A stretch of 52,822 nt of DNA from Planctomycetota bacterium (GTDB taxonomy: Bacteria; Planctomycetota; Planctomycetia; Gemmatales; Gemmataceae), in contig JAIOPV010000160.1 in the NCBI GenBank assembly GCA_021413735.1, positions 1 to 52,822 of the forward strand. The letters run 5' to 3'. Shown one piece after another: positions 1 to 52,822 of the stretch (the first letter of the stretch is position 1; every line of letters begins with the position of its first letter). The position numbers and the translations under genes are program-made. A model generated the notes under the pieces. The model did not search any database, was not told the DNA's origin, and saw nothing but the letters and a program-made list of their open reading frames with translations.

Positions 1-11
1 ATCTCGAAGAG

Positions 12-746
12 TTACACGAGCAGTTCCACTTGGCCATCGGTCGCACGCGACGGAAGCCTCATCTGGTGCAAGCCTGCTTCGCCCAAGCAGGTTTGGAGAT
101 TGCCAGTCCTTAACATCCTTTGCGCACCGCTCAGTAATAGCCGATCTGCAGGGGTGTAATTGCGACGTGGGAATGCTTCCAGATACGCGGTGTCGGCAGC
201 GGGGAATAGCCGAGTGACTCGATCGTCGGAAAACCGGTACTTCCGACGAAGGAACATCCGGTCCTCCTGGTTGAGGCAGAACACATGCTCGGCACGGCGG
301 AGCCCGAACCTGGCTTGAGGCAAGAGGGTCAGTGGGTGCCAGATTCGGGTCTTGAGGGACAACGGAGTGCGACCGAGACTGGCATCCTCGCGTGTGACCG
401 CCCATCCGCGGTCCTCGACTCCGTGGCTCGTGATGACCAAGAATGGGTTGCCGGCCGCACGCTTGCCCAGAGCCAGGATCGCCCCGCTCGGTTCGTGGAC
501 ATTCACCACGTCATACGGCCGACCGGCCTTTGCAGCGGCGACGGTGTGCCTCCACAAGAGCCACGGAAACGTGAACCGTGCAAGGCGGCCACCAAATCGA
601 GTTGGGAGTTGTTCAGCCGTGAAATACTCGACCGTGTGACCATCTGCCTCGACCCGGTCGTGAAGGCTCAGAAGCATTCGACTCATCCCACCCCGACGAT
701 GATTCGGAACATTTTGAGCCACCAAGATGCGGAGCGAGCGAGTCAA
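12..746 (-). pseudogene. GT4-like glycosyltransferase, C-terminally truncated
   Basis: The N-terminal GT-B domain of a family 4 glycosyltransferase is present: LRILVAQN start, a GGMSRMLLSL donor-fold loop, and ITSHGVEDRG about 100 residues in. The reading stays GT4-like up to about NYTPADRLLLSG and then turns into about 35 residues with no GT4 character before a stop. The whole C-terminal sugar-nucleotide domain is missing: about 244 residues against roughly 380 for the three intact GT4 genes here. I chose the TTG at 746 because it overlaps the TGA of the upstream phosphatase gene (TTGA), the pattern used elsewhere in the locus; an ATG at 794 would overlap that gene by 52 bases. It is probably inactive, and the break could be a deletion or recombination end. 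Confidence 0.7.
73..91. terminator. Small hairpin inside the decayed GT4 tail
   Basis: A 7-bp perfect stem (CCTGCTT/AAGCAGG) with a 5-base loop lies in the non-GT4 tail of the broken glycosyltransferase. It has no U-tract, so a terminator role is only a guess. Confidence 0.25.
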
Positions 747-1210
747 CCCTGGACCAACCGTCCATTTTCCGCTCGCAGGAATCGCAGGCCGCACGTCCTG
801 GCAAGTTCAAAGTCGCTGTCGGAGTCACCGATCATCAGCGAGCCTGCGAGGTCGAGGTTCCACTTCTTCTGAGCTGCCAGCACCATTCCTGGACGGGGCT
901 TGCGACACTCGCAAGTTCCCTCCTCGTGTGGGCAGACAAACACATCGTCCACCCGACAACCCCGCAGTGAGAACTCCTCCAGCATCTGCTGGTGGATGTC
1001 GTCCACATCGGCTTGCGTCATGCGGCCGAGTGCCACGCCACGCTGATTGGTCACCACGATCACGAGTAAGTCCAAGGCGTTGAACAGCCGAACCCAATCG
1101 AAACTCGATTCGAGAAACGTGAACCCAGCCCATTCTTGAACGTACTCCCCCTTTGGGGGACTGACGTTGATGACCCCGTCTCGATCAAGGAACACCGCCC
1201 GACGAATCAC
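743..1210 (-). CDS. gmhB: D-glycero-D-manno-heptose 1,7-bisphosphate 7-phosphatase-like HAD hydrolase
   Basis: HAD-family histidinol-phosphatase/GmhB-type phosphatase of 155 residues. It shows the FLDRDGVIN nucleophile motif near residue 8, VVTNQRGVALG (motif II) near 52, a four-ligand zinc loop CPHEEGTCECRKPRPG near 93, and MIGDSDSDFELA (motif IV) near 127. In heptose pathways this enzyme removes the 7-phosphate before nucleotide activation. It begins at a GTG whose last bases overlap the stop of the kinase relic upstream (GTGA), and it overlaps the downstream GT4 by four bases (TTGA). Its natural partner, the heptose 7-phosphate kinase, is broken here, so the original pathway may be lost or completed elsewhere in the genome. 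Confidence 0.85.
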   Translation of the reverse strand: MIRRAVFLDRDGVINVSPPKGEYVQEWAGFTFLESSFDWVRLFNALDLLVIVVTNQRGVALGRMTQADVDDIHQQMLEEFSLRGCRVDDVFVCPHEEGTCECRKPRPGMVLAAQKKWNLDLAGSLMIGDSDSDFELARTCGLRFLRAENGRLVQG

Positions 1211-1487
1211 AGCTCACCCCCAACGAAGATCACCTTCGACCCTTCCGGCTCCAGTCCAGGTGGCACGCGAATGAGATGCAACAACGCCTCGCAGTGCTTG
1301 GACTGTAGGTGCGGTTCACAGAAGAACAGAATGAATCCCCATTCCCGGCACCCAGCAGTTTGCCTCCCAAACCACCACCCTTGCGGTCACGGTCATACCA
1401 CTCATCGTTCGCTGAGTTCGAGATTGACCCTTCGACGGATTTCTTGTCGATGCCCAGGAGATTGAGGCGTTCACGGCGTCCGGGTAA
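1207..1487 (-). pseudogene. hddA: Relic of a GHMP heptose-7-phosphate kinase (HddA-like), C-terminal part only
   Basis: Reading the minus strand after the nucleotidyltransferase stop gives RRERLNLLGIDKKSVEGSI..., then YDRDRKGGGLGGKLLGAGNG, the conserved C-terminal glycine motif of sugar GHMP kinases. The homologous reading continues one frame over as GFILFFCEPHLQSKHC... and ends VIFVGGEL-stop at 1207. One base has therefore been lost near 1335-1340. The N-terminal two thirds of the kinase are absent. It sits exactly where hddA belongs, between a GmhB-like and an HddC-like gene, and its stop overlaps the gmhB GTG start. This is a frameshifted, 5'-deleted relic. Confidence 0.8.
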
Positions 1488-1490
1488 TCA

Positions 1491-2192
1491 TCACAGTGAG
1501 AACAGTCTCTCGATGGCAGCCAATCGGTCCGGTGTGCCGATGTCGTAGAAACGCTGCCGGGTCACGAAACCAAGCAACTCTCGCCGTGCGATCAACTCCG
1601 GGAATGCATCCTTCTCCAGCGACACCGGCCGATTCGCGGGAAGGTAGTTGATGATTGATCGACGGAACGCGAGCACGCCAGCCTCGACGTATCGCAGGTC
1701 TGCGGTCTGCGGAACATCCTTGGCATACCGAACGACATACCCCGCTTCATCGAGCGCGATGTTGTTCGGAACTGTGGTCGATTCCGCATTGTCATACACC
1801 ACGGCCACACCCACCACGGCGGGATCGTCGTTCAATCGGTGGAGGACCGCCGGGTAGTCAATTGGCAAGTATGAGTCGCCGTAGATCAAAAGGAATTCGT
1901 CCGTGAGTAAGGATGCCGCATCGCGAAGCCCGCCGCCGGTTCCTTGGGGGGTTTTTTCACGACGATACCGAACCGACAGTCCAAACTGACTCCCATCCGC
2001 GAAGTGAGATTCGATCTGCTCACCGAGATAACCGGTCAACAGGACAATCTCGGTAATCCCCTGTCGGCGGAGTTCGTTCAACTGGTATTCCAGGTACGGC
2101 TTCCCGGCGATTGGGACCATTGGTTTGGGGACACGCCTGGTGATCTCCCCAAGCCGAGTTCCGAGACCGCCAGCCAGGATTACGGCTTGCAT
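1491..2192 (-). CDS. Sugar-1-phosphate nucleotidyltransferase (HddC-like)
   Basis: A 233-residue nucleotidyltransferase opening with MQAVILAGGLGTRLGEITRRVPKP, the G-x-G-T-R-x(n)-PKP nucleotide-binding signature, followed by PMVPIAGKPYLEYQL and the metal/sugar site LLIYGDSYLPID. It activates a sugar 1-phosphate as an NDP-sugar. The neighbouring GmhB-like gene and HddA relic suggest heptose 1-phosphate, but a hexose substrate is possible. I use the ATG at 2192, which has GGAGG a few bases upstream; a longer reading back to 2285 would run into the upstream epimerase and lacks family similarity. It follows the epimerase stop by 13 bases. Confidence 0.85.
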   Translation of the reverse strand: MQAVILAGGLGTRLGEITRRVPKPMVPIAGKPYLEYQLNELRRQGITEIVLLTGYLGEQIESHFADGSQFGLSVRYRREKTPQGTGGGLRDAASLLTDEFLLIYGDSYLPIDYPAVLHRLNDDPAVVGVAVVYDNAESTTVPNNIALDEAGYVVRYAKDVPQTADLRYVEAGVLAFRRSIINYLPANRPVSLEKDAFPELIARRELLGFVTRQRFYDIGTPDRLAAIERLFSL

Positions 2193-2205
2193 CGAGCCTC
2201 CGCGA

Positions 2206-3171
2206 TCACGAGATGGCCAGGATGCCCCGAATAGCGGACCGGACCGCCTCCTCGGACGTGTGTTTGACTCGCCAGCCAAGTCCACTCAGGGCAGATACGT
2301 CGAGCCGGAACCGAGGGATGTCGCCCGGCCACCCCGCCTCCGTTCCGGTGTACGCGAACTCGACATTGTTCAATCCCAGCTCTTCAACCACCATCTCGGC
2401 GATTCGGGTAACACTCAGCCAGTCATCACCGCCGAGGTTGAAGAGGTTGAACGAATCCTGTGCGTGATCCACCACATGGAACATGGCGTCTACACACTCG
2501 CCAACCAGGATGTAGGACTTGGCCTGTTTGCCGTTACCCAAAATCTCCAATCGGCGGGGGTTCGCCCGGAGTTTGGCGATGAAGTCTGAGACAACCGTCT
2601 TGCCGGACTTGCGTACTCTTCCGCCAACCACGTTGGCGAAACGGAACACCCACGCCCGGAGGCCAAACAGGTTGGTGTGTGCTGATATCATCGCTTCGCA
2701 CGCCAGTTTCGTCGCACCATAAAGCGAGATCGGCCGGCACGGCTGCGACTCCGGGATCGGCTGAACTGGACTGGTCCCATACACCGCCGAGGTGGAGGAG
2801 AACGTGAGTTGGGTGATTCCTCGCCGTCGCATGGCATCGAGCAGGGCCGCGGTGGCGAGAGTGTTCTGGCGGAGGTCGCGGTCTGGTTCGTCATCGGCGA
2901 ACTTCACGTCCGGATTCGCCGCCAGATGGTGGACGAACGACACGCCATCAAGGGCCGCGTCCAGGGCGACCGGATCATGGACGTTGGCCTCCACGAATCG
3001 GAATCGAGGGTTATTGGTCAGCGGTGCGATGTGTTCGCGTTTTCCGCTGCTCAGGTTGTCGTAGGCGATGACCTCTTGACCACGAGCGAGCAGAGCGGCG
3101 CAGAGTTCCGACCCGATGCACCCTGCCCCGCCGGTCACCAACACGCGTTCTGACATCCGAGTCGATTCCAT
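2206..3171 (-). CDS. NAD-dependent epimerase/dehydratase
   Basis: Extended short-chain dehydrogenase/reductase of 321 residues. It has VLVTGGAGCIGSELC (Rossmann GxxGxxG), a YDNLSSGKREH loop, FSSTSAVYGTS (catalytic Ser), and the YGATK Tyr-Lys pair. It probably acts on a nucleotide sugar (UDP-glucose 4-epimerase-like or a dehydratase); the substrate cannot be read from sequence. It lies between a second epimerase and the nucleotidyltransferase in the same direction. An internal ATG five codons in (3156) is an alternative start; neither start has a clear Shine-Dalgarno site. Confidence 0.85.
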   Translation of the reverse strand: MESTRMSERVLVTGGAGCIGSELCAALLARGQEVIAYDNLSSGKREHIAPLTNNPRFRFVEANVHDPVALDAALDGVSFVHHLAANPDVKFADDEPDRDLRQNTLATAALLDAMRRRGITQLTFSSTSAVYGTSPVQPIPESQPCRPISLYGATKLACEAMISAHTNLFGLRAWVFRFANVVGGRVRKSGKTVVSDFIAKLRANPRRLEILGNGKQAKSYILVGECVDAMFHVVDHAQDSFNLFNLGGDDWLSVTRIAEMVVEELGLNNVEFAYTGTEAGWPGDIPRFRLDVSALSGLGWRVKHTSEEAVRSAIRGILAIS

Positions 3172-3224
3172 GAGAACGATTCAATTGAGAAAGCAGCAAT
3201 TTTGGAGTAGCCAGCTATTCCCAG

Positions 3225-4268
3225 CTATTCCCACCCAGCAGGGAGCTTGTCCCGAATTTCGATGTCGGTGAATCGGACCGGAGTGGCGGGACAGCGGGAT
3301 TTCACCCAAGTGGCCATCCGCTGGATGCCCGTCCGTACGTCCATCGAAGGTGGCGCGTTGAATACACGGTGAGCCTTCGAGTGATCACAGAACGCATGCA
3401 CGACCTCGTTGCGAGCCGGTAGGTGTTTCACGTTCACCGGTTGGCCAAACGCTGCCGCGATCTCCTCAGCCAGTTGCAGAATCGTGTACGGTGAATCCGC
3501 GCCGATGTTGAAAGTCTCGTTGTACGCTGCCGGAACCAGCGGACTTCTCGCGATCATGGGAGCCACATCATCGATGTGTGAGAAGGCGCGAGTCTGGAGG
3601 CCATCGCCAAATACCGTCATCGGTTCTCCCTGGAGCAACTGGTTCATGAAGATGCCGATGACGTTGCGATATTTGTCCGCGATGTTTTGCCGCTCACCGT
3701 AGACGTTGTGCGGACGGAACACGATGGAGTTCAACCCGAATATCTCGTGAGCCGCTTTCAGATCCAATTCGACAGCATACTTGGAGATGCCATAGGGGTC
3801 TTCCGGCGTTGGAGTCATGCTCTCTGACATCGGCAGTTGCCCTTTGCCATACACCGCGATCGAAGAGGTGAACACGAAACACCGACACCTGGCCTTGATC
3901 GCCTCGTTGATGAGGTACGCGGACGCGACCAGATTTGTCTGGTAGTTGAAGGCTCGGATAAAGTGAGAAAGCCCTTCTGCGGCATACGCCCCGAGGTGGA
4001 ACACGAACTCAAAGGGGCCGTGAATCTCCCACAGCGACTGAACGAAGCCTCGATCCTTCAAGTCGCCCTGTACCCAGGTGGCGGCTGTCGGGACATTCTC
4101 ACGGAATCCTCCCGACAGGTCGTCGGTGGCAACCACTGACATGCCCAGCGCGAGACATTGATCCGCGACATGCGAACCGATGAATCCCGCAGCACCGGTT
4201 ACCAGAACTCGGGCGGACGACTCAGTCGGCATGCCGGACTCACCGGAGTTAGGGTGTGTGAGCGACAC
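3225..4268 (-). CDS. NAD-dependent epimerase/dehydratase (UDP-glucose 4-epimerase-like)
   Basis: Extended SDR of 347 residues. It has RVLVTGAAGFIGSHVADQC (NAD-binding GxxGxxG), TDDLSGGFRENV, FTSSIAVYG (catalytic Ser), and PYGISKYAVE (Tyr-x3-Lys). The C-terminal part carries FRPHNVYGERQN and FGDGLQTRAFSHIDDVA, typical of nucleotide-sugar epimerases. An ATG 12 codons in (4232) is an alternative start close to the Rossmann strand. It is ten bases upstream of the FkbM pseudogene end and in the same operon direction. Confidence 0.85.
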   Translation of the reverse strand: MSLTHPNSGESGMPTESSARVLVTGAAGFIGSHVADQCLALGMSVVATDDLSGGFRENVPTAATWVQGDLKDRGFVQSLWEIHGPFEFVFHLGAYAAEGLSHFIRAFNYQTNLVASAYLINEAIKARCRCFVFTSSIAVYGKGQLPMSESMTPTPEDPYGISKYAVELDLKAAHEIFGLNSIVFRPHNVYGERQNIADKYRNVIGIFMNQLLQGEPMTVFGDGLQTRAFSHIDDVAPMIARSPLVPAAYNETFNIGADSPYTILQLAEEIAAAFGQPVNVKHLPARNEVVHAFCDHSKAHRVFNAPPSMDVRTGIQRMATWVKSRCPATPVRFTDIEIRDKLPAGWE

Positions 4269-4277
4269 GGGGGCAGG

Positions 4278-4900
4278 CTACCTCAATTCCAACAGGACGT
4301 GACCATACTCACCAAGAGGGTCCACCTTACCACTGAGCGGGATTGGACACCGGCCGAGGGCCGTGATGAGGCTGGCTATCCCTTCACGGTTGGTTTCGCT
4401 CACCGACCAGAGGTCAGTGTGAATCTCAACAAAGATCCCAAGTGTTGCTCCTTGGGACATTATCAACGCTTTCGCGCGGGCCAAGGTGTGCCCCTCAAAC
4501 CCTTCAACGTCGATGAAAAGCGAATCAGGAAGGATTGCATTCTCCACTACCCAGGCATCAAGGGCGACGACCGGAACTGTAATTGGGACGGTCTGGCTCG
4601 AAGCAGCGAGTTTGGTTCACTGTTCCGGCTCATTGATGTTCCATTTCAACCCGTTGCGACCGCTTATCGAGCGGATTGCTCGTTCAGTCACCGGACGACA
4701 TAACCGTGTATACTCTACGCGGTTTGGACTGAGGGCTCCGTGTTTTGGCGAGTCGCGACCGCAACGGAGCGGCAAACGGAGCCCGCTCCCTTGCGGTCGC
4801 GGCTCACGAAATGCCTCATTCTGGACCACTCACGGTTCAAACACGAATTGGAACCCATCACTTGGCTCAGACGGCGTGCGATCAGATCGAGCAGGCTCAT
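4278..4900 (-). pseudogene. FkbM-family methyltransferase broken by a palindromic repeat and a stop
   Basis: The first 30 codons read MSLLDLIARRLSQVMGSNSC... from an ATG at 4900 that overlaps the flippase stop (ATGA), so this was a coupled operon gene. At about 4810 the reading enters a GC-rich palindromic element. Beyond it, homologous sequence resumes (VTERAIRSISGRNGLKWNI..., then NEPEQ), meets an in-frame TGA at 4617-4619, and continues TKLAASSQTVPITVPVVALD... into LFIDVEGFEGHTL and VEIHTDLWSV, the C-terminal FkbM motifs. Compare CEGYEGELFAK and VEIHDSL in the intact relative at 10073-11056. The SAM-binding glycine loop is gone. A short 89-residue frame (4278-4547) remains open but is unlikely to be functional. 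Confidence 0.8.
4750..4805. repeat. REP-like GC-rich palindrome (REPRPQGSG type)
   Basis: Arms at 4750-4771 and 4784-4805 form a 22-bp stem with two imperfections around a 12-base loop. Translated on the minus strand it reads REPRPQGSG/RCGRDS-type peptides, a pattern I associate with interspersed palindromes of Gemmata-like genomes. It lies inside the FkbM coding sequence and has no coding role of its own. No RAYT transposase is present in the window. Confidence 0.75.
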
Positions 4901-6456
4901 GGCGAAGTTCCGGGTGGATCGCTGCTCACTTGCCGGGGTTTTGTCGGGATCAATCGCAATCGTATAAGCCACGCCCGAAGGTGGTCTGGCCAGGGGGCTT
5001 TCCCAACGAGCGAGCGAACCGCCAACAGATTGCCCAACGTCAGCAGAGTGGCGAGCAAAAGGACGATGGCCGCCCGGTCTTCAAACTGCTGCCCAGCCCA
5101 CGCAGCCAGGAATAGGAGTGGGACTGTTCGCACCGCCCATCCGGTGGCGCACCCTCCAAGCAATTCCCGTGGTGATATCCCATGAACCTGTTGGACACTG
5201 TACAGCCCAAACGGAAGGATCACCACCGCATAGGCGACAAGGCTTGCGCCTGCAACACCAGCCACCCCATAGTAACGCCCCAGTCCGTACCCCAACGAGA
5301 CCGCAACGAACCCGGCGAATACGGCAGCGAGTCCGATCGCAACCCGATAACCGACCACGCCGACGACCTTGAAAAGCCCACCGGTAGCTACGCTGAATAT
5401 CAAATTTGCGGCAATCAAATTGTTGACGGTGTCACCAGCATAGAATCCAGGGCCGAGCCACGTGTTGACGAACCATCGGTTGGCAGTCAAGAGTCCGATG
5501 GCTGCAGTGCCCGGTATGAACAGATAGAGCAGCAGAAGGCAAAGCACGACACGTCGGGTTCGATCCGCGTTCCCCTCGCCTCGAAGTTGACTGAGACCAA
5601 CCAAGCCACTATCTGGCAGAGTCAGACACAACGGCTGGACTACCTGTGCAGCTTTCCCTGTTGCGGCGTAAACGGTGGCCCAGTCAGGGCGACCAAGTGC
5701 GGCGAAGACCAGACCACTACTGGATGTCAGGAGCCTCACTCCAAGTCCCCCGAGCCAGGCGCCGAAACCTTGACCAACGAGATGACGACACCCCACCCAC
5801 TCAGGTCGGAACCAGCCGACCGCGTTCTCGCGGTGGCACGTGAAGACTCTCACCATCGCCGCCAACCCACCGATCAGCGGCGGCACACTTACCGCCACCG
5901 CCAGACCTCGTAACCCATATCCAAGTGGCACGAGCGTCGCGGTCAGTGCGACCGCGAGGGCGTTCTGGCCGAGGTTGACCCACCCGACGAAGGCCACGTC
6001 CTGAAGACCCCCAAGCAATGCAGTAAAGGCCCGGAATGGGAACCCGACGCCAATCAAGACGAGTACAAAGCTGAGGGGTCCGCGAACTTTACTCCAGTCC
6101 TCTGGGTTCACTCCGAGGAGTGCAGAATCGGTAGACCAGATTCCACCCGCGATTGCGACAAATCCAGCTCCGACTACTACCCCAACCCCAAGCGAGTCGG
6201 CGAGGTAGCGCGCCACGCCCCTCCGGTCGTCGGCCCCATCTTTGGTGGCGATCAACCACGGCAGCACGGCGAAGACCCCGAGATCGCCGAGAAGCAAATA
6301 GCCAGCCAGTTCCCCAGTTACCAACCAAAGCCCGTTGTCGTATGCGCCCAGATACCAAATGGTGAGCGGGAAGAGCACGAACCCTGACACCAACGCGAGC
6401 ACGTACTGGACAAGGGCGAACGCGGACGTGAGGGCGGCATTCTTGGTGCGGCTCAT
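4897..6456 (-). CDS. Wzx-like polysaccharide flippase
   Basis: A very hydrophobic protein of about 519 residues with 12-14 predicted membrane segments from the N-terminus (ALVQYVLALVSGFVLFPLTI) to near the end, of the MATE/PST oligosaccharide exporter type. It would flip lipid-linked glycan repeat units across the inner membrane, upstream of the Wzy-like polymerase encoded at 8562. I chose the ATG at 6456 (MSRTKN), 19 bases after the GT2 stop; the longer reading from 6510 overlaps that gene. Its stop overlaps the start of the broken FkbM gene by ATGA. Confidence 0.85.
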   Translation of the reverse strand: MSRTKNAALTSAFALVQYVLALVSGFVLFPLTIWYLGAYDNGLWLVTGELAGYLLLGDLGVFAVLPWLIATKDGADDRRGVARYLADSLGVGVVVGAGFVAIAGGIWSTDSALLGVNPEDWSKVRGPLSFVLVLIGVGFPFRAFTALLGGLQDVAFVGWVNLGQNALAVALTATLVPLGYGLRGLAVAVSVPPLIGGLAAMVRVFTCHRENAVGWFRPEWVGCRHLVGQGFGAWLGGLGVRLLTSSSGLVFAALGRPDWATVYAATGKAAQVVQPLCLTLPDSGLVGLSQLRGEGNADRTRRVVLCLLLLYLFIPGTAAIGLLTANRWFVNTWLGPGFYAGDTVNNLIAANLIFSVATGGLFKVVGVVGYRVAIGLAAVFAGFVAVSLGYGLGRYYGVAGVAGASLVAYAVVILPFGLYSVQQVHGISPRELLGGCATGWAVRTVPLLFLAAWAGQQFEDRAAIVLLLATLLTLGNLLAVRSLVGKAPWPDHLRAWLIRLRLIPTKPRQVSSDPPGTSP

Positions 6457-6475
6457 GTTGCAAATGGTCGTCCGA

Positions 6476-7438
6476 TCAACCGCCCACCTTGCCGGGGCGT
6501 AATGCGACAAAACTCTTCAGCCGCTGCCACCGCTGGCGGACGTCCGTCCACTTCGCCCTCCCAATCAGCCAGAACAATCCCTGTTTCCACATCGCCAGAA
6601 CCAATCTCAGCCCCATGCCCAAGTAGAAGGCAGCGGCGGCGAACCACCCGTGGTTCTTCCGCAAATAGGACACGTGGCTTCGGAACATCACGAGCGTCTT
6701 GTCCCGCATGAATGAATTGGCCGCTGCGCCCAAGTGAATCATTGATACTCCGGGCCAGAACCGAACCTTCCACCCAGCCCGCTTCACTTGAAGGCACCAG
6801 TCGATGTCTTCATCGTAGATGAAGTAGCGTTCGTCCAGCTCGCCGACCTGAGCCAGTGCCTCGCGTCTCATCAGCAGAAAACTCCCACACACCCAATCCA
6901 CGTCTTGCTCTTTCACCTCAGGTGAACGACGGTTCCCGTGGATGCCAAACAGTCCGAGAACCTCCAGCCACGGTCGAGGGAAATCGTGGAACGATGACTG
7001 GAATGTTCTCTCCGCATCGTTGTTCCGATGCATGATCCCCAGCGCCCCGACCTCGGAGTGCGCGTCCATGTACCGGACCGCCTCACCCACCGCGTTCTGA
7101 GTTTGGATCGTGTCGTTGTTCAGAAGCAGAACGTATCGTCCTCTTGCTTCTCGGATGCCTTGGTTGTTTGCCTTCGTGAACCCACGGTTTTCCGGGTTAG
7201 CCGTGAACCGCACCCAGGGGAACCGTCGCGGGATTTCCGAGACTGTGGCGTCCTTCGTGGTTCCGTTGTCGACCACGAACACTTCATAGGCGATCCCTAC
7301 AGTGTGTACACGGATTGACTCAAGAGCGACCGCCGTGACCTCCAACGAGTTCCATGTGACCAAGATTATCGACACGTCTGGGACGCCAGGCACAGAACAC
7401 GGTGACAGACTCGATTCGATCTCGATTACTGGCGTCAC
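6476..7438 (-). CDS. Family 2 glycosyltransferase (rhamnosyltransferase-like)
   Basis: GT-A fold glycosyltransferase of 320 residues. It has VSIILVTWNSLEV at the N-terminus, VVDNGTTKD (first Asp site), NRGFTKANNQGIREARG, VLLLNNDT (DxD-equivalent metal site) and FIYDEDIDWCLQVKRAGW, the ED/EDxD signature of WbbL-like rhamnosyltransferases. A C-terminal amphipathic segment (AFYLGMGLRLVLAMWKQGLFW) probably attaches it to the membrane. The GTG at 7438 overlaps the stop of the preceding GT4 (GTGA), so I prefer it to the upstream ATG at 7525, which would overlap that gene by 91 bases. Confidence 0.87.
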   Translation of the reverse strand: MTPVIEIESSLSPCSVPGVPDVSIILVTWNSLEVTAVALESIRVHTVGIAYEVFVVDNGTTKDATVSEIPRRFPWVRFTANPENRGFTKANNQGIREARGRYVLLLNNDTIQTQNAVGEAVRYMDAHSEVGALGIMHRNNDAERTFQSSFHDFPRPWLEVLGLFGIHGNRRSPEVKEQDVDWVCGSFLLMRREALAQVGELDERYFIYDEDIDWCLQVKRAGWKVRFWPGVSMIHLGAAANSFMRDKTLVMFRSHVSYLRKNHGWFAAAAFYLGMGLRLVLAMWKQGLFWLIGRAKWTDVRQRWQRLKSFVALRPGKVGG

Positions 7439-8565
7439 ACACACCTCGCCAGGAAATCGTGAGCCATGTCTGCCCAACCGTATGTCCGGAGTCGATCGGA
7501 CATCGGACGAACTCGGGCAGCCCAACCTTCAATGTTCACTCGCCAATGTCGGAGGTGTGCAACCAGTTCATCCGCGTCGTCGGGATTCGGGAGCAGCAAA
7601 TCGGCCAGGTCCGGCGGGTATCGCTCAGCCACGCCCGCGTCCGTCGACACCAAAGCGGGAAGACCGCAGCAAATCGCTTCGTGGACGCTGAGTCCATATG
7701 CTTCGTAGCGGGTCGGTGAGACGAGAGCATCCGCCGCTCGCAGGAGATCGGGCACGTCCGTCCGAAAACCCAGGAATCGGACGCGATCAACCAGGTTCGC
7801 GTCGGCAACTCGTCGTTCCCATTGCGACAGCTCGGTTCCCTGTCCAACAACCGCGAGGAGCACGTCCCAATCTGCGGATCGGCTCAACTGCTGCCATGCA
7901 TCGAAGACGGTGTCGAAACCTTTTCGTCGGTCCCCGAGCGCGCCAACGAACATCACAACAGGGCGGTCTGTCGGCCAGCCGAGTTTTGTCCGCAACGCAA
8001 CCCGTTCGGTGATGGTCGTGGGTTTCAGCCCACCTGGGTCACACCCGTAGTAGACGGTGACCGCACGATCCGGATGGACTCCCAGGCGTTCGATCACATC
8101 TCGCCTTGTCCGATTCGAGTTGCACACCACAACCCGAGCAGTGCGAACGGCTATTCGTTCGGCACGCAAATCCAAGTGATGCTCAACCCGCGACTTCAAC
8201 CGGCGTGGCCATGATGCGACGGTCTTGGATCGGCAAGCGGCGTGGACATAGTGAACCCAATTCACATCCGGGAACGGACAGTTCCCCCCATTGACCACCA
8301 CTCGTCCGCCAACAGTTTGCCTTGCCCGACCGGCTCGGCGACCAGTCCAGGCGAGTGGCCAACGACCGAGCAGGTACGACCCCAGCGGTTTTGGAACAAC
8401 CCGGACCGTGACCCCTGGGAGTGCGGTCAGGTCTTGAGCGACACGATGGGCGACCAACTCCACCGACTGTCCGGTTCGAGCGAGATACCCCGCGAGCGCG
8501 TGATTCGCACAGTCCATCCCACCTGTGGTGACGAAATCTCCGGAAACGAACGTCCACCCCGTCAC
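7435..8565 (-). CDS. Family 4 glycosyltransferase
   Basis: GT-B retaining glycosyltransferase of about 376 residues. The N-terminal domain has TTGGMDCANHALAGYLA; the C-terminal domain has VVMFVGALGDRRKGFDTVFDA and the donor-binding SPTRYEAYGLSVHEAICCGLPALVS, with the E-x7-E pair. It would add one sugar to the lipid-linked repeat unit at the cytoplasmic face. The GTG at 8565 overlaps the polymerase stop as GTGA and is my preferred start; the ATG at 8586 is the alternative. It overlaps the downstream GT2 by four bases. Confidence 0.87.
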   Translation of the reverse strand: MTGWTFVSGDFVTTGGMDCANHALAGYLARTGQSVELVAHRVAQDLTALPGVTVRVVPKPLGSYLLGRWPLAWTGRRAGRARQTVGGRVVVNGGNCPFPDVNWVHYVHAACRSKTVASWPRRLKSRVEHHLDLRAERIAVRTARVVVCNSNRTRRDVIERLGVHPDRAVTVYYGCDPGGLKPTTITERVALRTKLGWPTDRPVVMFVGALGDRRKGFDTVFDAWQQLSRSADWDVLLAVVGQGTELSQWERRVADANLVDRVRFLGFRTDVPDLLRAADALVSPTRYEAYGLSVHEAICCGLPALVSTDAGVAERYPPDLADLLLPNPDDADELVAHLRHWRVNIEGWAARVRPMSDRLRTYGWADMAHDFLARCV

Positions 8566-9899
8566 CGGGTGTCCGGCTCTGTGCATGCGACATACAGGGC
8601 GGCGTTAATCACCCAGAACATCATGCCGCCTTGACTGAGGAAATTGCAGTAACTCGTCGTGTTAATCAGGATCGACAAGTCGAACCCGGCCACGACAGCT
8701 GCCAGCGCGGCAACCGAATCATCTCGCACCCGAATGGCAAACCGAGTGGCAAGCACGACCGTTCCGATGAGAGCCCCGTATCCCGACAGGAGAAGCAGGA
8801 TTCCGCCGTCGAACACCCACGCTGTCGGTTGAATCTCCGCCCAGAGCGGAGGCGAATCGGGGTTGGTCGAGGTGCCAAAATACGAATACATCATCCCGTA
8901 TCGACCGAGTCCAGCTCCCATCGGGTAGCGTGGGATATCCCCGACGAGGGTCTCTTCCAAAAATATCCCGCGGTTCGAGTGGTAGACCTTCGCCGGATTG
9001 TCTTCAAGAAGCGTGGCGAATCGCTCCTCGACCCCCGCGCCTACTGCAACAGCCCACACAAACGCTCCGATCATGGCAACAGTCGCCACACCCACAATTC
9101 CACTCGCGCGACCTCCTTGGCCGCGGACAACCAGGGCAACGACCAGCCCGAAGATGCTGATCAGAGTCACGACCAGCAGAGACCGAATGTACGAGAGGTA
9201 GATGCAGAACATGCTGATGGCGACTGACCCTCCCCCGAGAATTCGCGGACCCCACCCGCGAGCCCCAACAAGGAGCAAGCCAACGAGTGCTGCGAAACTT
9301 CCGGATGCGGCCGCGCCGCCCGGTGAGTCTGTCAATCCGAAGGGGCGGTAGACCTGTCTGCCGTCGTTGAGTTGCACGAGCAATCCATCCGCGTACACAC
9401 CGAGCGATTTCTTGACGAACTCGGGGTTCGGAGCGAACCGGTCGGGATTGTAGACCTGGAGGACACCCAATCCCGCACTGAGGGTGTTGAACGCCCACAA
9501 CAAGAGGAGCATGTTGGCAAGAACCAACGGCGTGATCGTGATCCGAGTGACCCAAAAAATGGGTGCCCAGATTGCGAGGTAGAACGCCACGGTGGCAATC
9601 CCCGACACGGACGTATTCAGCGCTGGATGGAGCAACCCGAGGGAGACCACGCCGAGGAGGAAGACGACAATCGGGGCAAGTGGGAATGTTCTGCCCCGCC
9701 CAGGCACAATCACCAGGAGCACGATGCTGCTCGCGAAGGTGGCGCCGCGTAACATGGTCCGGCCCGCGCCCAATCCTGGCACTAACAGAGCGGTCTGGAA
9801 AACCATCTGCGAGATCACGAACCCATAGAGCCACCATGGCGACGCTCGGGGTGTCACGTCGAGCCCCCCACTCTGCGAGAACGACTCAAACCTTCCCAT
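8562..9899 (-). CDS. O-antigen ligase/Wzy-like polymerase
   Basis: Polytopic membrane protein of 445 residues with roughly ten to twelve hydrophobic segments and a large periplasmic loop in the second half (about residues 290-370, from RFATLLEDNPAKVYHSNRGI to LWAEIQPTAWVF), the layout of the Wzy/WaaL superfamily. PMGAGLGRYG within this region resembles the conserved GxGxG patch of ligases. It probably polymerises or ligates the glycan built by this locus. It precedes the GT4 gene with a GTGA overlap, and its upstream 173-base gap holds a structured inverted repeat. Confidence 0.8.
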   Translation of the reverse strand: MGRFESFSQSGGLDVTPRASPWWLYGFVISQMVFQTALLVPGLGAGRTMLRGATFASSIVLLVIVPGRGRTFPLAPIVVFLLGVVSLGLLHPALNTSVSGIATVAFYLAIWAPIFWVTRITITPLVLANMLLLLWAFNTLSAGLGVLQVYNPDRFAPNPEFVKKSLGVYADGLLVQLNDGRQVYRPFGLTDSPGGAAASGSFAALVGLLLVGARGWGPRILGGGSVAISMFCIYLSYIRSLLVVTLISIFGLVVALVVRGQGGRASGIVGVATVAMIGAFVWAVAVGAGVEERFATLLEDNPAKVYHSNRGIFLEETLVGDIPRYPMGAGLGRYGMMYSYFGTSTNPDSPPLWAEIQPTAWVFDGGILLLLSGYGALIGTVVLATRFAIRVRDDSVAALAAVVAGFDLSILINTTSYCNFLSQGGMMFWVINAALYVACTEPDTR

Positions 9900-9930
9900 C
9901 TTGTGCGGAACGCTTGCTGTGTTGAAACTA

Positions 9931-10023
9931 TTGTGAGCGTCGAAGCATCAGCTCGACGGTGTACGTCAATCAACCGTCGCCCTCGCGAAATCGACCGTCG
10001 GCCTGGCGGCTCGACGCTCACAA
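9931..10023. other. Structured intergenic element upstream of the Wzy-like gene
   Basis: A perfect 13-bp inverted repeat (TTGTGAGCGTCGA at 9931-9943; its complement at 10011-10023) closes a 67-base interior that contains a second 7-bp stem (CGACGGT 9954-9960 with ACCGTCG 9973-9979). It fills most of the 173-base gap between the FkbM gene and the polymerase start. It could be a leader RNA structure, an attenuator or an interspersed repeat. I do not recognise it, and it is not a tRNA. Confidence 0.55.
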
Positions 10024-10072
10024 ACAACGATCAACTATCAATTCCACAAGGCAAGGAACACTGCGATGCGAA

Positions 10073-11056
10073 TTATCGACCGCGAGGAGTCAATAGGAGC
10101 CATTCTTGAGGGTTGCGGAACTCGCGCGTCGCTGCTGAAGCCTCATGAGAAGTCAAGAACTCCAAATTGTCCGCGCTGGCGCGAGGCCGAGAAACTACGG
10201 AGGAAACATTGTGGGTGGCTGCAAACCGAGTTCGCACTTTTTCCCCGACGCCCGGTAACAAGCTGTCGTGGATCTCAACGATGAGGGTCGCAGAGGCAAT
10301 CGCCAGTGTCGATGTCTTTGCGAACAGTTCACCCTCATAGCCTTCGCAGTCAGACAGAATAAATGCCCCAGGGAGAAGGTGTCGGTTCAACCACTGGGCT
10401 GAGCAATAACCGGCTACGACAACATCTGGCGTCTGATTTGCGACAAGCATTTCCTGTATGGCTTGGCGGGCCCACCAATCTGTATCAAACGCGACGACTG
10501 GCGTATTGGGCAGGCAACGAGAGAGGCCAACCGCGTAGTATCCGAATTTCGCACCAACATCGAGGATCTGGGTGAAGTGCCCGTTTACGATGCCTTTCAA
10601 CCACGGATGCAGTTCCTCTTCATATGTCCCGAGAATGAACGGCCCGAGGTGCTCTCGATGGGTCATCGGGGAGAGAGAAAGACTCTGGAACGGACCCGCA
10701 CGCACGACCGACCCGAAACTCCCGATCAATTTCCGATTCAGCTCGAGTAAACCCCAATCACGATATAAGCGGTGGGAATGTGCACGGGCCCGAGCTGACA
10801 GGACGGCAGTTGTCGCCTCAGGGGCAAGAACCGTCATCGCCCGCTTCAGTAATCGTTTGACGTCGGTCAGGATTGAGCCATCTCCAATTTCAAATTGCCC
10901 AACTGCTGCCAACCAGTTGGAGAGTGATTCGACCGCGAAGTGCCTCTGCTCCCATCTGATAAATCGCCCAGTGGCTCGTCTCCAAATTTTGTCGGGCGCG
11001 ATCTTCCATGAGCACAAGTCCCCAAAGTCGGGGAACAGTGATGTAGCCGGGGTCAC
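10073..11056 (-). CDS. FkbM-family SAM-dependent methyltransferase
   Basis: A 327-residue protein with the class I SAM site ILDVGAKFGYYAVGLSRCL near residue 165, VVAFDTDWWARQ (acidic loop), FILSDCEGYEGELF (motif IV equivalent of FkbM DVEGxE) and LIVEIHDSLLPG. It probably O-methylates a sugar of the glycan. The first 130 residues are unusual for the family and unassigned. The GTG start at 11056 falls in the loop of an 8-bp hairpin (11047-11065), so either translation is structurally controlled or the true start is further in. Confidence 0.75.
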   Translation of the reverse strand: MTPATSLFPDFGDLCSWKIAPDKIWRRATGRFIRWEQRHFAVESLSNWLAAVGQFEIGDGSILTDVKRLLKRAMTVLAPEATTAVLSARARAHSHRLYRDWGLLELNRKLIGSFGSVVRAGPFQSLSLSPMTHREHLGPFILGTYEEELHPWLKGIVNGHFTQILDVGAKFGYYAVGLSRCLPNTPVVAFDTDWWARQAIQEMLVANQTPDVVVAGYCSAQWLNRHLLPGAFILSDCEGYEGELFAKTSTLAIASATLIVEIHDSLLPGVGEKVRTRFAATHNVSSVVSRPRASADNLEFLTSHEASAATREFRNPQEWLLLTPRGR

Positions 11057-11065
11057 AGACCCCGG
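11047..11065. promoter_or_regulatory. Hairpin over the FkbM start codon
   Basis: CCGGGGTC/GACCCCGG, a perfect 8-bp stem with a 3-base loop, holds the proposed GTG start (11056) at the edge of its loop. It could be a terminator-like structure between genes, with the true start downstream, or a block on initiation. Confidence 0.45.
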
Positions 11066-11124
11066 ATTACCCGAACCACTCGAAGACCCGGCCTCTCATA
11101 CATGAACGGTATTGAGGGTGGATA

Positions 11125-11892
11125 TCAGACCAACGTCTCGGAAAGCGGTTTCTCGCCGACCACCGTGGCGCTCATGTAGGGGTATCCAGTCAATCGTGCA
11201 AGCAGCGGGTCAAATACACGGAGTGGTCGAAATGGGAGCGTGATGACCCACCCAAACTTTGGGTGGATTCGATACAGTCTCAGATAACAACTGAAGAGCT
11301 TTTGTGCGAAGAAGCCGTTGAGATATCCCCGCTCAACCACCCGCAAGCCTGCCTCGGCGAACAGGCGATCGAGGTCGGCGTGGGAATATCCGTATCGAAC
11401 GTGCCCACCGTCCTCGATTTCCGACACCTTCTCCCCATACACGGGGTAGTGGTCAACGGACGGTGTCGTGAGCAGGAGACGACCACCGGGCTTGAGCAAT
11501 GCCACAAGGTTGGCGAGCAATCGCTCATCATCCCTCAAGTGTTCGATCACCTCACACGCGATCACCTGATCGAATAACCCCAGATCGGAACTCGCCGGAC
11601 CGAGTTGCCGTAGGTCGAAGACTCGGAAACGGGCTTGTTTAGCACCCACCAATCCGGCTCGTTCGGTGGCAAGCGTCGCGTCAGCGTCCGAGGACGTGAG
11701 ACCGAGAGCATCATTCCCGAGTCTGGCTGCGAGCAGGGTCAAAGCCCCAGTCCCACACCCAGCATCGAGAGTCTTCAGAGTGCCCCGCGTGAGTCGGGTT
11801 CGTACCCACGCCAACCGTTCGACAAACAGGATGTCTCCCTGAAGCGGCAGGGCTGACCAGCCGAGTAATCGGACGATCAGGTTGCGCCACAT
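11125..11892 (-). CDS. Class I SAM-dependent methyltransferase
   Basis: A methyltransferase of the Methyltransf_11/UbiG type with LKTLDAGCGTGALTLLAARLG (motif I), LFDQVIACEVIEHL (motif II/IV) and LLKPGGRLLLTTPS (motif III). I take the ATG at 11892 (MWRNLIVRLLGW), which overlaps the upstream GT4 stop by 16 bases and gives 255 residues; a GTG at 11958 would give 277 residues with 82 bases of overlap and no clear ribosome site. The acceptor is probably a sugar or lipid-linked intermediate, but this is not readable from sequence. Confidence 0.8.
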   Translation of the reverse strand: MWRNLIVRLLGWSALPLQGDILFVERLAWVRTRLTRGTLKTLDAGCGTGALTLLAARLGNDALGLTSSDADATLATERAGLVGAKQARFRVFDLRQLGPASSDLGLFDQVIACEVIEHLRDDERLLANLVALLKPGGRLLLTTPSVDHYPVYGEKVSEIEDGGHVRYGYSHADLDRLFAEAGLRVVERGYLNGFFAQKLFSCYLRLYRIHPKFGWVITLPFRPLRVFDPLLARLTGYPYMSATVVGEKPLSETLV

Positions 11893-13019
11893 ACCGGAGT
11901 ACCGAAGTGAACCCGGAGGGTCTGGTGTAGTTGAGTCAAGTTGCGTCGCGGATCGCACAGGTCCGTCATGCGCCTTAACCCTGCAGTCCCGAGTGTTTGG
12001 CGCCGAACCGGGTCAGCGAGTAAACCCTCGATTGCGTCTGCCACCGCCTCCGGGGTTGGTTTGGTGAGGATACCGCAGTCCGCATCAATGATCTCCAGTG
12101 CCCCACCCATCCGCGTCGCAATCACCGGGCGACCTGCCGCAAGCCCTTCCACGAACGCGATTCCAAAATGTTCCGGTGACTCGTTCGGATGACACACGAT
12201 GTCAGCAGATGCGAGTATACGCGGCATGTCTCGCCGGTAACCAACGAACCGCACTCGGTCGGCGATTCCGAGTTGAGCGGTGAGCGTTTTTAGTTCCGCG
12301 AGATACTTGATTTCTTCCGGTCGCTGAACTCCCCCGACAATCCAACACACCCAACCGGTGAGATGCCGCAAACGGCCAAGGGCGGTGAGGTGCAAACGTT
12401 GTCCCTTCCACCATTCCAGTCGACTCGCCTGAACGACGACTTGGGCGTCAATCGGAGTGTCGAGTTCGGCACGCACAGTTCGCCGCAGTTCGTCTGTCGG
12501 TTCAACCCGCTCGAAGTGATAGGGGCAATAAACCACCTCGACAGGCGTGTTCGGGAACAGAGTTGCGACGGATTCGGACGTGTAGCGACTGTTGCACACG
12601 ACGAGATCCGGGCGACACCGCTTTGCCCACATCTGGTCAAGACTCTGTCCCGTCAGATACTGGTGAGTCCAGAAGACGAGTGGCTTTCCCGTTGTGCGGG
12701 CGACAGATCCGAAAACCGCAAGTGGCCACGGCGAATGGCAGATGATCGCGTCAGGATCAATTTCCCGCACGACTCGCCGTAATCCCCTTCGGGCCAACAA
12801 CACCGTCCACGGCCGACTCATTCGCACCTGACGCAGCAAGTACACCGTCGCACCGGCAGTTCGAATCTCTTCAGCCAACTGGCCCTCGTAGCAGAGGCTG
12901 AAGTGTGATTGGAAACCTGGAACAACGTCCGACGATCGAGCAATGGTGGCGAGCATCCCCTCCAACCCACCGTACAGATTCCCCGAGTAGACATGCAACA
13001 CCTTCACGCCCGGATGCAC
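11877..13019 (-). CDS. Family 4 glycosyltransferase
   Basis: GT-B glycosyltransferase of 380 residues. It opens KVLHVYSGNLYGGLEGMLATI, has VVVQASRLEWWKGQRLHL at the start of the donor domain, and CHPNESPEHFGIAFVEGLAAGRPVIATRMGG, the E-x7-E donor-binding region. It overlaps the upstream GT4 stop by 16 bases, consistent with coupled translation. The donor and acceptor are unknown; the partner glycosyltransferases in the locus suggest sequential assembly of one repeat unit. Confidence 0.88.
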   Translation of the reverse strand: MHPGVKVLHVYSGNLYGGLEGMLATIARSSDVVPGFQSHFSLCYEGQLAEEIRTAGATVYLLRQVRMSRPWTVLLARRGLRRVVREIDPDAIICHSPWPLAVFGSVARTTGKPLVFWTHQYLTGQSLDQMWAKRCRPDLVVCNSRYTSESVATLFPNTPVEVVYCPYHFERVEPTDELRRTVRAELDTPIDAQVVVQASRLEWWKGQRLHLTALGRLRHLTGWVCWIVGGVQRPEEIKYLAELKTLTAQLGIADRVRFVGYRRDMPRILASADIVCHPNESPEHFGIAFVEGLAAGRPVIATRMGGALEIIDADCGILTKPTPEAVADAIEGLLADPVRRQTLGTAGLRRMTDLCDPRRNLTQLHQTLRVHFGTPVCGAT

Positions 13020-14185
13020 CGGTAAATCTCCAAGCTCCGTTCGGCCATCGCGCCGTGGTCGAACTCCGCTGCGGCCCTCGCACGTCCGCCCACCACCAGT
13101 TTCTCACGCAATCCCACTTCGTTGAGAAGACGATTCACCGCAGCCGCCAACGTATTGGGATCGTTGACTTGAACCGTCAGTCCTTCCTGTTCGTGGCGGC
13201 ACACCCATGGCACACCACTTCCCGCGATCGCCGTGTTGATCGGTGGACAACCTGACGCCATCGATTCCACCTGAACGAGTCCAAATCCCTCGCTACGAGC
13301 CGTACTCGGGAACCACAATGCTGTCGCGGCACGGTACGCACCCACAAGTTGATCGACCGTCGCGGGTCCGTGAAACACTACCCGCTCGGTGACTTCCAAT
13401 TCCGCCGCGAGTGCTTTCAGTCCTCGTTCCAGCGGCCCGGTACCAATCACGAGCAACGTTCCGGGAACTGATTTCAGTGCTGCCAGGGCGAGTGGCAAAC
13501 CCTTGTAGTAGATCATGCGGCCGACACAGAGCCACAGCGGCGAACCATGCTTCCGTCGAAGTTCGTCTGCGAACGCCAGCGCCGTCGAATTCGGATGTTG
13601 GAACGGCTCCAAGTCGATGCCCAGCGGTAACGGAGTCACCTTCGAGGCGAAATGTTGGAGCAACTCGGAACTTTCAGCGTATGCGGCACTGGTCGGCAGG
13701 ATACTCGCGGCCCGATTGTAAATTGCTGCTTCCAGTGGACGAACGACCTGCTTCAAGAACCGTTGCCGAACAATGTCGCTGTGGTGCGTGATGACCAATG
13801 GGCGCACGGCCGGGCAGGTCAGCAAGGTGAGCATCATCGTGACGTTCGGCGTGTGAAGATGCCACACATCCGGTCGCCAGCGAGCCAGCCTGCGGAACGC
13901 CGCGGACAGACCGAGAGCAATGTCCAGTTTCGCGATATTCGCCCAGCGTCCAACGCGAGTCACTCGAACGGGACCGTCGTCTTCGTCCGCGTCGGGCGTG
14001 GATGTGAAGTGGTCGAATGTGACGTCGCGCCCAGTGGCGGTGGCATGGTTCACCACCAGCACTCGCACCTCGGCCCCAAGCGCTGCCTGACCGCGAGCAA
14101 GGGTTCGCGTGTGTTCCTCAATGCCCCCCAGTGCGGGTGGATAATACTTCCCAAGATGAACGACGCGAAGGGGACAGGTCTGCAA
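13004..14185 (-). CDS. Family 4 glycosyltransferase, first enzyme gene of the locus
   Basis: GT-B glycosyltransferase of 393 residues with VVHLGKYYPPALGGIEEHTRTL at the N-terminus, WHLHTPNVTMM and VITHHSDIVRQ in the acceptor domain, and LWLCVGRMIYYKGLPLAL plus FPSTARSEGFGLVQVESMASG in the donor domain. It begins at TTG (14185) with GGAG about nine bases upstream. It is the first structural gene after the NusG-like regulator, separated from it by a 181-base leader. It may transfer an early sugar of the repeat unit; this is inference from position. Confidence 0.87.
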   Translation of the reverse strand: MQTCPLRVVHLGKYYPPALGGIEEHTRTLARGQAALGAEVRVLVVNHATATGRDVTFDHFTSTPDADEDDGPVRVTRVGRWANIAKLDIALGLSAAFRRLARWRPDVWHLHTPNVTMMLTLLTCPAVRPLVITHHSDIVRQRFLKQVVRPLEAAIYNRAASILPTSAAYAESSELLQHFASKVTPLPLGIDLEPFQHPNSTALAFADELRRKHGSPLWLCVGRMIYYKGLPLALAALKSVPGTLLVIGTGPLERGLKALAAELEVTERVVFHGPATVDQLVGAYRAATALWFPSTARSEGFGLVQVESMASGCPPINTAIAGSGVPWVCRHEQEGLTVQVNDPNTLAAAVNRLLNEVGLREKLVVGGRARAAAEFDHGAMAERSLEIYRCIRA

Positions 14186-14366
14186 CGGGAAACGCTCCGC
14201 GAGCCTCGCGCCCGGTCCGCGGTGCCGCGGCCGTGCAAGTACAAACTCCCTTTGTAATTGCTTTTCCGATTTGGGAGTGCGCTGCCTGTTATAGTACCGA
14301 CATCACTTTGAGTGTACTCACTACCACAAATCATCAATTCAACTAGACTGGTGTGTCATGCAGATT
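14186..14366 (-). other. Leader between the NusG-like gene and the glycan operon
   Basis: 181 bases without a gene. It is AT-richer than its surroundings on the regulator side and very GC-rich next to the GT4 start, with CCGCGG twice, two bases apart. If the NusG-like protein acts like RfaH, its loading element could lie here or further downstream; I see no recognisable ops/JUMPstart sequence. Confidence 0.35.
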
Positions 14367-14894
14367 TCAGATTATCTTCTCGACGAGTCGTTCGTCGATC
14401 TCAGCTTCCATACGTGCTCCCAGAAACGACACCTCGACCACCAGCACCCAGCGGTTTGGCTTCACCCGGATCACCTTGCCCTCCTGACCGGCGAGGGAAC
14501 CACCCGTGATCCGCACGCTATCCCCCACGCCCCCGACAAGACTTTCCTGCACTAACTGTCGATCCTGAAGCAATTCTGCAATACCCCGGAGTTCGGTGCG
14601 CAGTCGCTCGGGGTCTGGCGGTTGCAGCAGCTGGGCAACCTTTGATCGTGTGCCTGGGGTTAGTCGCTTGCTGGTGCGGAAGTCGGGCTCGGAACAGAAC
14701 ACATAGCCTGGGAACACGGGAACAATGGCTTCCCGCCGTTTACCGTGAGAGATGGTGAACCGCGACATCAGCGGGAGGAAGACTGGGATCTCCGCGCGTG
14801 CGAGAACCTCCGCGAGTTTCTTCTCCCAACGCGCCGCAGTGCGAAGTGCGGCCCACTTTTCGGTCGTGATTGGGAAGGAAGGTTGCTCGCTCAT
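14367..14894 (-). CDS. Specialised NusG paralogue (RfaH/UpxY-like antiterminator)
   Basis: A 175-residue protein with the NusG N-terminal domain (WAALRTAARWEKKLAEVLARAEIPVFLPL, then VPVFPGYVFCSEPD) and a C-terminal KOW domain (VGDSVRITGGSLAGQEGKVIRVKPNRWVLVVEV). Family members bind RNA polymerase through the N-terminal domain and help it read long polysaccharide operons. As the first gene before a roughly 14-kb co-directional glycan locus, it fits an operon-specific antiterminator better than housekeeping NusG. Before the integrative element arrived, its upstream neighbour was the 3' end of mutS2. Confidence 0.85.
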   Translation of the reverse strand: MSEQPSFPITTEKWAALRTAARWEKKLAEVLARAEIPVFLPLMSRFTISHGKRREAIVPVFPGYVFCSEPDFRTSKRLTPGTRSKVAQLLQPPDPERLRTELRGIAELLQDRQLVQESLVGGVGDSVRITGGSLAGQEGKVIRVKPNRWVLVVEVSFLGARMEAEIDERLVEKII

Positions 14895-15064
14895 CCGATC
14901 AGTATACCTCGGTTTTCATGCCTCTACTCACCGTCCAATAGATGGTAACTTGAAGGATGCACGCCCGCTGCTTTGGACTTCAACCGTGAGTCCAACTGAA
15001 GCAGTCTCGCTGGATTTTCACCTGTTTCAGAATTACTGTCAATTTGTACTTCTCGCATCACACG

Positions 15065-15080
15065 GGGAAGATCTCTTCAA
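15065..15080. repeat. Attachment site, left copy (displaced mutS2 end)
   Basis: GGGAAGATCTCTTCAA, identical to 28918-28933. In the minus-strand mutS2 frame the sequence leading out of the element reads V-E-E-I-F-P-V-stop, so a plausible ancestral mutS2 terminus is preserved here, detached from its gene. Confidence 0.85.
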
Positions 15081-15114
15081 CAAATACAAGTGTACACTAT
15101 CTCGATTTGACACG

Positions 15115-15138
15115 AAACCCTTGGAATTCCAAGGGTTT
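15115..15138. repeat. 24-bp perfect palindrome near the left end
   Basis: A perfect palindrome with two CTTGGAAT-type arms back to back around GAATTC, 35 bases inside the left att copy. The CTTGGAAT motif recurs at 15224-15275 and at 28816-28834, next to the other end. It is a possible recombinase or excisionase site; it could also act as a terminator because a T-run follows. Confidence 0.6.
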
Positions 15139-15223
15139 TTGCGTTGGTGACAGGCTCAAATTGTGGTGTTGCGGCGTGTGCGGCCGTTGCAAGAAACCCC
15201 TAGGAATCGTGGAATCGCTGGGA

Positions 15224-15275
15224 GTTTCTTGGAATACTTTGGAACGCGACTGGTTTCTTGGAATTCCTTGGAATG
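15224..15275. repeat. GTTTCTTGGAAT repeats, left end
   Basis: GTTTCTTGGAAT occurs at 15224-15235 and 15253-15264, followed by a further CTTGGAAT ending at 15275. The same 12-mer occurs at 28816-28827. Arrangement near both ends of an integrase-bearing element suggests arm-type binding sites. Confidence 0.6.
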
Positions 15276-15300
15276 CGAAAAAAACAAGGTGTTTTTCGCA
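15274..15300. terminator. Hairpin with A/T-rich stem
   Basis: TGCGAAAAA / TTTTTCGCA, 9-bp perfect stem with a 9-base loop. It lies beyond the terminator of the leftward small-gene operon and may shield the element end from read-through. Confidence 0.5.
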
Positions 15301-15317
15301 CGGGGGACAAACGAACA

Positions 15318-15338
15318 ACGCCCCGAACTTCGGGGCGT
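15318..15338. terminator. Terminator-like hairpin of the leftward small-gene operon
   Basis: ACGCCCCG / CGGGGCGT, 8-bp stem with a 5-base loop, about 30 bases after the stop of the 93-residue gene. No strong U-tract. Confidence 0.6.
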
Positions 15339-15369
15339 GTGGGTCGATCATCGGAAGCCAGTCGCGTTA

Positions 15370-15651
15370 TCATCCTCGCAGACCGTCGAGACGATGGAAC
15401 AGCGACACGCCACGTTCCGCCCGCTCCGCCATCGCTCGCATCTTGTCGAGCGTTCCTTGCATCGCTGGCGTGGGTTCGTCGGGCTTCTCGTCGGCGGTCT
15501 CGTCAAGATCAGCACCGGGGCCGCGTCGAGTGTGCTTCGACGCCGGCAGTGGGTACAGATCACGCACGCCAGGAGTATAGAAATCTGACCAGCACAAGCC
15601 ACGCGGACGGTTCACGGGTCGGGTTCCGCAGTGGCGACACATCGGTTTCAT
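15370..15651 (-). CDS. Small Cys-containing protein, CxxCGxxPVNRPRGLCW type
   Basis: 93 residues with MCRHCGTRPVNRPRGLCWSD at the N-terminus followed by FYTPGVRDLYP. I recall this pattern from small planctomycete proteins, often with a fourth Cys; here that position is Asp (CWSDF), so a full zinc site may be missing. The second half is charged and ends RMAERAERGVSLFHRLDG. The start has AAAGGA about six bases upstream. It is the last gene of the leftward small-gene operon that begins at 16835. No function is known to me. Confidence 0.7.
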   Translation of the reverse strand: MKPMCRHCGTRPVNRPRGLCWSDFYTPGVRDLYPLPASKHTRRGPGADLDETADEKPDEPTPAMQGTLDKMRAMAERAERGVSLFHRLDGLRG

Positions 15652-15681
15652 CGTCGTTCCTTTCGTGATTCTGGGAATGGA

Positions 15682-15706
15682 AACGGGAACCGTCGAGGTT
15701 CCCGTT
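15682..15706. terminator. Intercistronic hairpin
   Basis: AACGGGAACC / GGTTCCCGTT, perfect 10-bp stem with a 5-base loop, in the 79-base gap between two small genes. Confidence 0.6.
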
Positions 15707-15730
15707 GTGGTTGTCGATCATCGGCCGCGT

Positions 15731-15991
15731 TCACTTCCTCGCGTTGCTCACCAGATCGGCGTAGCGGACGGTTGCCCCTTCGAGCAGATCGGATAGGGCG
15801 ATAGATGATTCGCCAATCTCAAAGCTGGTGTTGCCGTTGCTGGAGTGACAGAGCTTCATCAGCGAATCGGTTCGCGGATCGTTAGCCAACGCCACGATTT
15901 CAGAGCGGACCTTGCAAACCCGAACGATCAGTTCGAGGAGCGCATCGGCCTCCGATGGTGCCTTACGGTTCGTCGTCTTTGCGGTCTTCAT
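15731..15991 (-). CDS. Hypothetical small protein of the element
   Basis: 86 residues from an ATG at 15991 that has GAGGA six bases upstream; an ATG two codons earlier overlaps that site. The sequence is mixed alpha/beta in character (ADALLELIVRVCKVRSEIVALANDP, then SSIALSDLLEGATVRYADLVS) with a basic N-terminus (KTAKTTNRK). I do not recognise a family. It belongs to the leftward operon of small genes, between two hairpins. Confidence 0.65.
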   Translation of the reverse strand: MKTAKTTNRKAPSEADALLELIVRVCKVRSEIVALANDPRTDSLMKLCHSSNGNTSFEIGESSIALSDLLEGATVRYADLVSNARK

Positions 15992-16016
15992 TGTCATTCC
16001 TCATGATGCCAGAGAA

Positions 16017-16040
16017 GGGGCCGCCGAAGTGGTCGGCCCC
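16017..16040. terminator. Intercistronic hairpin with CUUCGG in the transcribed strand
   Basis: GGGGCCG / CGGCCCC, 7-bp stem. On the minus-strand transcript the loop contains CUUCGG, shared with hairpins at 16356 and 21642. Confidence 0.55.
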
Positions 16041-16056
16041 GTGGTTGGGAACCGAA

Positions 16057-16326
16057 TCACTCCGCCGTCTCGACTCCGATCAGCTTGTTCGCAATGTCGA
16101 TCTCGTGACGGGCCGCCGTCCGCACGCTGTCGAATGTTCCCGAGCGCAAGAACTCATCGTTCTCCGCACACTCGTGAGCCGCCTCGACGCAACCGAGAAG
16201 GGTTCCCGTTGCACTCTTGAGAAAGCCAACGGCCGCCCACAGCTTGCGGGCTTCCGCGTTCGCCGCGTCTCGCTCCGCCTGCACCCGTGCCAGTTCCTCG
16301 CGATACAGTTTGAGAATGTCTTCCAC
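16057..16326 (-). CDS. Hypothetical coiled-coil protein of the element
   Basis: 89 residues from GTG at 16326, with GAGGA eight bases upstream. The first 40 residues are a likely helix or coiled coil (LKLYREELARVQAERDAANAEARKLWAAV), then a hydrophobic stretch FLKSATGTLLGC and an acidic tail. No family recognised. It lies in the leftward operon of small genes downstream of the divergent switch. Confidence 0.65.
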   Translation of the reverse strand: MEDILKLYREELARVQAERDAANAEARKLWAAVGFLKSATGTLLGCVEAAHECAENDEFLRSGTFDSVRTAARHEIDIANKLIGVETAE

Positions 16327-16355
16327 GGTCGTAATCCTCGAAGGTCGTTAAGGAA

Positions 16356-16378
16356 GGGCGGACCGAAGTGAACCGCCC
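16356..16378. terminator. Intercistronic hairpin with UUCG loop in the transcribed strand
   Basis: GGGCGG / CCGCCC, 6-bp stem; inside it the minus-strand RNA has AC-UUCG-GU, a UUCG tetraloop. It sits in the 64-base gap between the 90- and 89-residue genes. Confidence 0.55.
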
Positions 16379-16390
16379 GTTGAATCCGTC

Positions 16391-16663
16391 TCACGCCACA
16401 CGCGAACCGTCGTAAACCCTGAACCCGGCCGCACGCACCGACCGCGTTAGCAACCGCTTCCGGCGGTTGTCCGGGTAGATCGTCGGGACGTATCCGCCTC
16501 GCATCGACCGCGTGAAATCGTCCCACGTCCGGAACGCTGTCACCGCGTTCGTGATCGCGTCGAGGGGATGAACCCAGAGCCGCCCGCACACCGGGCAGCG
16601 GTCGCAGTTCTCCGAGCAAATACCACAGTCCTTGCACCGCGTTCCGCCAGTCGTCGCAATCAT
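16391..16663 (-). CDS. Small zinc-ribbon-like protein of the element
   Basis: 90 residues with CKDCGICSENCDRCPVCGRLW at positions 10-30, six cysteines in CxxCGxC and CxxCPxC order that could bind one or two zinc ions. The remainder is basic (YPDNRRKRLLTRSVRAAGFRVYDGSRVA), which suits nucleic-acid or protein binding. GGAGG lies eight bases before the ATG. It follows the 47-residue membrane protein in the leftward operon. Function unknown. Confidence 0.7.
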   Translation of the reverse strand: MIATTGGTRCKDCGICSENCDRCPVCGRLWVHPLDAITNAVTAFRTWDDFTRSMRGGYVPTIYPDNRRKRLLTRSVRAAGFRVYDGSRVA

Positions 16664-16691
16664 CCGACCGCCCTCCGTTCGTGGTTTCCGA

Positions 16692-16835
16692 TCACTTCAG
16701 AAGCGAGATACCCCACCACAGCCCGACCACCAGAACCGCGACCGCACCCGCAACCGAACCCGTCGCCGCACCAACCACAACCGCCGCCACTTGTGAGCCA
16801 CCCGCGAGCGTTGCGTTGCCGATGATGTTTCGCAT
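16692..16835 (-). CDS. 47-residue hydrophobic membrane protein
   Basis: A short open frame beginning MRNIIGNATLAGG at an ATG with GGGGA six bases upstream. Residues 15-45 are almost entirely Ala, Val, Gly and Leu (VAAVVVGAATGSVAGAVAVL then VVGLWWGISLL), one long or two short membrane helices, ending in Lys. It is the first gene of the leftward operon, directly under the promoter at 16881-16909. A small hydrophobic protein expressed from a phage-like switch could be a holin-like, superinfection-exclusion or toxin peptide; nothing in the sequence decides between these. Confidence 0.6.
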   Translation of the reverse strand: MRNIIGNATLAGGSQVAAVVVGAATGSVAGAVAVLVVGLWWGISLLK

Positions 16836-16880
16836 TTCGTTTCCCCGTTCGTTGTGTCCGTTGCATCCCTCGGCAACGGT

Positions 16881-16909
16881 ATCCTAGGTCTATTACCTAG
16901 GAGTTTCAA
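16881..16909 (-). promoter_or_regulatory. Leftward promoter of the divergent switch
   Basis: On the minus strand, TTGAAA (16909-16904), a 17-base spacer and TAGGAT (16886-16881) match a housekeeping-type promoter in 5 of 6 and 4 of 6 positions. Operator 1 covers most of the spacer and part of the -10 box, so binding there should block it. Confidence 0.6.
16883..16901. promoter_or_regulatory. Operator 1, CCTAGG inverted repeat
   Basis: CCTAGGTCTATTACCTAGG: a perfect 7-bp inverted repeat around five bases. It overlaps the leftward promoter. The neighbouring ribbon-helix-helix protein is the obvious candidate to bind it. Confidence 0.75.
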
Positions 16910-16917
16910 TACTGGTT

Positions 16918-16936
16918 CCTAGATTTTTTACCTAGG
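16918..16936. promoter_or_regulatory. Operator 2, CCTAGG inverted repeat
   Basis: CCTAGATTTTTTACCTAGG: the same 19-base layout with one arm imperfect, starting 35 bases after operator 1. It overlaps the expected -35 region of the rightward promoter. Confidence 0.7.
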
Positions 16937-16961
16937 CAATTATCAAGCCATGTGCTATGAT
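16933..16961 (+). promoter_or_regulatory. Rightward promoter of the RHH-alphaCTD gene
   Basis: TATGAT at 16956-16961 is a good -10 box. With a 17-base spacer the -35 would be TAGGCA (16933-16938), poor and overlapped by operator 2, as expected of a regulated promoter. The start ATG at 16994 has GAGGTG nine bases upstream. Confidence 0.55.
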
Positions 16962-16993
16962 GTGTTCAGACACGAACCGTGAGGTGAAATCAG

Positions 16994-17440
16994 ATGGCTA
17001 GAACGAAGGGGACTAGGCAACTCGGCGTTGAAGTGAGCGAATCGCTCTTGGATGAGTTCAAGGCGTTCTGTGAGAAGCGAGGGGAGAAGGTCCGGCATCA
17101 CTTGGAACTGGCGATCCGTCGGCATCTCGACAATCCGCCACTGCCTCTTGTGCCGCCCCCGCCCCCGGTGTTGCCCGCCCCCGCGTTGACATCCCCGCTC
17201 CCACCCATCACAGTTCCAGACAGCAAGCAACCTGCGAGCACGCTGAACACGCCGCTGCGGGAGATGAAGTTATCGGTGCGGACTCGTGGCAAACTTTCGC
17301 GAGCAGGAATCGCAACCGTGGGGGAACTCGCACAGCGAACGGCGGATGATTTGCTAGACCTGAAGCAATTCGGCATGACGGGACTCACGGAGGTTCGTGA
17401 GAGGTTGGCCAAATTGGGTTTGCACCTGAAGGGCGACTGA
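16994..17440 (+). CDS. Ribbon-helix-helix protein fused to an RNA polymerase alpha-CTD domain
   Basis: 148 residues in three parts. Residues 8-45 (RQLGVEVSESLLDEFKAFCE..., HHLELAIRRHL) look like a ribbon-helix-helix DNA-binding unit. Residues 48-76 are a proline-rich linker. Residues 84-146 match the RNA polymerase alpha-subunit C-terminal domain: PLREMKLSVRTRGKLSRAGI, TVGELAQRTADDLLDLKQFG, then LTEVRERLAKLGLHL. The residue equivalent to E. coli alpha R265 is kept (R96), while positions equivalent to N268, K298 and S299 are Gly, Thr and Gly. It is the only plus-strand gene in the element and faces the leftward operon across two 19-bp operators. It probably represses or activates through these sites; whether the alpha-CTD contacts DNA, sigma or polymerase is unknown. 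Confidence 0.85.
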   Translation: MARTKGTRQLGVEVSESLLDEFKAFCEKRGEKVRHHLELAIRRHLDNPPLPLVPPPPPVLPAPALTSPLPPITVPDSKQPASTLNTPLREMKLSVRTRGKLSRAGIATVGELAQRTADDLLDLKQFGMTGLTEVRERLAKLGLHLKGD

Positions 17441-17507
17441 GGTCAGATCGATCCGCTCGCGGAGTGTGGTGCAAGTGGCGAAGTGGAACAGGGATCGGAG
17501 AGTGAGG

Positions 17508-17617
17508 GTTGCAGAGGCGTTCGAGGCGTCGAGGTGTTGGTGCACAGGAAAGAAAAAGCATTTGCACAGTCGGGGGAAGCTGTTGCAGAGGCGTTCGAGG
17601 CGTCGAGGTGTTGGTGC
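17508..17617. repeat. Two identical 36-bp direct repeats
   Basis: Positions 17508-17543 and 17582-17617 are identical over 36 bases, 74 bases apart start to start. Each contains three spaced GAGG steps (CAGAGGCG, CGAGGCG, CGAGGTG). They lie in the 390-base non-coding stretch after the RHH-alphaCTD gene. Replication iterons, a packaging site, a regulatory site or a simple duplication are possible. Confidence 0.7.
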
Positions 17618-17725
17618 CGTTGCGATAACCCCACAACGGTCACCAGATGCGATAGGATCGCCGGAAGTGTGTTCGGACGTCCAAATCTGGCGAATGGACG
17701 GGGGTATACGATTCGCCTACGAAGA

Positions 17726-17752
17726 CACCCGCGAGGCATCACCTCGCGGGTG
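17726..17752. terminator. Bidirectional hairpin between convergent transcription units
   Basis: CACCCGCGAGG / CCTCGCGGGTG, perfect 11-bp stem with a 5-base loop. It separates the rightward RHH-alphaCTD gene from the long leftward operon ending at 17830. Confidence 0.65.
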
Positions 17753-17829
17753 CTTGTCATGGTGCCCGTTCCATTCACCACGACCCACGGCGCGGAGAGC
17801 ATCACGCCCAACCTGCGCCGTGTTGTCGA

Positions 17830-18006
17830 TCAGTACGCTTTCACCGCCGGCTTCCGCTTGCCCCGCTTCGGCTTCACCGGTTCTTCGCTGACGACGCTAT
17901 CGAACGCCGCCAACTTCCGTTCGGTCACCCGAACCGCCTCCGAGACGGTCGCGAATTCAAACTTCAGTTCCTCGAACGCCGCCCGCTCTTCCGTTGACAT
18001 CGCCAC
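17830..18006 (-). CDS. Small hypothetical protein with basic tail
   Basis: 58 residues from GTG at 18006, chosen because AAGGGG lies six bases upstream; an ATG two codons later (18000) is the alternative. A predicted helix (MSTEERAAFEELKFEFATVSEAVRVTERKLAAFDSVV) is followed by a lysine-rich tail (KPKRGKRKPAVKAY). No family recognised. It is the last gene of the long leftward operon of the element. Confidence 0.6.
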   Translation of the reverse strand: MAMSTEERAAFEELKFEFATVSEAVRVTERKLAAFDSVVSEEPVKPKRGKRKPAVKAY

Positions 18007-18038
18007 GGTAAACCCCTTCGTTGAGAACCCTGAACATC

Positions 18039-18059
18039 GGTAACGCACGTTGCGTTACC
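18039..18059. terminator. Intercistronic hairpin
   Basis: GGTAACGCA / TGCGTTACC, 9-bp stem with a 3-base loop, between the terminase small subunit gene and the 58-residue gene. Confidence 0.5.
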
Positions 18060-18112
18060 CGAACCAACACCACACCGATCAGGAACCAACGAGCAAAGGA
18101 GCCGGTTTCCGA

Positions 18113-18655
18113 TCAACTACCCACTCGCCGTGCCGCATCCTCAGCCCGTGCCGCCTGGATGCGATCCCGAAGCGCCGTCACCTTGTTCACGGGCTTGCTC
18201 GCAGCTTCGCTGACAGTCTCAACCCGCGAACGTGCCGCCGGGGTCAGTCCCAACTCACTCGCCAGTTGCTTCACCTTGTTCATCAGGTCCGAACGCCACT
18301 TCACCGCCGGGTGAACCTTCAGCACCTTCTCACCTGTGGGGCGAGAGTTCCTATCGAGGGCCGGAACCTCGATCATCAGCCCGTCAGCGTCGATCCGGGC
18401 CGACAGTGCTTCGAGGTCCGCGACCGCCACACAGAACGCCGCGAGGATGTCGCGGTCTGCGTGAGTTACGGTTCCGGCCGCCACCATCTCAGCCGTAATC
18501 CGCTTCCAGACCACACGGGCCGACTTGCCCAAATGCTTCGGCATCGTCGGAACGCCGAGCGTATACCGCGTGGTCGCACCCTTCGCGAACACTGGCGACG
18601 ATGCCGGCAGTGGTCGCATTTTCCAGCTTCCCGGTTTCGGTCCTCTGGCCGCCAT
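18113..18655 (-). CDS. Phage terminase small subunit, P27 family
   Basis: 180 residues. The N-terminus MAARGPKPGSWKMRPL is the basic opener of the family; the middle has KHLGKSARVVWKRITAEMVAAGTVTHADRDILAAFCVAVAD, and the C-terminal signature is HPAVKWRSDLMNKVKQLASELGLTPAARSRV. Small terminases recognise the packaging site on phage DNA and hand it to the large ATPase subunit. No large subunit, portal or capsid gene exists in the element. In phage satellites a lone small terminase redirects a helper phage's packaging; alternatively the head genes were lost. A good ribosome site (GGAAGG) precedes the ATG. Confidence 0.88.
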   Translation of the reverse strand: MAARGPKPGSWKMRPLPASSPVFAKGATTRYTLGVPTMPKHLGKSARVVWKRITAEMVAAGTVTHADRDILAAFCVAVADLEALSARIDADGLMIEVPALDRNSRPTGEKVLKVHPAVKWRSDLMNKVKQLASELGLTPAARSRVETVSEAASKPVNKVTALRDRIQAARAEDAARRVGS

Positions 18656-18786
18656 CCCATCACCTTCCCGCCTGTGGGGGAAAAAGTTATCGAAACCTGT
18701 TCACAAAAACTCAACGCTGGCGATACGGTACACTGAGGCATAATCGCCACAATCTAACCCCTATCCCCCTGTCATCCGTCGTTCCG

Positions 18787-19161
18787 TCATTTGTCCATGC
18801 CATTCAGCCGAAGCGCCGCGACCGCGACCGCGCCAACCGCCTCCGCGCTCATCGTGTCCGCGATTGTCTCCACATCACCCGACGTGAACAGCAACCGGCC
18901 CGACTCGTCGCACACAGAGCGTGTGAACATCTCCTCTTCGAGGTTGGGGAGATGAGGGTTCGCTACCATCCACTTCACGAGCTTCACACGCTCGACGGCG
19001 GTCGTCGCCCGGATGAGTAACCGCACGCCATCAACCACGATCTCGACGGGTTGCGGTCGGCGCTCTGTGTCGATGCCGGCCGCCTCTAACTCCGCCACTG
19101 CGATTGCCATCGTTCCATCGCCGTCACTGTCTCGCTTGTGCCGCTTCATCACGATCACCAT
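18787..19161 (-). CDS. Tail assembly chaperone-like protein
   Basis: 124 residues; the second half, EMFTRSVCDESGRLLFTSGD then VETIADTMSAEAVGAVAVAALRLNGM, matches the style of phage tail assembly chaperones (residues laid out as FxxxxxxCDExGxxLF..D...A..LNG). The first part (PVEIVVDGVRLLIRATTAVERVKLVKWM) resembles their N-terminal fold. The ATG overlaps the stop of the tape-measure gene by seven bases. In most phages this gene lies before the tape-measure gene; here it follows. An ATG four codons in is an alternative start. Confidence 0.6.
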   Translation of the reverse strand: MVIVMKRHKRDSDGDGTMAIAVAELEAAGIDTERRPQPVEIVVDGVRLLIRATTAVERVKLVKWMVANPHLPNLEEEMFTRSVCDESGRLLFTSGDVETIADTMSAEAVGAVAVAALRLNGMDK

Positions 19162-20324
19162 GCTTTCAGTTGGAGTGGTGCTTTGTCGCCACCACCGGCG
19201 ATGATCCGCAACGCTCCAAGCATCGCCTTTTGGAGTTCCACCTGCTGCTTGTTGTAATCGGCGAGCTTCCCCGAAGTTTCGTTTCGAGCAACGATGGAGT
19301 ACGCTTCCGTCGAGCCCTTTTGGAACGCTCCGCCGAGCTTGATTTCCTGTGGTAACTTCAGTTCACCGATTCCCTTTTTCGTGTTGTCGAACTTCGCCGC
19401 AATCGCGTCAAAATACGGGTCAACCTTTTTCACGCTGTCGCCCCAACCCGCAATCGCGTTCATCCCGTTCTCTCGCATCCTCCGACCAACCTCCGCCGTT
19501 TGGTCAAGGAACCCGTCCGCCGCCGCCGCCGCCTTACCCAACCAGTCGGGCCGGATGGCATCTGGAAGCGATTCACCTAACTCCGCGATTCCCTTCACGG
19601 CTTTCGCCACTTGTTGCAGGATCAGCGAAAGCCCCTCAACAATCACACCCGCCACAACCGAGATAACACCCGTGCCGGCTTTGATCGTATCCCAGACATA
19701 GGCGAACCCTTTGCCCACGCCTCGCAGAACGCCGAGTACAACATTCTGCATCGACAGGGATTCCGTGTTGATGTCGAGGATGTTTGCCACCCACTCACCA
19801 CCGGACGAAACCACGTCGAGGATTGCATCGGCAACATCGCCCGCAATTTCGGTTGCGACAAACGCCAGGGTTGAAAGCCCGTCGAGAACCTTCACAACGG
19901 TCGGCTCGACACGCTGCCAGAACCGCATGACGACGTTGGTGAGGTTCACGAGAACGGGCGCGACCGCGTTCGCCACTTTCTGAAGCGCATCCAGCCCGAC
20001 ACCCTTCAGCAGATTTAGCGAACCCTGGATAGCTCGAAGCGAACCGCGATCAGCACCGCGAGCCCGCAACGCGAGGTCGTCGAACGAACCCGCGATGTCG
20101 CCGATTGCTTTCTTCGCGAGCCCCGCCCCAATCCCGAACCCGATCCCCTTTGCGACACCGCCGCCAACCGCCTTTGCGACGGTTGCGAGCTTGCCCAAAT
20201 TCCCGCCAGCTTTCGCCGCGAACGTCTTCGTTTGCTGGTCAACCTTGTTGAGCCCAGACACAAGCCCGTCCGCGTTCGCGGAGAGAACCAGAACACCGGA
20301 ACCGATTGCGTTATTGCCCGCCAT
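19155..20324 (-). CDS. Phage tail tape-measure-like protein
   Basis: 389 residues beginning SGVLVLSANADGLVSGLNKV, the typical opening of short tape-measure proteins, then a long Ala/Gly/Val-rich region with alternating hydrophobic helices (AVGGGVAKGIGFGIGAGLAK, VIVEGLSLILQQVAKAVKGI). The C-terminus AFQKGSTEAYSIVARNETSG then NKQQVELQKAMLGALRII is of a kind I associate with planctomycete prophage tape-measure proteins. At 389 residues it would set only a short tail if it works as a ruler. Neighbours: a 307-residue possible structural protein before it and a chaperone-like gene after it. Confidence 0.7.
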   Translation of the reverse strand: MAGNNAIGSGVLVLSANADGLVSGLNKVDQQTKTFAAKAGGNLGKLATVAKAVGGGVAKGIGFGIGAGLAKKAIGDIAGSFDDLALRARGADRGSLRAIQGSLNLLKGVGLDALQKVANAVAPVLVNLTNVVMRFWQRVEPTVVKVLDGLSTLAFVATEIAGDVADAILDVVSSGGEWVANILDINTESLSMQNVVLGVLRGVGKGFAYVWDTIKAGTGVISVVAGVIVEGLSLILQQVAKAVKGIAELGESLPDAIRPDWLGKAAAAADGFLDQTAEVGRRMRENGMNAIAGWGDSVKKVDPYFDAIAAKFDNTKKGIGELKLPQEIKLGGAFQKGSTEAYSIVARNETSGKLADYNKQQVELQKAMLGALRIIAGGGDKAPLQLKAW

Positions 20325-20360
20325 TTGAACCCCGAGTATGAGCCGCCGAACCTGTCAGTT

Positions 20361-21284
20361 TCACAGAGGCACAAGCGTGTTGAAGTCAACTTGTCTGTAA
20401 CCCATGAACCTGAGATAGATTTCAGGGTTACCAATCGGGAGACGCATACCGGCCCCGTTGAGCGGAACGGGTTCCGTGATCGGATTAGCAGACGGGTCCA
20501 TGATTGGACGGAGCCCGGTCGCGTGTCCGAACGCGGAACCCAGATCGCCCTTTTCCCATGTCCCCGCGTCGAGAATCCTGAATATCCAGTTGTCGAACTT
20601 CACCGCGAACGTGTAACTGATTTGCCAGAACCAAACGCCGTTCTCAAATCCGGATTCAGCATCAATGCCGACGCAACGCACACACCGTGCGTCAAGCCCC
20701 ATCCACGGCTTTGAGTTCACCGCGTCTTGAGTCTGCGCGATATACGACATGTTCAGGCGGGGAACGTTCTTGGTCGCCGTGATGAGTGGTCGCGAAACCT
20801 CGATTGTTGGTGGCGGATCGAACAGGAACCCGGCGGAATTCTTCACGGGCTTCGAGCCGGGAATCTGGTTGTCGTTGTCATCCAAGAGGTAGGATCGCCG
20901 TAGAACCTCCGTCGTCTGCTGATATGTGATCTTCCACTTCACAGGGCGGAGTAGCGGATTCTCCGGGATATCACCCGCGTCGAGTCCGTCGTCTTCGTCC
21001 GGGGACATCTTTAAATCGAGTTCAGTATCGTAACCAATGGTTACGATCCACCGGCGCGGTTGGTCATTGTCTTGCATCGGCCGAACCGACGTGCACAGCG
21101 CGAATACATCGCCGGGGTATGCGCTGCCGAGACGCGGAAGCAATGGACATGAACCAACCGTGATTACGTTGTCATTGTCGCTGTCCGTCAGCACCTCGAA
21201 GGTGCGAACGTATGTCCGGTGTCGCTTGAACGTGTCTTCACCCGTCCGCCCCTCGAACAACTCGTTGACGTAGGTAACCGCCAT
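20361..21284 (-). CDS. Unrecognised phage-type structural protein candidate
   Basis: 307 residues from the ATG at 21284, which has GGGAG eight bases upstream. The protein is rich in beta-type segments and aromatic residues (PVKWKITYQQTTEVLRRSYL, FENGVWFWQISYTFAVKFDN) with an Asp-rich loop. It could be a tail tube, baseplate or fibre protein by position, directly before the tape-measure-like gene and in the same operon. I do not recognise a named family. An upstream reading to 21362 overlaps the preceding gene and lacks a ribosome site. Confidence 0.65.
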   Translation of the reverse strand: MAVTYVNELFEGRTGEDTFKRHRTYVRTFEVLTDSDNDNVITVGSCPLLPRLGSAYPGDVFALCTSVRPMQDNDQPRRWIVTIGYDTELDLKMSPDEDDGLDAGDIPENPLLRPVKWKITYQQTTEVLRRSYLLDDNDNQIPGSKPVKNSAGFLFDPPPTIEVSRPLITATKNVPRLNMSYIAQTQDAVNSKPWMGLDARCVRCVGIDAESGFENGVWFWQISYTFAVKFDNWIFRILDAGTWEKGDLGSAFGHATGLRPIMDPSANPITEPVPLNGAGMRLPIGNPEIYLRFMGYRQVDFNTLVPL

Positions 21285-21345
21285 TCGCTTCGCTCCCCGT
21301 TGTGTTCCGATTCGCCGACCCAATTCCACCCGCCGCCCGATCACC

Positions 21346-21621
21346 TCACCGCATTGCGTCATTGACTTCGGCTACCGTCAACAATCCCGCCGACACCCAA
21401 CGGCCAAAGTGCTTTTCTGCAATCTCCGGGTTGAGTGGCATCTCTTCCAGAATCGGAGCCGCGACCGCGAGAAGGCTTCCGAGATTCTTCGCCACCGTCG
21501 CCGCCGACTTCGCTTCCATCGCCAGCTTTACTGCCCGGACGTTCGCCATAGCAGATTCGCGGAGTGCGGCCAACATTGCCCGTTCGCTCTCCGCCACCGC
21601 TTCCGCCTTCTCGTTCGTCAT
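21346..21621 (-). CDS. Hypothetical Ala-rich helical protein
   Basis: 91 residues from an ATG with AAAGGCGAG upstream. The first 65 residues form an alanine- and glutamate-rich helical stretch (EKAEAVAESERAMLAALRESAMANVRAVKLAMEAKS); the end reads PEIAEKHFGRWVSAGLLTVAEVNDAMR. No recognised family. It precedes the putative structural gene and may be a small scaffold or adaptor, but this is only position-based. Confidence 0.6.
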   Translation of the reverse strand: MTNEKAEAVAESERAMLAALRESAMANVRAVKLAMEAKSAATVAKNLGSLLAVAAPILEEMPLNPEIAEKHFGRWVSAGLLTVAEVNDAMR

Positions 21622-21641
21622 GCTCGCCTTTCGTGTTGGAA

Positions 21642-21661
21642 GCCCCGACCGAAGTCAGGGC
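21642..21661. terminator. Intercistronic UUCG hairpin
   Basis: The minus-strand RNA forms an 8-bp stem (one U-G pair) closed by the tetraloop C(UUCG)G family: GCCCUGAC-UUCG-GUCGGGGC. It lies in the 71-base gap between the 90- and 91-residue genes. Confidence 0.6.
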
Positions 21662-21673
21662 GGATCGTTCGCC

Positions 21674-21693
21674 AGTGACAACCCGCTGTCACT
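21674..21693. terminator. Hairpin at the stop of the 90-residue gene
   Basis: AGTGACA / TGTCACT, 7-bp stem with a 6-base loop, directly after (and touching) the stop codon. Confidence 0.4.
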
Positions 21694-21965
21694 CAGTTCA
21701 GCAGGAACACGAACCGCCAGTATCCCCACGATCCCGATTGAGGCGGATCGGTTGAGAGTGACCGCGTCCCGAGTCCCGACAGCAACTGCTGAATCTGGTT
21801 ATCGACGCTGATAGTGCTCTCGAACGCGCCATCCGGAACCGTCTGAAATTCGCCGCCCTTGGTCTGGCAGATCACGCCCGTAACGGTGTCCCCTGCCGTC
21901 GCCCCTGTGAGGGTGATTGCACCGGCACCAAGCCCACCGCGACCACTCGCTACAAGAACCTTCAT
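21693..21965 (-). CDS. Hypothetical Gly/Thr-rich beta protein
   Basis: 90 residues from an ATG with GAGGG seven bases upstream. Composition is Gly-, Thr- and Ser-rich with alternating hydrophobics (AGAITLTGATAGDTVTGVIC, SVDNQIQQLLSGLG) and an aromatic C-terminus (SGSWGYWRFVFLLN), suggesting a beta-structured particle or adhesion component. No family recognised. Confidence 0.6.
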   Translation of the reverse strand: MKVLVASGRGGLGAGAITLTGATAGDTVTGVICQTKGGEFQTVPDGAFESTISVDNQIQQLLSGLGTRSLSTDPPQSGSWGYWRFVFLLN

Positions 21966-22030
21966 CGTTCACCCTCGCTTGCTGTGACAGGAAACCCGGC
22001 GCGACGTTGCACCGGGTGAAGTCGGCCCGA

Positions 22031-22768
22031 TTAGATGTCGATGCCTTCGATGTCGGACGCCGCGAGCGTCTTGTCCGCGATGAGTCGGCCGAGTTCGTTC
22101 CGAATCTCGACGCGCTCCGCAACGGGGTAATGCGTGTGGAAAAGACACCCCTTGCCACTGCCACCCATGCCCACCAACCCGGCCGCCGTCAAAGCGTCTT
22201 CGATGTCGGAGTGTCGCTTGCGTGCCCGGATGAGTTCCAACCACGCCAACGCTTCCGCACGACGGGCCGGCACCACGAGTTCAGCGACCACTTGCGGAAG
22301 AATCTCCCGCCGAGCTTGTTCGATTGCCGGAGCGATGTCGGCCGCCGCCACCTTAACCGCCGCCGCAAGTTGCTTTTCACGCTTGCGGGCCGCCTCGATA
22401 CGGGCGATGGGTTCAATGTCCTTGCCGGCCGCCAGGAGTTCACCCGCCGCCGCGTCGAGATCGTCGGGCGTCGGGTCTTCCAGACCCAATCCCCGTTCCA
22501 GCAACCGACGCCCGCGCCGCTCATCTTCGAGTTGATCCACGAACCCCTGATGTCGGGCACGGGCCGCCTTCACCGTGTCGTTGTCCTCGACGGACGGGAT
22601 GCCAGTGATGGCCGCCACGATTCGCGGAGGTGGCATCGGTTCCGGGTCGGGGGCCGCCGGCCTCGTTGCACGTCGCACCGGGCGAACCGGCGGAGCAACC
22701 GCAACGGAGTCGGGAAGGGCTTCGTCGGACCAACCAGTATCGTTTTCATCGTTGACCACGATCATCAC
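22031..22768 (-). CDS. Hypothetical charged helical protein
   Basis: 245 residues from ATG 22768 (MIVVNDENDTGWSDE). A Pro/Arg-rich N-terminal segment (VAPPVRPVRRATRPAAPDPE) is followed by a long helical, charged middle (DNDTVKAARARHQGFVDQLE; AARKREKQLAAAVKVAAADI) and a tail with GMGGSGKGCLFHTHYPVAER. A scaffold- or head-to-tail-like role is possible by composition only. Longer readings upstream overlap the previous gene. No family recognised. Confidence 0.6.
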   Translation of the reverse strand: MMIVVNDENDTGWSDEALPDSVAVAPPVRPVRRATRPAAPDPEPMPPPRIVAAITGIPSVEDNDTVKAARARHQGFVDQLEDERRGRRLLERGLGLEDPTPDDLDAAAGELLAAGKDIEPIARIEAARKREKQLAAAVKVAAADIAPAIEQARREILPQVVAELVVPARRAEALAWLELIRARKRHSDIEDALTAAGLVGMGGSGKGCLFHTHYPVAERVEIRNELGRLIADKTLAASDIEGIDI

Positions 22769-22835
22769 TCCGAAAGAAAAATGTTCCGCTGCTGCTCCGG
22801 CGAAGTGCCAGAGCTTAGGGTTCGTGGTCTCGCAG

Positions 22836-23324
22836 TTAGTTCGCGAAACCAAGTTCGCCAACGGTGTCGACTTCGATGTCCAACACATCGAAGTCGTCAT
22901 CGAAGTAAGCCGCCTCGACAGGCCGCGAACGCTTCGGAGCCGAGCCGCCAAGAACCGCCGCGATCCGTGCTTGATCGGCCTCGCTCGCGGCCCTGCGAAG
23001 GTCTCGGGACATTCGCCGCATGTCCGCCGCGAGGGGCGAGTTTCCCCGCGTCTCGACGTTCGTGGGTCGGCCGGCCCGACGGATGTTTGCCCGCACATCA
23101 CACAGCGCGAACTTGGTTCCGTCTCGCCGTTGGATCGTCACCTTGCCGCTCGCCGTGCGTGGTTCATTCCGAACCAACCGGCAACGGTTCCGGAGCATCG
23201 TCGCCAACTCGCTATCGCCGGCCCGCTCCGCATCGGCGGCCACAGCTTCCAACTCGTCCGCGTGGTCATCCGCCGCGATCAGAAATCCGGCCCCACGTTG
23301 AACGCTTTCAAACACCGTTGCCAT
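22836..23324 (-). CDS. Hypothetical protein of the element
   Basis: 162 residues from ATG 23324 with GGGGGAA upstream. Features: an acidic helix (DHADELEAVAADAERAGDSELATML), an Arg-rich middle (NRCRLVRNEPRTASGKVTIQRRDGTKFALC) and a very acidic end (AAYFDDDFDVLDIEVDTVGE). Acidic C-termini are common in DNA-mimic or scaffold proteins, but no specific function is supported. It lies between the HTH gene and the 245-residue gene. Confidence 0.6.
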   Translation of the reverse strand: MATVFESVQRGAGFLIAADDHADELEAVAADAERAGDSELATMLRNRCRLVRNEPRTASGKVTIQRRDGTKFALCDVRANIRRAGRPTNVETRGNSPLAADMRRMSRDLRRAASEADQARIAAVLGGSAPKRSRPVEAAYFDDDFDVLDIEVDTVGELGFAN

Positions 23325-23358
23325 TCGTTCCCCCAAGTTGTGCGGCATCGGCCGCGAG

Positions 23359-23580
23359 CTACCGAGACTCGACAATCCTGCCACCGCGAACGCTTCGCCC
23401 GGCCGTGTTGAGCCATTCCAAAACCAAAGCCCTCGGCCAGCGAACGAGAGCGCCGAGCCGAACCGGTGCGATGAGTTCGCCACGTCGCACCAAAGCCCGA
23501 ACATGGTTCGGCGAACACTGCAAAAGCTGTGCAACCTGCTCAGTGTCGAGTACCGCCGAACCTTCTGTTACCGCGTTCAT
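23359..23580 (-). CDS. Excisionase-like helix-turn-helix protein
   Basis: 73 residues from ATG 23580 with GAGGG upstream. TEQVAQLLQCSPNHVRALVR is a MerR/excisionase-type helix-turn-helix followed by RGELIAPVRLGALVRWPRALVLEWL, the wing and third helix of the AlpA/Xis-like HTH_17 fold. It could direct excision with the integrase or regulate transcription. It follows the sigma-factor gene after a 146-base gap that contains a 28-bp perfect palindrome. Confidence 0.75.
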   Translation of the reverse strand: MNAVTEGSAVLDTEQVAQLLQCSPNHVRALVRRGELIAPVRLGALVRWPRALVLEWLNTAGRSVRGGRIVESR

Positions 23581-23670
23581 GTGCCGCCCTCGGTTGCCCC
23601 GTGTCACTCTGTGTGTCGCGGTGGTACGCCTACTCCTTTGCACAAACTCGCCCCGCTCTCTCACCAGCGA

Positions 23671-23698
23671 CCACGCCACGGAAATTTCCGTGGCGTGG
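23671..23698. repeat. 28-bp perfect palindrome between sigma and HTH genes
   Basis: Two 14-base arms meeting at AAATTT (CCACGCCACGGAAA and its complement). It could be an operator for the excisionase-like protein encoded just downstream, or a terminator of the upstream operon segment. Confidence 0.6.
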
Positions 23699-23726
23699 GT
23701 GAAGTGCTTCGAGTTGTCGCGATGAG

Positions 23727-24296
23727 TCACCGCGTGCCAGCGCGGGAGTCGTTGCACACCCTGCGTGCCCCGGTCTTCCTCGACGGCTTCACCTGTTCAT
23801 CACCTTCGCCCAGAATCTTCGCCGCCTGTTGCAATCGGCGTCTGATCGTTTCGAGGCTCGTTCCAGTCAGATGGCCGATATCGCGGAGATCGTACTTGTG
23901 AACGTAAAATAGATTAACGGCATCTCTCAGATCGTGCGGCAGATCGCGCACCGCCAGGGGCAACGTCGGGCCGTAGCTGCCCCGATCCGGGGCCGGCAGT
24001 GCTTCTGTGATTTCCTCATGTGCCGGCCTCGTGGCAAACCGGTGTCGCTCGCGGGCAAGAGTACGACGAATCCACATTCGGGCCGCCGCTGCCGCGAACG
24101 CTACGAACGTCCCAAGCGACGGGTTCCACTTCTTCAACGCCCACATCACAGCATCAACCGAAGCATCGCGGGCAGCCTCGCGGAGCTTCGGTTCTTTCGC
24201 GAGGTTGTTTGCGATGCCTTCTACATACCGCAACGCCGCTTTGATCTGCTCATCAGTCGGCCGATTTGTCGCATCCGCTGCCGTGCCTGCCGCCAT
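23727..24296 (-). CDS. RNA polymerase sigma factor (sigma-70 family, ECF-like)
   Basis: 189 residues. Region 2: ALRYVEGIANNLAKEPKLRE then ASVDAVMWALKKWNPSLGTF and VAFAAAAARMWIRRTLARER. Region 4: LPHDLRDAVNLFYVHKYDLR then DIGHLTGTSLETIRRRLQQAAKIL, a clear helix-turn-helix. The layout is that of short sigma factors carried by planctomycetes and some phages. It lies between the DnaB-like helicase and the HTH gene, so it could drive the late block downstream. GAGG lies upstream of the ATG. No anti-sigma gene is recognisable nearby. Confidence 0.8.
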   Translation of the reverse strand: MAAGTAADATNRPTDEQIKAALRYVEGIANNLAKEPKLREAARDASVDAVMWALKKWNPSLGTFVAFAAAAARMWIRRTLARERHRFATRPAHEEITEALPAPDRGSYGPTLPLAVRDLPHDLRDAVNLFYVHKYDLRDIGHLTGTSLETIRRRLQQAAKILGEGDEQVKPSRKTGARRVCNDSRAGTR

Positions 24297-24314
24297 GTGC
24301 TTAACCTCGTCGGG

Positions 24315-24350
24315 TGTCGGGACGCTCGTCCTTTGCGCTCCGTCCCGACA
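24315..24350. terminator. Intercistronic hairpin
   Basis: TGTCGGGACG / CGTCCCGACA, perfect 10-bp stem with a 16-base loop, between the helicase and the sigma-factor gene. Confidence 0.55.
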
Positions 24351-24357
24351 GTGACTT

Positions 24358-25710
24358 TCACCGTGGCGAGTTCTCGAACCGCGTGATCGTTCGCCGATAC
24401 GCCAACGTCAGTTCCCCCGTCGGGCCGCTCCGATTCTTTGCGATGATGCAATCGGTTGCCCACACTGGCGATTCTGGGGGTTGATCGGGTTGCGGGTTCA
24501 GCAGCAGAACCGCGTCGGCGTGCGCCTCGATCTCACCCGATTCCCGAAGGTCCGACAGTTTTGGCTTGCCGCCCGTGCGGTTCTCGGCTTCGCGGTTGAG
24601 TTGAGCCAGGAGCAACACCGGTACATTGCACGCGCGGGCGAGTTGTTTCACACGTCGGGCGATGGTGCCGACTTGCAAGTGTCGCGGATCGCGCTCGTTC
24701 TCCGGCCGCATGAGTTGCAGGTAGTCCACAACCACCAGTTTCACACCGCGACGACGAACCGCACGGCGAACGATTGCCGCGAGACGGGCCGCCGTGAGGT
24801 CGGGCGCGTCGTCCACCTCCAACGGTTCGCCCCGGAGTTTAGCAGCAGCATCACACACGGCGGCGCTGTGGTGTTCGTTGAGTTGCCCAGACTGGATCAT
24901 GCGAAGGGGAACGCCACTCCGCACGGCGAACAGTCGATCCGTGATTTCCGTAGCCGACATTTCGAGTGATGCGAACAGCACCGGGAAACCAGATGCCGCG
25001 ACGTTCGACGCGATACCGAGAGCGAGTGCCGTTTTGCCACAACCGGGGCGAGCGCCGACTACGATCAGTTGGCCAGCTTTCAAACCCGCAAGGTACGAAT
25101 CGAGTTCACAGAACCCGGTTTCCAATCCGTCGGGGCCACTCCGACTAGAACGGTCGTCAATCCGGGCGAGCCCATCACGGACGAGAACATCGGCAGAGCG
25201 TGGGCCGCTTGCCGCAATGTCCTGTTCACCCTCGGCGAACAATAACGCCTCACACTCCGCGAGGATGTCGGCCGCCGGTCGCCCCGAATCACGAACCCGC
25301 GCCGCGATCTCAACCGCGACGTGCCGGAGCTTCCGAACCCTCGCCGCCTCTTTCACCCGGCCCGCGAGGTAGTCGGCCATTGTGTCGCCGGGAACCTCGG
25401 AGATGAGGTCGAAGAACCAACCCGCCGGACGGTGCCCCAACTCAACCGCCGTACCATCTCCCGACATCCGTTCGTGAACGGTCACCGCCGTCACCGGGGA
25501 ATTCTCTTCCCGCAAGGCGAGCATTGTTTTGAACACCAACCCGTGAGCGTGAACGGCGAAGTCGGCTACGGTCACAATTTCAGCCGCCCTATCCAGCCCG
25601 TCGCCGTTGCGTGTGTCGCTCCACAGACAAGCCCCGAGCAAGTGCCGCTCAATGCCGGTTGCCCGGTCAACGTCATTCGCACAATCCCGAAACGTCTCAG
25701 TTGCGACCAC
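24358..25710 (-). CDS. DnaB-like replicative helicase
   Basis: 450 residues in the DnaB layout: N-terminal helical domain (about 15-160; ERHLLGACLW, DFAVHAHGLVFKTMLAL), then a RecA-fold ATPase with Walker A GARPGCGKTAL (219-229), FASLEMSATEITDRLFA, Walker B KLVVVDYLQLM (Asp 329) and LLAQLNREAENRTGGKPKLSDLRESGEIEAHAD. It would unwind the replication fork of the element. It begins at GTG and overlaps the replication initiator-like gene by 14 bases. The host dnaB is expected elsewhere, so this copy suggests autonomous replication of the excised element. Confidence 0.88.
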   Translation of the reverse strand: MVATETFRDCANDVDRATGIERHLLGACLWSDTRNGDGLDRAAEIVTVADFAVHAHGLVFKTMLALREENSPVTAVTVHERMSGDGTAVELGHRPAGWFFDLISEVPGDTMADYLAGRVKEAARVRKLRHVAVEIAARVRDSGRPAADILAECEALLFAEGEQDIAASGPRSADVLVRDGLARIDDRSSRSGPDGLETGFCELDSYLAGLKAGQLIVVGARPGCGKTALALGIASNVAASGFPVLFASLEMSATEITDRLFAVRSGVPLRMIQSGQLNEHHSAAVCDAAAKLRGEPLEVDDAPDLTAARLAAIVRRAVRRRGVKLVVVDYLQLMRPENERDPRHLQVGTIARRVKQLARACNVPVLLLAQLNREAENRTGGKPKLSDLRESGEIEAHADAVLLLNPQPDQPPESPVWATDCIIAKNRSGPTGELTLAYRRTITRFENSPR

Positions 25711-26584
25711 AGCCAGCCCCCGCGAGTTGTGAGAGATATTCCGGGTTCAGCATCGGGTTGTCCGATGCCCGCTTGATCCGCGTTGCTTCACCCGGCGGCC
25801 CGACCGTTCGAGGCGGTTCGTCTTCCCATCGGCGAGCATTGAGCCACGGGCCCGGATGCTTCCACGCCTGCCATTCCTGTTTCGCTGCCTTGTATCGTTC
25901 CAACCCCGCGAGGATGTCGGCGAGCATCGTGTCGTCCACGTTGAGCTTGCCCCACGCCTTCATCGCTGCCGGCTTGTCCACGCGGTTCGGGTAGGCTTCC
26001 CAGAACTTCGCGAACATCGGGCAAGCATCCGGTGCCGACCGCTTCGGTTTCGGATCGGGTTTTGGTTTTGTCTCCGGGGTCTGTTCCTTCACCACCTCCA
26101 CGGCGACAGCCGGGGGGTATTTGGTAAGGGAAAGGGATAGGGAAGAATGTGGCTCACATTCCGTCCGGATTCCGTCCGCTTGTCGGTGGGATTCTGGCTC
26201 ACCCTGAGCCACTATCCCGCCAGAAAGCGAACCCGCCCGCTCATCACCGGGGACGTCATCCAACCCATCCGCCCACGCTGGTACCGTCACGAAGTAACGG
26301 GCCGCGCGTCCCTTCGCACCGGGTTCGTAGTTCAACCATCCGGCCTCGACCGCCTTGTCTCGGAGACGCTTCATTCCCGCGAGGCTCAGCCCGGTTCGCG
26401 TTGCGAGGTCATCGTTGAAGAACGTCACCGCCCGCCGATAGCCGGCCGCGTCTTCAGTGTTCACGATGAACGCCAAGAGCCAGCAAGCATCGGGGCCGAT
26501 GTCGCCGCCAAGACACACCTTCCCCATCAGCCGGCAAAATTTGTGGGCGAAGAACCTCGGACGTTCCGGGTAGACGCTGTTCAC
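25697..26584 (-). CDS. Replication initiator/helicase-loader-like protein
   Basis: 295 residues from a GTG at 26584 that overlaps the preceding small gene's stop (GTGA). N-terminal winged-helix region: FAHKFCRLMGKVCLGGDIG then DACWLLAFIVNTED, and FFNDDLATRTGLSLAGMKRL then RDKAVEAGWLNYEPGAKGRAARYF. A Pro/Lys linker (TKPKPDPKPKRSAP) leads to FAKFWEAYPNRVDKPAAMKAW, the C-terminal module found in phage O-like and DnaT-like proteins. It probably binds the element origin and loads the DnaB-like helicase encoded next. Confidence 0.75.
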   Translation of the reverse strand: MNSVYPERPRFFAHKFCRLMGKVCLGGDIGPDACWLLAFIVNTEDAAGYRRAVTFFNDDLATRTGLSLAGMKRLRDKAVEAGWLNYEPGAKGRAARYFVTVPAWADGLDDVPGDERAGSLSGGIVAQGEPESHRQADGIRTECEPHSSLSLSLTKYPPAVAVEVVKEQTPETKPKPDPKPKRSAPDACPMFAKFWEAYPNRVDKPAAMKAWGKLNVDDTMLADILAGLERYKAAKQEWQAWKHPGPWLNARRWEDEPPRTVGPPGEATRIKRASDNPMLNPEYLSQLAGAGCGRN

Positions 26585-26865
26585 CGGGTCACCCCTTCCG
26601 CGAGGCATCCCCACCGCGAGACGATGTAATCTCGGAACGGTCCCGCCCGCGCGACTACTGCCGGCCGCGTCGAGTACGACGGAACCGGATCGGCTGCACA
26701 CCTCCGAGCGAACTCAGCCGCAAGCCCGCCCACGAACGGAACCACAACGGGCTTCCTGATTCGTGGATGATTTGCTCTTGCGCTTTTCTTCCCCGTCTGG
26801 GATGATGTCGTCCGCATTAACGCTCGCAGTTGCCCCGGCCGGTTTACGCACCGACACGGAGTCAT
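26581..26865 (-). CDS. Small hypothetical protein coupled to the replication gene
   Basis: 94 residues, basic (TGKKSARANHPRIRKPVVVPF), with LAAEFARRCAADPVPSYSTR and FRDYIVSRWGC in the second half. Support is mainly positional: its TGA overlaps the GTG of the replication gene as GTGA. An ATG at 26817 would shorten it by 16 residues. No family recognised. Confidence 0.5.
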   Translation of the reverse strand: MTPCRCVNRPGQLRALMRTTSSQTGKKSARANHPRIRKPVVVPFVGGLAAEFARRCAADPVPSYSTRPAVVARAGPFRDYIVSRWGCLAEGVTR

Positions 26866-26898
26866 CGGTTCAGGGTCCGAAAGAAACGGGTTGAGTTC

Positions 26899-26946
26899 AC
26901 ACAGCGAGGTGGTTCCGGAGTGGCATCCGGAACCACCTCGCTGTGT
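26899..26946. terminator. Strong hairpin with a 21-bp perfect stem
   Basis: Arms 26899-26919 and 26926-26946 are perfectly complementary around the loop GTGGCA. It lies one base after the stop of the DUF1580-like gene and before the replication genes. It lacks a long U-tract on the transcribed strand, so it may partly terminate, protect RNA ends or act as a replication or packaging structure. Confidence 0.65.
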
Positions 26947-26947
26947 T

Positions 26948-27268
26948 TCATGCGCCCATCAGTTCGAGTTCACGGCAAGCCCGCGTTGTGGCGCTCCGCT
27001 GCTCTGAGAGCGTTCGTGGTTGAGCTTCGTCGGCAGACTGTTCCGGATTCAACCGTTCGAGAAAGTCGGCTAGCGCTTCCTCGGTGACGAAACGACTCTG
27101 ACCGAACCGAATGGCGCGGAGCTTGATCCGCTCTCCATTCGGAAGAAGGATTCCGTGATCCACCATCCGCCCGACCGTTGATCGGTGAGCGTGTCCACCA
27201 TTGCGACCCGGAAAGCGTCGAGCGACGGCTGCGAATGTCATTGCCTTTGGTGTCGCTTCAAGCATCGT
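26948..27268 (-). CDS. DUF1580-like DNA-binding protein
   Basis: 106 residues from ATG 27268 with GGGG eight bases upstream. TFAAVARRFPGRNGGHAHRS then TVGRMVDHGILLPNGERIKL then RAIRFGQSRFVTEEALADFLERL is the layout of the planctomycete DUF1580 family, a winged helix-turn-helix related to excisionases. It is the first gene after the integrase on this strand and a candidate excisionase or early regulator. A GTG at 27313 would add 15 residues. The tail (ADEAQPRTLSEQRSATTRACRE) is unassigned. Confidence 0.7.
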   Translation of the reverse strand, partial: TMLEATPKAMTFAAVARRFPGRNGGHAHRSTVGRMVDHGILLPNGERIKLRAIRFGQSRFVTEEALADFLERLNPEQSADEAQPRTLSEQRSATTRACRELELMGA

Positions 27269-27423
27269 TCTGCCCCTTTGGGTTGGATCGTTGCACCGTG
27301 TGCAACCTGTCACCTATTCCTTTGCAGTTGGACCCCTCAAAAAAATTTCCGCGCGTGTGCCGCGCGGAGTGAAATTGTGTTCACATCTGAATTTGTGTGT
27401 AGATTGAGGTGGGGAACGAAATA
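27269..27423. other. Upstream region of the leftward replication operon
   Basis: 155 bases without a gene, AT-richer than its surroundings (a run of A/T near 27340-27350). It should hold the promoter of the DUF1580-like gene and the replication block, but I cannot name clear -35 and -10 boxes. Confidence 0.35.
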
Positions 27424-27453
27424 ACCCCGGCAGCGAACCAACGCTGCCGGGGT
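27424..27453. terminator. Terminator hairpin after the integrase
   Basis: ACCCCGGCAGCG / CGCTGCCGGGGT, perfect 12-bp stem with a 6-base loop, 49 bases beyond the integrase stop on the minus strand. Confidence 0.7.
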
Positions 27454-27501
27454 CGAAGTGTTTGAGGTCGTGTCAAGCCGGGTTGTCGAGGTGTTCGAGG
27501 C

Positions 27502-28803
27502 TTATCCGATCTTCTCTGCGATTGCGACCGCGAGGGCTTCATTCTTTTCGGCGTAGACTTGGGTGACGTTCGCGTGCGCGTGTCCGAGCGTGACTTGTGC
27601 GGCTTCGAGCCCGTGCGCCTTCCGCACCTTCGTGCCGAACGTGTGCCGTAATCGGTTCGGTGCCCAGCGGTGCGTGTCCTGCCAAGCCTTCAGTTCTTCA
27701 AGTTGCTTCGGTGTCAGCCGCGCCTTCCATTTGGCTTGCGTCTCGTCATCGCGTTGACACAACGGGGCTTTCGCGGGGAATGCCTTGTCGCACGCCCTGG
27801 CGATGGCGATGCCATACCGAACCGTTGTGTACCGGTCGTTGTACCGATGATTTTTCTTCAGCTTGGCGAGCTTCCTTTTCTCGCTGGCTGATACCTTCGT
27901 TTTCCGCTTCGCAGATCGGGCCGCCATCGCTTCCAGCATCGCCTTGTGAGGGCTGAACAGGTATTCGGTGTCGTCGGCCGTGCGGAACGCCGCAATGATA
28001 TCCTGTGCCCGCTTGCCGATGGCGATAGCTCGCGTGTGCCCCCGGTGTTCGTTCTTGTGCTTCTTGGGTCGGAATACCCACACGTCGCCGCTGGTGTCGA
28101 TCTCCGAAACGCGGAGCCGCGTCACTTCACCGGGACGCATACCCGTGAGGCGCTGAACTTCGATCAGTCCGCGAACATGCCGGGTAACGAATGGGAGTGT
28201 TGCGTCTACGATATCATCTTCGACGGGTCCGATGGGGTCGGGATCGTGCGCGAGCGTGTGCCCCTTCTGCAACCCGCCGACCGTGCTGAGAGCCTGGAAA
28301 ACCGACGGCGGAATCAGTTCTTCTGCAACCGCCCACTTGAACATTCTCTTCGCGACTCCGAGCCGCTTGTTACACTCCGCCCGCGAAAGCCCATCGACTA
28401 CCCAACTCTGTTGGACGGCTCGCAGCTTCAGAGGGCCGAAGTCGGTTGCGTCGATGTCGCCATAGAGTTTCCGAATTGCACGAATGACGAGCTTCACCTC
28501 GACAAGCGCCGACGCGGTTTTCCCGTCTCGGTCCCGATAGTACATCGTGGCATGCGACAGATACCGAACGAGAAGTTCCGCGAGGCCGAAAGCGTTGGGT
28601 TTCTTCTCGCGAGCAACGGCCGCCGGTGAGACGGTGCATTCCAACATGGTACGGGCAAAGGCATCACGCGATTCTTGGCTTCCAAACTCTCCGGGCAGCA
28701 ACTTGTCGTGATGATGCCCGGCGGGATCAGTCCAGACAAACCGCGCCCTCCCGCTTGGCTTGTGACGTAAGTAGCTTGCTGTGGTGTTCTTGGGACGTGC
28801 CAT
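27502..28803 (-). CDS. int: Tyrosine recombinase (integrase)
   Basis: 433 residues. The catalytic domain has TGMRPGEVTRLR (Arg 223), PNRLRHTFGTKVR (Arg 386), LGHAHANVTQVYAEKN (His 408, nucleophile Tyr 417). The position usually filled by His in the HxxR box is Asn 383. An insert-like basic stretch at 295-325 (RSAKRKTKVSASEKRKLAKL) interrupts the catalytic domain. The N-terminal arm- and core-binding domains are present. It lies about 115 bases from the right attachment copy and probably recombines at the 16-bp core in mutS2. Confidence 0.9.
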   Translation of the reverse strand: MARPKNTTASYLRHKPSGRARFVWTDPAGHHHDKLLPGEFGSQESRDAFARTMLECTVSPAAVAREKKPNAFGLAELLVRYLSHATMYYRDRDGKTASALVEVKLVIRAIRKLYGDIDATDFGPLKLRAVQQSWVVDGLSRAECNKRLGVAKRMFKWAVAEELIPPSVFQALSTVGGLQKGHTLAHDPDPIGPVEDDIVDATLPFVTRHVRGLIEVQRLTGMRPGEVTRLRVSEIDTSGDVWVFRPKKHKNEHRGHTRAIAIGKRAQDIIAAFRTADDTEYLFSPHKAMLEAMAARSAKRKTKVSASEKRKLAKLKKNHRYNDRYTTVRYGIAIARACDKAFPAKAPLCQRDDETQAKWKARLTPKQLEELKAWQDTHRWAPNRLRHTFGTKVRKAHGLEAAQVTLGHAHANVTQVYAEKNEALAVAIAEKIG

Positions 28804-28815
28804 TGGTGCAACCGG

Positions 28816-28834
28816 GTTTCTTGGAATGATTCCA
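28816..28834. repeat. GTTTCTTGGAAT with inverted CTTGGAAT, right end
   Basis: GTTTCTTGGAAT followed at once by an inverted arm (ATTCCAAG), giving a CTTGGAAT-G-ATTCCAAG palindrome 13 bases upstream of the integrase start. Likely the right-end counterpart of the left-end repeats. Being over the integrase leader, it may also regulate int. Confidence 0.6.
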
Positions 28835-28907
28835 AGATATTACCATCCGATTCCGCCCGTTGTCAATCACTTAAACGACTTGAATTTCCTGTGATTATGT
28901 TTCGTTG

Positions 28908-30923
28908 TCACTTTTCTGGGAAGATCTCTTCAAAAGGGATTTCCCATTCTCCCAAGCCGACGCTCACCTTCACGGTCTGTTTCTTCGAGTCCACACGCAC
29001 GACCTTACCCGTCGAATTAAAACGCGACACGCGAACAACCTCGCCAGTCTTGAGATTCGCACGCGCCTCGTTCAGAGCCGCCTTCTCCGCAAGCTCGCGA
29101 TCCAACGCCCCACGACGACGCTCGAATTCTTCCTTCTCCTTGTCGGCCTCGTGTCGCGCTGCCATCGCATCGACCTTTGCCTTCTCCGCTTCCTCACGGA
29201 GTTGCTGAAGTCGCGCGAGTTCGCCCGTCTTTCCCTTCCGACGTTTCAGATACTTGTGCGCTCGCTTCAGCAGTTCCTTCGGCAACTTCAGCCGGCGAGC
29301 GATCTTCAACGCGTTGCTCATGCCGAACTGTCCGATGTGCAGGCGATACGTCGGTCGCATCGTTTCCACATCGAACTCGACTGCTCCATTCTCGGCACGC
29401 TCGTTGTTGAACGCATACGTTTTCAGGTCGCCAAGGTGCGTTGTCACGATCGCACGGCAACCCACCTTGTCCAACTGATCGAGAATCGCTCGCCCAAGTG
29501 CGGCTCCCTCTGTGGGGTCGGTGCCCGCTCCGAGTTCATCGAACAACAGAAGGCTATCGGCGGTGGCTGTTTCAAAGATGGAGGCGATACGTGAGATGTG
29601 CGAACTGAACGTGCTGAGTGATTGTTCCAGGCTTTGCTCGTCGCCGATGTCCGCGAGGATGTGCTTGAACACCGGAACCAGACTCCCCTCCCCCGCCGGC
29701 AAATGCATTCCGCACTGAGCCATCAAGCAGAGCAACCCCGTCGTTTTCAGCGTGACCGTTTTGCCGCCCGTATTCGGTCCCGTGATGATGAGCAGGTTGA
29801 AACCAATGCCCAACCGTAGATCAATCGGAACTACCTTCCGGAGGGCGGAAGGCGGAGGGCGGAGGGCGGAGTCAGACAATGGCTTTTCTTCTTCCGCCTT
29901 CTGCCCTCCCCCTTCCGCCTTCGTGTGAGGTTCGTTGCGGAAGATCGCTTCGAGAATTGGGTGACGTGCGTTGCGGAGCCAGAGGCGACCTTCGGTATTC
30001 ACGTCCGGCGGATACATCCCGAAGTCGCGGCTGTAGCGTGCCTTCGCGGTGATGAGGTCGAGCTTCGCGATCACGTCGAGCGAGTAACACAACGGCTTCG
30101 CTACTCTGCCCACTTCGGCACTGAGTCGCCTCAGAACGCGCTTCACTTCACGGTCTTCATCGGCTTTGAGACCCACCCGTTCCACGCTGAGATTCGCGAC
30201 GCTCGCTGGCTCGATAAACACCGTTTCGCCGGTGCCGCTCATGCGGTGTACGACGCCCTGTACCTTGTGTCGATAGTTGACGGAGACGGGAAGAACGTAG
30301 TGATCGCCGTGAACGGTCGCGTTCGGATAGCTCAGAGCCTTGCGTAATTCTGGATCGCGGAGAAGTCGCCGAATCTCGGCCTTCACCTTCTCGTCGAGAT
30401 CGAACAGTTTCTGCCGAACAGTTGCGAGATCGCGACTCGCCATGTCGAGAACGTGTCCGCGACCGTCAATACACCCGCCGATACTCTTGCCGACGGTGCC
30501 GAGGTCTTCGATGCCCGACAGCATCTCGATCAAGCCGTGAAGATTCTCCGCGAGCCGCATTCGATAGCGGTAAATGGCACCCGTGCAGTTCAGGCTTTCG
30601 GCCACTTCAATGAGTTGCTCGGCTGTCAGCATGGTGCCGATGGCAGCGCGACGAGCAAGTAACCTCACATCGTGCAGGCCCGCGAACGGTGGCGATTGAC
30701 CCAGCCCGAGCGCCGTGACCATTTCCGTCGTGTAGCCCATCTCGGTGCGGATCGTCGGGGCATCGAGACTTGGCTCGATTTGCAGCGCGAGATCACGACC
30801 GAGCGACGACGCAGCATAGTCGGCGAGCAGTGCGCGGACCTTATCGAACCCGAGCAAATCGAGGGTGTGAGCATCCATGATGTCGGATTCAACAACAGTG
30901 AGTTCGGCGGTTGCAGTGGTCAT
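28908..30923 (-). CDS. mutS2: MutS2 family protein, Smr-less, C-terminus supplied by the element
   Basis: 671 residues. Core and ATPase: LLIITGPNTGGKTVTLKTTG (Walker A), SLLLFDELGAGTDPTEGAALG (Walker B), AIVTTHLGDL, then the coiled coil (RKGKTGELARLQQLREEAEK) and a KOW-like end (LKTGEVVRVSRFNSTGKVVR). MutS2 proteins are usually near 780 residues with a C-terminal Smr nuclease domain; this one stops after the KOW-like segment. Because the displaced left-end copy also stops at once (EEIFPV), the Smr loss predates the element. A 27-codon in-frame palindromic insert interrupts the protein near residues 334-361. Confidence 0.9.
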   Translation of the reverse strand: MTTATAELTVVESDIMDAHTLDLLGFDKVRALLADYAASSLGRDLALQIEPSLDAPTIRTEMGYTTEMVTALGLGQSPPFAGLHDVRLLARRAAIGTMLTAEQLIEVAESLNCTGAIYRYRMRLAENLHGLIEMLSGIEDLGTVGKSIGGCIDGRGHVLDMASRDLATVRQKLFDLDEKVKAEIRRLLRDPELRKALSYPNATVHGDHYVLPVSVNYRHKVQGVVHRMSGTGETVFIEPASVANLSVERVGLKADEDREVKRVLRRLSAEVGRVAKPLCYSLDVIAKLDLITAKARYSRDFGMYPPDVNTEGRLWLRNARHPILEAIFRNEPHTKAEGGGQKAEEEKPLSDSALRPPPSALRKVVPIDLRLGIGFNLLIITGPNTGGKTVTLKTTGLLCLMAQCGMHLPAGEGSLVPVFKHILADIGDEQSLEQSLSTFSSHISRIASIFETATADSLLLFDELGAGTDPTEGAALGRAILDQLDKVGCRAIVTTHLGDLKTYAFNNERAENGAVEFDVETMRPTYRLHIGQFGMSNALKIARRLKLPKELLKRAHKYLKRRKGKTGELARLQQLREEAEKAKVDAMAARHEADKEKEEFERRRGALDRELAEKAALNEARANLKTGEVVRVSRFNSTGKVVRVDSKKQTVKVSVGLGEWEIPFEEIFPEK
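28918..28933. repeat. Attachment site, right copy (within mutS2)
   Basis: GGGAAGATCTCTTCAA, identical to 15065-15080. It encodes FEEIFP of MutS2 on the minus strand, so insertion kept the gene open and swapped only the last residues. Confidence 0.85.
29839..29920. repeat. In-frame palindromic insert in mutS2
   Basis: A purine/pyrimidine-biased palindromic stretch of GGCGGAAGG-type steps with a complementary CCTTCCGCC-type arm around a short centre. It keeps the mutS2 frame and encodes AEGGGQKAEEEKPLSDSALR then PPPSALR, between RHPILEAIF and PIDLRLGIGF, which are adjacent motifs in normal MutS2. Confidence 0.7.
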
Positions 30924-30935
30924 GCACGCAGGACA

Positions 30936-30953
30936 CCCCTTTGGGTAAAGGGG
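30936..30953. terminator. Hairpin upstream of mutS2
   Basis: CCCCTTT / AAAGGGG, 7-bp stem with a 4-base loop, just upstream of the mutS2 start. It may end transcription arriving from further upstream on this strand. Confidence 0.45.
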
Positions 30954-30986
30954 TTCGCGGCAACTGGAATTGTACGTCTGGGCGTG

Positions 30987-31006
30987 CGGAGGACGTCAGT
31001 CCTCCG
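30987..31006. repeat. 20-bp palindromic repeat, left of the IS
   Basis: CGGAGGACGTCAGTCCTCCG: 8-bp stem, 4-base loop. Its exact reverse complement lies at 32351-32370 on the other side of the insertion sequence. Confidence 0.7.
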
Positions 31007-31045
31007 GTTGTTTATTCGCGCTTACTGGATTGTTCGGCAATTAGG

Positions 31046-32344
31046 GCCCGTAAATGATTACCCGTTGCATATTAGTCAGTTTCTTGATGTTTGATCGTGT
31101 AGTTCCATTCGCCGTGGAAGTGGTGTGGATGTAGGTCTACAGTTGCCAGTTGTTCATCAGTGACTTTCACCTTGGTGGGATAGAGTTCTGTGTCCAACTC
31201 TGCCTGCACTCGCAACCCCGTTTCTGTTGTCGTAGCCCCAATCAGATTGACGACCACCTGATAGCTGATCAACGGGCGACCTCGCCAATTCATGGTGATG
31301 TAGGAGAACAAACGATGCTCGATCTTGTTCCATTTGCTGGTTCCCGGTGGATAGTGACAGACCACCACATCCAACCCCGTTTCGTTGGCCCACCGTTGCA
31401 GTTCCAACTTCCATAAACGAAGGCGGTAACCATTACTGCCACCGCTATCCGCACACACCAATAACTTCTTCGGTTTGGAATACAGCGGTTGGCCCATCTC
31501 TCGCCACCAACGGCGGATACTCTCCACCGCAAAGCTCGCCGTATCATGCGAACAACCCACCGTGACCCACCCCAAGTTGTGTTGGGGATCATAGACACCA
31601 CGAGGGACTGCTTTGGGCACGTCTGGATCGGGAAAGTCATGCACATCGACCTGCTCAGGCTGACCTTGCGGTTGCCATTCTTGCCCCGAATTTGCATGGT
31701 TTCCGACCAGTTCCTTCTTCTTGCTATCGACTGAGATGACGGGCCAATTGTGTCTCAGAAAGGTCTTGCTCTGGCGTTGGATGTAGCGGAACTGGGCATC
31801 CCGATCCGGATGTTGTTTCCCCTCTTGGGTCTTGGCATTCCCTTGCAAACTGTAGTGCAAAGCATGCAACATCTGAGCGACTTTCACATGGCTCACTCGA
31901 TGTTTGTTTGCCGTGAGCAGACGTGCCAAATGGCGTGTACTTTTGCAGGTCCAGCGTAAAGGCGACATGGGATCGCCCCGAGCCTCTGGGTCAATCAAAG
32001 CTTCCAAGGCTTCGATGAGGTGTGGGTCATGTTCGACCAGTTCCTTGCGTCCGGCTCCGGGTTGCCGGACCCGATCAACGGGGAGGGGCGGTTGACGAAG
32101 ACTCTGAATGGCACGAGAGATGGTGGGACGAGACAAACCCGTGGCCCGGACCACGAGGGCAATCCCTCCTCGCCCCAATTGTTCCGCATCGACGGCAGCG
32201 ACAAGGTACTGCTGGTGATCATTCAGGTGCGGGAACAACAAGTCATATTTCTGCTCAAGTTTTTCAACGGTAGTCATCCTGACATCATACCGTTGTGCTT
32301 GACCCGCTGGACTGGTCAAATGTAACGATTATTGATTTACGGGC
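31046..32344. mobile_element. ISAzo13-family insertion sequence
   Basis: About 1.3 kb, one transposase gene. The ends are imperfect inverted repeats: GCCCGTAAAT identical at both tips, followed by matched positions in the next 17 bases (A, TA, CGTT, CA, T). No target duplication is certain. It lies in the gap between mutS2 and the TIGR03067 gene and disrupts no recognised gene. Confidence 0.8.
31072..32277 (-). CDS. ISAzo13-family transposase
   Basis: 401 residues from ATG 32277 (MTTVEKLEQKYDLLFPHLND); an upstream ATG at 32319 runs close to the IS end. HTH region GIALVVRATGLSRPTISRAI near residue 50; catalytic DDE core with WPVISVDSKKKELVGNHANSG, LLVCADSGGSNGYRLRLWK and GTSKWNKIEHRLFSYITMNW, the hallmark motifs of the family. 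Full length and apparently intact, so the IS may still be active. Terminal stop lies 26 bases inside the left inverted repeat. Confidence 0.92.
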   Translation of the reverse strand: MTTVEKLEQKYDLLFPHLNDHQQYLVAAVDAEQLGRGGIALVVRATGLSRPTISRAIQSLRQPPLPVDRVRQPGAGRKELVEHDPHLIEALEALIDPEARGDPMSPLRWTCKSTRHLARLLTANKHRVSHVKVAQMLHALHYSLQGNAKTQEGKQHPDRDAQFRYIQRQSKTFLRHNWPVISVDSKKKELVGNHANSGQEWQPQGQPEQVDVHDFPDPDVPKAVPRGVYDPQHNLGWVTVGCSHDTASFAVESIRRWWREMGQPLYSKPKKLLVCADSGGSNGYRLRLWKLELQRWANETGLDVVVCHYPPGTSKWNKIEHRLFSYITMNWRGRPLISYQVVVNLIGATTTETGLRVQAELDTELYPTKVKVTDEQLATVDLHPHHFHGEWNYTIKHQETD

Positions 32345-32350
32345 ACTTAC

Positions 32351-32370
32351 CGGAGGACTGACGTCCTCCG
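32351..32370. repeat. 20-bp palindromic repeat, right of the IS
   Basis: CGGAGGACTGACGTCCTCCG, the reverse complement of 30987-31006. The pair forms an inverted, BIME-like arrangement around the IS. Confidence 0.7.
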
Positions 32371-32383
32371 CTCGCCAAAGAAA

Positions 32384-32866
32384 TCACTTCACTTGCCGTG
32401 CCCACGTCTCAAGGAAACAGCCACTCGTCGCGGCGGCCTTGAACTCGGTGGGCTTTGGCTTCTCCTCAGGGCCGTAGCACATCTTCAACTGGTTGCCTGC
32501 GATTTCGTAGATGCCGTGGAGTTTCTTGCCCTTCAGCGGACCTTGCGCGAACTCAAACGTGATCGTCTTCGGGCTTGCCGCAGCGTCGAGACTGATGTTC
32601 GCAAGCGCGAGCCGCAGAACCTTCGGAGGCATAACGGACCGATCCACGAAGTACAGGTGATACTCGTTCTTGTCGAACACGCTAGTGACTTGCTTCATCA
32701 CGTCAGCAGGCATCTGCGGCACGCCCTGGAATTCGCACTGTAGCGGTTTCCAGTTGCCCTGCAACGACGCGAGATCGTCTTCTGGTTTTGGGTTCGCAGC
32801 CTGTGCTGAGAACGTGAAGGTCGTTGCCATTCCTGCTATCACCGCGAAGAGTGCGACCCGCGACAT
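32384..32866 (-). CDS. Secreted TIGR03067-domain protein
   Basis: 160 residues with a signal peptide (MSRVALFAVIAGMATTFTFS, cleavage probably after AQA). The mature part has DLASLQGNWKPLQCEFQG, the LQGxW opener of the TIGR03067 family common in planctomycetes, and ends KLHGIYEIAGNQLKMCYGPE. The family function is unknown; members are exported and often occur in multiple copies. It is divergent from the following oxidase gene. Confidence 0.85.
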   Translation of the reverse strand: MSRVALFAVIAGMATTFTFSAQAANPKPEDDLASLQGNWKPLQCEFQGVPQMPADVMKQVTSVFDKNEYHLYFVDRSVMPPKVLRLALANISLDAAASPKTITFEFAQGPLKGKKLHGIYEIAGNQLKMCYGPEEKPKPTEFKAAATSGCFLETWARQVK

Positions 32867-32972
32867 CGCCCACCCCCTGTAATCAGATTCGTTCGTGATC
32901 CCGACAACTCGCGGCAGATATGCCGTGGTGAGGGTGGGGAGTCAACGTCAACCGGAGCCGTACAATTCTCGC

Positions 32973-34115
32973 ATGGCGAAGCATCCGGACGTGGCGATCA
33001 TTGGCGGCGGCATCATCGGGCTGACCTGCGCGTACTTCCTGGCGAAGGCGGGCTTGTCTGTCGAGGTGTTCGACCGTGGCGACTTCGGCAAAGAAGCATC
33101 GTGGGCCGGTGCGGGCATCATTCCGCCAGGAAACCCAGCCGCGGCAGCTACCCCGATTGACCGCTTGCGAGCGATTGGTTCAATGCGATATCCGGGCTTC
33201 TCGGAGGAGCTTCGCGAACTGACGGGAATCGACAACGGCTACCTTCGCTGTGGCGGAATTGAATTCCTCGACGCGGAAGAAGCTGCGGACGTGCTTCCAC
33301 TTTGGGAGAACGAAGGCATCGCGTTCGAGAAGTTGTCGCGGGGAGCGCTGCGTTCATTCGAGCCAGCTCTCGCGGAAGTTGCGGGCGAACCGTATCTGCT
33401 GCCGGGCTGCGGGCAGGTGCGAAACCCACGGCACCTCCAGGCGTTGGTCGTGGCATGCGAGAAGGTGGGCGTGACGCTTCGGCCAAACTTGCGTATCGAG
33501 ACCTGGAGACGATGCCCAGATCTCAACAACCCCGCCATCGAGTTACTGTCGGCCGGTACGACCCACCAAGCGGATCGTTATCTTCTCACTGCAGGCGCCT
33601 GGAGTGAATTGTTTCTGAATAGTTTTGGACGACCTGCCGGCATTCACCCCGTTCGCGGGCAGATCGTGTTGCTGAAGACGCCCACTCGCATAGTCACCCG
33701 CGTGCTGATGCTTGGTAAGCGTTACCTTGTGCCGCGGTTAGATGGCCACGTTCTCATCGGTTCGACCGAGGAGCCGGAAGCATTCTTCGAGAAGGCGAAC
33801 ACCGCCGAGGCTGTCGCCGAGTTGATCGGACTCGCGGTTCGCACCGTGCCTGCGTTGGCGTCGGCGGAACTGGTGAAATGTTGGAGCGGGTTGCGGCCGG
33901 GGTCGCCGGATGGGTTGCCGTTCATTGGGCGGGTGCCGGGATGGGATAACCTCTTCGTGGCGACGGGTCATTTCCGGGCTGGTGTGCAGCTTTCGGTCGG
34001 CACTGCTCAGGCGATTACTGAACTGTTAACAGGAAAGCCGACGTGCGTTCCTCTGGAAGCGTTCGCCGTGGATCGTCAGCCCCACAGCGGCAGTAAATCT
34101 GCGTTTCGCAGTTAA
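32973..34115 (+). CDS. thiO: ThiO-like FAD-dependent glycine oxidase
   Basis: 380 residues from ATG 32973. FAD-binding Rossmann start VAIIGGGIIGLTCAYFLAKAG, then GKEASWAGAGIIPPG (second FAD contact of the DAAO family), RGQIVLLKTP and the C-terminal WSGLRPGSPDGLPFIGRVPG and FVATGHFRAGVQLS. ThiO oxidises glycine to an imine for thiazole synthesis in thiamine biosynthesis. No other thi gene lies nearby, so a related D-amino-acid oxidase role is possible. A longer reading from 32895 adds 26 residues without family similarity. Confidence 0.8.
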   Translation: MAKHPDVAIIGGGIIGLTCAYFLAKAGLSVEVFDRGDFGKEASWAGAGIIPPGNPAAAATPIDRLRAIGSMRYPGFSEELRELTGIDNGYLRCGGIEFLDAEEAADVLPLWENEGIAFEKLSRGALRSFEPALAEVAGEPYLLPGCGQVRNPRHLQALVVACEKVGVTLRPNLRIETWRRCPDLNNPAIELLSAGTTHQADRYLLTAGAWSELFLNSFGRPAGIHPVRGQIVLLKTPTRIVTRVLMLGKRYLVPRLDGHVLIGSTEEPEAFFEKANTAEAVAELIGLAVRTVPALASAELVKCWSGLRPGSPDGLPFIGRVPGWDNLFVATGHFRAGVQLSVGTAQAITELLTGKPTCVPLEAFAVDRQPHSGSKSAFRS

Positions 34116-34164
34116 ACACCAATCCCGATTGATGTTACGACGCGATCGCTATATTCTTACACTA

Positions 34165-34244
34165 TTTCTTCCGGACGAGTGATATGGTTCCGGGTCTGAA
34201 ATGGATGGTTCCGGGCGTGGGGTGGGGAAGTGGGCCGGAACCAT
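34165..34244 (+). repeat. 80-bp interspersed repeat, copy A
   Basis: Seventy of 80 positions match the reverse complement of 39344-39423. It contains GGTTCCGG steps and GGGGTGGGG. It lies upstream of the dynamin-like pair, in the 200-base gap after the glycine oxidase. Confidence 0.75.
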
Positions 34245-34316
34245 CCGAGTGTGCTTGACAATTCGCGGAACGTCAGGCTACAGCGACATTCTACCCGCCG
34301 TCTGTAAAATGATGTG

Positions 34317-36209
34317 ATGGAACCCACCGAACACCGTTCCGCAGTCGGGCAGCTTGCCGACGATCTGCGCTGGCTCGAAGACCATTGCCGTCGGCAACCG
34401 GAACTGTCGGCGCACGCGGGGACGCTGCGTCTGGCTTCGGCGCTGACGCGTAACGTGATTGGGCCGTTCCTTGAAGGGCAGCCTGCGCGACCGTTGCACA
34501 TCGCGGTTGTGGGTGGTGCTGGCGCTGGGAAAAGCACCGTGGTGAACTTCCTCTCGGGCACGGTCGTTGCGGAAGCGAACCCGCAAGCTGGCTACACGCG
34601 ACACCCAACGGCGTTCCTGCCCACCGGTCCCGCATTCCAGTGGCCGACCTACATCGGCTTCATGGGTTCGCTGAATCGGCTCAGTGGCGAGAAGCCCGCG
34701 AACGCTGACGAAGACGTCTATCAGGTGAAGCGGATTCCGGTGTCAAAATCCGGCGACGCCGATCCGCTGTCTGACTTCGTGATCTGGGACTGCCCGGACA
34801 TGACGACCTGGGCCTCGTTGGTTTATGTCAACCGCCTGCTCGAAGTTGCTGCCCTCGCCGATGTGATCGTTTATGTGGCTTCCGATGAACGCTACAACGA
34901 CGAGGTGCCGACGCAGTTCTTACACATGCTCGTGAAGGCTGGCAAGGCTGTTGTCGTCGTGCTGACGAAGGTTCGCGAGCCGGACGCCGCTGCGCTCACG
35001 GATCACTTCAAACGCGAGATTCTGGGCCGCCTGCCGAAGCTGCCGGACGGCACAACGCCTGCCGTGCCGGTGATCGCGTTCCCGCAGATGCCGCAGAGCG
35101 AACGCACCGACCCGAGCGGAGCCGGAGCCAAGCATCGCGTGCTGCTGTTGAATCAGATTCTCATGGCGGTGGATTCTGATGCCAGTATGCGAATCCGCAC
35201 CGTCTCCAACGCGGCGAAGTTTCTCAGCACCGCTGGCGCTGGCTTGCTCGATGTGGCCCGCAAAGACCTCGCGGAATTCGACGCCTGGAAGTCGGCCGTG
35301 GTCAGTGGCAAAGCGGAATTCGAGGAGCGCTACCGCAACGAGTTCCTGTCTGGCGAGCAGTTCCACAGGTTCGATCGTTACCGCGATCAGCTCATGGATT
35401 TGCTGGAGTTGCCCGGCGCGGGCCGAATGCTGGGCGGCTTCATCTGGCTGCTGCGCTCGCCATACCGCTGGACACGGGATTACGTCGCGGGTTTGATCGT
35501 GCGACCCGACGTGTTCAACCTCTCCGAGCAAACCGTACTCACAGCGTCGCTAACAGGCTGGCTCGACAAGCTGCAAGCAGAGGCACTGCGGCGATCGAGT
35601 ACGCACGCGGTCTGGAAGCAGATCGCGATTCGCTTCGACACGGAACTCGGTCCGCAGGCCCGCGAGCGGTTCAATCAGGAGTTACGCAACTTTGAGATGA
35701 AGGAAACCGACGAGTTGGAGCAAGCCGGCAAGAAGCTGGTTGAGGGCTTGGAGGGCCGGCCCGCGTTGCTGTACTCGCTCCGCAGCGGCAAGCTGATTGT
35801 CGATCTCGTGGCGGTTGGCAGCGTCGTGGCTCTGACGTGGCCGCCTGGATGGTATCTGCTCCTGATTCCGGTTCTGGTGTCCGCCACGCATCAGGCAACT
35901 GAACTGGCAGTGCGAGCGGTCGCTGAAGGTGCCCGTGCTCGCGTGCGGCATCAGCGAGAAACGCTTGTCTCTGGCGTGCTGACAACGCCGCTTTCAACGT
36001 GGCTCGCGGAGTGGCCCGCGACCGGCGGTTCGAGCATCGAGAAATTGCAGCAGGTGTTGCACCGCGTCCCCGAAACGATTCGGCAGATGGAACAGCGAGT
36101 GAAAGCGAAGGCCGCGGAGTTGGTTCCAGTCAAGCCGCCAACGCCATCAGTTCTGCCATTGCCGCCCGGTGTTCTGACCGAAGCCCCGAAAGATAGCACT
36201 ACGCCATGA
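34317..36209 (+). CDS. Dynamin-like GTPase 1
   Basis: 630 residues from ATG 34317. The GTPase head has the P-loop GGAGAGKS (66-73), a switch-type YTRHPTAFLPTGPAF, a G3 reading WDCPDM (DxxG altered) and a G4 reading LTKVREPDA, without the usual (N/T)KxD. A stalk-like helical region follows, then a hydrophobic hairpin near residues 495-530 (LIVDLVAVGSVVALTWPPGWYLLLIPVL) for membrane contact and a helical tail. Bacterial dynamin-like proteins remodel membranes, often as pairs. The stop overlaps the next gene (ATGA), so the two are made together. An in-frame GTG three bases earlier exists. Confidence 0.82.
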   Translation: MEPTEHRSAVGQLADDLRWLEDHCRRQPELSAHAGTLRLASALTRNVIGPFLEGQPARPLHIAVVGGAGAGKSTVVNFLSGTVVAEANPQAGYTRHPTAFLPTGPAFQWPTYIGFMGSLNRLSGEKPANADEDVYQVKRIPVSKSGDADPLSDFVIWDCPDMTTWASLVYVNRLLEVAALADVIVYVASDERYNDEVPTQFLHMLVKAGKAVVVVLTKVREPDAAALTDHFKREILGRLPKLPDGTTPAVPVIAFPQMPQSERTDPSGAGAKHRVLLLNQILMAVDSDASMRIRTVSNAAKFLSTAGAGLLDVARKDLAEFDAWKSAVVSGKAEFEERYRNEFLSGEQFHRFDRYRDQLMDLLELPGAGRMLGGFIWLLRSPYRWTRDYVAGLIVRPDVFNLSEQTVLTASLTGWLDKLQAEALRRSSTHAVWKQIAIRFDTELGPQARERFNQELRNFEMKETDELEQAGKKLVEGLEGRPALLYSLRSGKLIVDLVAVGSVVALTWPPGWYLLLIPVLVSATHQATELAVRAVAEGARARVRHQRETLVSGVLTTPLSTWLAEWPATGGSSIEKLQQVLHRVPETIRQMEQRVKAKAAELVPVKPPTPSVLPLPPGVLTEAPKDSTTP

Positions 36210-38062
36210 GCGAAGCCGCCACAGTCGCCGAGCCGCAACCGCTGCTTCGCACACTCGCTCCCCTGCTCCGCGGGTTGGAGCGGCAAGTGCGGACGTGGCT
36301 CGACACTCGCCGTCGATTCCCGCTCACGATGCTTCAGCGAGCCGAACTCGAAGGACTCGCCGACGACCTCCGACGCCAAGGCGACGCCCTCGACGTCGAG
36401 AAACCGCTGCTGACGATCATGCTCATGGGCGGCACCGGCGTCGGGAAGTCTTCGCTGCTGAATGCACTCTCAGGGGCACCGATCGCACAGGCGGCGTTCA
36501 CACGCCCGACTACCCGCGACCCGGTGGTGTACTTCCACAACTCGGTACGTTCGGATCGCCTCGATCCGGCATTGCGACTGTGCAGACTCGCCCAGCACGA
36601 CCGTGCCGGCCTCGAACAAAAGATCATCGTTGACACGCCCGACCTCGACTCGAACGACCTCGCCAACCGCGAGAAACTGAAGGCATTGCTGCCGATCGCC
36701 GACATTGTGCTGTACGTCGGTTCTCAGGAGAAGTACCACGACAAGCTCGGCTGGGATCTGTTCAAGGAGCAGCGGCAGCGGCGAGCGTTCGCGTTCGTGC
36801 TGAACAAGTGGGATCGCTGCGTCACCGGCGAGAGCGGCCTTCGCCCCGACGAAGACCTCCTCAAAGACCTCAAGGATGAAGGCTTCGCGAACCCGCTGCT
36901 GTTCCGCACGACGGCGCAACTGTGGATCGACTCGGCCGCGAAGTCTGGTACATGGCCACCGCCAACGCCGCCGGACCTGCCTGAAGGCGAACAGTTCACG
37001 CTGCTCCGGAACTGGCTCGAACTCGGCCTGACCCGCCTGGAGATCGAGGCGGTCAAGGCACGCGGCGTTGGGCAACTTCTGTCCTCGGTTTCCCGTGTCG
37101 TCGATGGCCTCCGACCGCCCGATCTCACTGCCGAATCCGAGAAGGTGAAAGACGCCTGGAAGCAGACGCTCGCGGCTGAAGCCGATGTTCAAGGCGAAGT
37201 TCTCGTCGGCACACTAGAGCCGTATCAGACGGAAGTGGAGCATCATTTCAGTGTCGAGGATCAGCAGCGGTATCGCGGGCTAATGGCAGCGTATCTGCGG
37301 TTCTCGACACGAATGCGTTACTCCAAGAGTGGCCTGCGGGATCGTATTCCGTTCGCGGGGCGAATCCTGCCGGGTGCGAAAGTCGAAACGCCCGTCGAGT
37401 GGAACCTCGGGGAGTTCGTTCAGGAATGTGCCCGCAGCGCCGGTGAGCGTGTCCTGGATCAACGCACGACTGCACTTGTGAACCGGTTGCTGGTTGAAGG
37501 CGATCAGCGCGGCTTTCCACTCGCGCTCTTGAACGATCCGACTTCCGCCGTTGGCCGCATGGACTGGCGTGACCGCGTGACCCGTGCCGTGATCGACTCG
37601 CTTGCGGAAGTGGAACGCGAAGCGACGAACCCCACTGGCTGGCGACGTGTCTTACGGGGCACGCTCACGACAATGGCGAACACGCTTCCGGAGCTGGCGC
37701 TGATCGTGACGGCTGGCACGCTGCTGTTCAACTTCATTGTGCATCAGATCACGCCAGGCATGTTCGAGATGTCGCTGATCGCGTTGATTCCGCTGGTCGT
37801 CATCATCGCGGTTCACTTGCTGATCCTGATGCTGTTGCCGATCCGCTGGCAGGCGATTCGCGAGCGGTTCCGCACTAAACTCGCCACGCGGATGACCGAA
37901 GAACTCGAGCGTGCCTACCTGAAGGTGCCCGTGGATATCGCTGCTGCGTTGCGTGAAGAACGCAAGCAGGTCGATGTGTTGATTGCCGAAACGAAAGTCG
38001 TGAGCGATTTCCTGGCTGAACGTCAGCAGGCCGCTCAGGTGACCGAACTGTATGGAGCGTGA
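36206..38062 (+). CDS. Dynamin-like GTPase 2
   Basis: 618 residues. P-loop GGTGVGKS (75-82), TRPTTRDPVVYFHN (switch I Thr), G3 VDTPDLDSND, and a canonical G4 VLNKWDRC. Helical stalk follows, then a two-helix hydrophobic hairpin near 500-555 (LPELALIVTAGTLLFNFIVH; MSLIALIPLVVIIAVHLLIL) and a short coiled C-terminus. Unlike its partner it has a standard NKxD base-recognition motif. Start overlaps the stop of GTPase 1 by ATGA, which implies a hetero-oligomer of a fully equipped and a degenerate GTPase. Confidence 0.85.
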   Translation: MSEAATVAEPQPLLRTLAPLLRGLERQVRTWLDTRRRFPLTMLQRAELEGLADDLRRQGDALDVEKPLLTIMLMGGTGVGKSSLLNALSGAPIAQAAFTRPTTRDPVVYFHNSVRSDRLDPALRLCRLAQHDRAGLEQKIIVDTPDLDSNDLANREKLKALLPIADIVLYVGSQEKYHDKLGWDLFKEQRQRRAFAFVLNKWDRCVTGESGLRPDEDLLKDLKDEGFANPLLFRTTAQLWIDSAAKSGTWPPPTPPDLPEGEQFTLLRNWLELGLTRLEIEAVKARGVGQLLSSVSRVVDGLRPPDLTAESEKVKDAWKQTLAAEADVQGEVLVGTLEPYQTEVEHHFSVEDQQRYRGLMAAYLRFSTRMRYSKSGLRDRIPFAGRILPGAKVETPVEWNLGEFVQECARSAGERVLDQRTTALVNRLLVEGDQRGFPLALLNDPTSAVGRMDWRDRVTRAVIDSLAEVEREATNPTGWRRVLRGTLTTMANTLPELALIVTAGTLLFNFIVHQITPGMFEMSLIALIPLVVIIAVHLLILMLLPIRWQAIRERFRTKLATRMTEELERAYLKVPVDIAAALREERKQVDVLIAETKVVSDFLAERQQAAQVTELYGA

Positions 38063-38110
38063 CAAGTCTATCCGCGAGTGCGGGTATGCTTTAAGAACGC
38101 GAGGAAGATC

Positions 38111-39061
38111 ATGGCAGATGGAAAATGGATCAGCGGCCTGACGCCCGAGATGTCGGTTGCGGATGCGGCAAAAGCGGTGCTGTCGGCGCGGTTCGAGGTG
38201 GTGCGTCAGGAGTTGCCGAACGTCATCGAACGGCCATACCACGACCCTGAACACGTTCACCAGTTGCGAGTCGGAACACGGCGAGCATCCGCAGCACTAC
38301 GCATCTTCAAAGACTGCCTGCCTCGCAAGCAACTCAAACTGGTGAAGCAACATCTGCGGACGATTCGCCAGGCTGCGGGCGACGCACGCGATTGGGATGT
38401 CTTCCGCATGAGTTTACCCGCCGCGAAGGCTCTCTCAACGCCAGCAGGTAAGCCTGCACTCGACTTCCTTCTTGGCTATGCGATGGGCGAACGCACGACC
38501 GCACAAGCGCGGCTCGCCGACGCTGCGATCATTGCTGGCCCGAAGTTCAGCGAGGCGAGCATTGAACTGCCGACGCTCGCGCGTGACCCGGAAGACAAGG
38601 AGCAGTTGCCGAACTTCGGTTCGCTCGCGGCGATTCAGTTTGGCGAATTGCTCGCGGCGTTCGACGAGGAAGTAAAGGCGAACCCCACAGAGCCGGAGGA
38701 GTTGCACCAACTCCGCATCCTCGGCAAACGTGCCCGCTACTCGCTGGAAATCTTTGTGAGTTCCTTCCCGCCAGCATTCAAAGATGCCGTGTATCCGTCG
38801 GTCGAAAAGGCCCAAGAACTGCTCGGCGAAATTCAGGACGCAGCCGTGAGTCGCGATCGGCTGACCGTGCTACGGGACAAGGTGAAGCTCGCGGTGCCGG
38901 ATGAGTGGCCGCGATTTCAGAAGGGATTCGACGGCTTGATAGCGTCGATGCGTGCGAAGTTGCCTGCGGGTCGGAAGGCGTTCACCGCGTGGCGCAAGGA
39001 ATGGACGAAGCTCATCGCCGGCGTCCGTTTAGAGATCGTTGCTGCAACAGTGACCGCGTGA
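38111..39061 (+). CDS. CHAD-domain protein
   Basis: 316 residues from ATG 38111, with GAGGAAG upstream. The helical CHAD domain shows repeated His/Arg/Lys motifs: DPEHVHQLRVGTRRASAALR, RTIRQAAGDARDWDV, EPEELHQLRILGKRARYSLE and ELLGEIQDAAVSRDR. CHAD domains bind polyphosphate. It follows the dynamin pair by 48 bases on the same strand, so all three may be one transcription unit; a functional link is not established. Confidence 0.88.
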   Translation: MADGKWISGLTPEMSVADAAKAVLSARFEVVRQELPNVIERPYHDPEHVHQLRVGTRRASAALRIFKDCLPRKQLKLVKQHLRTIRQAAGDARDWDVFRMSLPAAKALSTPAGKPALDFLLGYAMGERTTAQARLADAAIIAGPKFSEASIELPTLARDPEDKEQLPNFGSLAAIQFGELLAAFDEEVKANPTEPEELHQLRILGKRARYSLEIFVSSFPPAFKDAVYPSVEKAQELLGEIQDAAVSRDRLTVLRDKVKLAVPDEWPRFQKGFDGLIASMRAKLPAGRKAFTAWRKEWTKLIAGVRLEIVAATVTA

Positions 39062-39064
39062 CGA

Positions 39065-39268
39065 TCAGTTCCCCGATCGCGGTGACGGTCCCACGGGCGC
39101 ACCAAGATCGGGCGGTGGAATGCGATCGGCGGGGTCGCGTGGCGGTGGTGCAGGTGTGCGTGGTCCGGGCGGTTTGCTCGGACAGACGCAATCGAGGAAG
39201 CCCGCGATTGGGGCATTGCTGCACCCAGCCAGGAAACAGACGACGGCGAGAACTGCGAGCCGTTTCAT
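39065..39268 (-). CDS. Small lipoprotein
   Basis: 67 residues: MKRLAVLAVVCFLAGCSNAP gives a lipobox (LAGC) with the acylated Cys at 16. The mature part is short and proline-rich (CPSKPPGPRTPAPPPRDPAD). Function unknown; probably anchored in the outer or inner membrane. It is convergent with the CHAD gene, with four bases between stops, and upstream of it is repeat copy B. A longer reading from 39499 has no support. Confidence 0.65.
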   Translation of the reverse strand: MKRLAVLAVVCFLAGCSNAPIAGFLDCVCPSKPPGPRTPAPPPRDPADRIPPPDLGAPVGPSPRSGN

Positions 39269-39343
39269 GCTCGGGGGAATAGAGCGACGACGATGGAAAC
39301 GCAAGAGGAACCACGAGGAGTTGAGGTATAACGAAGTCCGTGG

Positions 39344-39423
39344 TTGATTCCGGCCCACTACCCCACCCCTCGTCCGGAACCAACCATTGCAGACCCGGAA
39401 CCATTCCATTCGTCCGGAAGAAA
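39344..39423 (-). repeat. 80-bp interspersed repeat, copy B
   Basis: Inverted relative to copy A (34165-34244), 70 of 80 positions identical. The rest of the 290-base gap before holB (39424-39559) holds further CCGGAA-type steps (near 39525 and 39545) but no gene. Confidence 0.75.
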
Positions 39424-39559
39424 CTCCATCAGAATATCGTGTCTCGAAACGCATCCCTTTTCTGGGATGCCGTTTGTGGCTTTCGAGTCGAAACTTCATG
39501 AACTTGCCAAGGATTCCACCAGCCCCGGAACCAATCCCCTGCTTCCGGAATCAACGCCG

Positions 39560-40573
39560 TCACTTCGCGGTCTTCGTCAACTGCTCCAGCACCGACTCGA
39601 TCACCAGAATCAACTGTACGCGGCGCTCGACTCGGTAATCGGCCTCCACGCACTTCTCGATCAACTCCAACACTCGATCGGGGCCGTGTCGCTGTGCAAA
39701 CGCCCGGAGTCGCGGTTCCTCGGTTGTGTCGATGCCCGCCACGTCCGCCCCAAGAGCCAACCGCAACGCGTGCCGCAGCGCATCGACGAAGAACCCGATC
39801 ACCACCGACGCCCGCGTGCGTTTCCCTGCCGAATCGTCGCCGGCTTCTTCCACGAACTTCGTCCACACATCCGCCAGCCTTGCAAAGTTCGGCCGCTCCG
39901 CTGTCACGCCCGCGATGAGCGCTTCACGCACTTGCCAGATCGCGTCATCATCGAGAGCCATCGCACGAGCCACGCTTCCACCCGAGAGTCGAGCGAGTTT
40001 CTCCCGTCTTGCCGGATCCGTGATCCCCTGCTCTGCCAACACCGCGGCAACATCGGTGGAACTCAGCGGTCGGAAACGCACGACCTGACACCGGGAAAGA
40101 ATCGTCGGCAACTGGCGATCCATTCCCGTGGCGAGAAGCACCAACACCGCACCCGGCGGAGGTTCTTCGAGCGTCTTCAGAAAGCTGTTCGCCGACTCGG
40201 CGTTGAAGTCGTCCGCATCCTCGACGATGCCGACCTTTCGACTGCCGCGGGAAGGCTTGCGTGAGAGATGCGAGCAGAAGGCCCGCATCTCATCGACGGG
40301 CAGTTCAAGCTTTCCCTCGGGCGTGCGGAGCGTCAGGAAATCGGGGTGCGTTTCGGCTTCGACCTGGGCACAACCTGGGCATGAATCGCACGCCGTGAGC
40401 GGAGCCGGTGGGCGTTCGCAGAGCAGGGCCTTGGCAAGTTCGTGAGCGAAGAGTCGTTTGCCGACGCCATCGGGACCGACGAAGAGATAGCTCTGGCCGA
40501 AGCGGCCACTTGCGAACGCGGACTGAAACGTTTGCTTGGCCTCGCCGTGCCCGCGAACGCGATCCCACGACAT
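39560..40573 (-). CDS. holB: DNA polymerase III subunit delta'
   Basis: 337 residues from ATG 40573, chosen for AAGGAG six bases upstream; an ATG nine codons earlier is the alternative. AAA+ clamp-loader layout: SYLFVGPDGVGKRLFAHELA (Walker A), zinc-binding CDSCPGCAQVE after LLCERP, VGIVEDADDFNAESANSFLK (Walker B), TLEEPPPGAVLVLLAT (sensor I) and a helical C-terminal domain. It is part of the replicative clamp loader. Confidence 0.88.
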   Translation of the reverse strand: MSWDRVRGHGEAKQTFQSAFASGRFGQSYLFVGPDGVGKRLFAHELAKALLCERPPAPLTACDSCPGCAQVEAETHPDFLTLRTPEGKLELPVDEMRAFCSHLSRKPSRGSRKVGIVEDADDFNAESANSFLKTLEEPPPGAVLVLLATGMDRQLPTILSRCQVVRFRPLSSTDVAAVLAEQGITDPARREKLARLSGGSVARAMALDDDAIWQVREALIAGVTAERPNFARLADVWTKFVEEAGDDSAGKRTRASVVIGFFVDALRHALRLALGADVAGIDTTEEPRLRAFAQRHGPDRVLELIEKCVEADYRVERRVQLILVIESVLEQLTKTAK

Positions 40574-40630
40574 GACGGCTCCTTCCGTGGTTTCAGTCAT
40601 ACCGACTGTGCGAATGTGGATCGAGACGTG

Positions 40631-41011
40631 TCACCGGTTTCGACCAGATGGCACGACGAGCATTCGCGGTTGCAACAACTGCGATTCGAGTGCCGCGATG
40701 TCCTGTTGATAGGACTTCTCAAGATCCTTCAACAATTCGATGCACTTGACATCTTCTGCGCTGGGTTGGTCGCGGGCTTGCAGAACTGTCAAAGTGTCTT
40801 GCGTCTGAGCCAGTGCCACGCGGGATGATACCAACTTCTTGTGGAGGCCTTCGCGCACCACATGTTCGGACGTTTGAAGTGCCTCAAACTGTCGCTTGAG
40901 CAACTCGATCTGCATCCTGAGTTTGAGGCTGGGGGGACGATTATTGGGGCCACCATGAATCCAACTCGCCATCACCACAACGATCTGGGCGAGGATCTTG
41001 CAACTCAACAT
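40631..41011 (-). CDS. Hypothetical protein with N-terminal hydrophobic segment and coiled coil
   Basis: 126 residues from ATG 41011 with GAGGAGA upstream. The N-terminus MLSCKILAQIVVVMASWIHG looks like a signal-anchor or export signal; residues 40-110 form a coiled coil (MQIELLKRQFEALQTSEHVV; LLKDLEKSYQQDIAALESQL). No family recognised. It may work with holB only by chance of position. Confidence 0.6.
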   Translation of the reverse strand: MLSCKILAQIVVVMASWIHGGPNNRPPSLKLRMQIELLKRQFEALQTSEHVVREGLHKKLVSSRVALAQTQDTLTVLQARDQPSAEDVKCIELLKDLEKSYQQDIAALESQLLQPRMLVVPSGRNR

Positions 41012-41086
41012 GATCGACTCTCCTCTGCGTTCCCGCCGCACACTGAGTGTATCATGGCACCCTCTGAGGCAACAAACCCCGCGGTT

Positions 41087-43369
41087 TCACCCTGCGGAGC
41101 GCTGCACCGTTATGATGATGTACTTCGACGTCGGCGTGTTGCTCGTCTCGGCCACGCTATCCAGCGGAACTAGCACGTTCGTCTCCGGGAAGTACGTCGC
41201 GGCACTGCGGCGCGGGATGTCGTATTCCACCACGACGAACCGCGGCGCGACTCGCGTTTCGCCCCGGAAGTGGCTCACCAAATCAACCACATCGCCAGCT
41301 TTCAGACCGCGTTCGCGAATATCCTCAGCGTTCATGAACACCACCCGCCGACCCTGCGAGATGCCACGATAACGGTCGTCGAGACCGTAAACCGTCGTGT
41401 TGAACTGGTCGTGCGTGCGAATCGTCATCATCACCAACTGCCCAGGTTCGAGGCGGTTCGTTGGTGCCGGGTTCACCGTGAAATTCGCCTTCTTGTTCGG
41501 CGTTGTGAATTCCCGATCACGCGGACCGTTCGGCAGATAGAAGCCTCCGGGTTGCCGCACGCGTTGGTTGTAATCCTTGAAGCCGGGTATCACTCGTTCG
41601 ATGCGTTCGCGGATTCGGTCGTAATTCGCGACGAGATCAAGCCACGGCGTTGTTGTGCGTTTGCCGAGCGTTGCAGTCGCCAACCGTGCCACGATGGCTG
41701 GCTCGCTGAGGAGTTGCGTGCTTGCTGGCGTCAACTTGCCTTGCGACTTCTGCACCACACCCATTGAGTTCTCGGTTGTCACGAACTGCACGCCAGTCGC
41801 TTGCCGATCAAGTTCGGTTCGCCCGAGGCATGGCAAGATCAGAGCTGTGCGCCCCGTCACGAGATGCGAGCGATTCAACTTGATGGAAACATGCGCCGTG
41901 AGCCGACAATTTTGCAGTGCGGCGGCGGTTGCGGCAGTGTCAGGGGTCGCCGAGAGGAAGTTGCCGCCGAGCGCGACAAAGACCTTCGCTTTGCCGTCGC
42001 GCATGGCTCGGATCGAATCAACCACATCGAACCCATGATGCCGAGGCGGATCGAATCCGAATTCCTTCTGAAGCGAATCGAGAAGCCACACCGGTGGCCT
42101 CTCGAAGATGCCCATTGTGCGGTCGCCTTGCACATTCGAGTGACCCCGCACAGGACACAGCCCCGCCCCAGGCTTCCCGATGGCTCCGCGAAGCAGCATC
42201 AGATTCACGACATCGCGAATGGTGCCGACGGCGTTCAGCGTTTGCGTCAGCCCCATCGCCCAACAGCAGATGATGCGATCCGATGCCGCGACACGACGAG
42301 CCACATCTTCGATCTGCTCGCGAGTGATCCCTGACTGCTCCGTGATGAAATCCCATGACACAGCTTCGATCGCGGTGCGTAGTTCGGGGAAGCCTTCCGT
42401 GTACTCCGCAACGAACGGGCGGTCGATGGCGTCGAGAGCGAACAGCGCCTTCATGATGCCTTGCAAGAGTGCCGCGTCGCCTGCGATTTGCACCTTCAGG
42501 TAGACATCCGCGAGCGGCGTTCCGAAGCCAAGCATCCCGCGAACTTCCTGCGGGTTGCGAAACGCCAGCAACCCTGCTTCGACCAGCGGATTCACCACGA
42601 CAATCTGAGCACCCGCACGCTTTGCCTTCTGAAGTGCCGTGAGCATTCGCGGGTGATTCGTTCCGGGATTCTGCCCGATGATGAGGATGAGTTGGGCCTT
42701 CTCGAAGTCGTCGAGTTTCACTGTGCCCTTGCCGATGCCGATGGTTGGCCCCAGTGCGGATCCGCTCGACTCATGGCACATATTCGAGCAGTCCGGCATG
42801 TTGTTCGTGCCGAACTCCCTGGCGAAGAGTTGATACAGGAACGCAGCCTCGTTCGACGCCCGGCCCGATGTGTAGAAGAGCGCTTCATCGGGTGAAGCGA
42901 GTGCGTTCAGTTCATCGGCGATGAGCAAGAACGCATCGTCCCACGTGATCGGTTCGTAGTGCGCCGCCCCCGGACGCAGCACCAATGGCTCAACCAATCG
43001 CCCCTGCTGCCCATGCCAGTAATCGGACTGCTTCGCGAGTTCTTCGACGCTCCACTGGGCGAAGAACTCGCGGCCGATCTTTCGTGTGTCTGCTTCCCAG
43101 GCGACGGCCTTCGCACCGTTCTCGCAGAACTCCGTCCGTGAACGAACATCGTCCGGATCGGGCCACGCACAACTCGGGCAGTCGTACCCCGACGATTGAT
43201 TCAGCAGCATCAGCGCCCGTGTGCCACGAAAGAAGCCGGCTTCACCCCAGACGTGCGCCATCGACTTCACGACAGCGGTGAAGCCAGCCGCGGCAACCTT
43301 GGGATGGCCGACACTGAGTGTGTCTGGCTCTGGGGGACAGGTTCCGTCGTAAGCGTTGGGTGTGGTCAT
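41087..43369 (-). CDS. FdhF/YdeP-family molybdopterin oxidoreductase
   Basis: 760 residues of the formate dehydrogenase alpha-like YdeP group: CPSCAWPDPDD near 65, FYTSGRASNEAAFLYQLFAR, DCSNMCHESSG, ILIIGQNPGTNHPRMLTALQ and the C-terminal molybdopterin-binding domain (LVMMTIRTHDQFNTTVYGLD, RRVVFMNAEDIRERG). It has no obvious partner electron-transfer subunit here. Its ATG overlaps the fdhD stop (ATGA); FdhD inserts sulfur for the cofactor of such enzymes, so the pairing is functional. Substrate unknown; formate is not certain. Confidence 0.85.
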   Translation of the reverse strand: MTTPNAYDGTCPPEPDTLSVGHPKVAAAGFTAVVKSMAHVWGEAGFFRGTRALMLLNQSSGYDCPSCAWPDPDDVRSRTEFCENGAKAVAWEADTRKIGREFFAQWSVEELAKQSDYWHGQQGRLVEPLVLRPGAAHYEPITWDDAFLLIADELNALASPDEALFYTSGRASNEAAFLYQLFAREFGTNNMPDCSNMCHESSGSALGPTIGIGKGTVKLDDFEKAQLILIIGQNPGTNHPRMLTALQKAKRAGAQIVVVNPLVEAGLLAFRNPQEVRGMLGFGTPLADVYLKVQIAGDAALLQGIMKALFALDAIDRPFVAEYTEGFPELRTAIEAVSWDFITEQSGITREQIEDVARRVAASDRIICCWAMGLTQTLNAVGTIRDVVNLMLLRGAIGKPGAGLCPVRGHSNVQGDRTMGIFERPPVWLLDSLQKEFGFDPPRHHGFDVVDSIRAMRDGKAKVFVALGGNFLSATPDTAATAAALQNCRLTAHVSIKLNRSHLVTGRTALILPCLGRTELDRQATGVQFVTTENSMGVVQKSQGKLTPASTQLLSEPAIVARLATATLGKRTTTPWLDLVANYDRIRERIERVIPGFKDYNQRVRQPGGFYLPNGPRDREFTTPNKKANFTVNPAPTNRLEPGQLVMMTIRTHDQFNTTVYGLDDRYRGISQGRRVVFMNAEDIRERGLKAGDVVDLVSHFRGETRVAPRFVVVEYDIPRRSAATYFPETNVLVPLDSVAETSNTPTSKYIIITVQRSAG

Positions 43370-44229
43370 GGGAGAAGCCGACCAGGGTGAGCGTAGACGT
43401 TAAACCGATTATCTCGCACGAAGCCGAGCAGCGTCAGTCCAAACCGCGTGGCGAGTTCGACCGCCAAACTTGACGGCGCACCAACAGCCGCCAGCACGGA
43501 GATTCCAGCCGCGAGAGCCTTCTGAGCCAACTCGAAACTCGCGCGACCACTGACGAGCATCACACGATCCGTCAGTGGCAACCGATCCGCGAGCAGTTCC
43601 GCACCAATCAGTTTATCGACGGCGTTGTGACGTCCGACATCCTCGCGGACAGCGAGCAGATTCCCGCAGGAATCGAAGAGCGCCGCAGCGTGCAACCCGC
43701 CAGTGCGGTCGAAGGTCTTCTGAGAGTCGCGAAGAATGCCAGGCAACTGATGGACGAGTTCCGCCGATAAAAATGGTCGGTCCGTGTTTGGGAGTGGTGA
43801 ACTACGCGTGGCGAGCGAATCGAGCGAGGTCTTCCCGCAGACGCCACAGCTCGATGTCGTCGCGAAGTGTCGTTCGAGGCCATCAAACGCGACTGCGACC
43901 TCAGGTTGAAGTTCGACACGAACGGCATTCGGATGCCCGCACGGAACGACTTGTTGCAGATCACCACGACCGCGAATCACGCCTTCCGCGAAGAGGAATC
44001 CAACTGCGAGTTCGTCGTCGTTTGCAGGCGTTCGCATCGTCAGTGACGCTGTGCGTCGAACCCGATCTTCAACCGCTCCGAATTCCAGCACGATCTCCAA
44101 CGGTTCCTCGACCGCAACCCAATCCGTGCGTTCCGTCTCCGCAGCGTCGCCAAGCGTTCGCACAGTGACGGCGGCAACCCCGGAATTGGCGTGGGTCGGA
44201 CTCAGGAACAGGAGCGGGAGTTCAGGCAA
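43366..44229 (-). CDS. fdhD: Formate dehydrogenase accessory sulfurtransferase FdhD
   Basis: 287 residues with TSSCGVCGKTSLDSL (the CxxC sulfurtransferase motif), AVGFLFAEGVI, FDRTGGLHAAALFD, VREDVGRHNAVDKLIG and VSGRASFELAQKALAAGISV. FdhD transfers sulfur from IscS to the molybdenum cofactor before insertion into formate dehydrogenase-like enzymes. It starts at TTG (44229) with GAGGG close upstream and overlaps the oxidoreductase start by ATGA. Confidence 0.9.
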   Translation of the reverse strand: MPELPLLFLSPTHANSGVAAVTVRTLGDAAETERTDWVAVEEPLEIVLEFGAVEDRVRRTASLTMRTPANDDELAVGFLFAEGVIRGRGDLQQVVPCGHPNAVRVELQPEVAVAFDGLERHFATTSSCGVCGKTSLDSLATRSSPLPNTDRPFLSAELVHQLPGILRDSQKTFDRTGGLHAAALFDSCGNLLAVREDVGRHNAVDKLIGAELLADRLPLTDRVMLVSGRASFELAQKALAAGISVLAAVGAPSSLAVELATRFGLTLLGFVRDNRFNVYAHPGRLLP

Positions 44230-44530
44230 ATCACCCTCTGGTGAATCAGAACCACAACATGATGGCGGTTTGATGTCGAAATATCGACCGCGTCGAAAGT
44301 TGTGCGGGATTGTCCGGTTATGTTAGTCTATGCGTATTACTCATGAGGGATCGCGTGGAAGGGCAGGCCGGGCCTGAACCTTGGTGAGTTCAAACGAATC
44401 TTTCCGAAAACCCCACCAACGCAACTCTTCAGGATAGAATTATTGCGTATTTCGGAGCTACTGACGAACGACGTTTGTGGCTCGGCCGTTCACTCGCTCA
44501 CTCGACAAGCCGAAATTGTCGCAAATCATA
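44230..44530. other. Divergent intergenic region, fdhD and kinase
   Basis: About 300 bases between divergent starts. It must contain the promoters of fdhD and the kinase. I see no unambiguous -35/-10 pair, hairpin or repeat in it. Confidence 0.4.
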
Positions 44531-47299
44531 ATGGGAGCGAAATCAACCGTGGGAATGTCGAAGCAATCGTCGGGCTCAGATCGGGTCACCGTGAGCATCT
44601 CGCACGTCCCACCAGCGACAGAGGAACAGGCTTCCACTGGGCCTGGTTGGACACTCCCCGCTCCAACATCGGCGAATCCACTCTGTTTCGGCGAATTTGA
44701 AGTGATCAGCGAGATCGGTGAAGGTGGAATGGGCCGCGTCTACAAGGCCCTCGACCGGAACCTCGGCCGGCTCGTCGCAGTCAAAGTTCTGCGCAGTCCG
44801 GATCCGTTCGAGGCGAGCCGTTTCCGTGGCGAAGCGGAGATGATCGCACTTCTGGACCACCCCAACATCGTCAAGATCTTTGCGATCGATACGACGCCCG
44901 ATTGCAGGCCTTACATCGCCCTGGAATTTGCCGAAGGCGGCAGTCTCGATCGGGAACTCAACGCACAACCTTTGGAGCCACGGCGAGCCGCTGAGATGGC
45001 GGAGATCCTGGCTCGGGCGATCCATCACGCACACGAAAAGGGCGTGATTCACCGCGACCTGAAACCCGCGAACGTGTTGCGTGGAAAGGATGGGGTTCTC
45101 AAAATCACCGACTTTGGGTTGGCGAAGCAACTCGAAGTCTCGTCGGGGATGACCCCTTCTGGCGCGGTCATGGGGACGCCCAGTTACATGGCTCCAGAAC
45201 AGGCCGAGGGCAAAGTCAAGCAACTTGGCCCACCGACGGACGTGTACGGTCTCGGGGCGATCCTGTACGAGATGCTCACGGGCCGGCCTCCGTTCCGAGG
45301 CGTGAACCTTGTCGATACGTTGGAGCAAGTTCGCTGGGCCGAGCCGGCCTCGCCGAGCCAGTTCGTTCCGCGACTGCATCGGGATCTCGCAACGATCTGT
45401 CTCAAGTGCCTCAGGAAGACTCCAGCACAGCGATACGCTACCGCGGGCGCCTTGGCCGAGGATCTGCGGCACTGGCTTAACGGGGAAACGATCGTCGCCC
45501 GTTCTGCTCCGTCCTGGGAACGCGCCTGGCGGCAAATCAAACGGCGACCCTGGCAAGCCGCGACAACCGTTGCGACCGCTTTCGTTGCAGGGCTTCTGGT
45601 ATTTGGTGCGATCTACTTCCACAACCGGCAGCAAAAGGAAGAATACGAACGAACCCTGCGAGAACAGGAGACATCGGCCCAGACGGAACGGAACGAGTTG
45701 GAGAAGGCTGCCCGCGAGAAACTCGACCAGGTTCAGAACCAAAATGTGGCGAGACTCCGCGAACGAAACGAAGCAGCCTTGCTTGCCCTCGAAGGCATTC
45801 GCGACATGATCCTGAAAGGGAACCTGCCCAACACGAAGGAACTCAACCCCCTCAAGGCCGGACTGTTCAAGTATTACAAGGAGTTAAACAAGCAACTCAA
45901 GCATGAGGGGGCGGACAAGAAAAAGCTGGCACAAGCGTGGGTTGAAATTGGGACGATGATCCACGAAACGGGAAGCAAAGAGAACGCCTGGGAAGCGTAC
46001 AAGGAAGCCGTCGAGTTGTACCAGGCGTTGGCGGAAAACACGCCGGAAGATCGGTTCAAACAGGTCGAAGCCTTACTGAAATTCGGTCGTGTCTCCTACG
46101 AACGCAACTTGGACCGCGAGGCTGAAACCGCATGCACAACCGTGGAAACGCTGCTCAACGTCAGCCAGCCGGATATGGACAAGGTCCGTGCGGGATACCT
46201 CGCGGATATGTGGCATTTACGCGGCGAATTGGACGCACGCAAACGGCGGTTGTCTGACGCGATCAACGACTACAATCGCGCGATCAACCTCCGGCTGACT
46301 TCGGCCGGCGAATACCACACAATGAGCGTGCCCCAACTGGTGGAACTCGGAAAGAAGTCCCCTGCGAAGCTCAAGATTGCCGTCGCTCATCTTCGTGGCC
46401 TTGCCCGTGGGTATGGGTATCTCGGCGACGTGCTGCTCGACGAACGCCGCCTCGTCGAGGCCGACAAGGCGTACTGGGATTCGCAACGGATCCGGCAGCG
46501 GATCGTCGAGGCGATCACCCTTGCACCACGAGCCGAAGGGCTTGCCAGCCGAGACGTTCTCACCGAGAAGGATTTGAGGGAGGCCAAACTCCAACTCTCG
46601 CGAGGCTGGGGGAACTTCACCCAAATTCAGACCTACTGCCGGGCGATTGCGACCGCAAAGCATTTCGCCGAGACGTCGCTGAAACTCCGCAAGGAAATCA
46701 GCAGTGCCAACCCGTCGAACATCGAGTTTCGCCGCGACGTGTGCGACAACCTCAACACAATCGCCGCGCTCCTGATGCTCTTAGGTGATGACGACGGCGT
46801 CGAGGAAATGCTCCTCGAATCCCGCAACATGCCGCAAGATACATCCGACCATGCGAACCCGTGGACGGCGGAGGCGTTAGGAACGGTCGCTAAGTCGCAC
46901 GTTCTCCTCGCTCAGTTCTATGCCAAGAACCGCCAGCCAGAAAAGGCGCGAGAGGAACTCAGGATTGCTCTGACCCATCTGGAATCGCTTGCAAAACTCA
47001 ACCCCTCCAACCCTGGTGCGGCCTTTGACCGCGCCGTGGCCTACGCCCTATCCGCCGAACTCGGTGATCCCTCGGCGGCCAGCGCCGAGTATCAGAAGTC
47101 ACTCGCCTCGTTTGAACTCGCGGTGCGGAATCATTACCGCGAACGGCACCCGGAAGATATCCGGGCGATGCGAGCTTTCGAGAAACTCAAGGCCAACGAG
47201 ACGTTTGAAAAGTTGCTCGGTGACCTTCGCGCCGCTCGAAAGCCGGTGAGTCAAGGATCACTTAAAACGCCAGCCGCATCCCCCGCAGGCGGGCAATAG
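44531..47299 (+). CDS. Transmembrane Ser/Thr protein kinase with C-terminal TPR-like region
   Basis: About 922 residues. Kinase domain: GEGGMGRVY loop, VAVKVL lysine, GVIHRDLKPANVL catalytic loop, KITDFGLAKQ (DFG), MGTPSYMAPEQAEG and DVYGLGAILYEMLTGRPPF. It is followed by a basic juxtamembrane part, a membrane helix (ATTVATAFVAGLLVFGAIYF), a coiled coil (QKEEYERTLREQETSAQTER) and about 400 helical residues with TPR-like spacing. The start is uncertain: ATG 44531, ATG 44555 or GTG 44477, all without a good ribosome site. The last 38 bases overlap the convergent dapL gene. Planctomycetes encode many such kinases; the target is unknown. Confidence 0.87.
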   Translation: MGAKSTVGMSKQSSGSDRVTVSISHVPPATEEQASTGPGWTLPAPTSANPLCFGEFEVISEIGEGGMGRVYKALDRNLGRLVAVKVLRSPDPFEASRFRGEAEMIALLDHPNIVKIFAIDTTPDCRPYIALEFAEGGSLDRELNAQPLEPRRAAEMAEILARAIHHAHEKGVIHRDLKPANVLRGKDGVLKITDFGLAKQLEVSSGMTPSGAVMGTPSYMAPEQAEGKVKQLGPPTDVYGLGAILYEMLTGRPPFRGVNLVDTLEQVRWAEPASPSQFVPRLHRDLATICLKCLRKTPAQRYATAGALAEDLRHWLNGETIVARSAPSWERAWRQIKRRPWQAATTVATAFVAGLLVFGAIYFHNRQQKEEYERTLREQETSAQTERNELEKAAREKLDQVQNQNVARLRERNEAALLALEGIRDMILKGNLPNTKELNPLKAGLFKYYKELNKQLKHEGADKKKLAQAWVEIGTMIHETGSKENAWEAYKEAVELYQALAENTPEDRFKQVEALLKFGRVSYERNLDREAETACTTVETLLNVSQPDMDKVRAGYLADMWHLRGELDARKRRLSDAINDYNRAINLRLTSAGEYHTMSVPQLVELGKKSPAKLKIAVAHLRGLARGYGYLGDVLLDERRLVEADKAYWDSQRIRQRIVEAITLAPRAEGLASRDVLTEKDLREAKLQLSRGWGNFTQIQTYCRAIATAKHFAETSLKLRKEISSANPSNIEFRRDVCDNLNTIAALLMLLGDDDGVEEMLLESRNMPQDTSDHANPWTAEALGTVAKSHVLLAQFYAKNRQPEKAREELRIALTHLESLAKLNPSNPGAAFDRAVAYALSAELGDPSAASAEYQKSLASFELAVRNHYRERHPEDIRAMRAFEKLKANETFEKLLGDLRAARKPVSQGSLKTPAASPAGGQ

Positions 47300-48506
47300 T
47301 TTCAGCCATCAGCGCGTCTTCCTCGGCTTCGGAATGAGCGATGTACGTCACCGAGAACCGCAGGTATGCACCTGCGTCGTCCCACGGAACGCAGCAGACG
47401 CTCTGGTCGTGGATCAGGTATTGCGACGCTTCTTCAGCGTTGCCGAAACCGCGATCACCGGCCGCCACGGGTGCGTTTGTGTACAGGAAGTAAGTGCCGC
47501 CCGGCATCGAACACTTGAAGCCGACCTGCTTCAACGCCGCGACCAGCTTCTCCAAGCGGCGCTTGTACTTCGCTCGGATTGCAACCGGGATTCCAGGCGT
47601 TCGCAGTGCATGTGCTGCCGCGTGCTGAATCGCCATGAACTGACCGCTGTCGCTGTTGTCCTTCACGTCGGCGTAGGCTTGCACAATCTTCGGATGGCCA
47701 CACACGAAGCCGAGCCGCCAGCCGATCATGTTGAAGCCCTTGCTCATGCTGTGGACTTCAACACCGACCTCCTTCGCACCGTCGATCTGCAAGAAACTCA
47801 ACGGCTCGGCTGCGTAACTTAGCAGAATGTGTGCCGCATCCTGGACGATCACGACTTGATTCTTGTGAGCGAACTCGATCACTCGCTTGTAGAAATCGGC
47901 CGTGGCAACCGCCCCCGTCGGGCTGTTCGGGTAGTTGATGACAAGCAGTTTCGCCCGCTTCTTCACGTCGGCTGATAAGCCATCGAGATCGGGGTAGAAG
48001 CCGTTTTCAGCCTTGAGCGGTAGCCTGACGACTTCGCCGCCAAGATACCGAGTCCATGTTCCCGCGACGGGGTAGCCTGGCACAGTCATCAGTGTGATGT
48101 CGTGCGGATTGATGAAGCACGCAGGCAGCATGGCATACGCGGGCTTACTGCCGATGCAGTGACACACCTCTGTTACTGGGTCGAGTTTCACACCGAACTG
48201 TCGTTGCATGAACTCGGCCGCGGCGTCCTTGTAGTTCTGGATGCCGTTGTCGGCGTAGCCGCGGTTCTCGACTTTGTTCGCTTCGTTGGTGAGTGCTTCA
48301 CGCACCGACACGTCGGCCATGTCGTCGTTTTCGCCGATGCCGAAGTCGAGCAACTTACGCTCGGGGTGCTCGGTGATCGCTTTACGCTTCGCACGCTTGA
48401 TCTTCTCGAACTTGTAGATGTCGGTGCCTTTGCCGTAGTTCGCACCTCCGATGCGATCGGCGAACAAAGTCTGAAACCAAGGATCGGCAGATGCGGACGT
48501 GGCCAT
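47262..48506 (-). CDS. dapL: LL-diaminopimelate aminotransferase
   Basis: 414 residues from ATG 48506. Fold-type I PLP enzyme with FGIGENDDMADVSVREAL, ENRGYADNGIQNYKDAAAEF, CIGSKPAYAMLPACFINPHD, VINYPNSPTGAVAT and VHSMSKGFNMIGWRLGFVCG, where the Lys is the PLP Schiff-base residue. It converts tetrahydrodipicolinate to LL-diaminopimelate in one step for lysine and cell-wall synthesis. It is convergent with and overlaps the kinase gene by 38 bases. Confidence 0.87.
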   Translation of the reverse strand: MATSASADPWFQTLFADRIGGANYGKGTDIYKFEKIKRAKRKAITEHPERKLLDFGIGENDDMADVSVREALTNEANKVENRGYADNGIQNYKDAAAEFMQRQFGVKLDPVTEVCHCIGSKPAYAMLPACFINPHDITLMTVPGYPVAGTWTRYLGGEVVRLPLKAENGFYPDLDGLSADVKKRAKLLVINYPNSPTGAVATADFYKRVIEFAHKNQVVIVQDAAHILLSYAAEPLSFLQIDGAKEVGVEVHSMSKGFNMIGWRLGFVCGHPKIVQAYADVKDNSDSGQFMAIQHAAAHALRTPGIPVAIRAKYKRRLEKLVAALKQVGFKCSMPGGTYFLYTNAPVAAGDRGFGNAEEASQYLIHDQSVCCVPWDDAGAYLRFSVTYIAHSEAEEDALMAETIARLRGMRLAF

Positions 48507-48565
48507 CGGCGGAACTCCAGGTGAAACGGCTCTCAATATGAGGTGTTGTAGCAGTGCGAAACGAG

Positions 48566-48593
48566 AAAGCCCACGGGTTCGCCCGTGGGCTTT
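48566..48593. terminator. Rho-independent terminator with TTCG loop
   Basis: AAAGCCCACGGG / CCCGTGGGCTTT, perfect 12-bp stem around TTCG. A T-run follows in both orientations. It terminates the DUF1559 gene on the minus strand, upstream of dapL. Confidence 0.88.
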
Positions 48594-48614
48594 TGTGGAG
48601 AGCGGGATTCGAAA

Positions 48615-49559
48615 TCACCACTCCGGTGGCAACCGCTCGCCACCGGTAGCCGTGATCGCCGCGCGAATGTTCTGGTCGAGGGAGTCCTGCTTGATGAACC
48701 GAACCATGCCGTCCCCGAATCCAACGTTCGTGCCGCGAGCGCCGGCTATCGTGAGCGGCGGCAATGAACCCGTGGGGCTATATTTGATCTCCTGTGGGCT
48801 GGCCCACGGCACCCGCTCAGTGCTGTGAATGAGCATGATCGTGTTCGAGGTTCCGTCGGTGACGCTGTTGAATGACACGAGCCTGCCGTCTTCTTGGAAC
48901 ATCGCACCGCCGCCGTAGAAGACGCGGTAATGAGTCTCGCCGCTGCTTGGGTCCACATCAATTGGCGTCGTGAATGTCTTGACGATTGTGCTCGATGCCG
49001 AGCGATTCTTGGGACTGTCCCACGGGACCGTCGTGTCGAATTGCAGAGCCAACGATTGCTGTTCCATGAACGGGAGCAGAGTCACGCGAAAGCTCATATC
49101 GGTATTGATCCCGCGGTTGCCATAGGCGTAGGGAGCGGCAACTCCACGGTATGTGTCGTGGAAATTGAGCATCGCAAGGCTCATCTGCCTCATGTTGTTC
49201 TGATCTGTCATTCGGGCGGCGGCCTCACGGACTTTCTGCACCGCTGGGAGGAGCAACGCGATGAGCACAATCGGCACGACCGTCGTTCCCAAGATGCCGG
49301 TTACAAGCCCGGCTTTTGCAGCTCCGGACTTCGATTTCCCCATGGCGATCGCAGCACAGATCACAGCGGGCAAGCCGAACAGCGGACCTGTGCAGAGCGA
49401 GATGATGCCGAGAACCAGGGAGATTGTTGCCAGCCCGTTGGAGGTATCATCGATTCGATCGTCGGGAAGACGGCGACGCCGTCTTGGGCGGTCATCGTAA
49501 TCATCGGGTTCGCGATCCCGAGGCTGCTCCCAGGGTCGGTCGTCGTCTGGCGTTGGCAT
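48615..49559 (-). CDS. DUF1559-type membrane protein
   Basis: 314 residues. An Arg/Asp-rich N-terminus ([20 protein letters not shown]) precedes two hydrophobic segments ([40 protein letters not shown]), then [20 protein letters not shown] and [19 protein letters not shown], the DUF1559 opener related to type II pseudopilins. The end has [15 protein letters not shown], corresponding to the H-x9-DG motif region. A large family in planctomycetes with unknown function, possibly cell-surface. Confidence 0.85.
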
Positions 49560-49718
49560 GGGCGTTTTCCGCAGTGCTGGTTACTGGTTTGAACGAATGC
49601 CATGCCATGATATAGACTCGTCGATATTTTGATGAGCAGATGCAGACATTCCCTTGACAACAGATGTAACCGGACGAAACCTCCAACGAAGCCTGCCACA
49701 CCCTTCCTCGGTTGCCTC

Positions 49719-50741
49719 ATGAACCCCGCAACTGTTCCCGAGGGCGTCTCAAAGCCGATAGCGTTCGACACGTTTCGTGCTCGAGTCATGTTCCTGCTCG
49801 CGCTCGTGTTCCTCGTGTTCGTGGGCGGAATCGTTCACAGGACAATCAGCGGCACCATCACTCAATCCCAACGCGACACGGTGGCCGGCGGGTTGCTGAT
49901 CATTTGGCCGCTGTTCATCGTTGAGGTGCTGTGGGGAGTTGTGCGGCGTGATCGGTCGCAACCCATCAGCACGGTAATTCGACGGGCCGCGCTGGTGTGC
50001 CTCGTGCCGCCGTGGCGAATGGCGCTTCCCGATTCGCGAACCGGATTAATCTGGTTGCCGCGAATGGGGTGGCATCCTCACGGCAAGGAGTTATCCGAAC
50101 GCCTCGAACATGCGTTCGCGGGGCCGATGGTCCTGGTCGCGCTGATGATTTTGCCCGTGCTCGGTCTGGAGTATTTCCGCTCCTCCGACGTGCAGAGCAC
50201 CCCTGAATTGAGCATCGCTCTCGACGTGGGAATCGCGGTCATTTGGGTGGCGTTCGCGATGGAGTTCATCATCAAGACGTCTGCACATCCGAAGCCCTCC
50301 AGCTTCGCGATGGAGCACTGGCTGGATCTGGCAATCGTCGTGCTTCCGCTGCTGGAGTTCGTGCTCACGAAGGGACACGTTGGTGCGCTCGCTCGACTTG
50401 TTCGGGCAGGGCAAGCACTCAGCCCGGCGCAGCTCGCCCGCATGGAAAGGCTGTACCGCCTGCGGGGAGTCGCTGCCGAGGGATGGCATGCTCTGTTGCT
50501 GCTGGATTTCATCGCTCGAATGCTTGGGCACACGCCGGAGAAGCGAATCAAACAGATTGGCGAGCGGATCGTGGAACTGGAAAATGAAATCAGCGAACTG
50601 CGTCATGACGCACGTTCGCTGGAGGAGAGGTTAGCTTCGACGCAACCGAATCAGAACCAGCCTGAAACGCGATCAGGTGGTGCGACCGGCGAGTTGCCGA
50701 GCGAGGCGGTGACGGCCACCAAGCGACCATCGGAACCATAG
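49719..50741 (+). CDS. Channel-like membrane protein with C-terminal coiled coil
   Basis: 340 residues from ATG 49719; a reading from 49629 adds 30 residues and neither start has a clear ribosome site. About five membrane segments: FLLALVFLVFVGGIVH, GGLLIIWPLFIVEVLWGVV, PMVLVALMILPVLGL, LDVGIAVIWVAFAMEFIIKT and WLDLAIVVLPLLEFV, then ARLVRAGQALSPAQLARMER resembling the S4-like charged helix of voltage-gated channels. It ends in a coiled coil (RIVELENEISELRHDARSLE). No selectivity filter such as GYG is visible, so the channel assignment is tentative. Confidence 0.6.
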   Translation: MNPATVPEGVSKPIAFDTFRARVMFLLALVFLVFVGGIVHRTISGTITQSQRDTVAGGLLIIWPLFIVEVLWGVVRRDRSQPISTVIRRAALVCLVPPWRMALPDSRTGLIWLPRMGWHPHGKELSERLEHAFAGPMVLVALMILPVLGLEYFRSSDVQSTPELSIALDVGIAVIWVAFAMEFIIKTSAHPKPSSFAMEHWLDLAIVVLPLLEFVLTKGHVGALARLVRAGQALSPAQLARMERLYRLRGVAAEGWHALLLLDFIARMLGHTPEKRIKQIGERIVELENEISELRHDARSLEERLASTQPNQNQPETRSGGATGELPSEAVTATKRPSEP

Positions 50742-50926
50742 CTGTGGAAGGTGAAGCCGGCGCCGCTGCGAACTTGGGCGATCAGCACAACCGGAACCGT
50801 GAGACCATCGCGACCGCGAGCGAACTTCATCCAATCGGGCAGAACATCGACGGACTTGATTGTTTCCGTTCCGTCAGGAGCAACAACCGTGACGCGACCG
50901 GGATGGTTGGTGGGTTCAGCGAACAT
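50651..50926 (-). CDS. Hypothetical protein, convergent overlap with the channel-like gene
   Basis: 91 residues from ATG 50926 (MFAEPTNHPGRVTVVAPDGT); 50-residue beta-type pattern (GLTVPVVLIAQVRSGAGFTF; GRLVAVTASLGN). A start at 51013 would add 29 residues and reach to 31 bases from the Hsp70-like gene. Its last 91 bases overlap the end of the channel-like gene on the other strand. No family recognised. Confidence 0.55.
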   Translation of the reverse strand: MFAEPTNHPGRVTVVAPDGTETIKSVDVLPDWMKFARGRDGLTVPVVLIAQVRSGAGFTFHSYGSDGRLVAVTASLGNSPVAPPDRVSGWF

Positions 50927-51044
50927 GGGCAAGACTTCCTTGAGGTCGCCCGGCGATTCCACCACCGGGTTCGCTGTATGGACGCTGGTCAGCCGCCGCC
51001 TTGCGCTGGTCAAACATTATTCAGTTGAGAAGCCGCAAGCGGCC

Positions 51045-52822
51045 TTACCCGCTGCTCAATCGCAACCCAATTGGCAGACTTTCCCCAAATAGCCGCGTTG
51101 CCTCTTCGCCCTCCGACGCGACCACTTCTTCCACCATGCGTTTCCAGGCTGCCGGGCATGGATGCGAACGCAACACGCTTAGCACACGATTGCGGGTCAA
51201 ATCGCTGACATCCACGGCACGCAAGCCGCTCTGTCGAGCGAGTTGCGACAGGCAGAACAACCAGCCGTTCTTTTCGCTCTCGTTGCCTGGCGTGAACGGC
51301 AACAGCTCCTCGATCCACTGTTCGACGATGTCCGGGTGAATCACGGAGTTCAGCGGGCCGTACAGTTGCACTCGCGCTCCGAGTCGCGTCAGCGACCAGA
51401 ACGCATACACCGGCACGGGCGACTTCTTGCAATCACGCAACAGTGCGACGCCCAGATTCTCCTTCGTCTTTGCGTCGAGGCGTTCCAGAGTTGCAGCCGC
51501 TCGCCACATCTCCGCGTACTCGTTCGCTGGCGGTCGCGAGAACGCCTTGCCCTTCCCCGGAAGCAGTGCGGGCCGCAGTCGCGTGAACAACGCCTGTTGA
51601 AGTGCCGCGTTCAAGCCACCACTGACACGCCGCCACATGATCCAGTAATCCGCGCCGCCTTCCGGAACGATCGGCGGCTTCTTTCCACCACTGAGATTGC
51701 CAGTCGGAGCGCTTGCTCCCGTCGTGATGAGCTTCCACAACGCTTCGACACGATAGCGGTCCACGGGGTCGCCGAAACCAGGACGAAGCACGAAGCCCGT
51801 GAGGTTGTACCATCGTGAGAGATGCCCCGGCGACTTCCCACGCCCCGCGGCTTGTTCTTCAAGGAACTCCCACACGCGTCGGCAAAGACCAGTTGGCCAG
51901 TCGGAACGCGGCGACTCCAACGCCGTTTCGAGCAGCTTGGGAAGTTCAGTTGTGGTGGGTGTCGGCGAACCGGCAGCGGCAGTGGGCGCTTCGCCAAAGA
52001 CCTGCGAAATCAGTGTTGCGGCGACTTGCACTCGCTCCTCGGGGTACACCTCGATCAGCGCGTTCGAGGCGTCGGCCTCCTCGTCTTCCTTGGTCGGCTC
52101 ACGCAGCACATCGCGAACGTTGAACTCCAGTCGCCAACGGTTGCCTTCTTTCGTTTCGCAGTACAGTTCCAGCGTGCCGATCTCGGTACACTTCGACGCG
52201 AGCGTCACGGGCACTTGCTTCACGCCGGTTCGCTTGCCGCCCCGCAACACCGTGTGCAACGGCGGTAATGGCAACAGCGACTCGGGCGGCAATCGCAGCA
52301 CTTGCCCCGGCTTGTCATCGCCGCGCACGGTCGATGTGTACAGCGGGAACAGTACGGGCTGACCGAGTGCGAGTTCCAGCACCGGCGAAGGCATCTTCAC
52401 TTCGTCGCCTTCCTGCATGCGCCGCGGAACCACGCATAGCACCGGAACGCTGTGAGCGTGAACGCCGCGACCAAGCGAGTCGGTTTCAATGGCGATGTAG
52501 TAGGAACGCGGAATGCCGCCACCGATTCGCCGCCCGCCGGAGTGCTTCAGCCACGCGAAGTATGCCGCACCCCACGCCACAGCGAGATCGAGCGACGGAC
52601 TCGTGAGAATCAGCGGATCCCACTTCGCCGCGTCGCGGTCAAACCATGGCCGCATCACATCAACGACCCGCTCTCGCAGCACTTCCGGCTGGAACACGCC
52701 GCCATTGAAGAGGATTGCGTCAACGGGGTCGCCGGTGGGAACATGCTGCCGCAAGAACGCCGCGAGGTGCTTGCTCACGGCCGGGTCAGACACATACGGC
52801 AATCCCATCTCTTGAAGCCCAG
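51045..52822 (-). CDS. Hsp70-superfamily protein (partial, 5' end outside the window)
   Basis: At least 592 residues: the reading continues off the right edge (LQEMGLPYVSDPAVSKHLAA). VDAILFNGGVFQPEVLRERV, LILTSPSLDLAVAWGAAYFA and GIPRSYYIAIETD are ATPase-half motifs of the large planctomycete Hsp70-like family; the second half (PGFGDPVDRYRVEALWKLIT; YNLTGFVLRPGF) is of the DUF3731-type extension. A chaperone-related role is likely but untested. The missing N-terminus should carry the phosphate-1 loop. Confidence 0.8.
   Translation of the reverse strand, partial: GLQEMGLPYVSDPAVSKHLAAFLRQHVPTGDPVDAILFNGGVFQPEVLRERVVDVMRPWFDRDAAKWDPLILTSPSLDLAVAWGAAYFAWLKHSGGRRIGGGIPRSYYIAIETDSLGRGVHAHSVPVLCVVPRRMQEGDEVKMPSPVLELALGQPVLFPLYTSTVRGDDKPGQVLRLPPESLLPLPPLHTVLRGGKRTGVKQVPVTLASKCTEIGTLELYCETKEGNRWRLEFNVRDVLREPTKEDEEADASNALIEVYPEERVQVAATLISQVFGEAPTAAAGSPTPTTTELPKLLETALESPRSDWPTGLCRRVWEFLEEQAAGRGKSPGHLSRWYNLTGFVLRPGFGDPVDRYRVEALWKLITTGASAPTGNLSGGKKPPIVPEGGADYWIMWRRVSGGLNAALQQALFTRLRPALLPGKGKAFSRPPANEYAEMWRAAATLERLDAKTKENLGVALLRDCKKSPVPVYAFWSLTRLGARVQLYGPLNSVIHPDIVEQWIEELLPFTPGNESEKNGWLFCLSQLARQSGLRAVDVSDLTRNRVLSVLRSHPCPAAWKRMVEEVVASEGEEATRLFGESLPIGLRLSSG

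Follow-up and report, generated by a model that had tools for sequence, protein, structure and literature searches.

A small putative regulator joining a ribbon-helix-helix-like domain to an RNA polymerase alpha C-terminal domain on a prophage-like element of Gemmataceae

Bacterial activators often reach out to the C-terminal domain of the RNA polymerase alpha subunit (alpha-CTD), a domain that binds UP DNA or touches sigma via residue 261 and its neighbours, and whose DNA-contact residues are R265, N268, C269, G296, K298, S299 and E302. Ribbon-helix-helix (RHH) domains are common in antitoxins and ParG-type partition proteins. They also occur in small repressors of mobile elements, for which we take the Arc/Mnt/CopG type as the comparison group, and there too an RHH-type DNA-binding domain is paired with short palindromic boxes over promoters. 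We know of no small RHH repressor of a mobile element that carries an alpha-CTD. Here we describe a gene from a bacterium of the family Gemmataceae (Planctomycetota) whose product joins an RHH-like domain to an alpha-CTD through a proline-rich linker. First-pass annotation of the DNA had proposed this domain order as an uncharacterised architecture, and the literature that we searched, at abstract level and with partial coverage, held no description of an RHH/Pro-linker/alpha-CTD protein. The window analysed is a stretch of 52,822 nucleotides, the entire contig C182 of an assembly of 9.8 Mb in 293 contigs that is 95.7% complete.

The open reading frame (16994-17440, plus strand) starts with ATG and encodes 148 amino acids. 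Reading frame, Pfam, AlphaFold2 and structure matches together divide the product into an RHH-like domain (residues 1-48, 16994-17137), a Pro-rich linker common to a family of RHH relatives (residues 49-79, 17138-17230) and the alpha-CTD (residues 83-148, 17240-17437). The alpha-CTD is confirmed. Pfam RNA_pol_A_CTD (PF03118) matches residues 81-139 at 2e-14 and 53.5 bits (cut-off 23.8), and the best eight NCBIfam matches are alpha-subunit models, all C-terminal (5.4e-15 to 1e-9), with BREX PglW among the weaker ones (9.6e-5); PHROGs gave a best E of 0.38. AlphaFold2 was run on an 18-row alignment of the protein, two RHH relatives and 15 viral alpha-CTDs and returned a mean pLDDT of 83.6, with block means of 94-97 over residues 91-148, a compact C-terminal domain and a low-confidence linker, whereas the single-sequence prediction was poor (pLDDT 47). 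The predicted C-terminal domain matches the E. coli alpha-CTD (VIA; Z 13.9, rmsd 1.0 A, 67 residues), and Foldseek retrieved alpha-CTD structures with it (best E 3.7e-6), and the predicted fold is of the (HhH)2 type. The fold and the Pfam match are shared with RNA polymerase alpha, but the N-terminal assembly domain (alpha-NTD) is absent from the 148 residues and four of the seven contact residues differ. Without an alpha-NTD the protein is not an RNA polymerase subunit; an alpha-like gene is present elsewhere in the same genome.

The N-terminal half is an RHH-like domain, on weaker evidence than that for the alpha-CTD half. Pfam places no DNA-binding family over the N-terminus of the protein. 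AlphaFold2 predicts helices at residues 16-29 and 33-46 (block pLDDT 81-95 over residues 11-50), two helices where an RHH unit has its own pair, with no strand at residues 8-14, before helix 16-29, in the monomer model. The N-terminal strand of RHH proteins is formed in the dimer only, whose intertwined subunits place a sheet of two strands in the major groove. The structure search list was filled by alpha-CTD entries, and a missing RHH row in the VIA list says nothing against an RHH fold. Structure prediction had been named in the first-pass annotation as the check on both halves; it delivered the alpha-CTD fold and the two RHH helices, and left residues 8-14 without a strand in the monomer. 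The proposed order of the two domains and the proline-rich linker between them are supported.

The N-terminal half belongs to a family of Gemmataceae proteins. Four further genes with a related N-terminus occur in the same genome, on contigs C164, C165, C241 and C156, and a 19-member profile gave 29 matches in 14 of 95 Gemmataceae genomes, in 4 of 39 genera, a patchy spread such as is expected for mobile genes. The relatives are 32-69% identical to the 148-aa protein across domain and linker. They end in a short Lys/Arg-rich basic tail after the Pro-rich linker in 20 of the 20 other members read, a count that leaves the C-termini of two members (L073 and L075) aside. Linker and repeated palindromic operator are thus common to the family and the 148-aa protein, but the latter has an alpha-CTD in place of the basic tail; its alpha-CTD starts just past a KQPA motif that is common to the L059/L062 copy of the family. 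When the family profile was compared with the PDB, the top match was a designed repeat protein (8ugc, 1.5e-4), without any stretch passing alone. A CopG-family RHH protein (9kkd) followed weakly at E 0.014, and the viral protein 2kel, which we take to be an RHH protein, appeared at E 0.45 amid unrelated chains. The hhalign probability for the profile against the 9kkd stretch, which was picked because it was already a match, was 94%. Single members gave weak matches to the CopG_antitoxin, Omega_Repress and BrnA models, and a phmmer search of the PDB with one RHH domain gave no match. In contrast to the small RHH repressors of other mobile elements, this branch is barely visible to Pfam RHH models, as RHH_1 was found weakly in 2 of 19 family members (best 0.079) and the 148-aa protein alone had no match.

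The alpha-CTD resembles a domain of another protein of the host more closely than it does the polymerase subunit. The other alpha-CTD genes of the genome encode a 469-aa TPR protein with two alpha-CTDs, the alpha subunit and a MoxR-like ATPase, and the alpha-CTD of the 148-aa protein is 59% identical to the second domain of the TPR protein and 44% identical to RpoA. In a 62-row tree a branch with support of 98/97 parts RpoA and TPR domain 1 from it and leaves it among domain-2 rows and three other odd alpha-CTDs, without finer placement; the tree is rough, with 66 columns only, a bootstrap that had not settled and a long branch (0.95) leading to our domain. Capture from RpoA was rejected, as the rough tree sides the domain with the second TPR alpha-CTD. 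An assembly chimera was rejected as well, since the domain is no copy of any other stretch found in the genome, the next best being 59% identical. The likeliest route, which we infer, is that TPR domain 2 was captured onto the linker end and replaced the basic tail. Across 19 genomes of the genus, the 148-aa reading frame is the shortest with an alpha-CTD match, the next being 243 aa. Two alpha-CTDs were seen in all 26 loci of the TPR-protein type (L003, L012, L013, L015-L037), of which the first keeps N268 and C269 and the second has K268. The TPR region was read with Pfam in L003 only (304-1713), where the two alpha-CTDs are C-terminal and the neighbouring gene is presumably tgt-like. An AAA ATPase that we take to be MoxR-like (L007, 640-1716) carries a C-terminal RpoA-type alpha-CTD, and a separate 101-aa alpha-CTD protein (L040, 1480-1785; G029:C79) is placed by the tree on the side of TPR domain 2.

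Aligned with E. coli K-12 rpoA, the 148-aa protein keeps three of the seven DNA-contact residues (R265, G296 and E302) and has G at 268, K at 269, T at 298 and G at 299, which bears out the first-pass statement that the key arginine is retained while other contact residues differ. At position 261 it has K instead of the E of E. coli. The host RpoA itself has T at both 298 and 299. TPR domain 2 reads R265, K268, C269, G296, T298, S299 and E302 in 21 of 21 sequences, so that the 148-aa protein, which shares its side of the supported branch and lacks the TPR region, has altered three positions (G268, K269 and G299) that are invariant in that group. The net charge of the alpha-CTD is +4 in the 148-aa protein; the 15 RpoA-type domains examined from Gemmataceae range from -2 to 0, the E. 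coli domain has +1 and TPR domain 2 has +2 to +4.

The full-length fusion appears to be rare. Searches with the 148-aa query detected it in a single genome, always the source genome, out of 95 in the family, 102 in the order (E 1e-15), 397 sampled from the class and 392 sampled from the phylum (E 1e-19). For class and phylum the best 9-10 candidates per genome were scored, and the strict E limits used for order, class and phylum would miss a diverged fusion. The search for the same domain order in other planctomycete elements, which the first-pass annotation had called for, gave no second example at these limits. Three partial candidates were rejected, two (G016:C84 and G046:C116) being basic-tailed family members whose match runs past the stop and the third (G029:C79) the separate alpha-CTD protein mentioned above. 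Beyond the phylum, the search covered phages, plasmids and viral_contigs only. Matches came from 22 phage and 55 plasmid records, all of them short of 80% query coverage, and among the 20 best rows of each collection the matches took in the alpha-CTD half only. The viral_contigs searches yielded no fusion like the 148-aa protein, and a scan of that collection with an actinobacterial alpha-CTD was unproductive.

A different kind of alpha-CTD fusion did emerge from viral_contigs. A Firmicute alpha-CTD query matched 22 viral contigs, and in 13 of the 16 that were scanned Sigma70_r4 lies upstream of the alpha-CTD (L101 583-1821, L106 1027-1698, L109-L113, L115-L119 and L121), with an additional Cro/C1-type helix-turn-helix in five of the 13. 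The viral status of these contigs rests on the collection label. Eight aligned members keep RSYNCLKR, which includes R265, N268 and C269. These proteins look like phage regulators and share with the 148-aa protein the order of a DNA-binding domain followed by a C-terminal alpha-CTD, but theirs is sigma-70 region 4, with the further helix-turn-helix in five, whereas the 148-aa protein has an RHH-like domain. In the phages collection, three of eight alpha-CTD records examined (L128, L131 and L132) are ordinary full-length alpha subunits. Among predicted viral structures (BFVD) the top match was a 128-aa uncultured phage protein (148 columns including gaps, 19% identity, rmsd 17); this alignment exceeds the alpha-CTD, yet the domains do not superpose together. 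Matches of 128-135 aa in this set include A0A6J5MNY7, A0A6J5L490, A0A6J5M7I6 and A0A6J5QDR9. Two other arrangements were noted: a 138-aa protein on a viral contig (L083, 2492-2908) in which the alpha-CTD comes first and is followed by a Pro-rich linker and a Cys-containing tail, and a P22 NinX domain joined to a weak alpha-CTD match (2.1e-5) in Morganella phage Mecenats66 (L126, 1141-1704).

The gene for the 148-aa protein lies on a 13.9-kb prophage-like element, in agreement with the mobile setting first proposed for it: an integrase, phage-type genes and att-like repeats are all present. The repeats are an exact 16-bp direct pair, the left copy at 15065-15080 and the right at 28918-28933, within the 3' end of a gene that is presumably mutS2-like (28908-30923). 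In 2000 random placements a shared 16-mer occurred 22 times, every time this same pair. A phage-type integrase (27502-28647, minus strand) lies near the right end, and a sigma-factor-like protein is encoded at 23727-24296 (minus strand; Sigma70_r4_2, 25.8 bits, cut-off 25.7). Between the repeats there are also a replication-initiation-like protein, a DnaB helicase, an HTH_17 protein, a tape-measure-like protein, a tail-assembly-chaperone-like protein and a small terminase. The 19 element genes scanned, 10 with Pfam and PHROGs and 9 small ones with Pfam alone, included none that could be recognised as a large terminase, portal or capsid, and many had no family. The element (15065-28933) is probably a phage satellite or a decayed prophage. 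The regulator is its only plus-strand gene, as called by a custom script. Diverging from it on the minus strand is a 47-aa hydrophobic product (16692-16835; best 19-residue mean 2.3), perhaps with one transmembrane helix, followed by four further small genes within 15370-16663 (16391-16663, 16057-16326, 15731-15991 and 15370-15651), for which no Pfam family scored above cut-off. Loci in two other genomes (L069 and L067) have parts of the gene set in common and retain a basic-tailed RHH-family gene beside divergent small genes; in L067 a sigma-like gene accompanies the basic-tailed regulator. Just downstream of the regulator gene is a perfect 36-bp direct repeat (17508-17543 and 17582-17617, 38 bp apart); a CRISPR-like reading of the pair was rejected, as 19 genomes held no other copy at up to 3 mismatches. 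Outside the element, a minus-strand gene that we take to be transposase-like (31072-32277) adjoins the mutS2-like gene.

Two putative operators lie between the regulator and the divergent genes, and they coincide exactly with the stretch, 16883-16936, that had been singled out for footprinting. O1 (16883-16901) reads CCTAGG-N7-CCTAGG and sits inside the spacer and -10 of a divergent promoter-like site (16881-16909, minus strand; TTGAAA-17-TAGGAT, 9 of 12 consensus matches) that leads into the 47-aa gene and then the four small genes. O2 (16918-16936) reads CCTAGA-N7-CCTAGG, and its second box, at 16931-16936, spans four of the six -35 bases of the regulator's own sigma-70-type promoter-like site (16933-16961, plus strand; TAGGCA-17-TATGAT with TG before the -10, 9 of 12 matches). 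Transcription from the regulator's own site would start near 16968, which puts the centre of O2, at 16927, at about -41, a position that we take to be lambda CI-like. A third promoter-like site runs from 16968 to 16939 on the minus strand. All promoters are consensus matches, and the three upstream of the regulator compare with a mean of 0.3 in shuffles. The pattern CCTAG-N8-CCTAGG occurs in two places in the whole assembly, both upstream of the regulator; the reversed pattern, used as a control, gave two forward and two reverse matches, so the sites are informative by their position, and their rarity by itself carries little weight. A wide regulon was rejected on the exact double site, the form counted genome-wide, which is nowhere else in the assembly.

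Similar boxes precede the relatives. The operator counts used the 140 bp before each of the 23 highest-ranking members, without the six weakest of the 29. A perfect 6-bp palindrome is present at least twice in 17 of these 23 upstreams, where 200 dinucleotide shuffles averaged 0.83 and never exceeded 4, and CTAG occurs 61 times in 3220 nt (18.9/kb versus 0.54/kb in the loci). These counts overstate independence, since L065/L066, L067/L069 and L063/L070/L072 are close copies. The palindromic words vary (CCTAGG, TCTAGA, ACTAGT) and are mostly CTAG-cored; by eye, L061 has CCAAGAG/CTCTTGG and L076 has CCAAGG/CTTGGGG. ACTAGT is found in four members with QFNYEI and TCTAGA in three with QLNLEI, each set being close relatives, but the idea that the recognition strand dictates the operator word was rejected, as L077 and L048 share QLGAEL yet have TCTAGA and CCTAGG. 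In 12 of 23 upstreams TGTCAA, the reversed -35, sits inside the span from the first CTAG to the last; in the window the word is TTTCAA. A scan for promoter-like pairs found them on both strands in 13 of 23 upstreams (mean 1.02 and maximum 4 in 50 shuffles). A box is overlapped by the divergent promoter-like site in 18 of 23 loci and by the own promoter-like site in 8 of 23, with the boxes of L061, L076 and L078 picked by eye; the scan of these 23 loci found no own promoter in nine and no divergent one in four. A CI-like prophage switch represses early genes and maintains lysogeny from operators that lie across a pair of divergent promoters in an integrated element. At the level of sequence the locus has this arrangement of operators, and the layout reads as the anatomy of a local, autoregulated switch. 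The overlap of the operators with the regulator's own -35 and with the divergent -10 and spacer points to repression first.

We give about an even chance to the explanation that we favour, in which the 148-aa protein is a lysogeny-type switch regulator of the prophage-like element and its alpha-CTD is an auxiliary nucleic-acid-binding tail. RHH dimers would bind the CCTAGG boxes within 16881-16961. Those at O1 would shut off the leftward small-gene operon by blocking its divergent promoter, and those at O2 would cover most of the regulator's own -35, giving autoregulation; the anatomy and the 22 homologous loci suggest that the divergent genes are repressed and the regulator's own level limited. 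The alpha-CTD would take the place of the family's short basic tail and, as an (HhH)2 unit of net charge +4, could strengthen or order binding over the operator. We consider it most likely a larger tail of this kind, and less likely a canonical UP-element or sigma-contacting domain, because it replaces the basic tail, is positively charged and has lost canonical contact positions. The proposal of the first-pass annotation that it acts as a movable UP-element or class I activation domain is doubtful, given its TPR-side affinity, the changes at 261, 268, 269 and 299 and the repression-like operators. Some considerations pull the other way: with R265, G296 and E302 retained, the domain may still have part of its alpha-CTD function; if the relatives can do with a basic tail, a folded alpha-CTD could have been kept for polymerase contact; and the TPR parent group reaches +2 to +4, so the charge is not unusual.

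In a less likely competitor the alpha-CTD truly contacts RNA polymerase, and the O2-bound protein recruits holoenzyme to its own promoter and shuts the divergent one, forming a self-activating lysogeny switch. The distance of O2 from the inferred start, the TG before TATGAT, the well-formed predicted fold, the three retained contact residues, the fusions of DNA-binding domains to alpha-CTDs on phage contigs and the element's own sigma-like protein all suit it. Yet CCTAGG over four of the six -35 bases would set binding in competition with sigma region 4, K261 and the altered 268, 269 and 299 fit poorly, the operator plan is common to basic-tailed relatives, and L067 pairs its sigma-like gene with a basic-tailed regulator. 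We hold to be more doubtful again a more elaborate version, in which RHH tethers a captured and re-tuned alpha-CTD that brings RNA polymerase to the regulator's own promoter, perhaps together with the sigma-like protein of the element, and the divergent early promoter is blocked at the same time; the protein would then be one of several fusions of an alpha-CTD to a DNA-binding domain that phages invented independently. A recently fused alpha-CTD without functional effect, with the RHH part doing all the work, is unlikely: occurrence in a single genome, the long branch and the three altered parent-invariant positions would fit, but the frame is open, the predicted fold is intact and 59% identity to the TPR domain is retained. 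An antitoxin or ParG-type partition protein, to which the weak CopG_antitoxin, Omega_Repress and BrnA matches of single family members might point, is very improbable, as the 19 element genes scanned, many of them without a family, showed no recognisable toxin or ParA family, the regulator is the only plus-strand gene called in the element, and the neighbours differ among relatives.

Whether as repressor with an auxiliary tail or otherwise, the protein means that a mobile element carries its own alpha-CTD-type domain, joined to a putative operator-binding domain. If the protein acts on RNA polymerase, its alpha-CTD would be a natural activation domain. An artificial counterpart, described in PMC9561276, joins dCas9 to parts of RNA polymerase, for instance alpha-NTD or omega. 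Even if the domain serves DNA binding only, the locus shows how such a domain can be taken up, in this case apparently from a TPR protein of the host, and can replace a basic tail, in what would be a compact two-operator switch in a poorly studied phylum.
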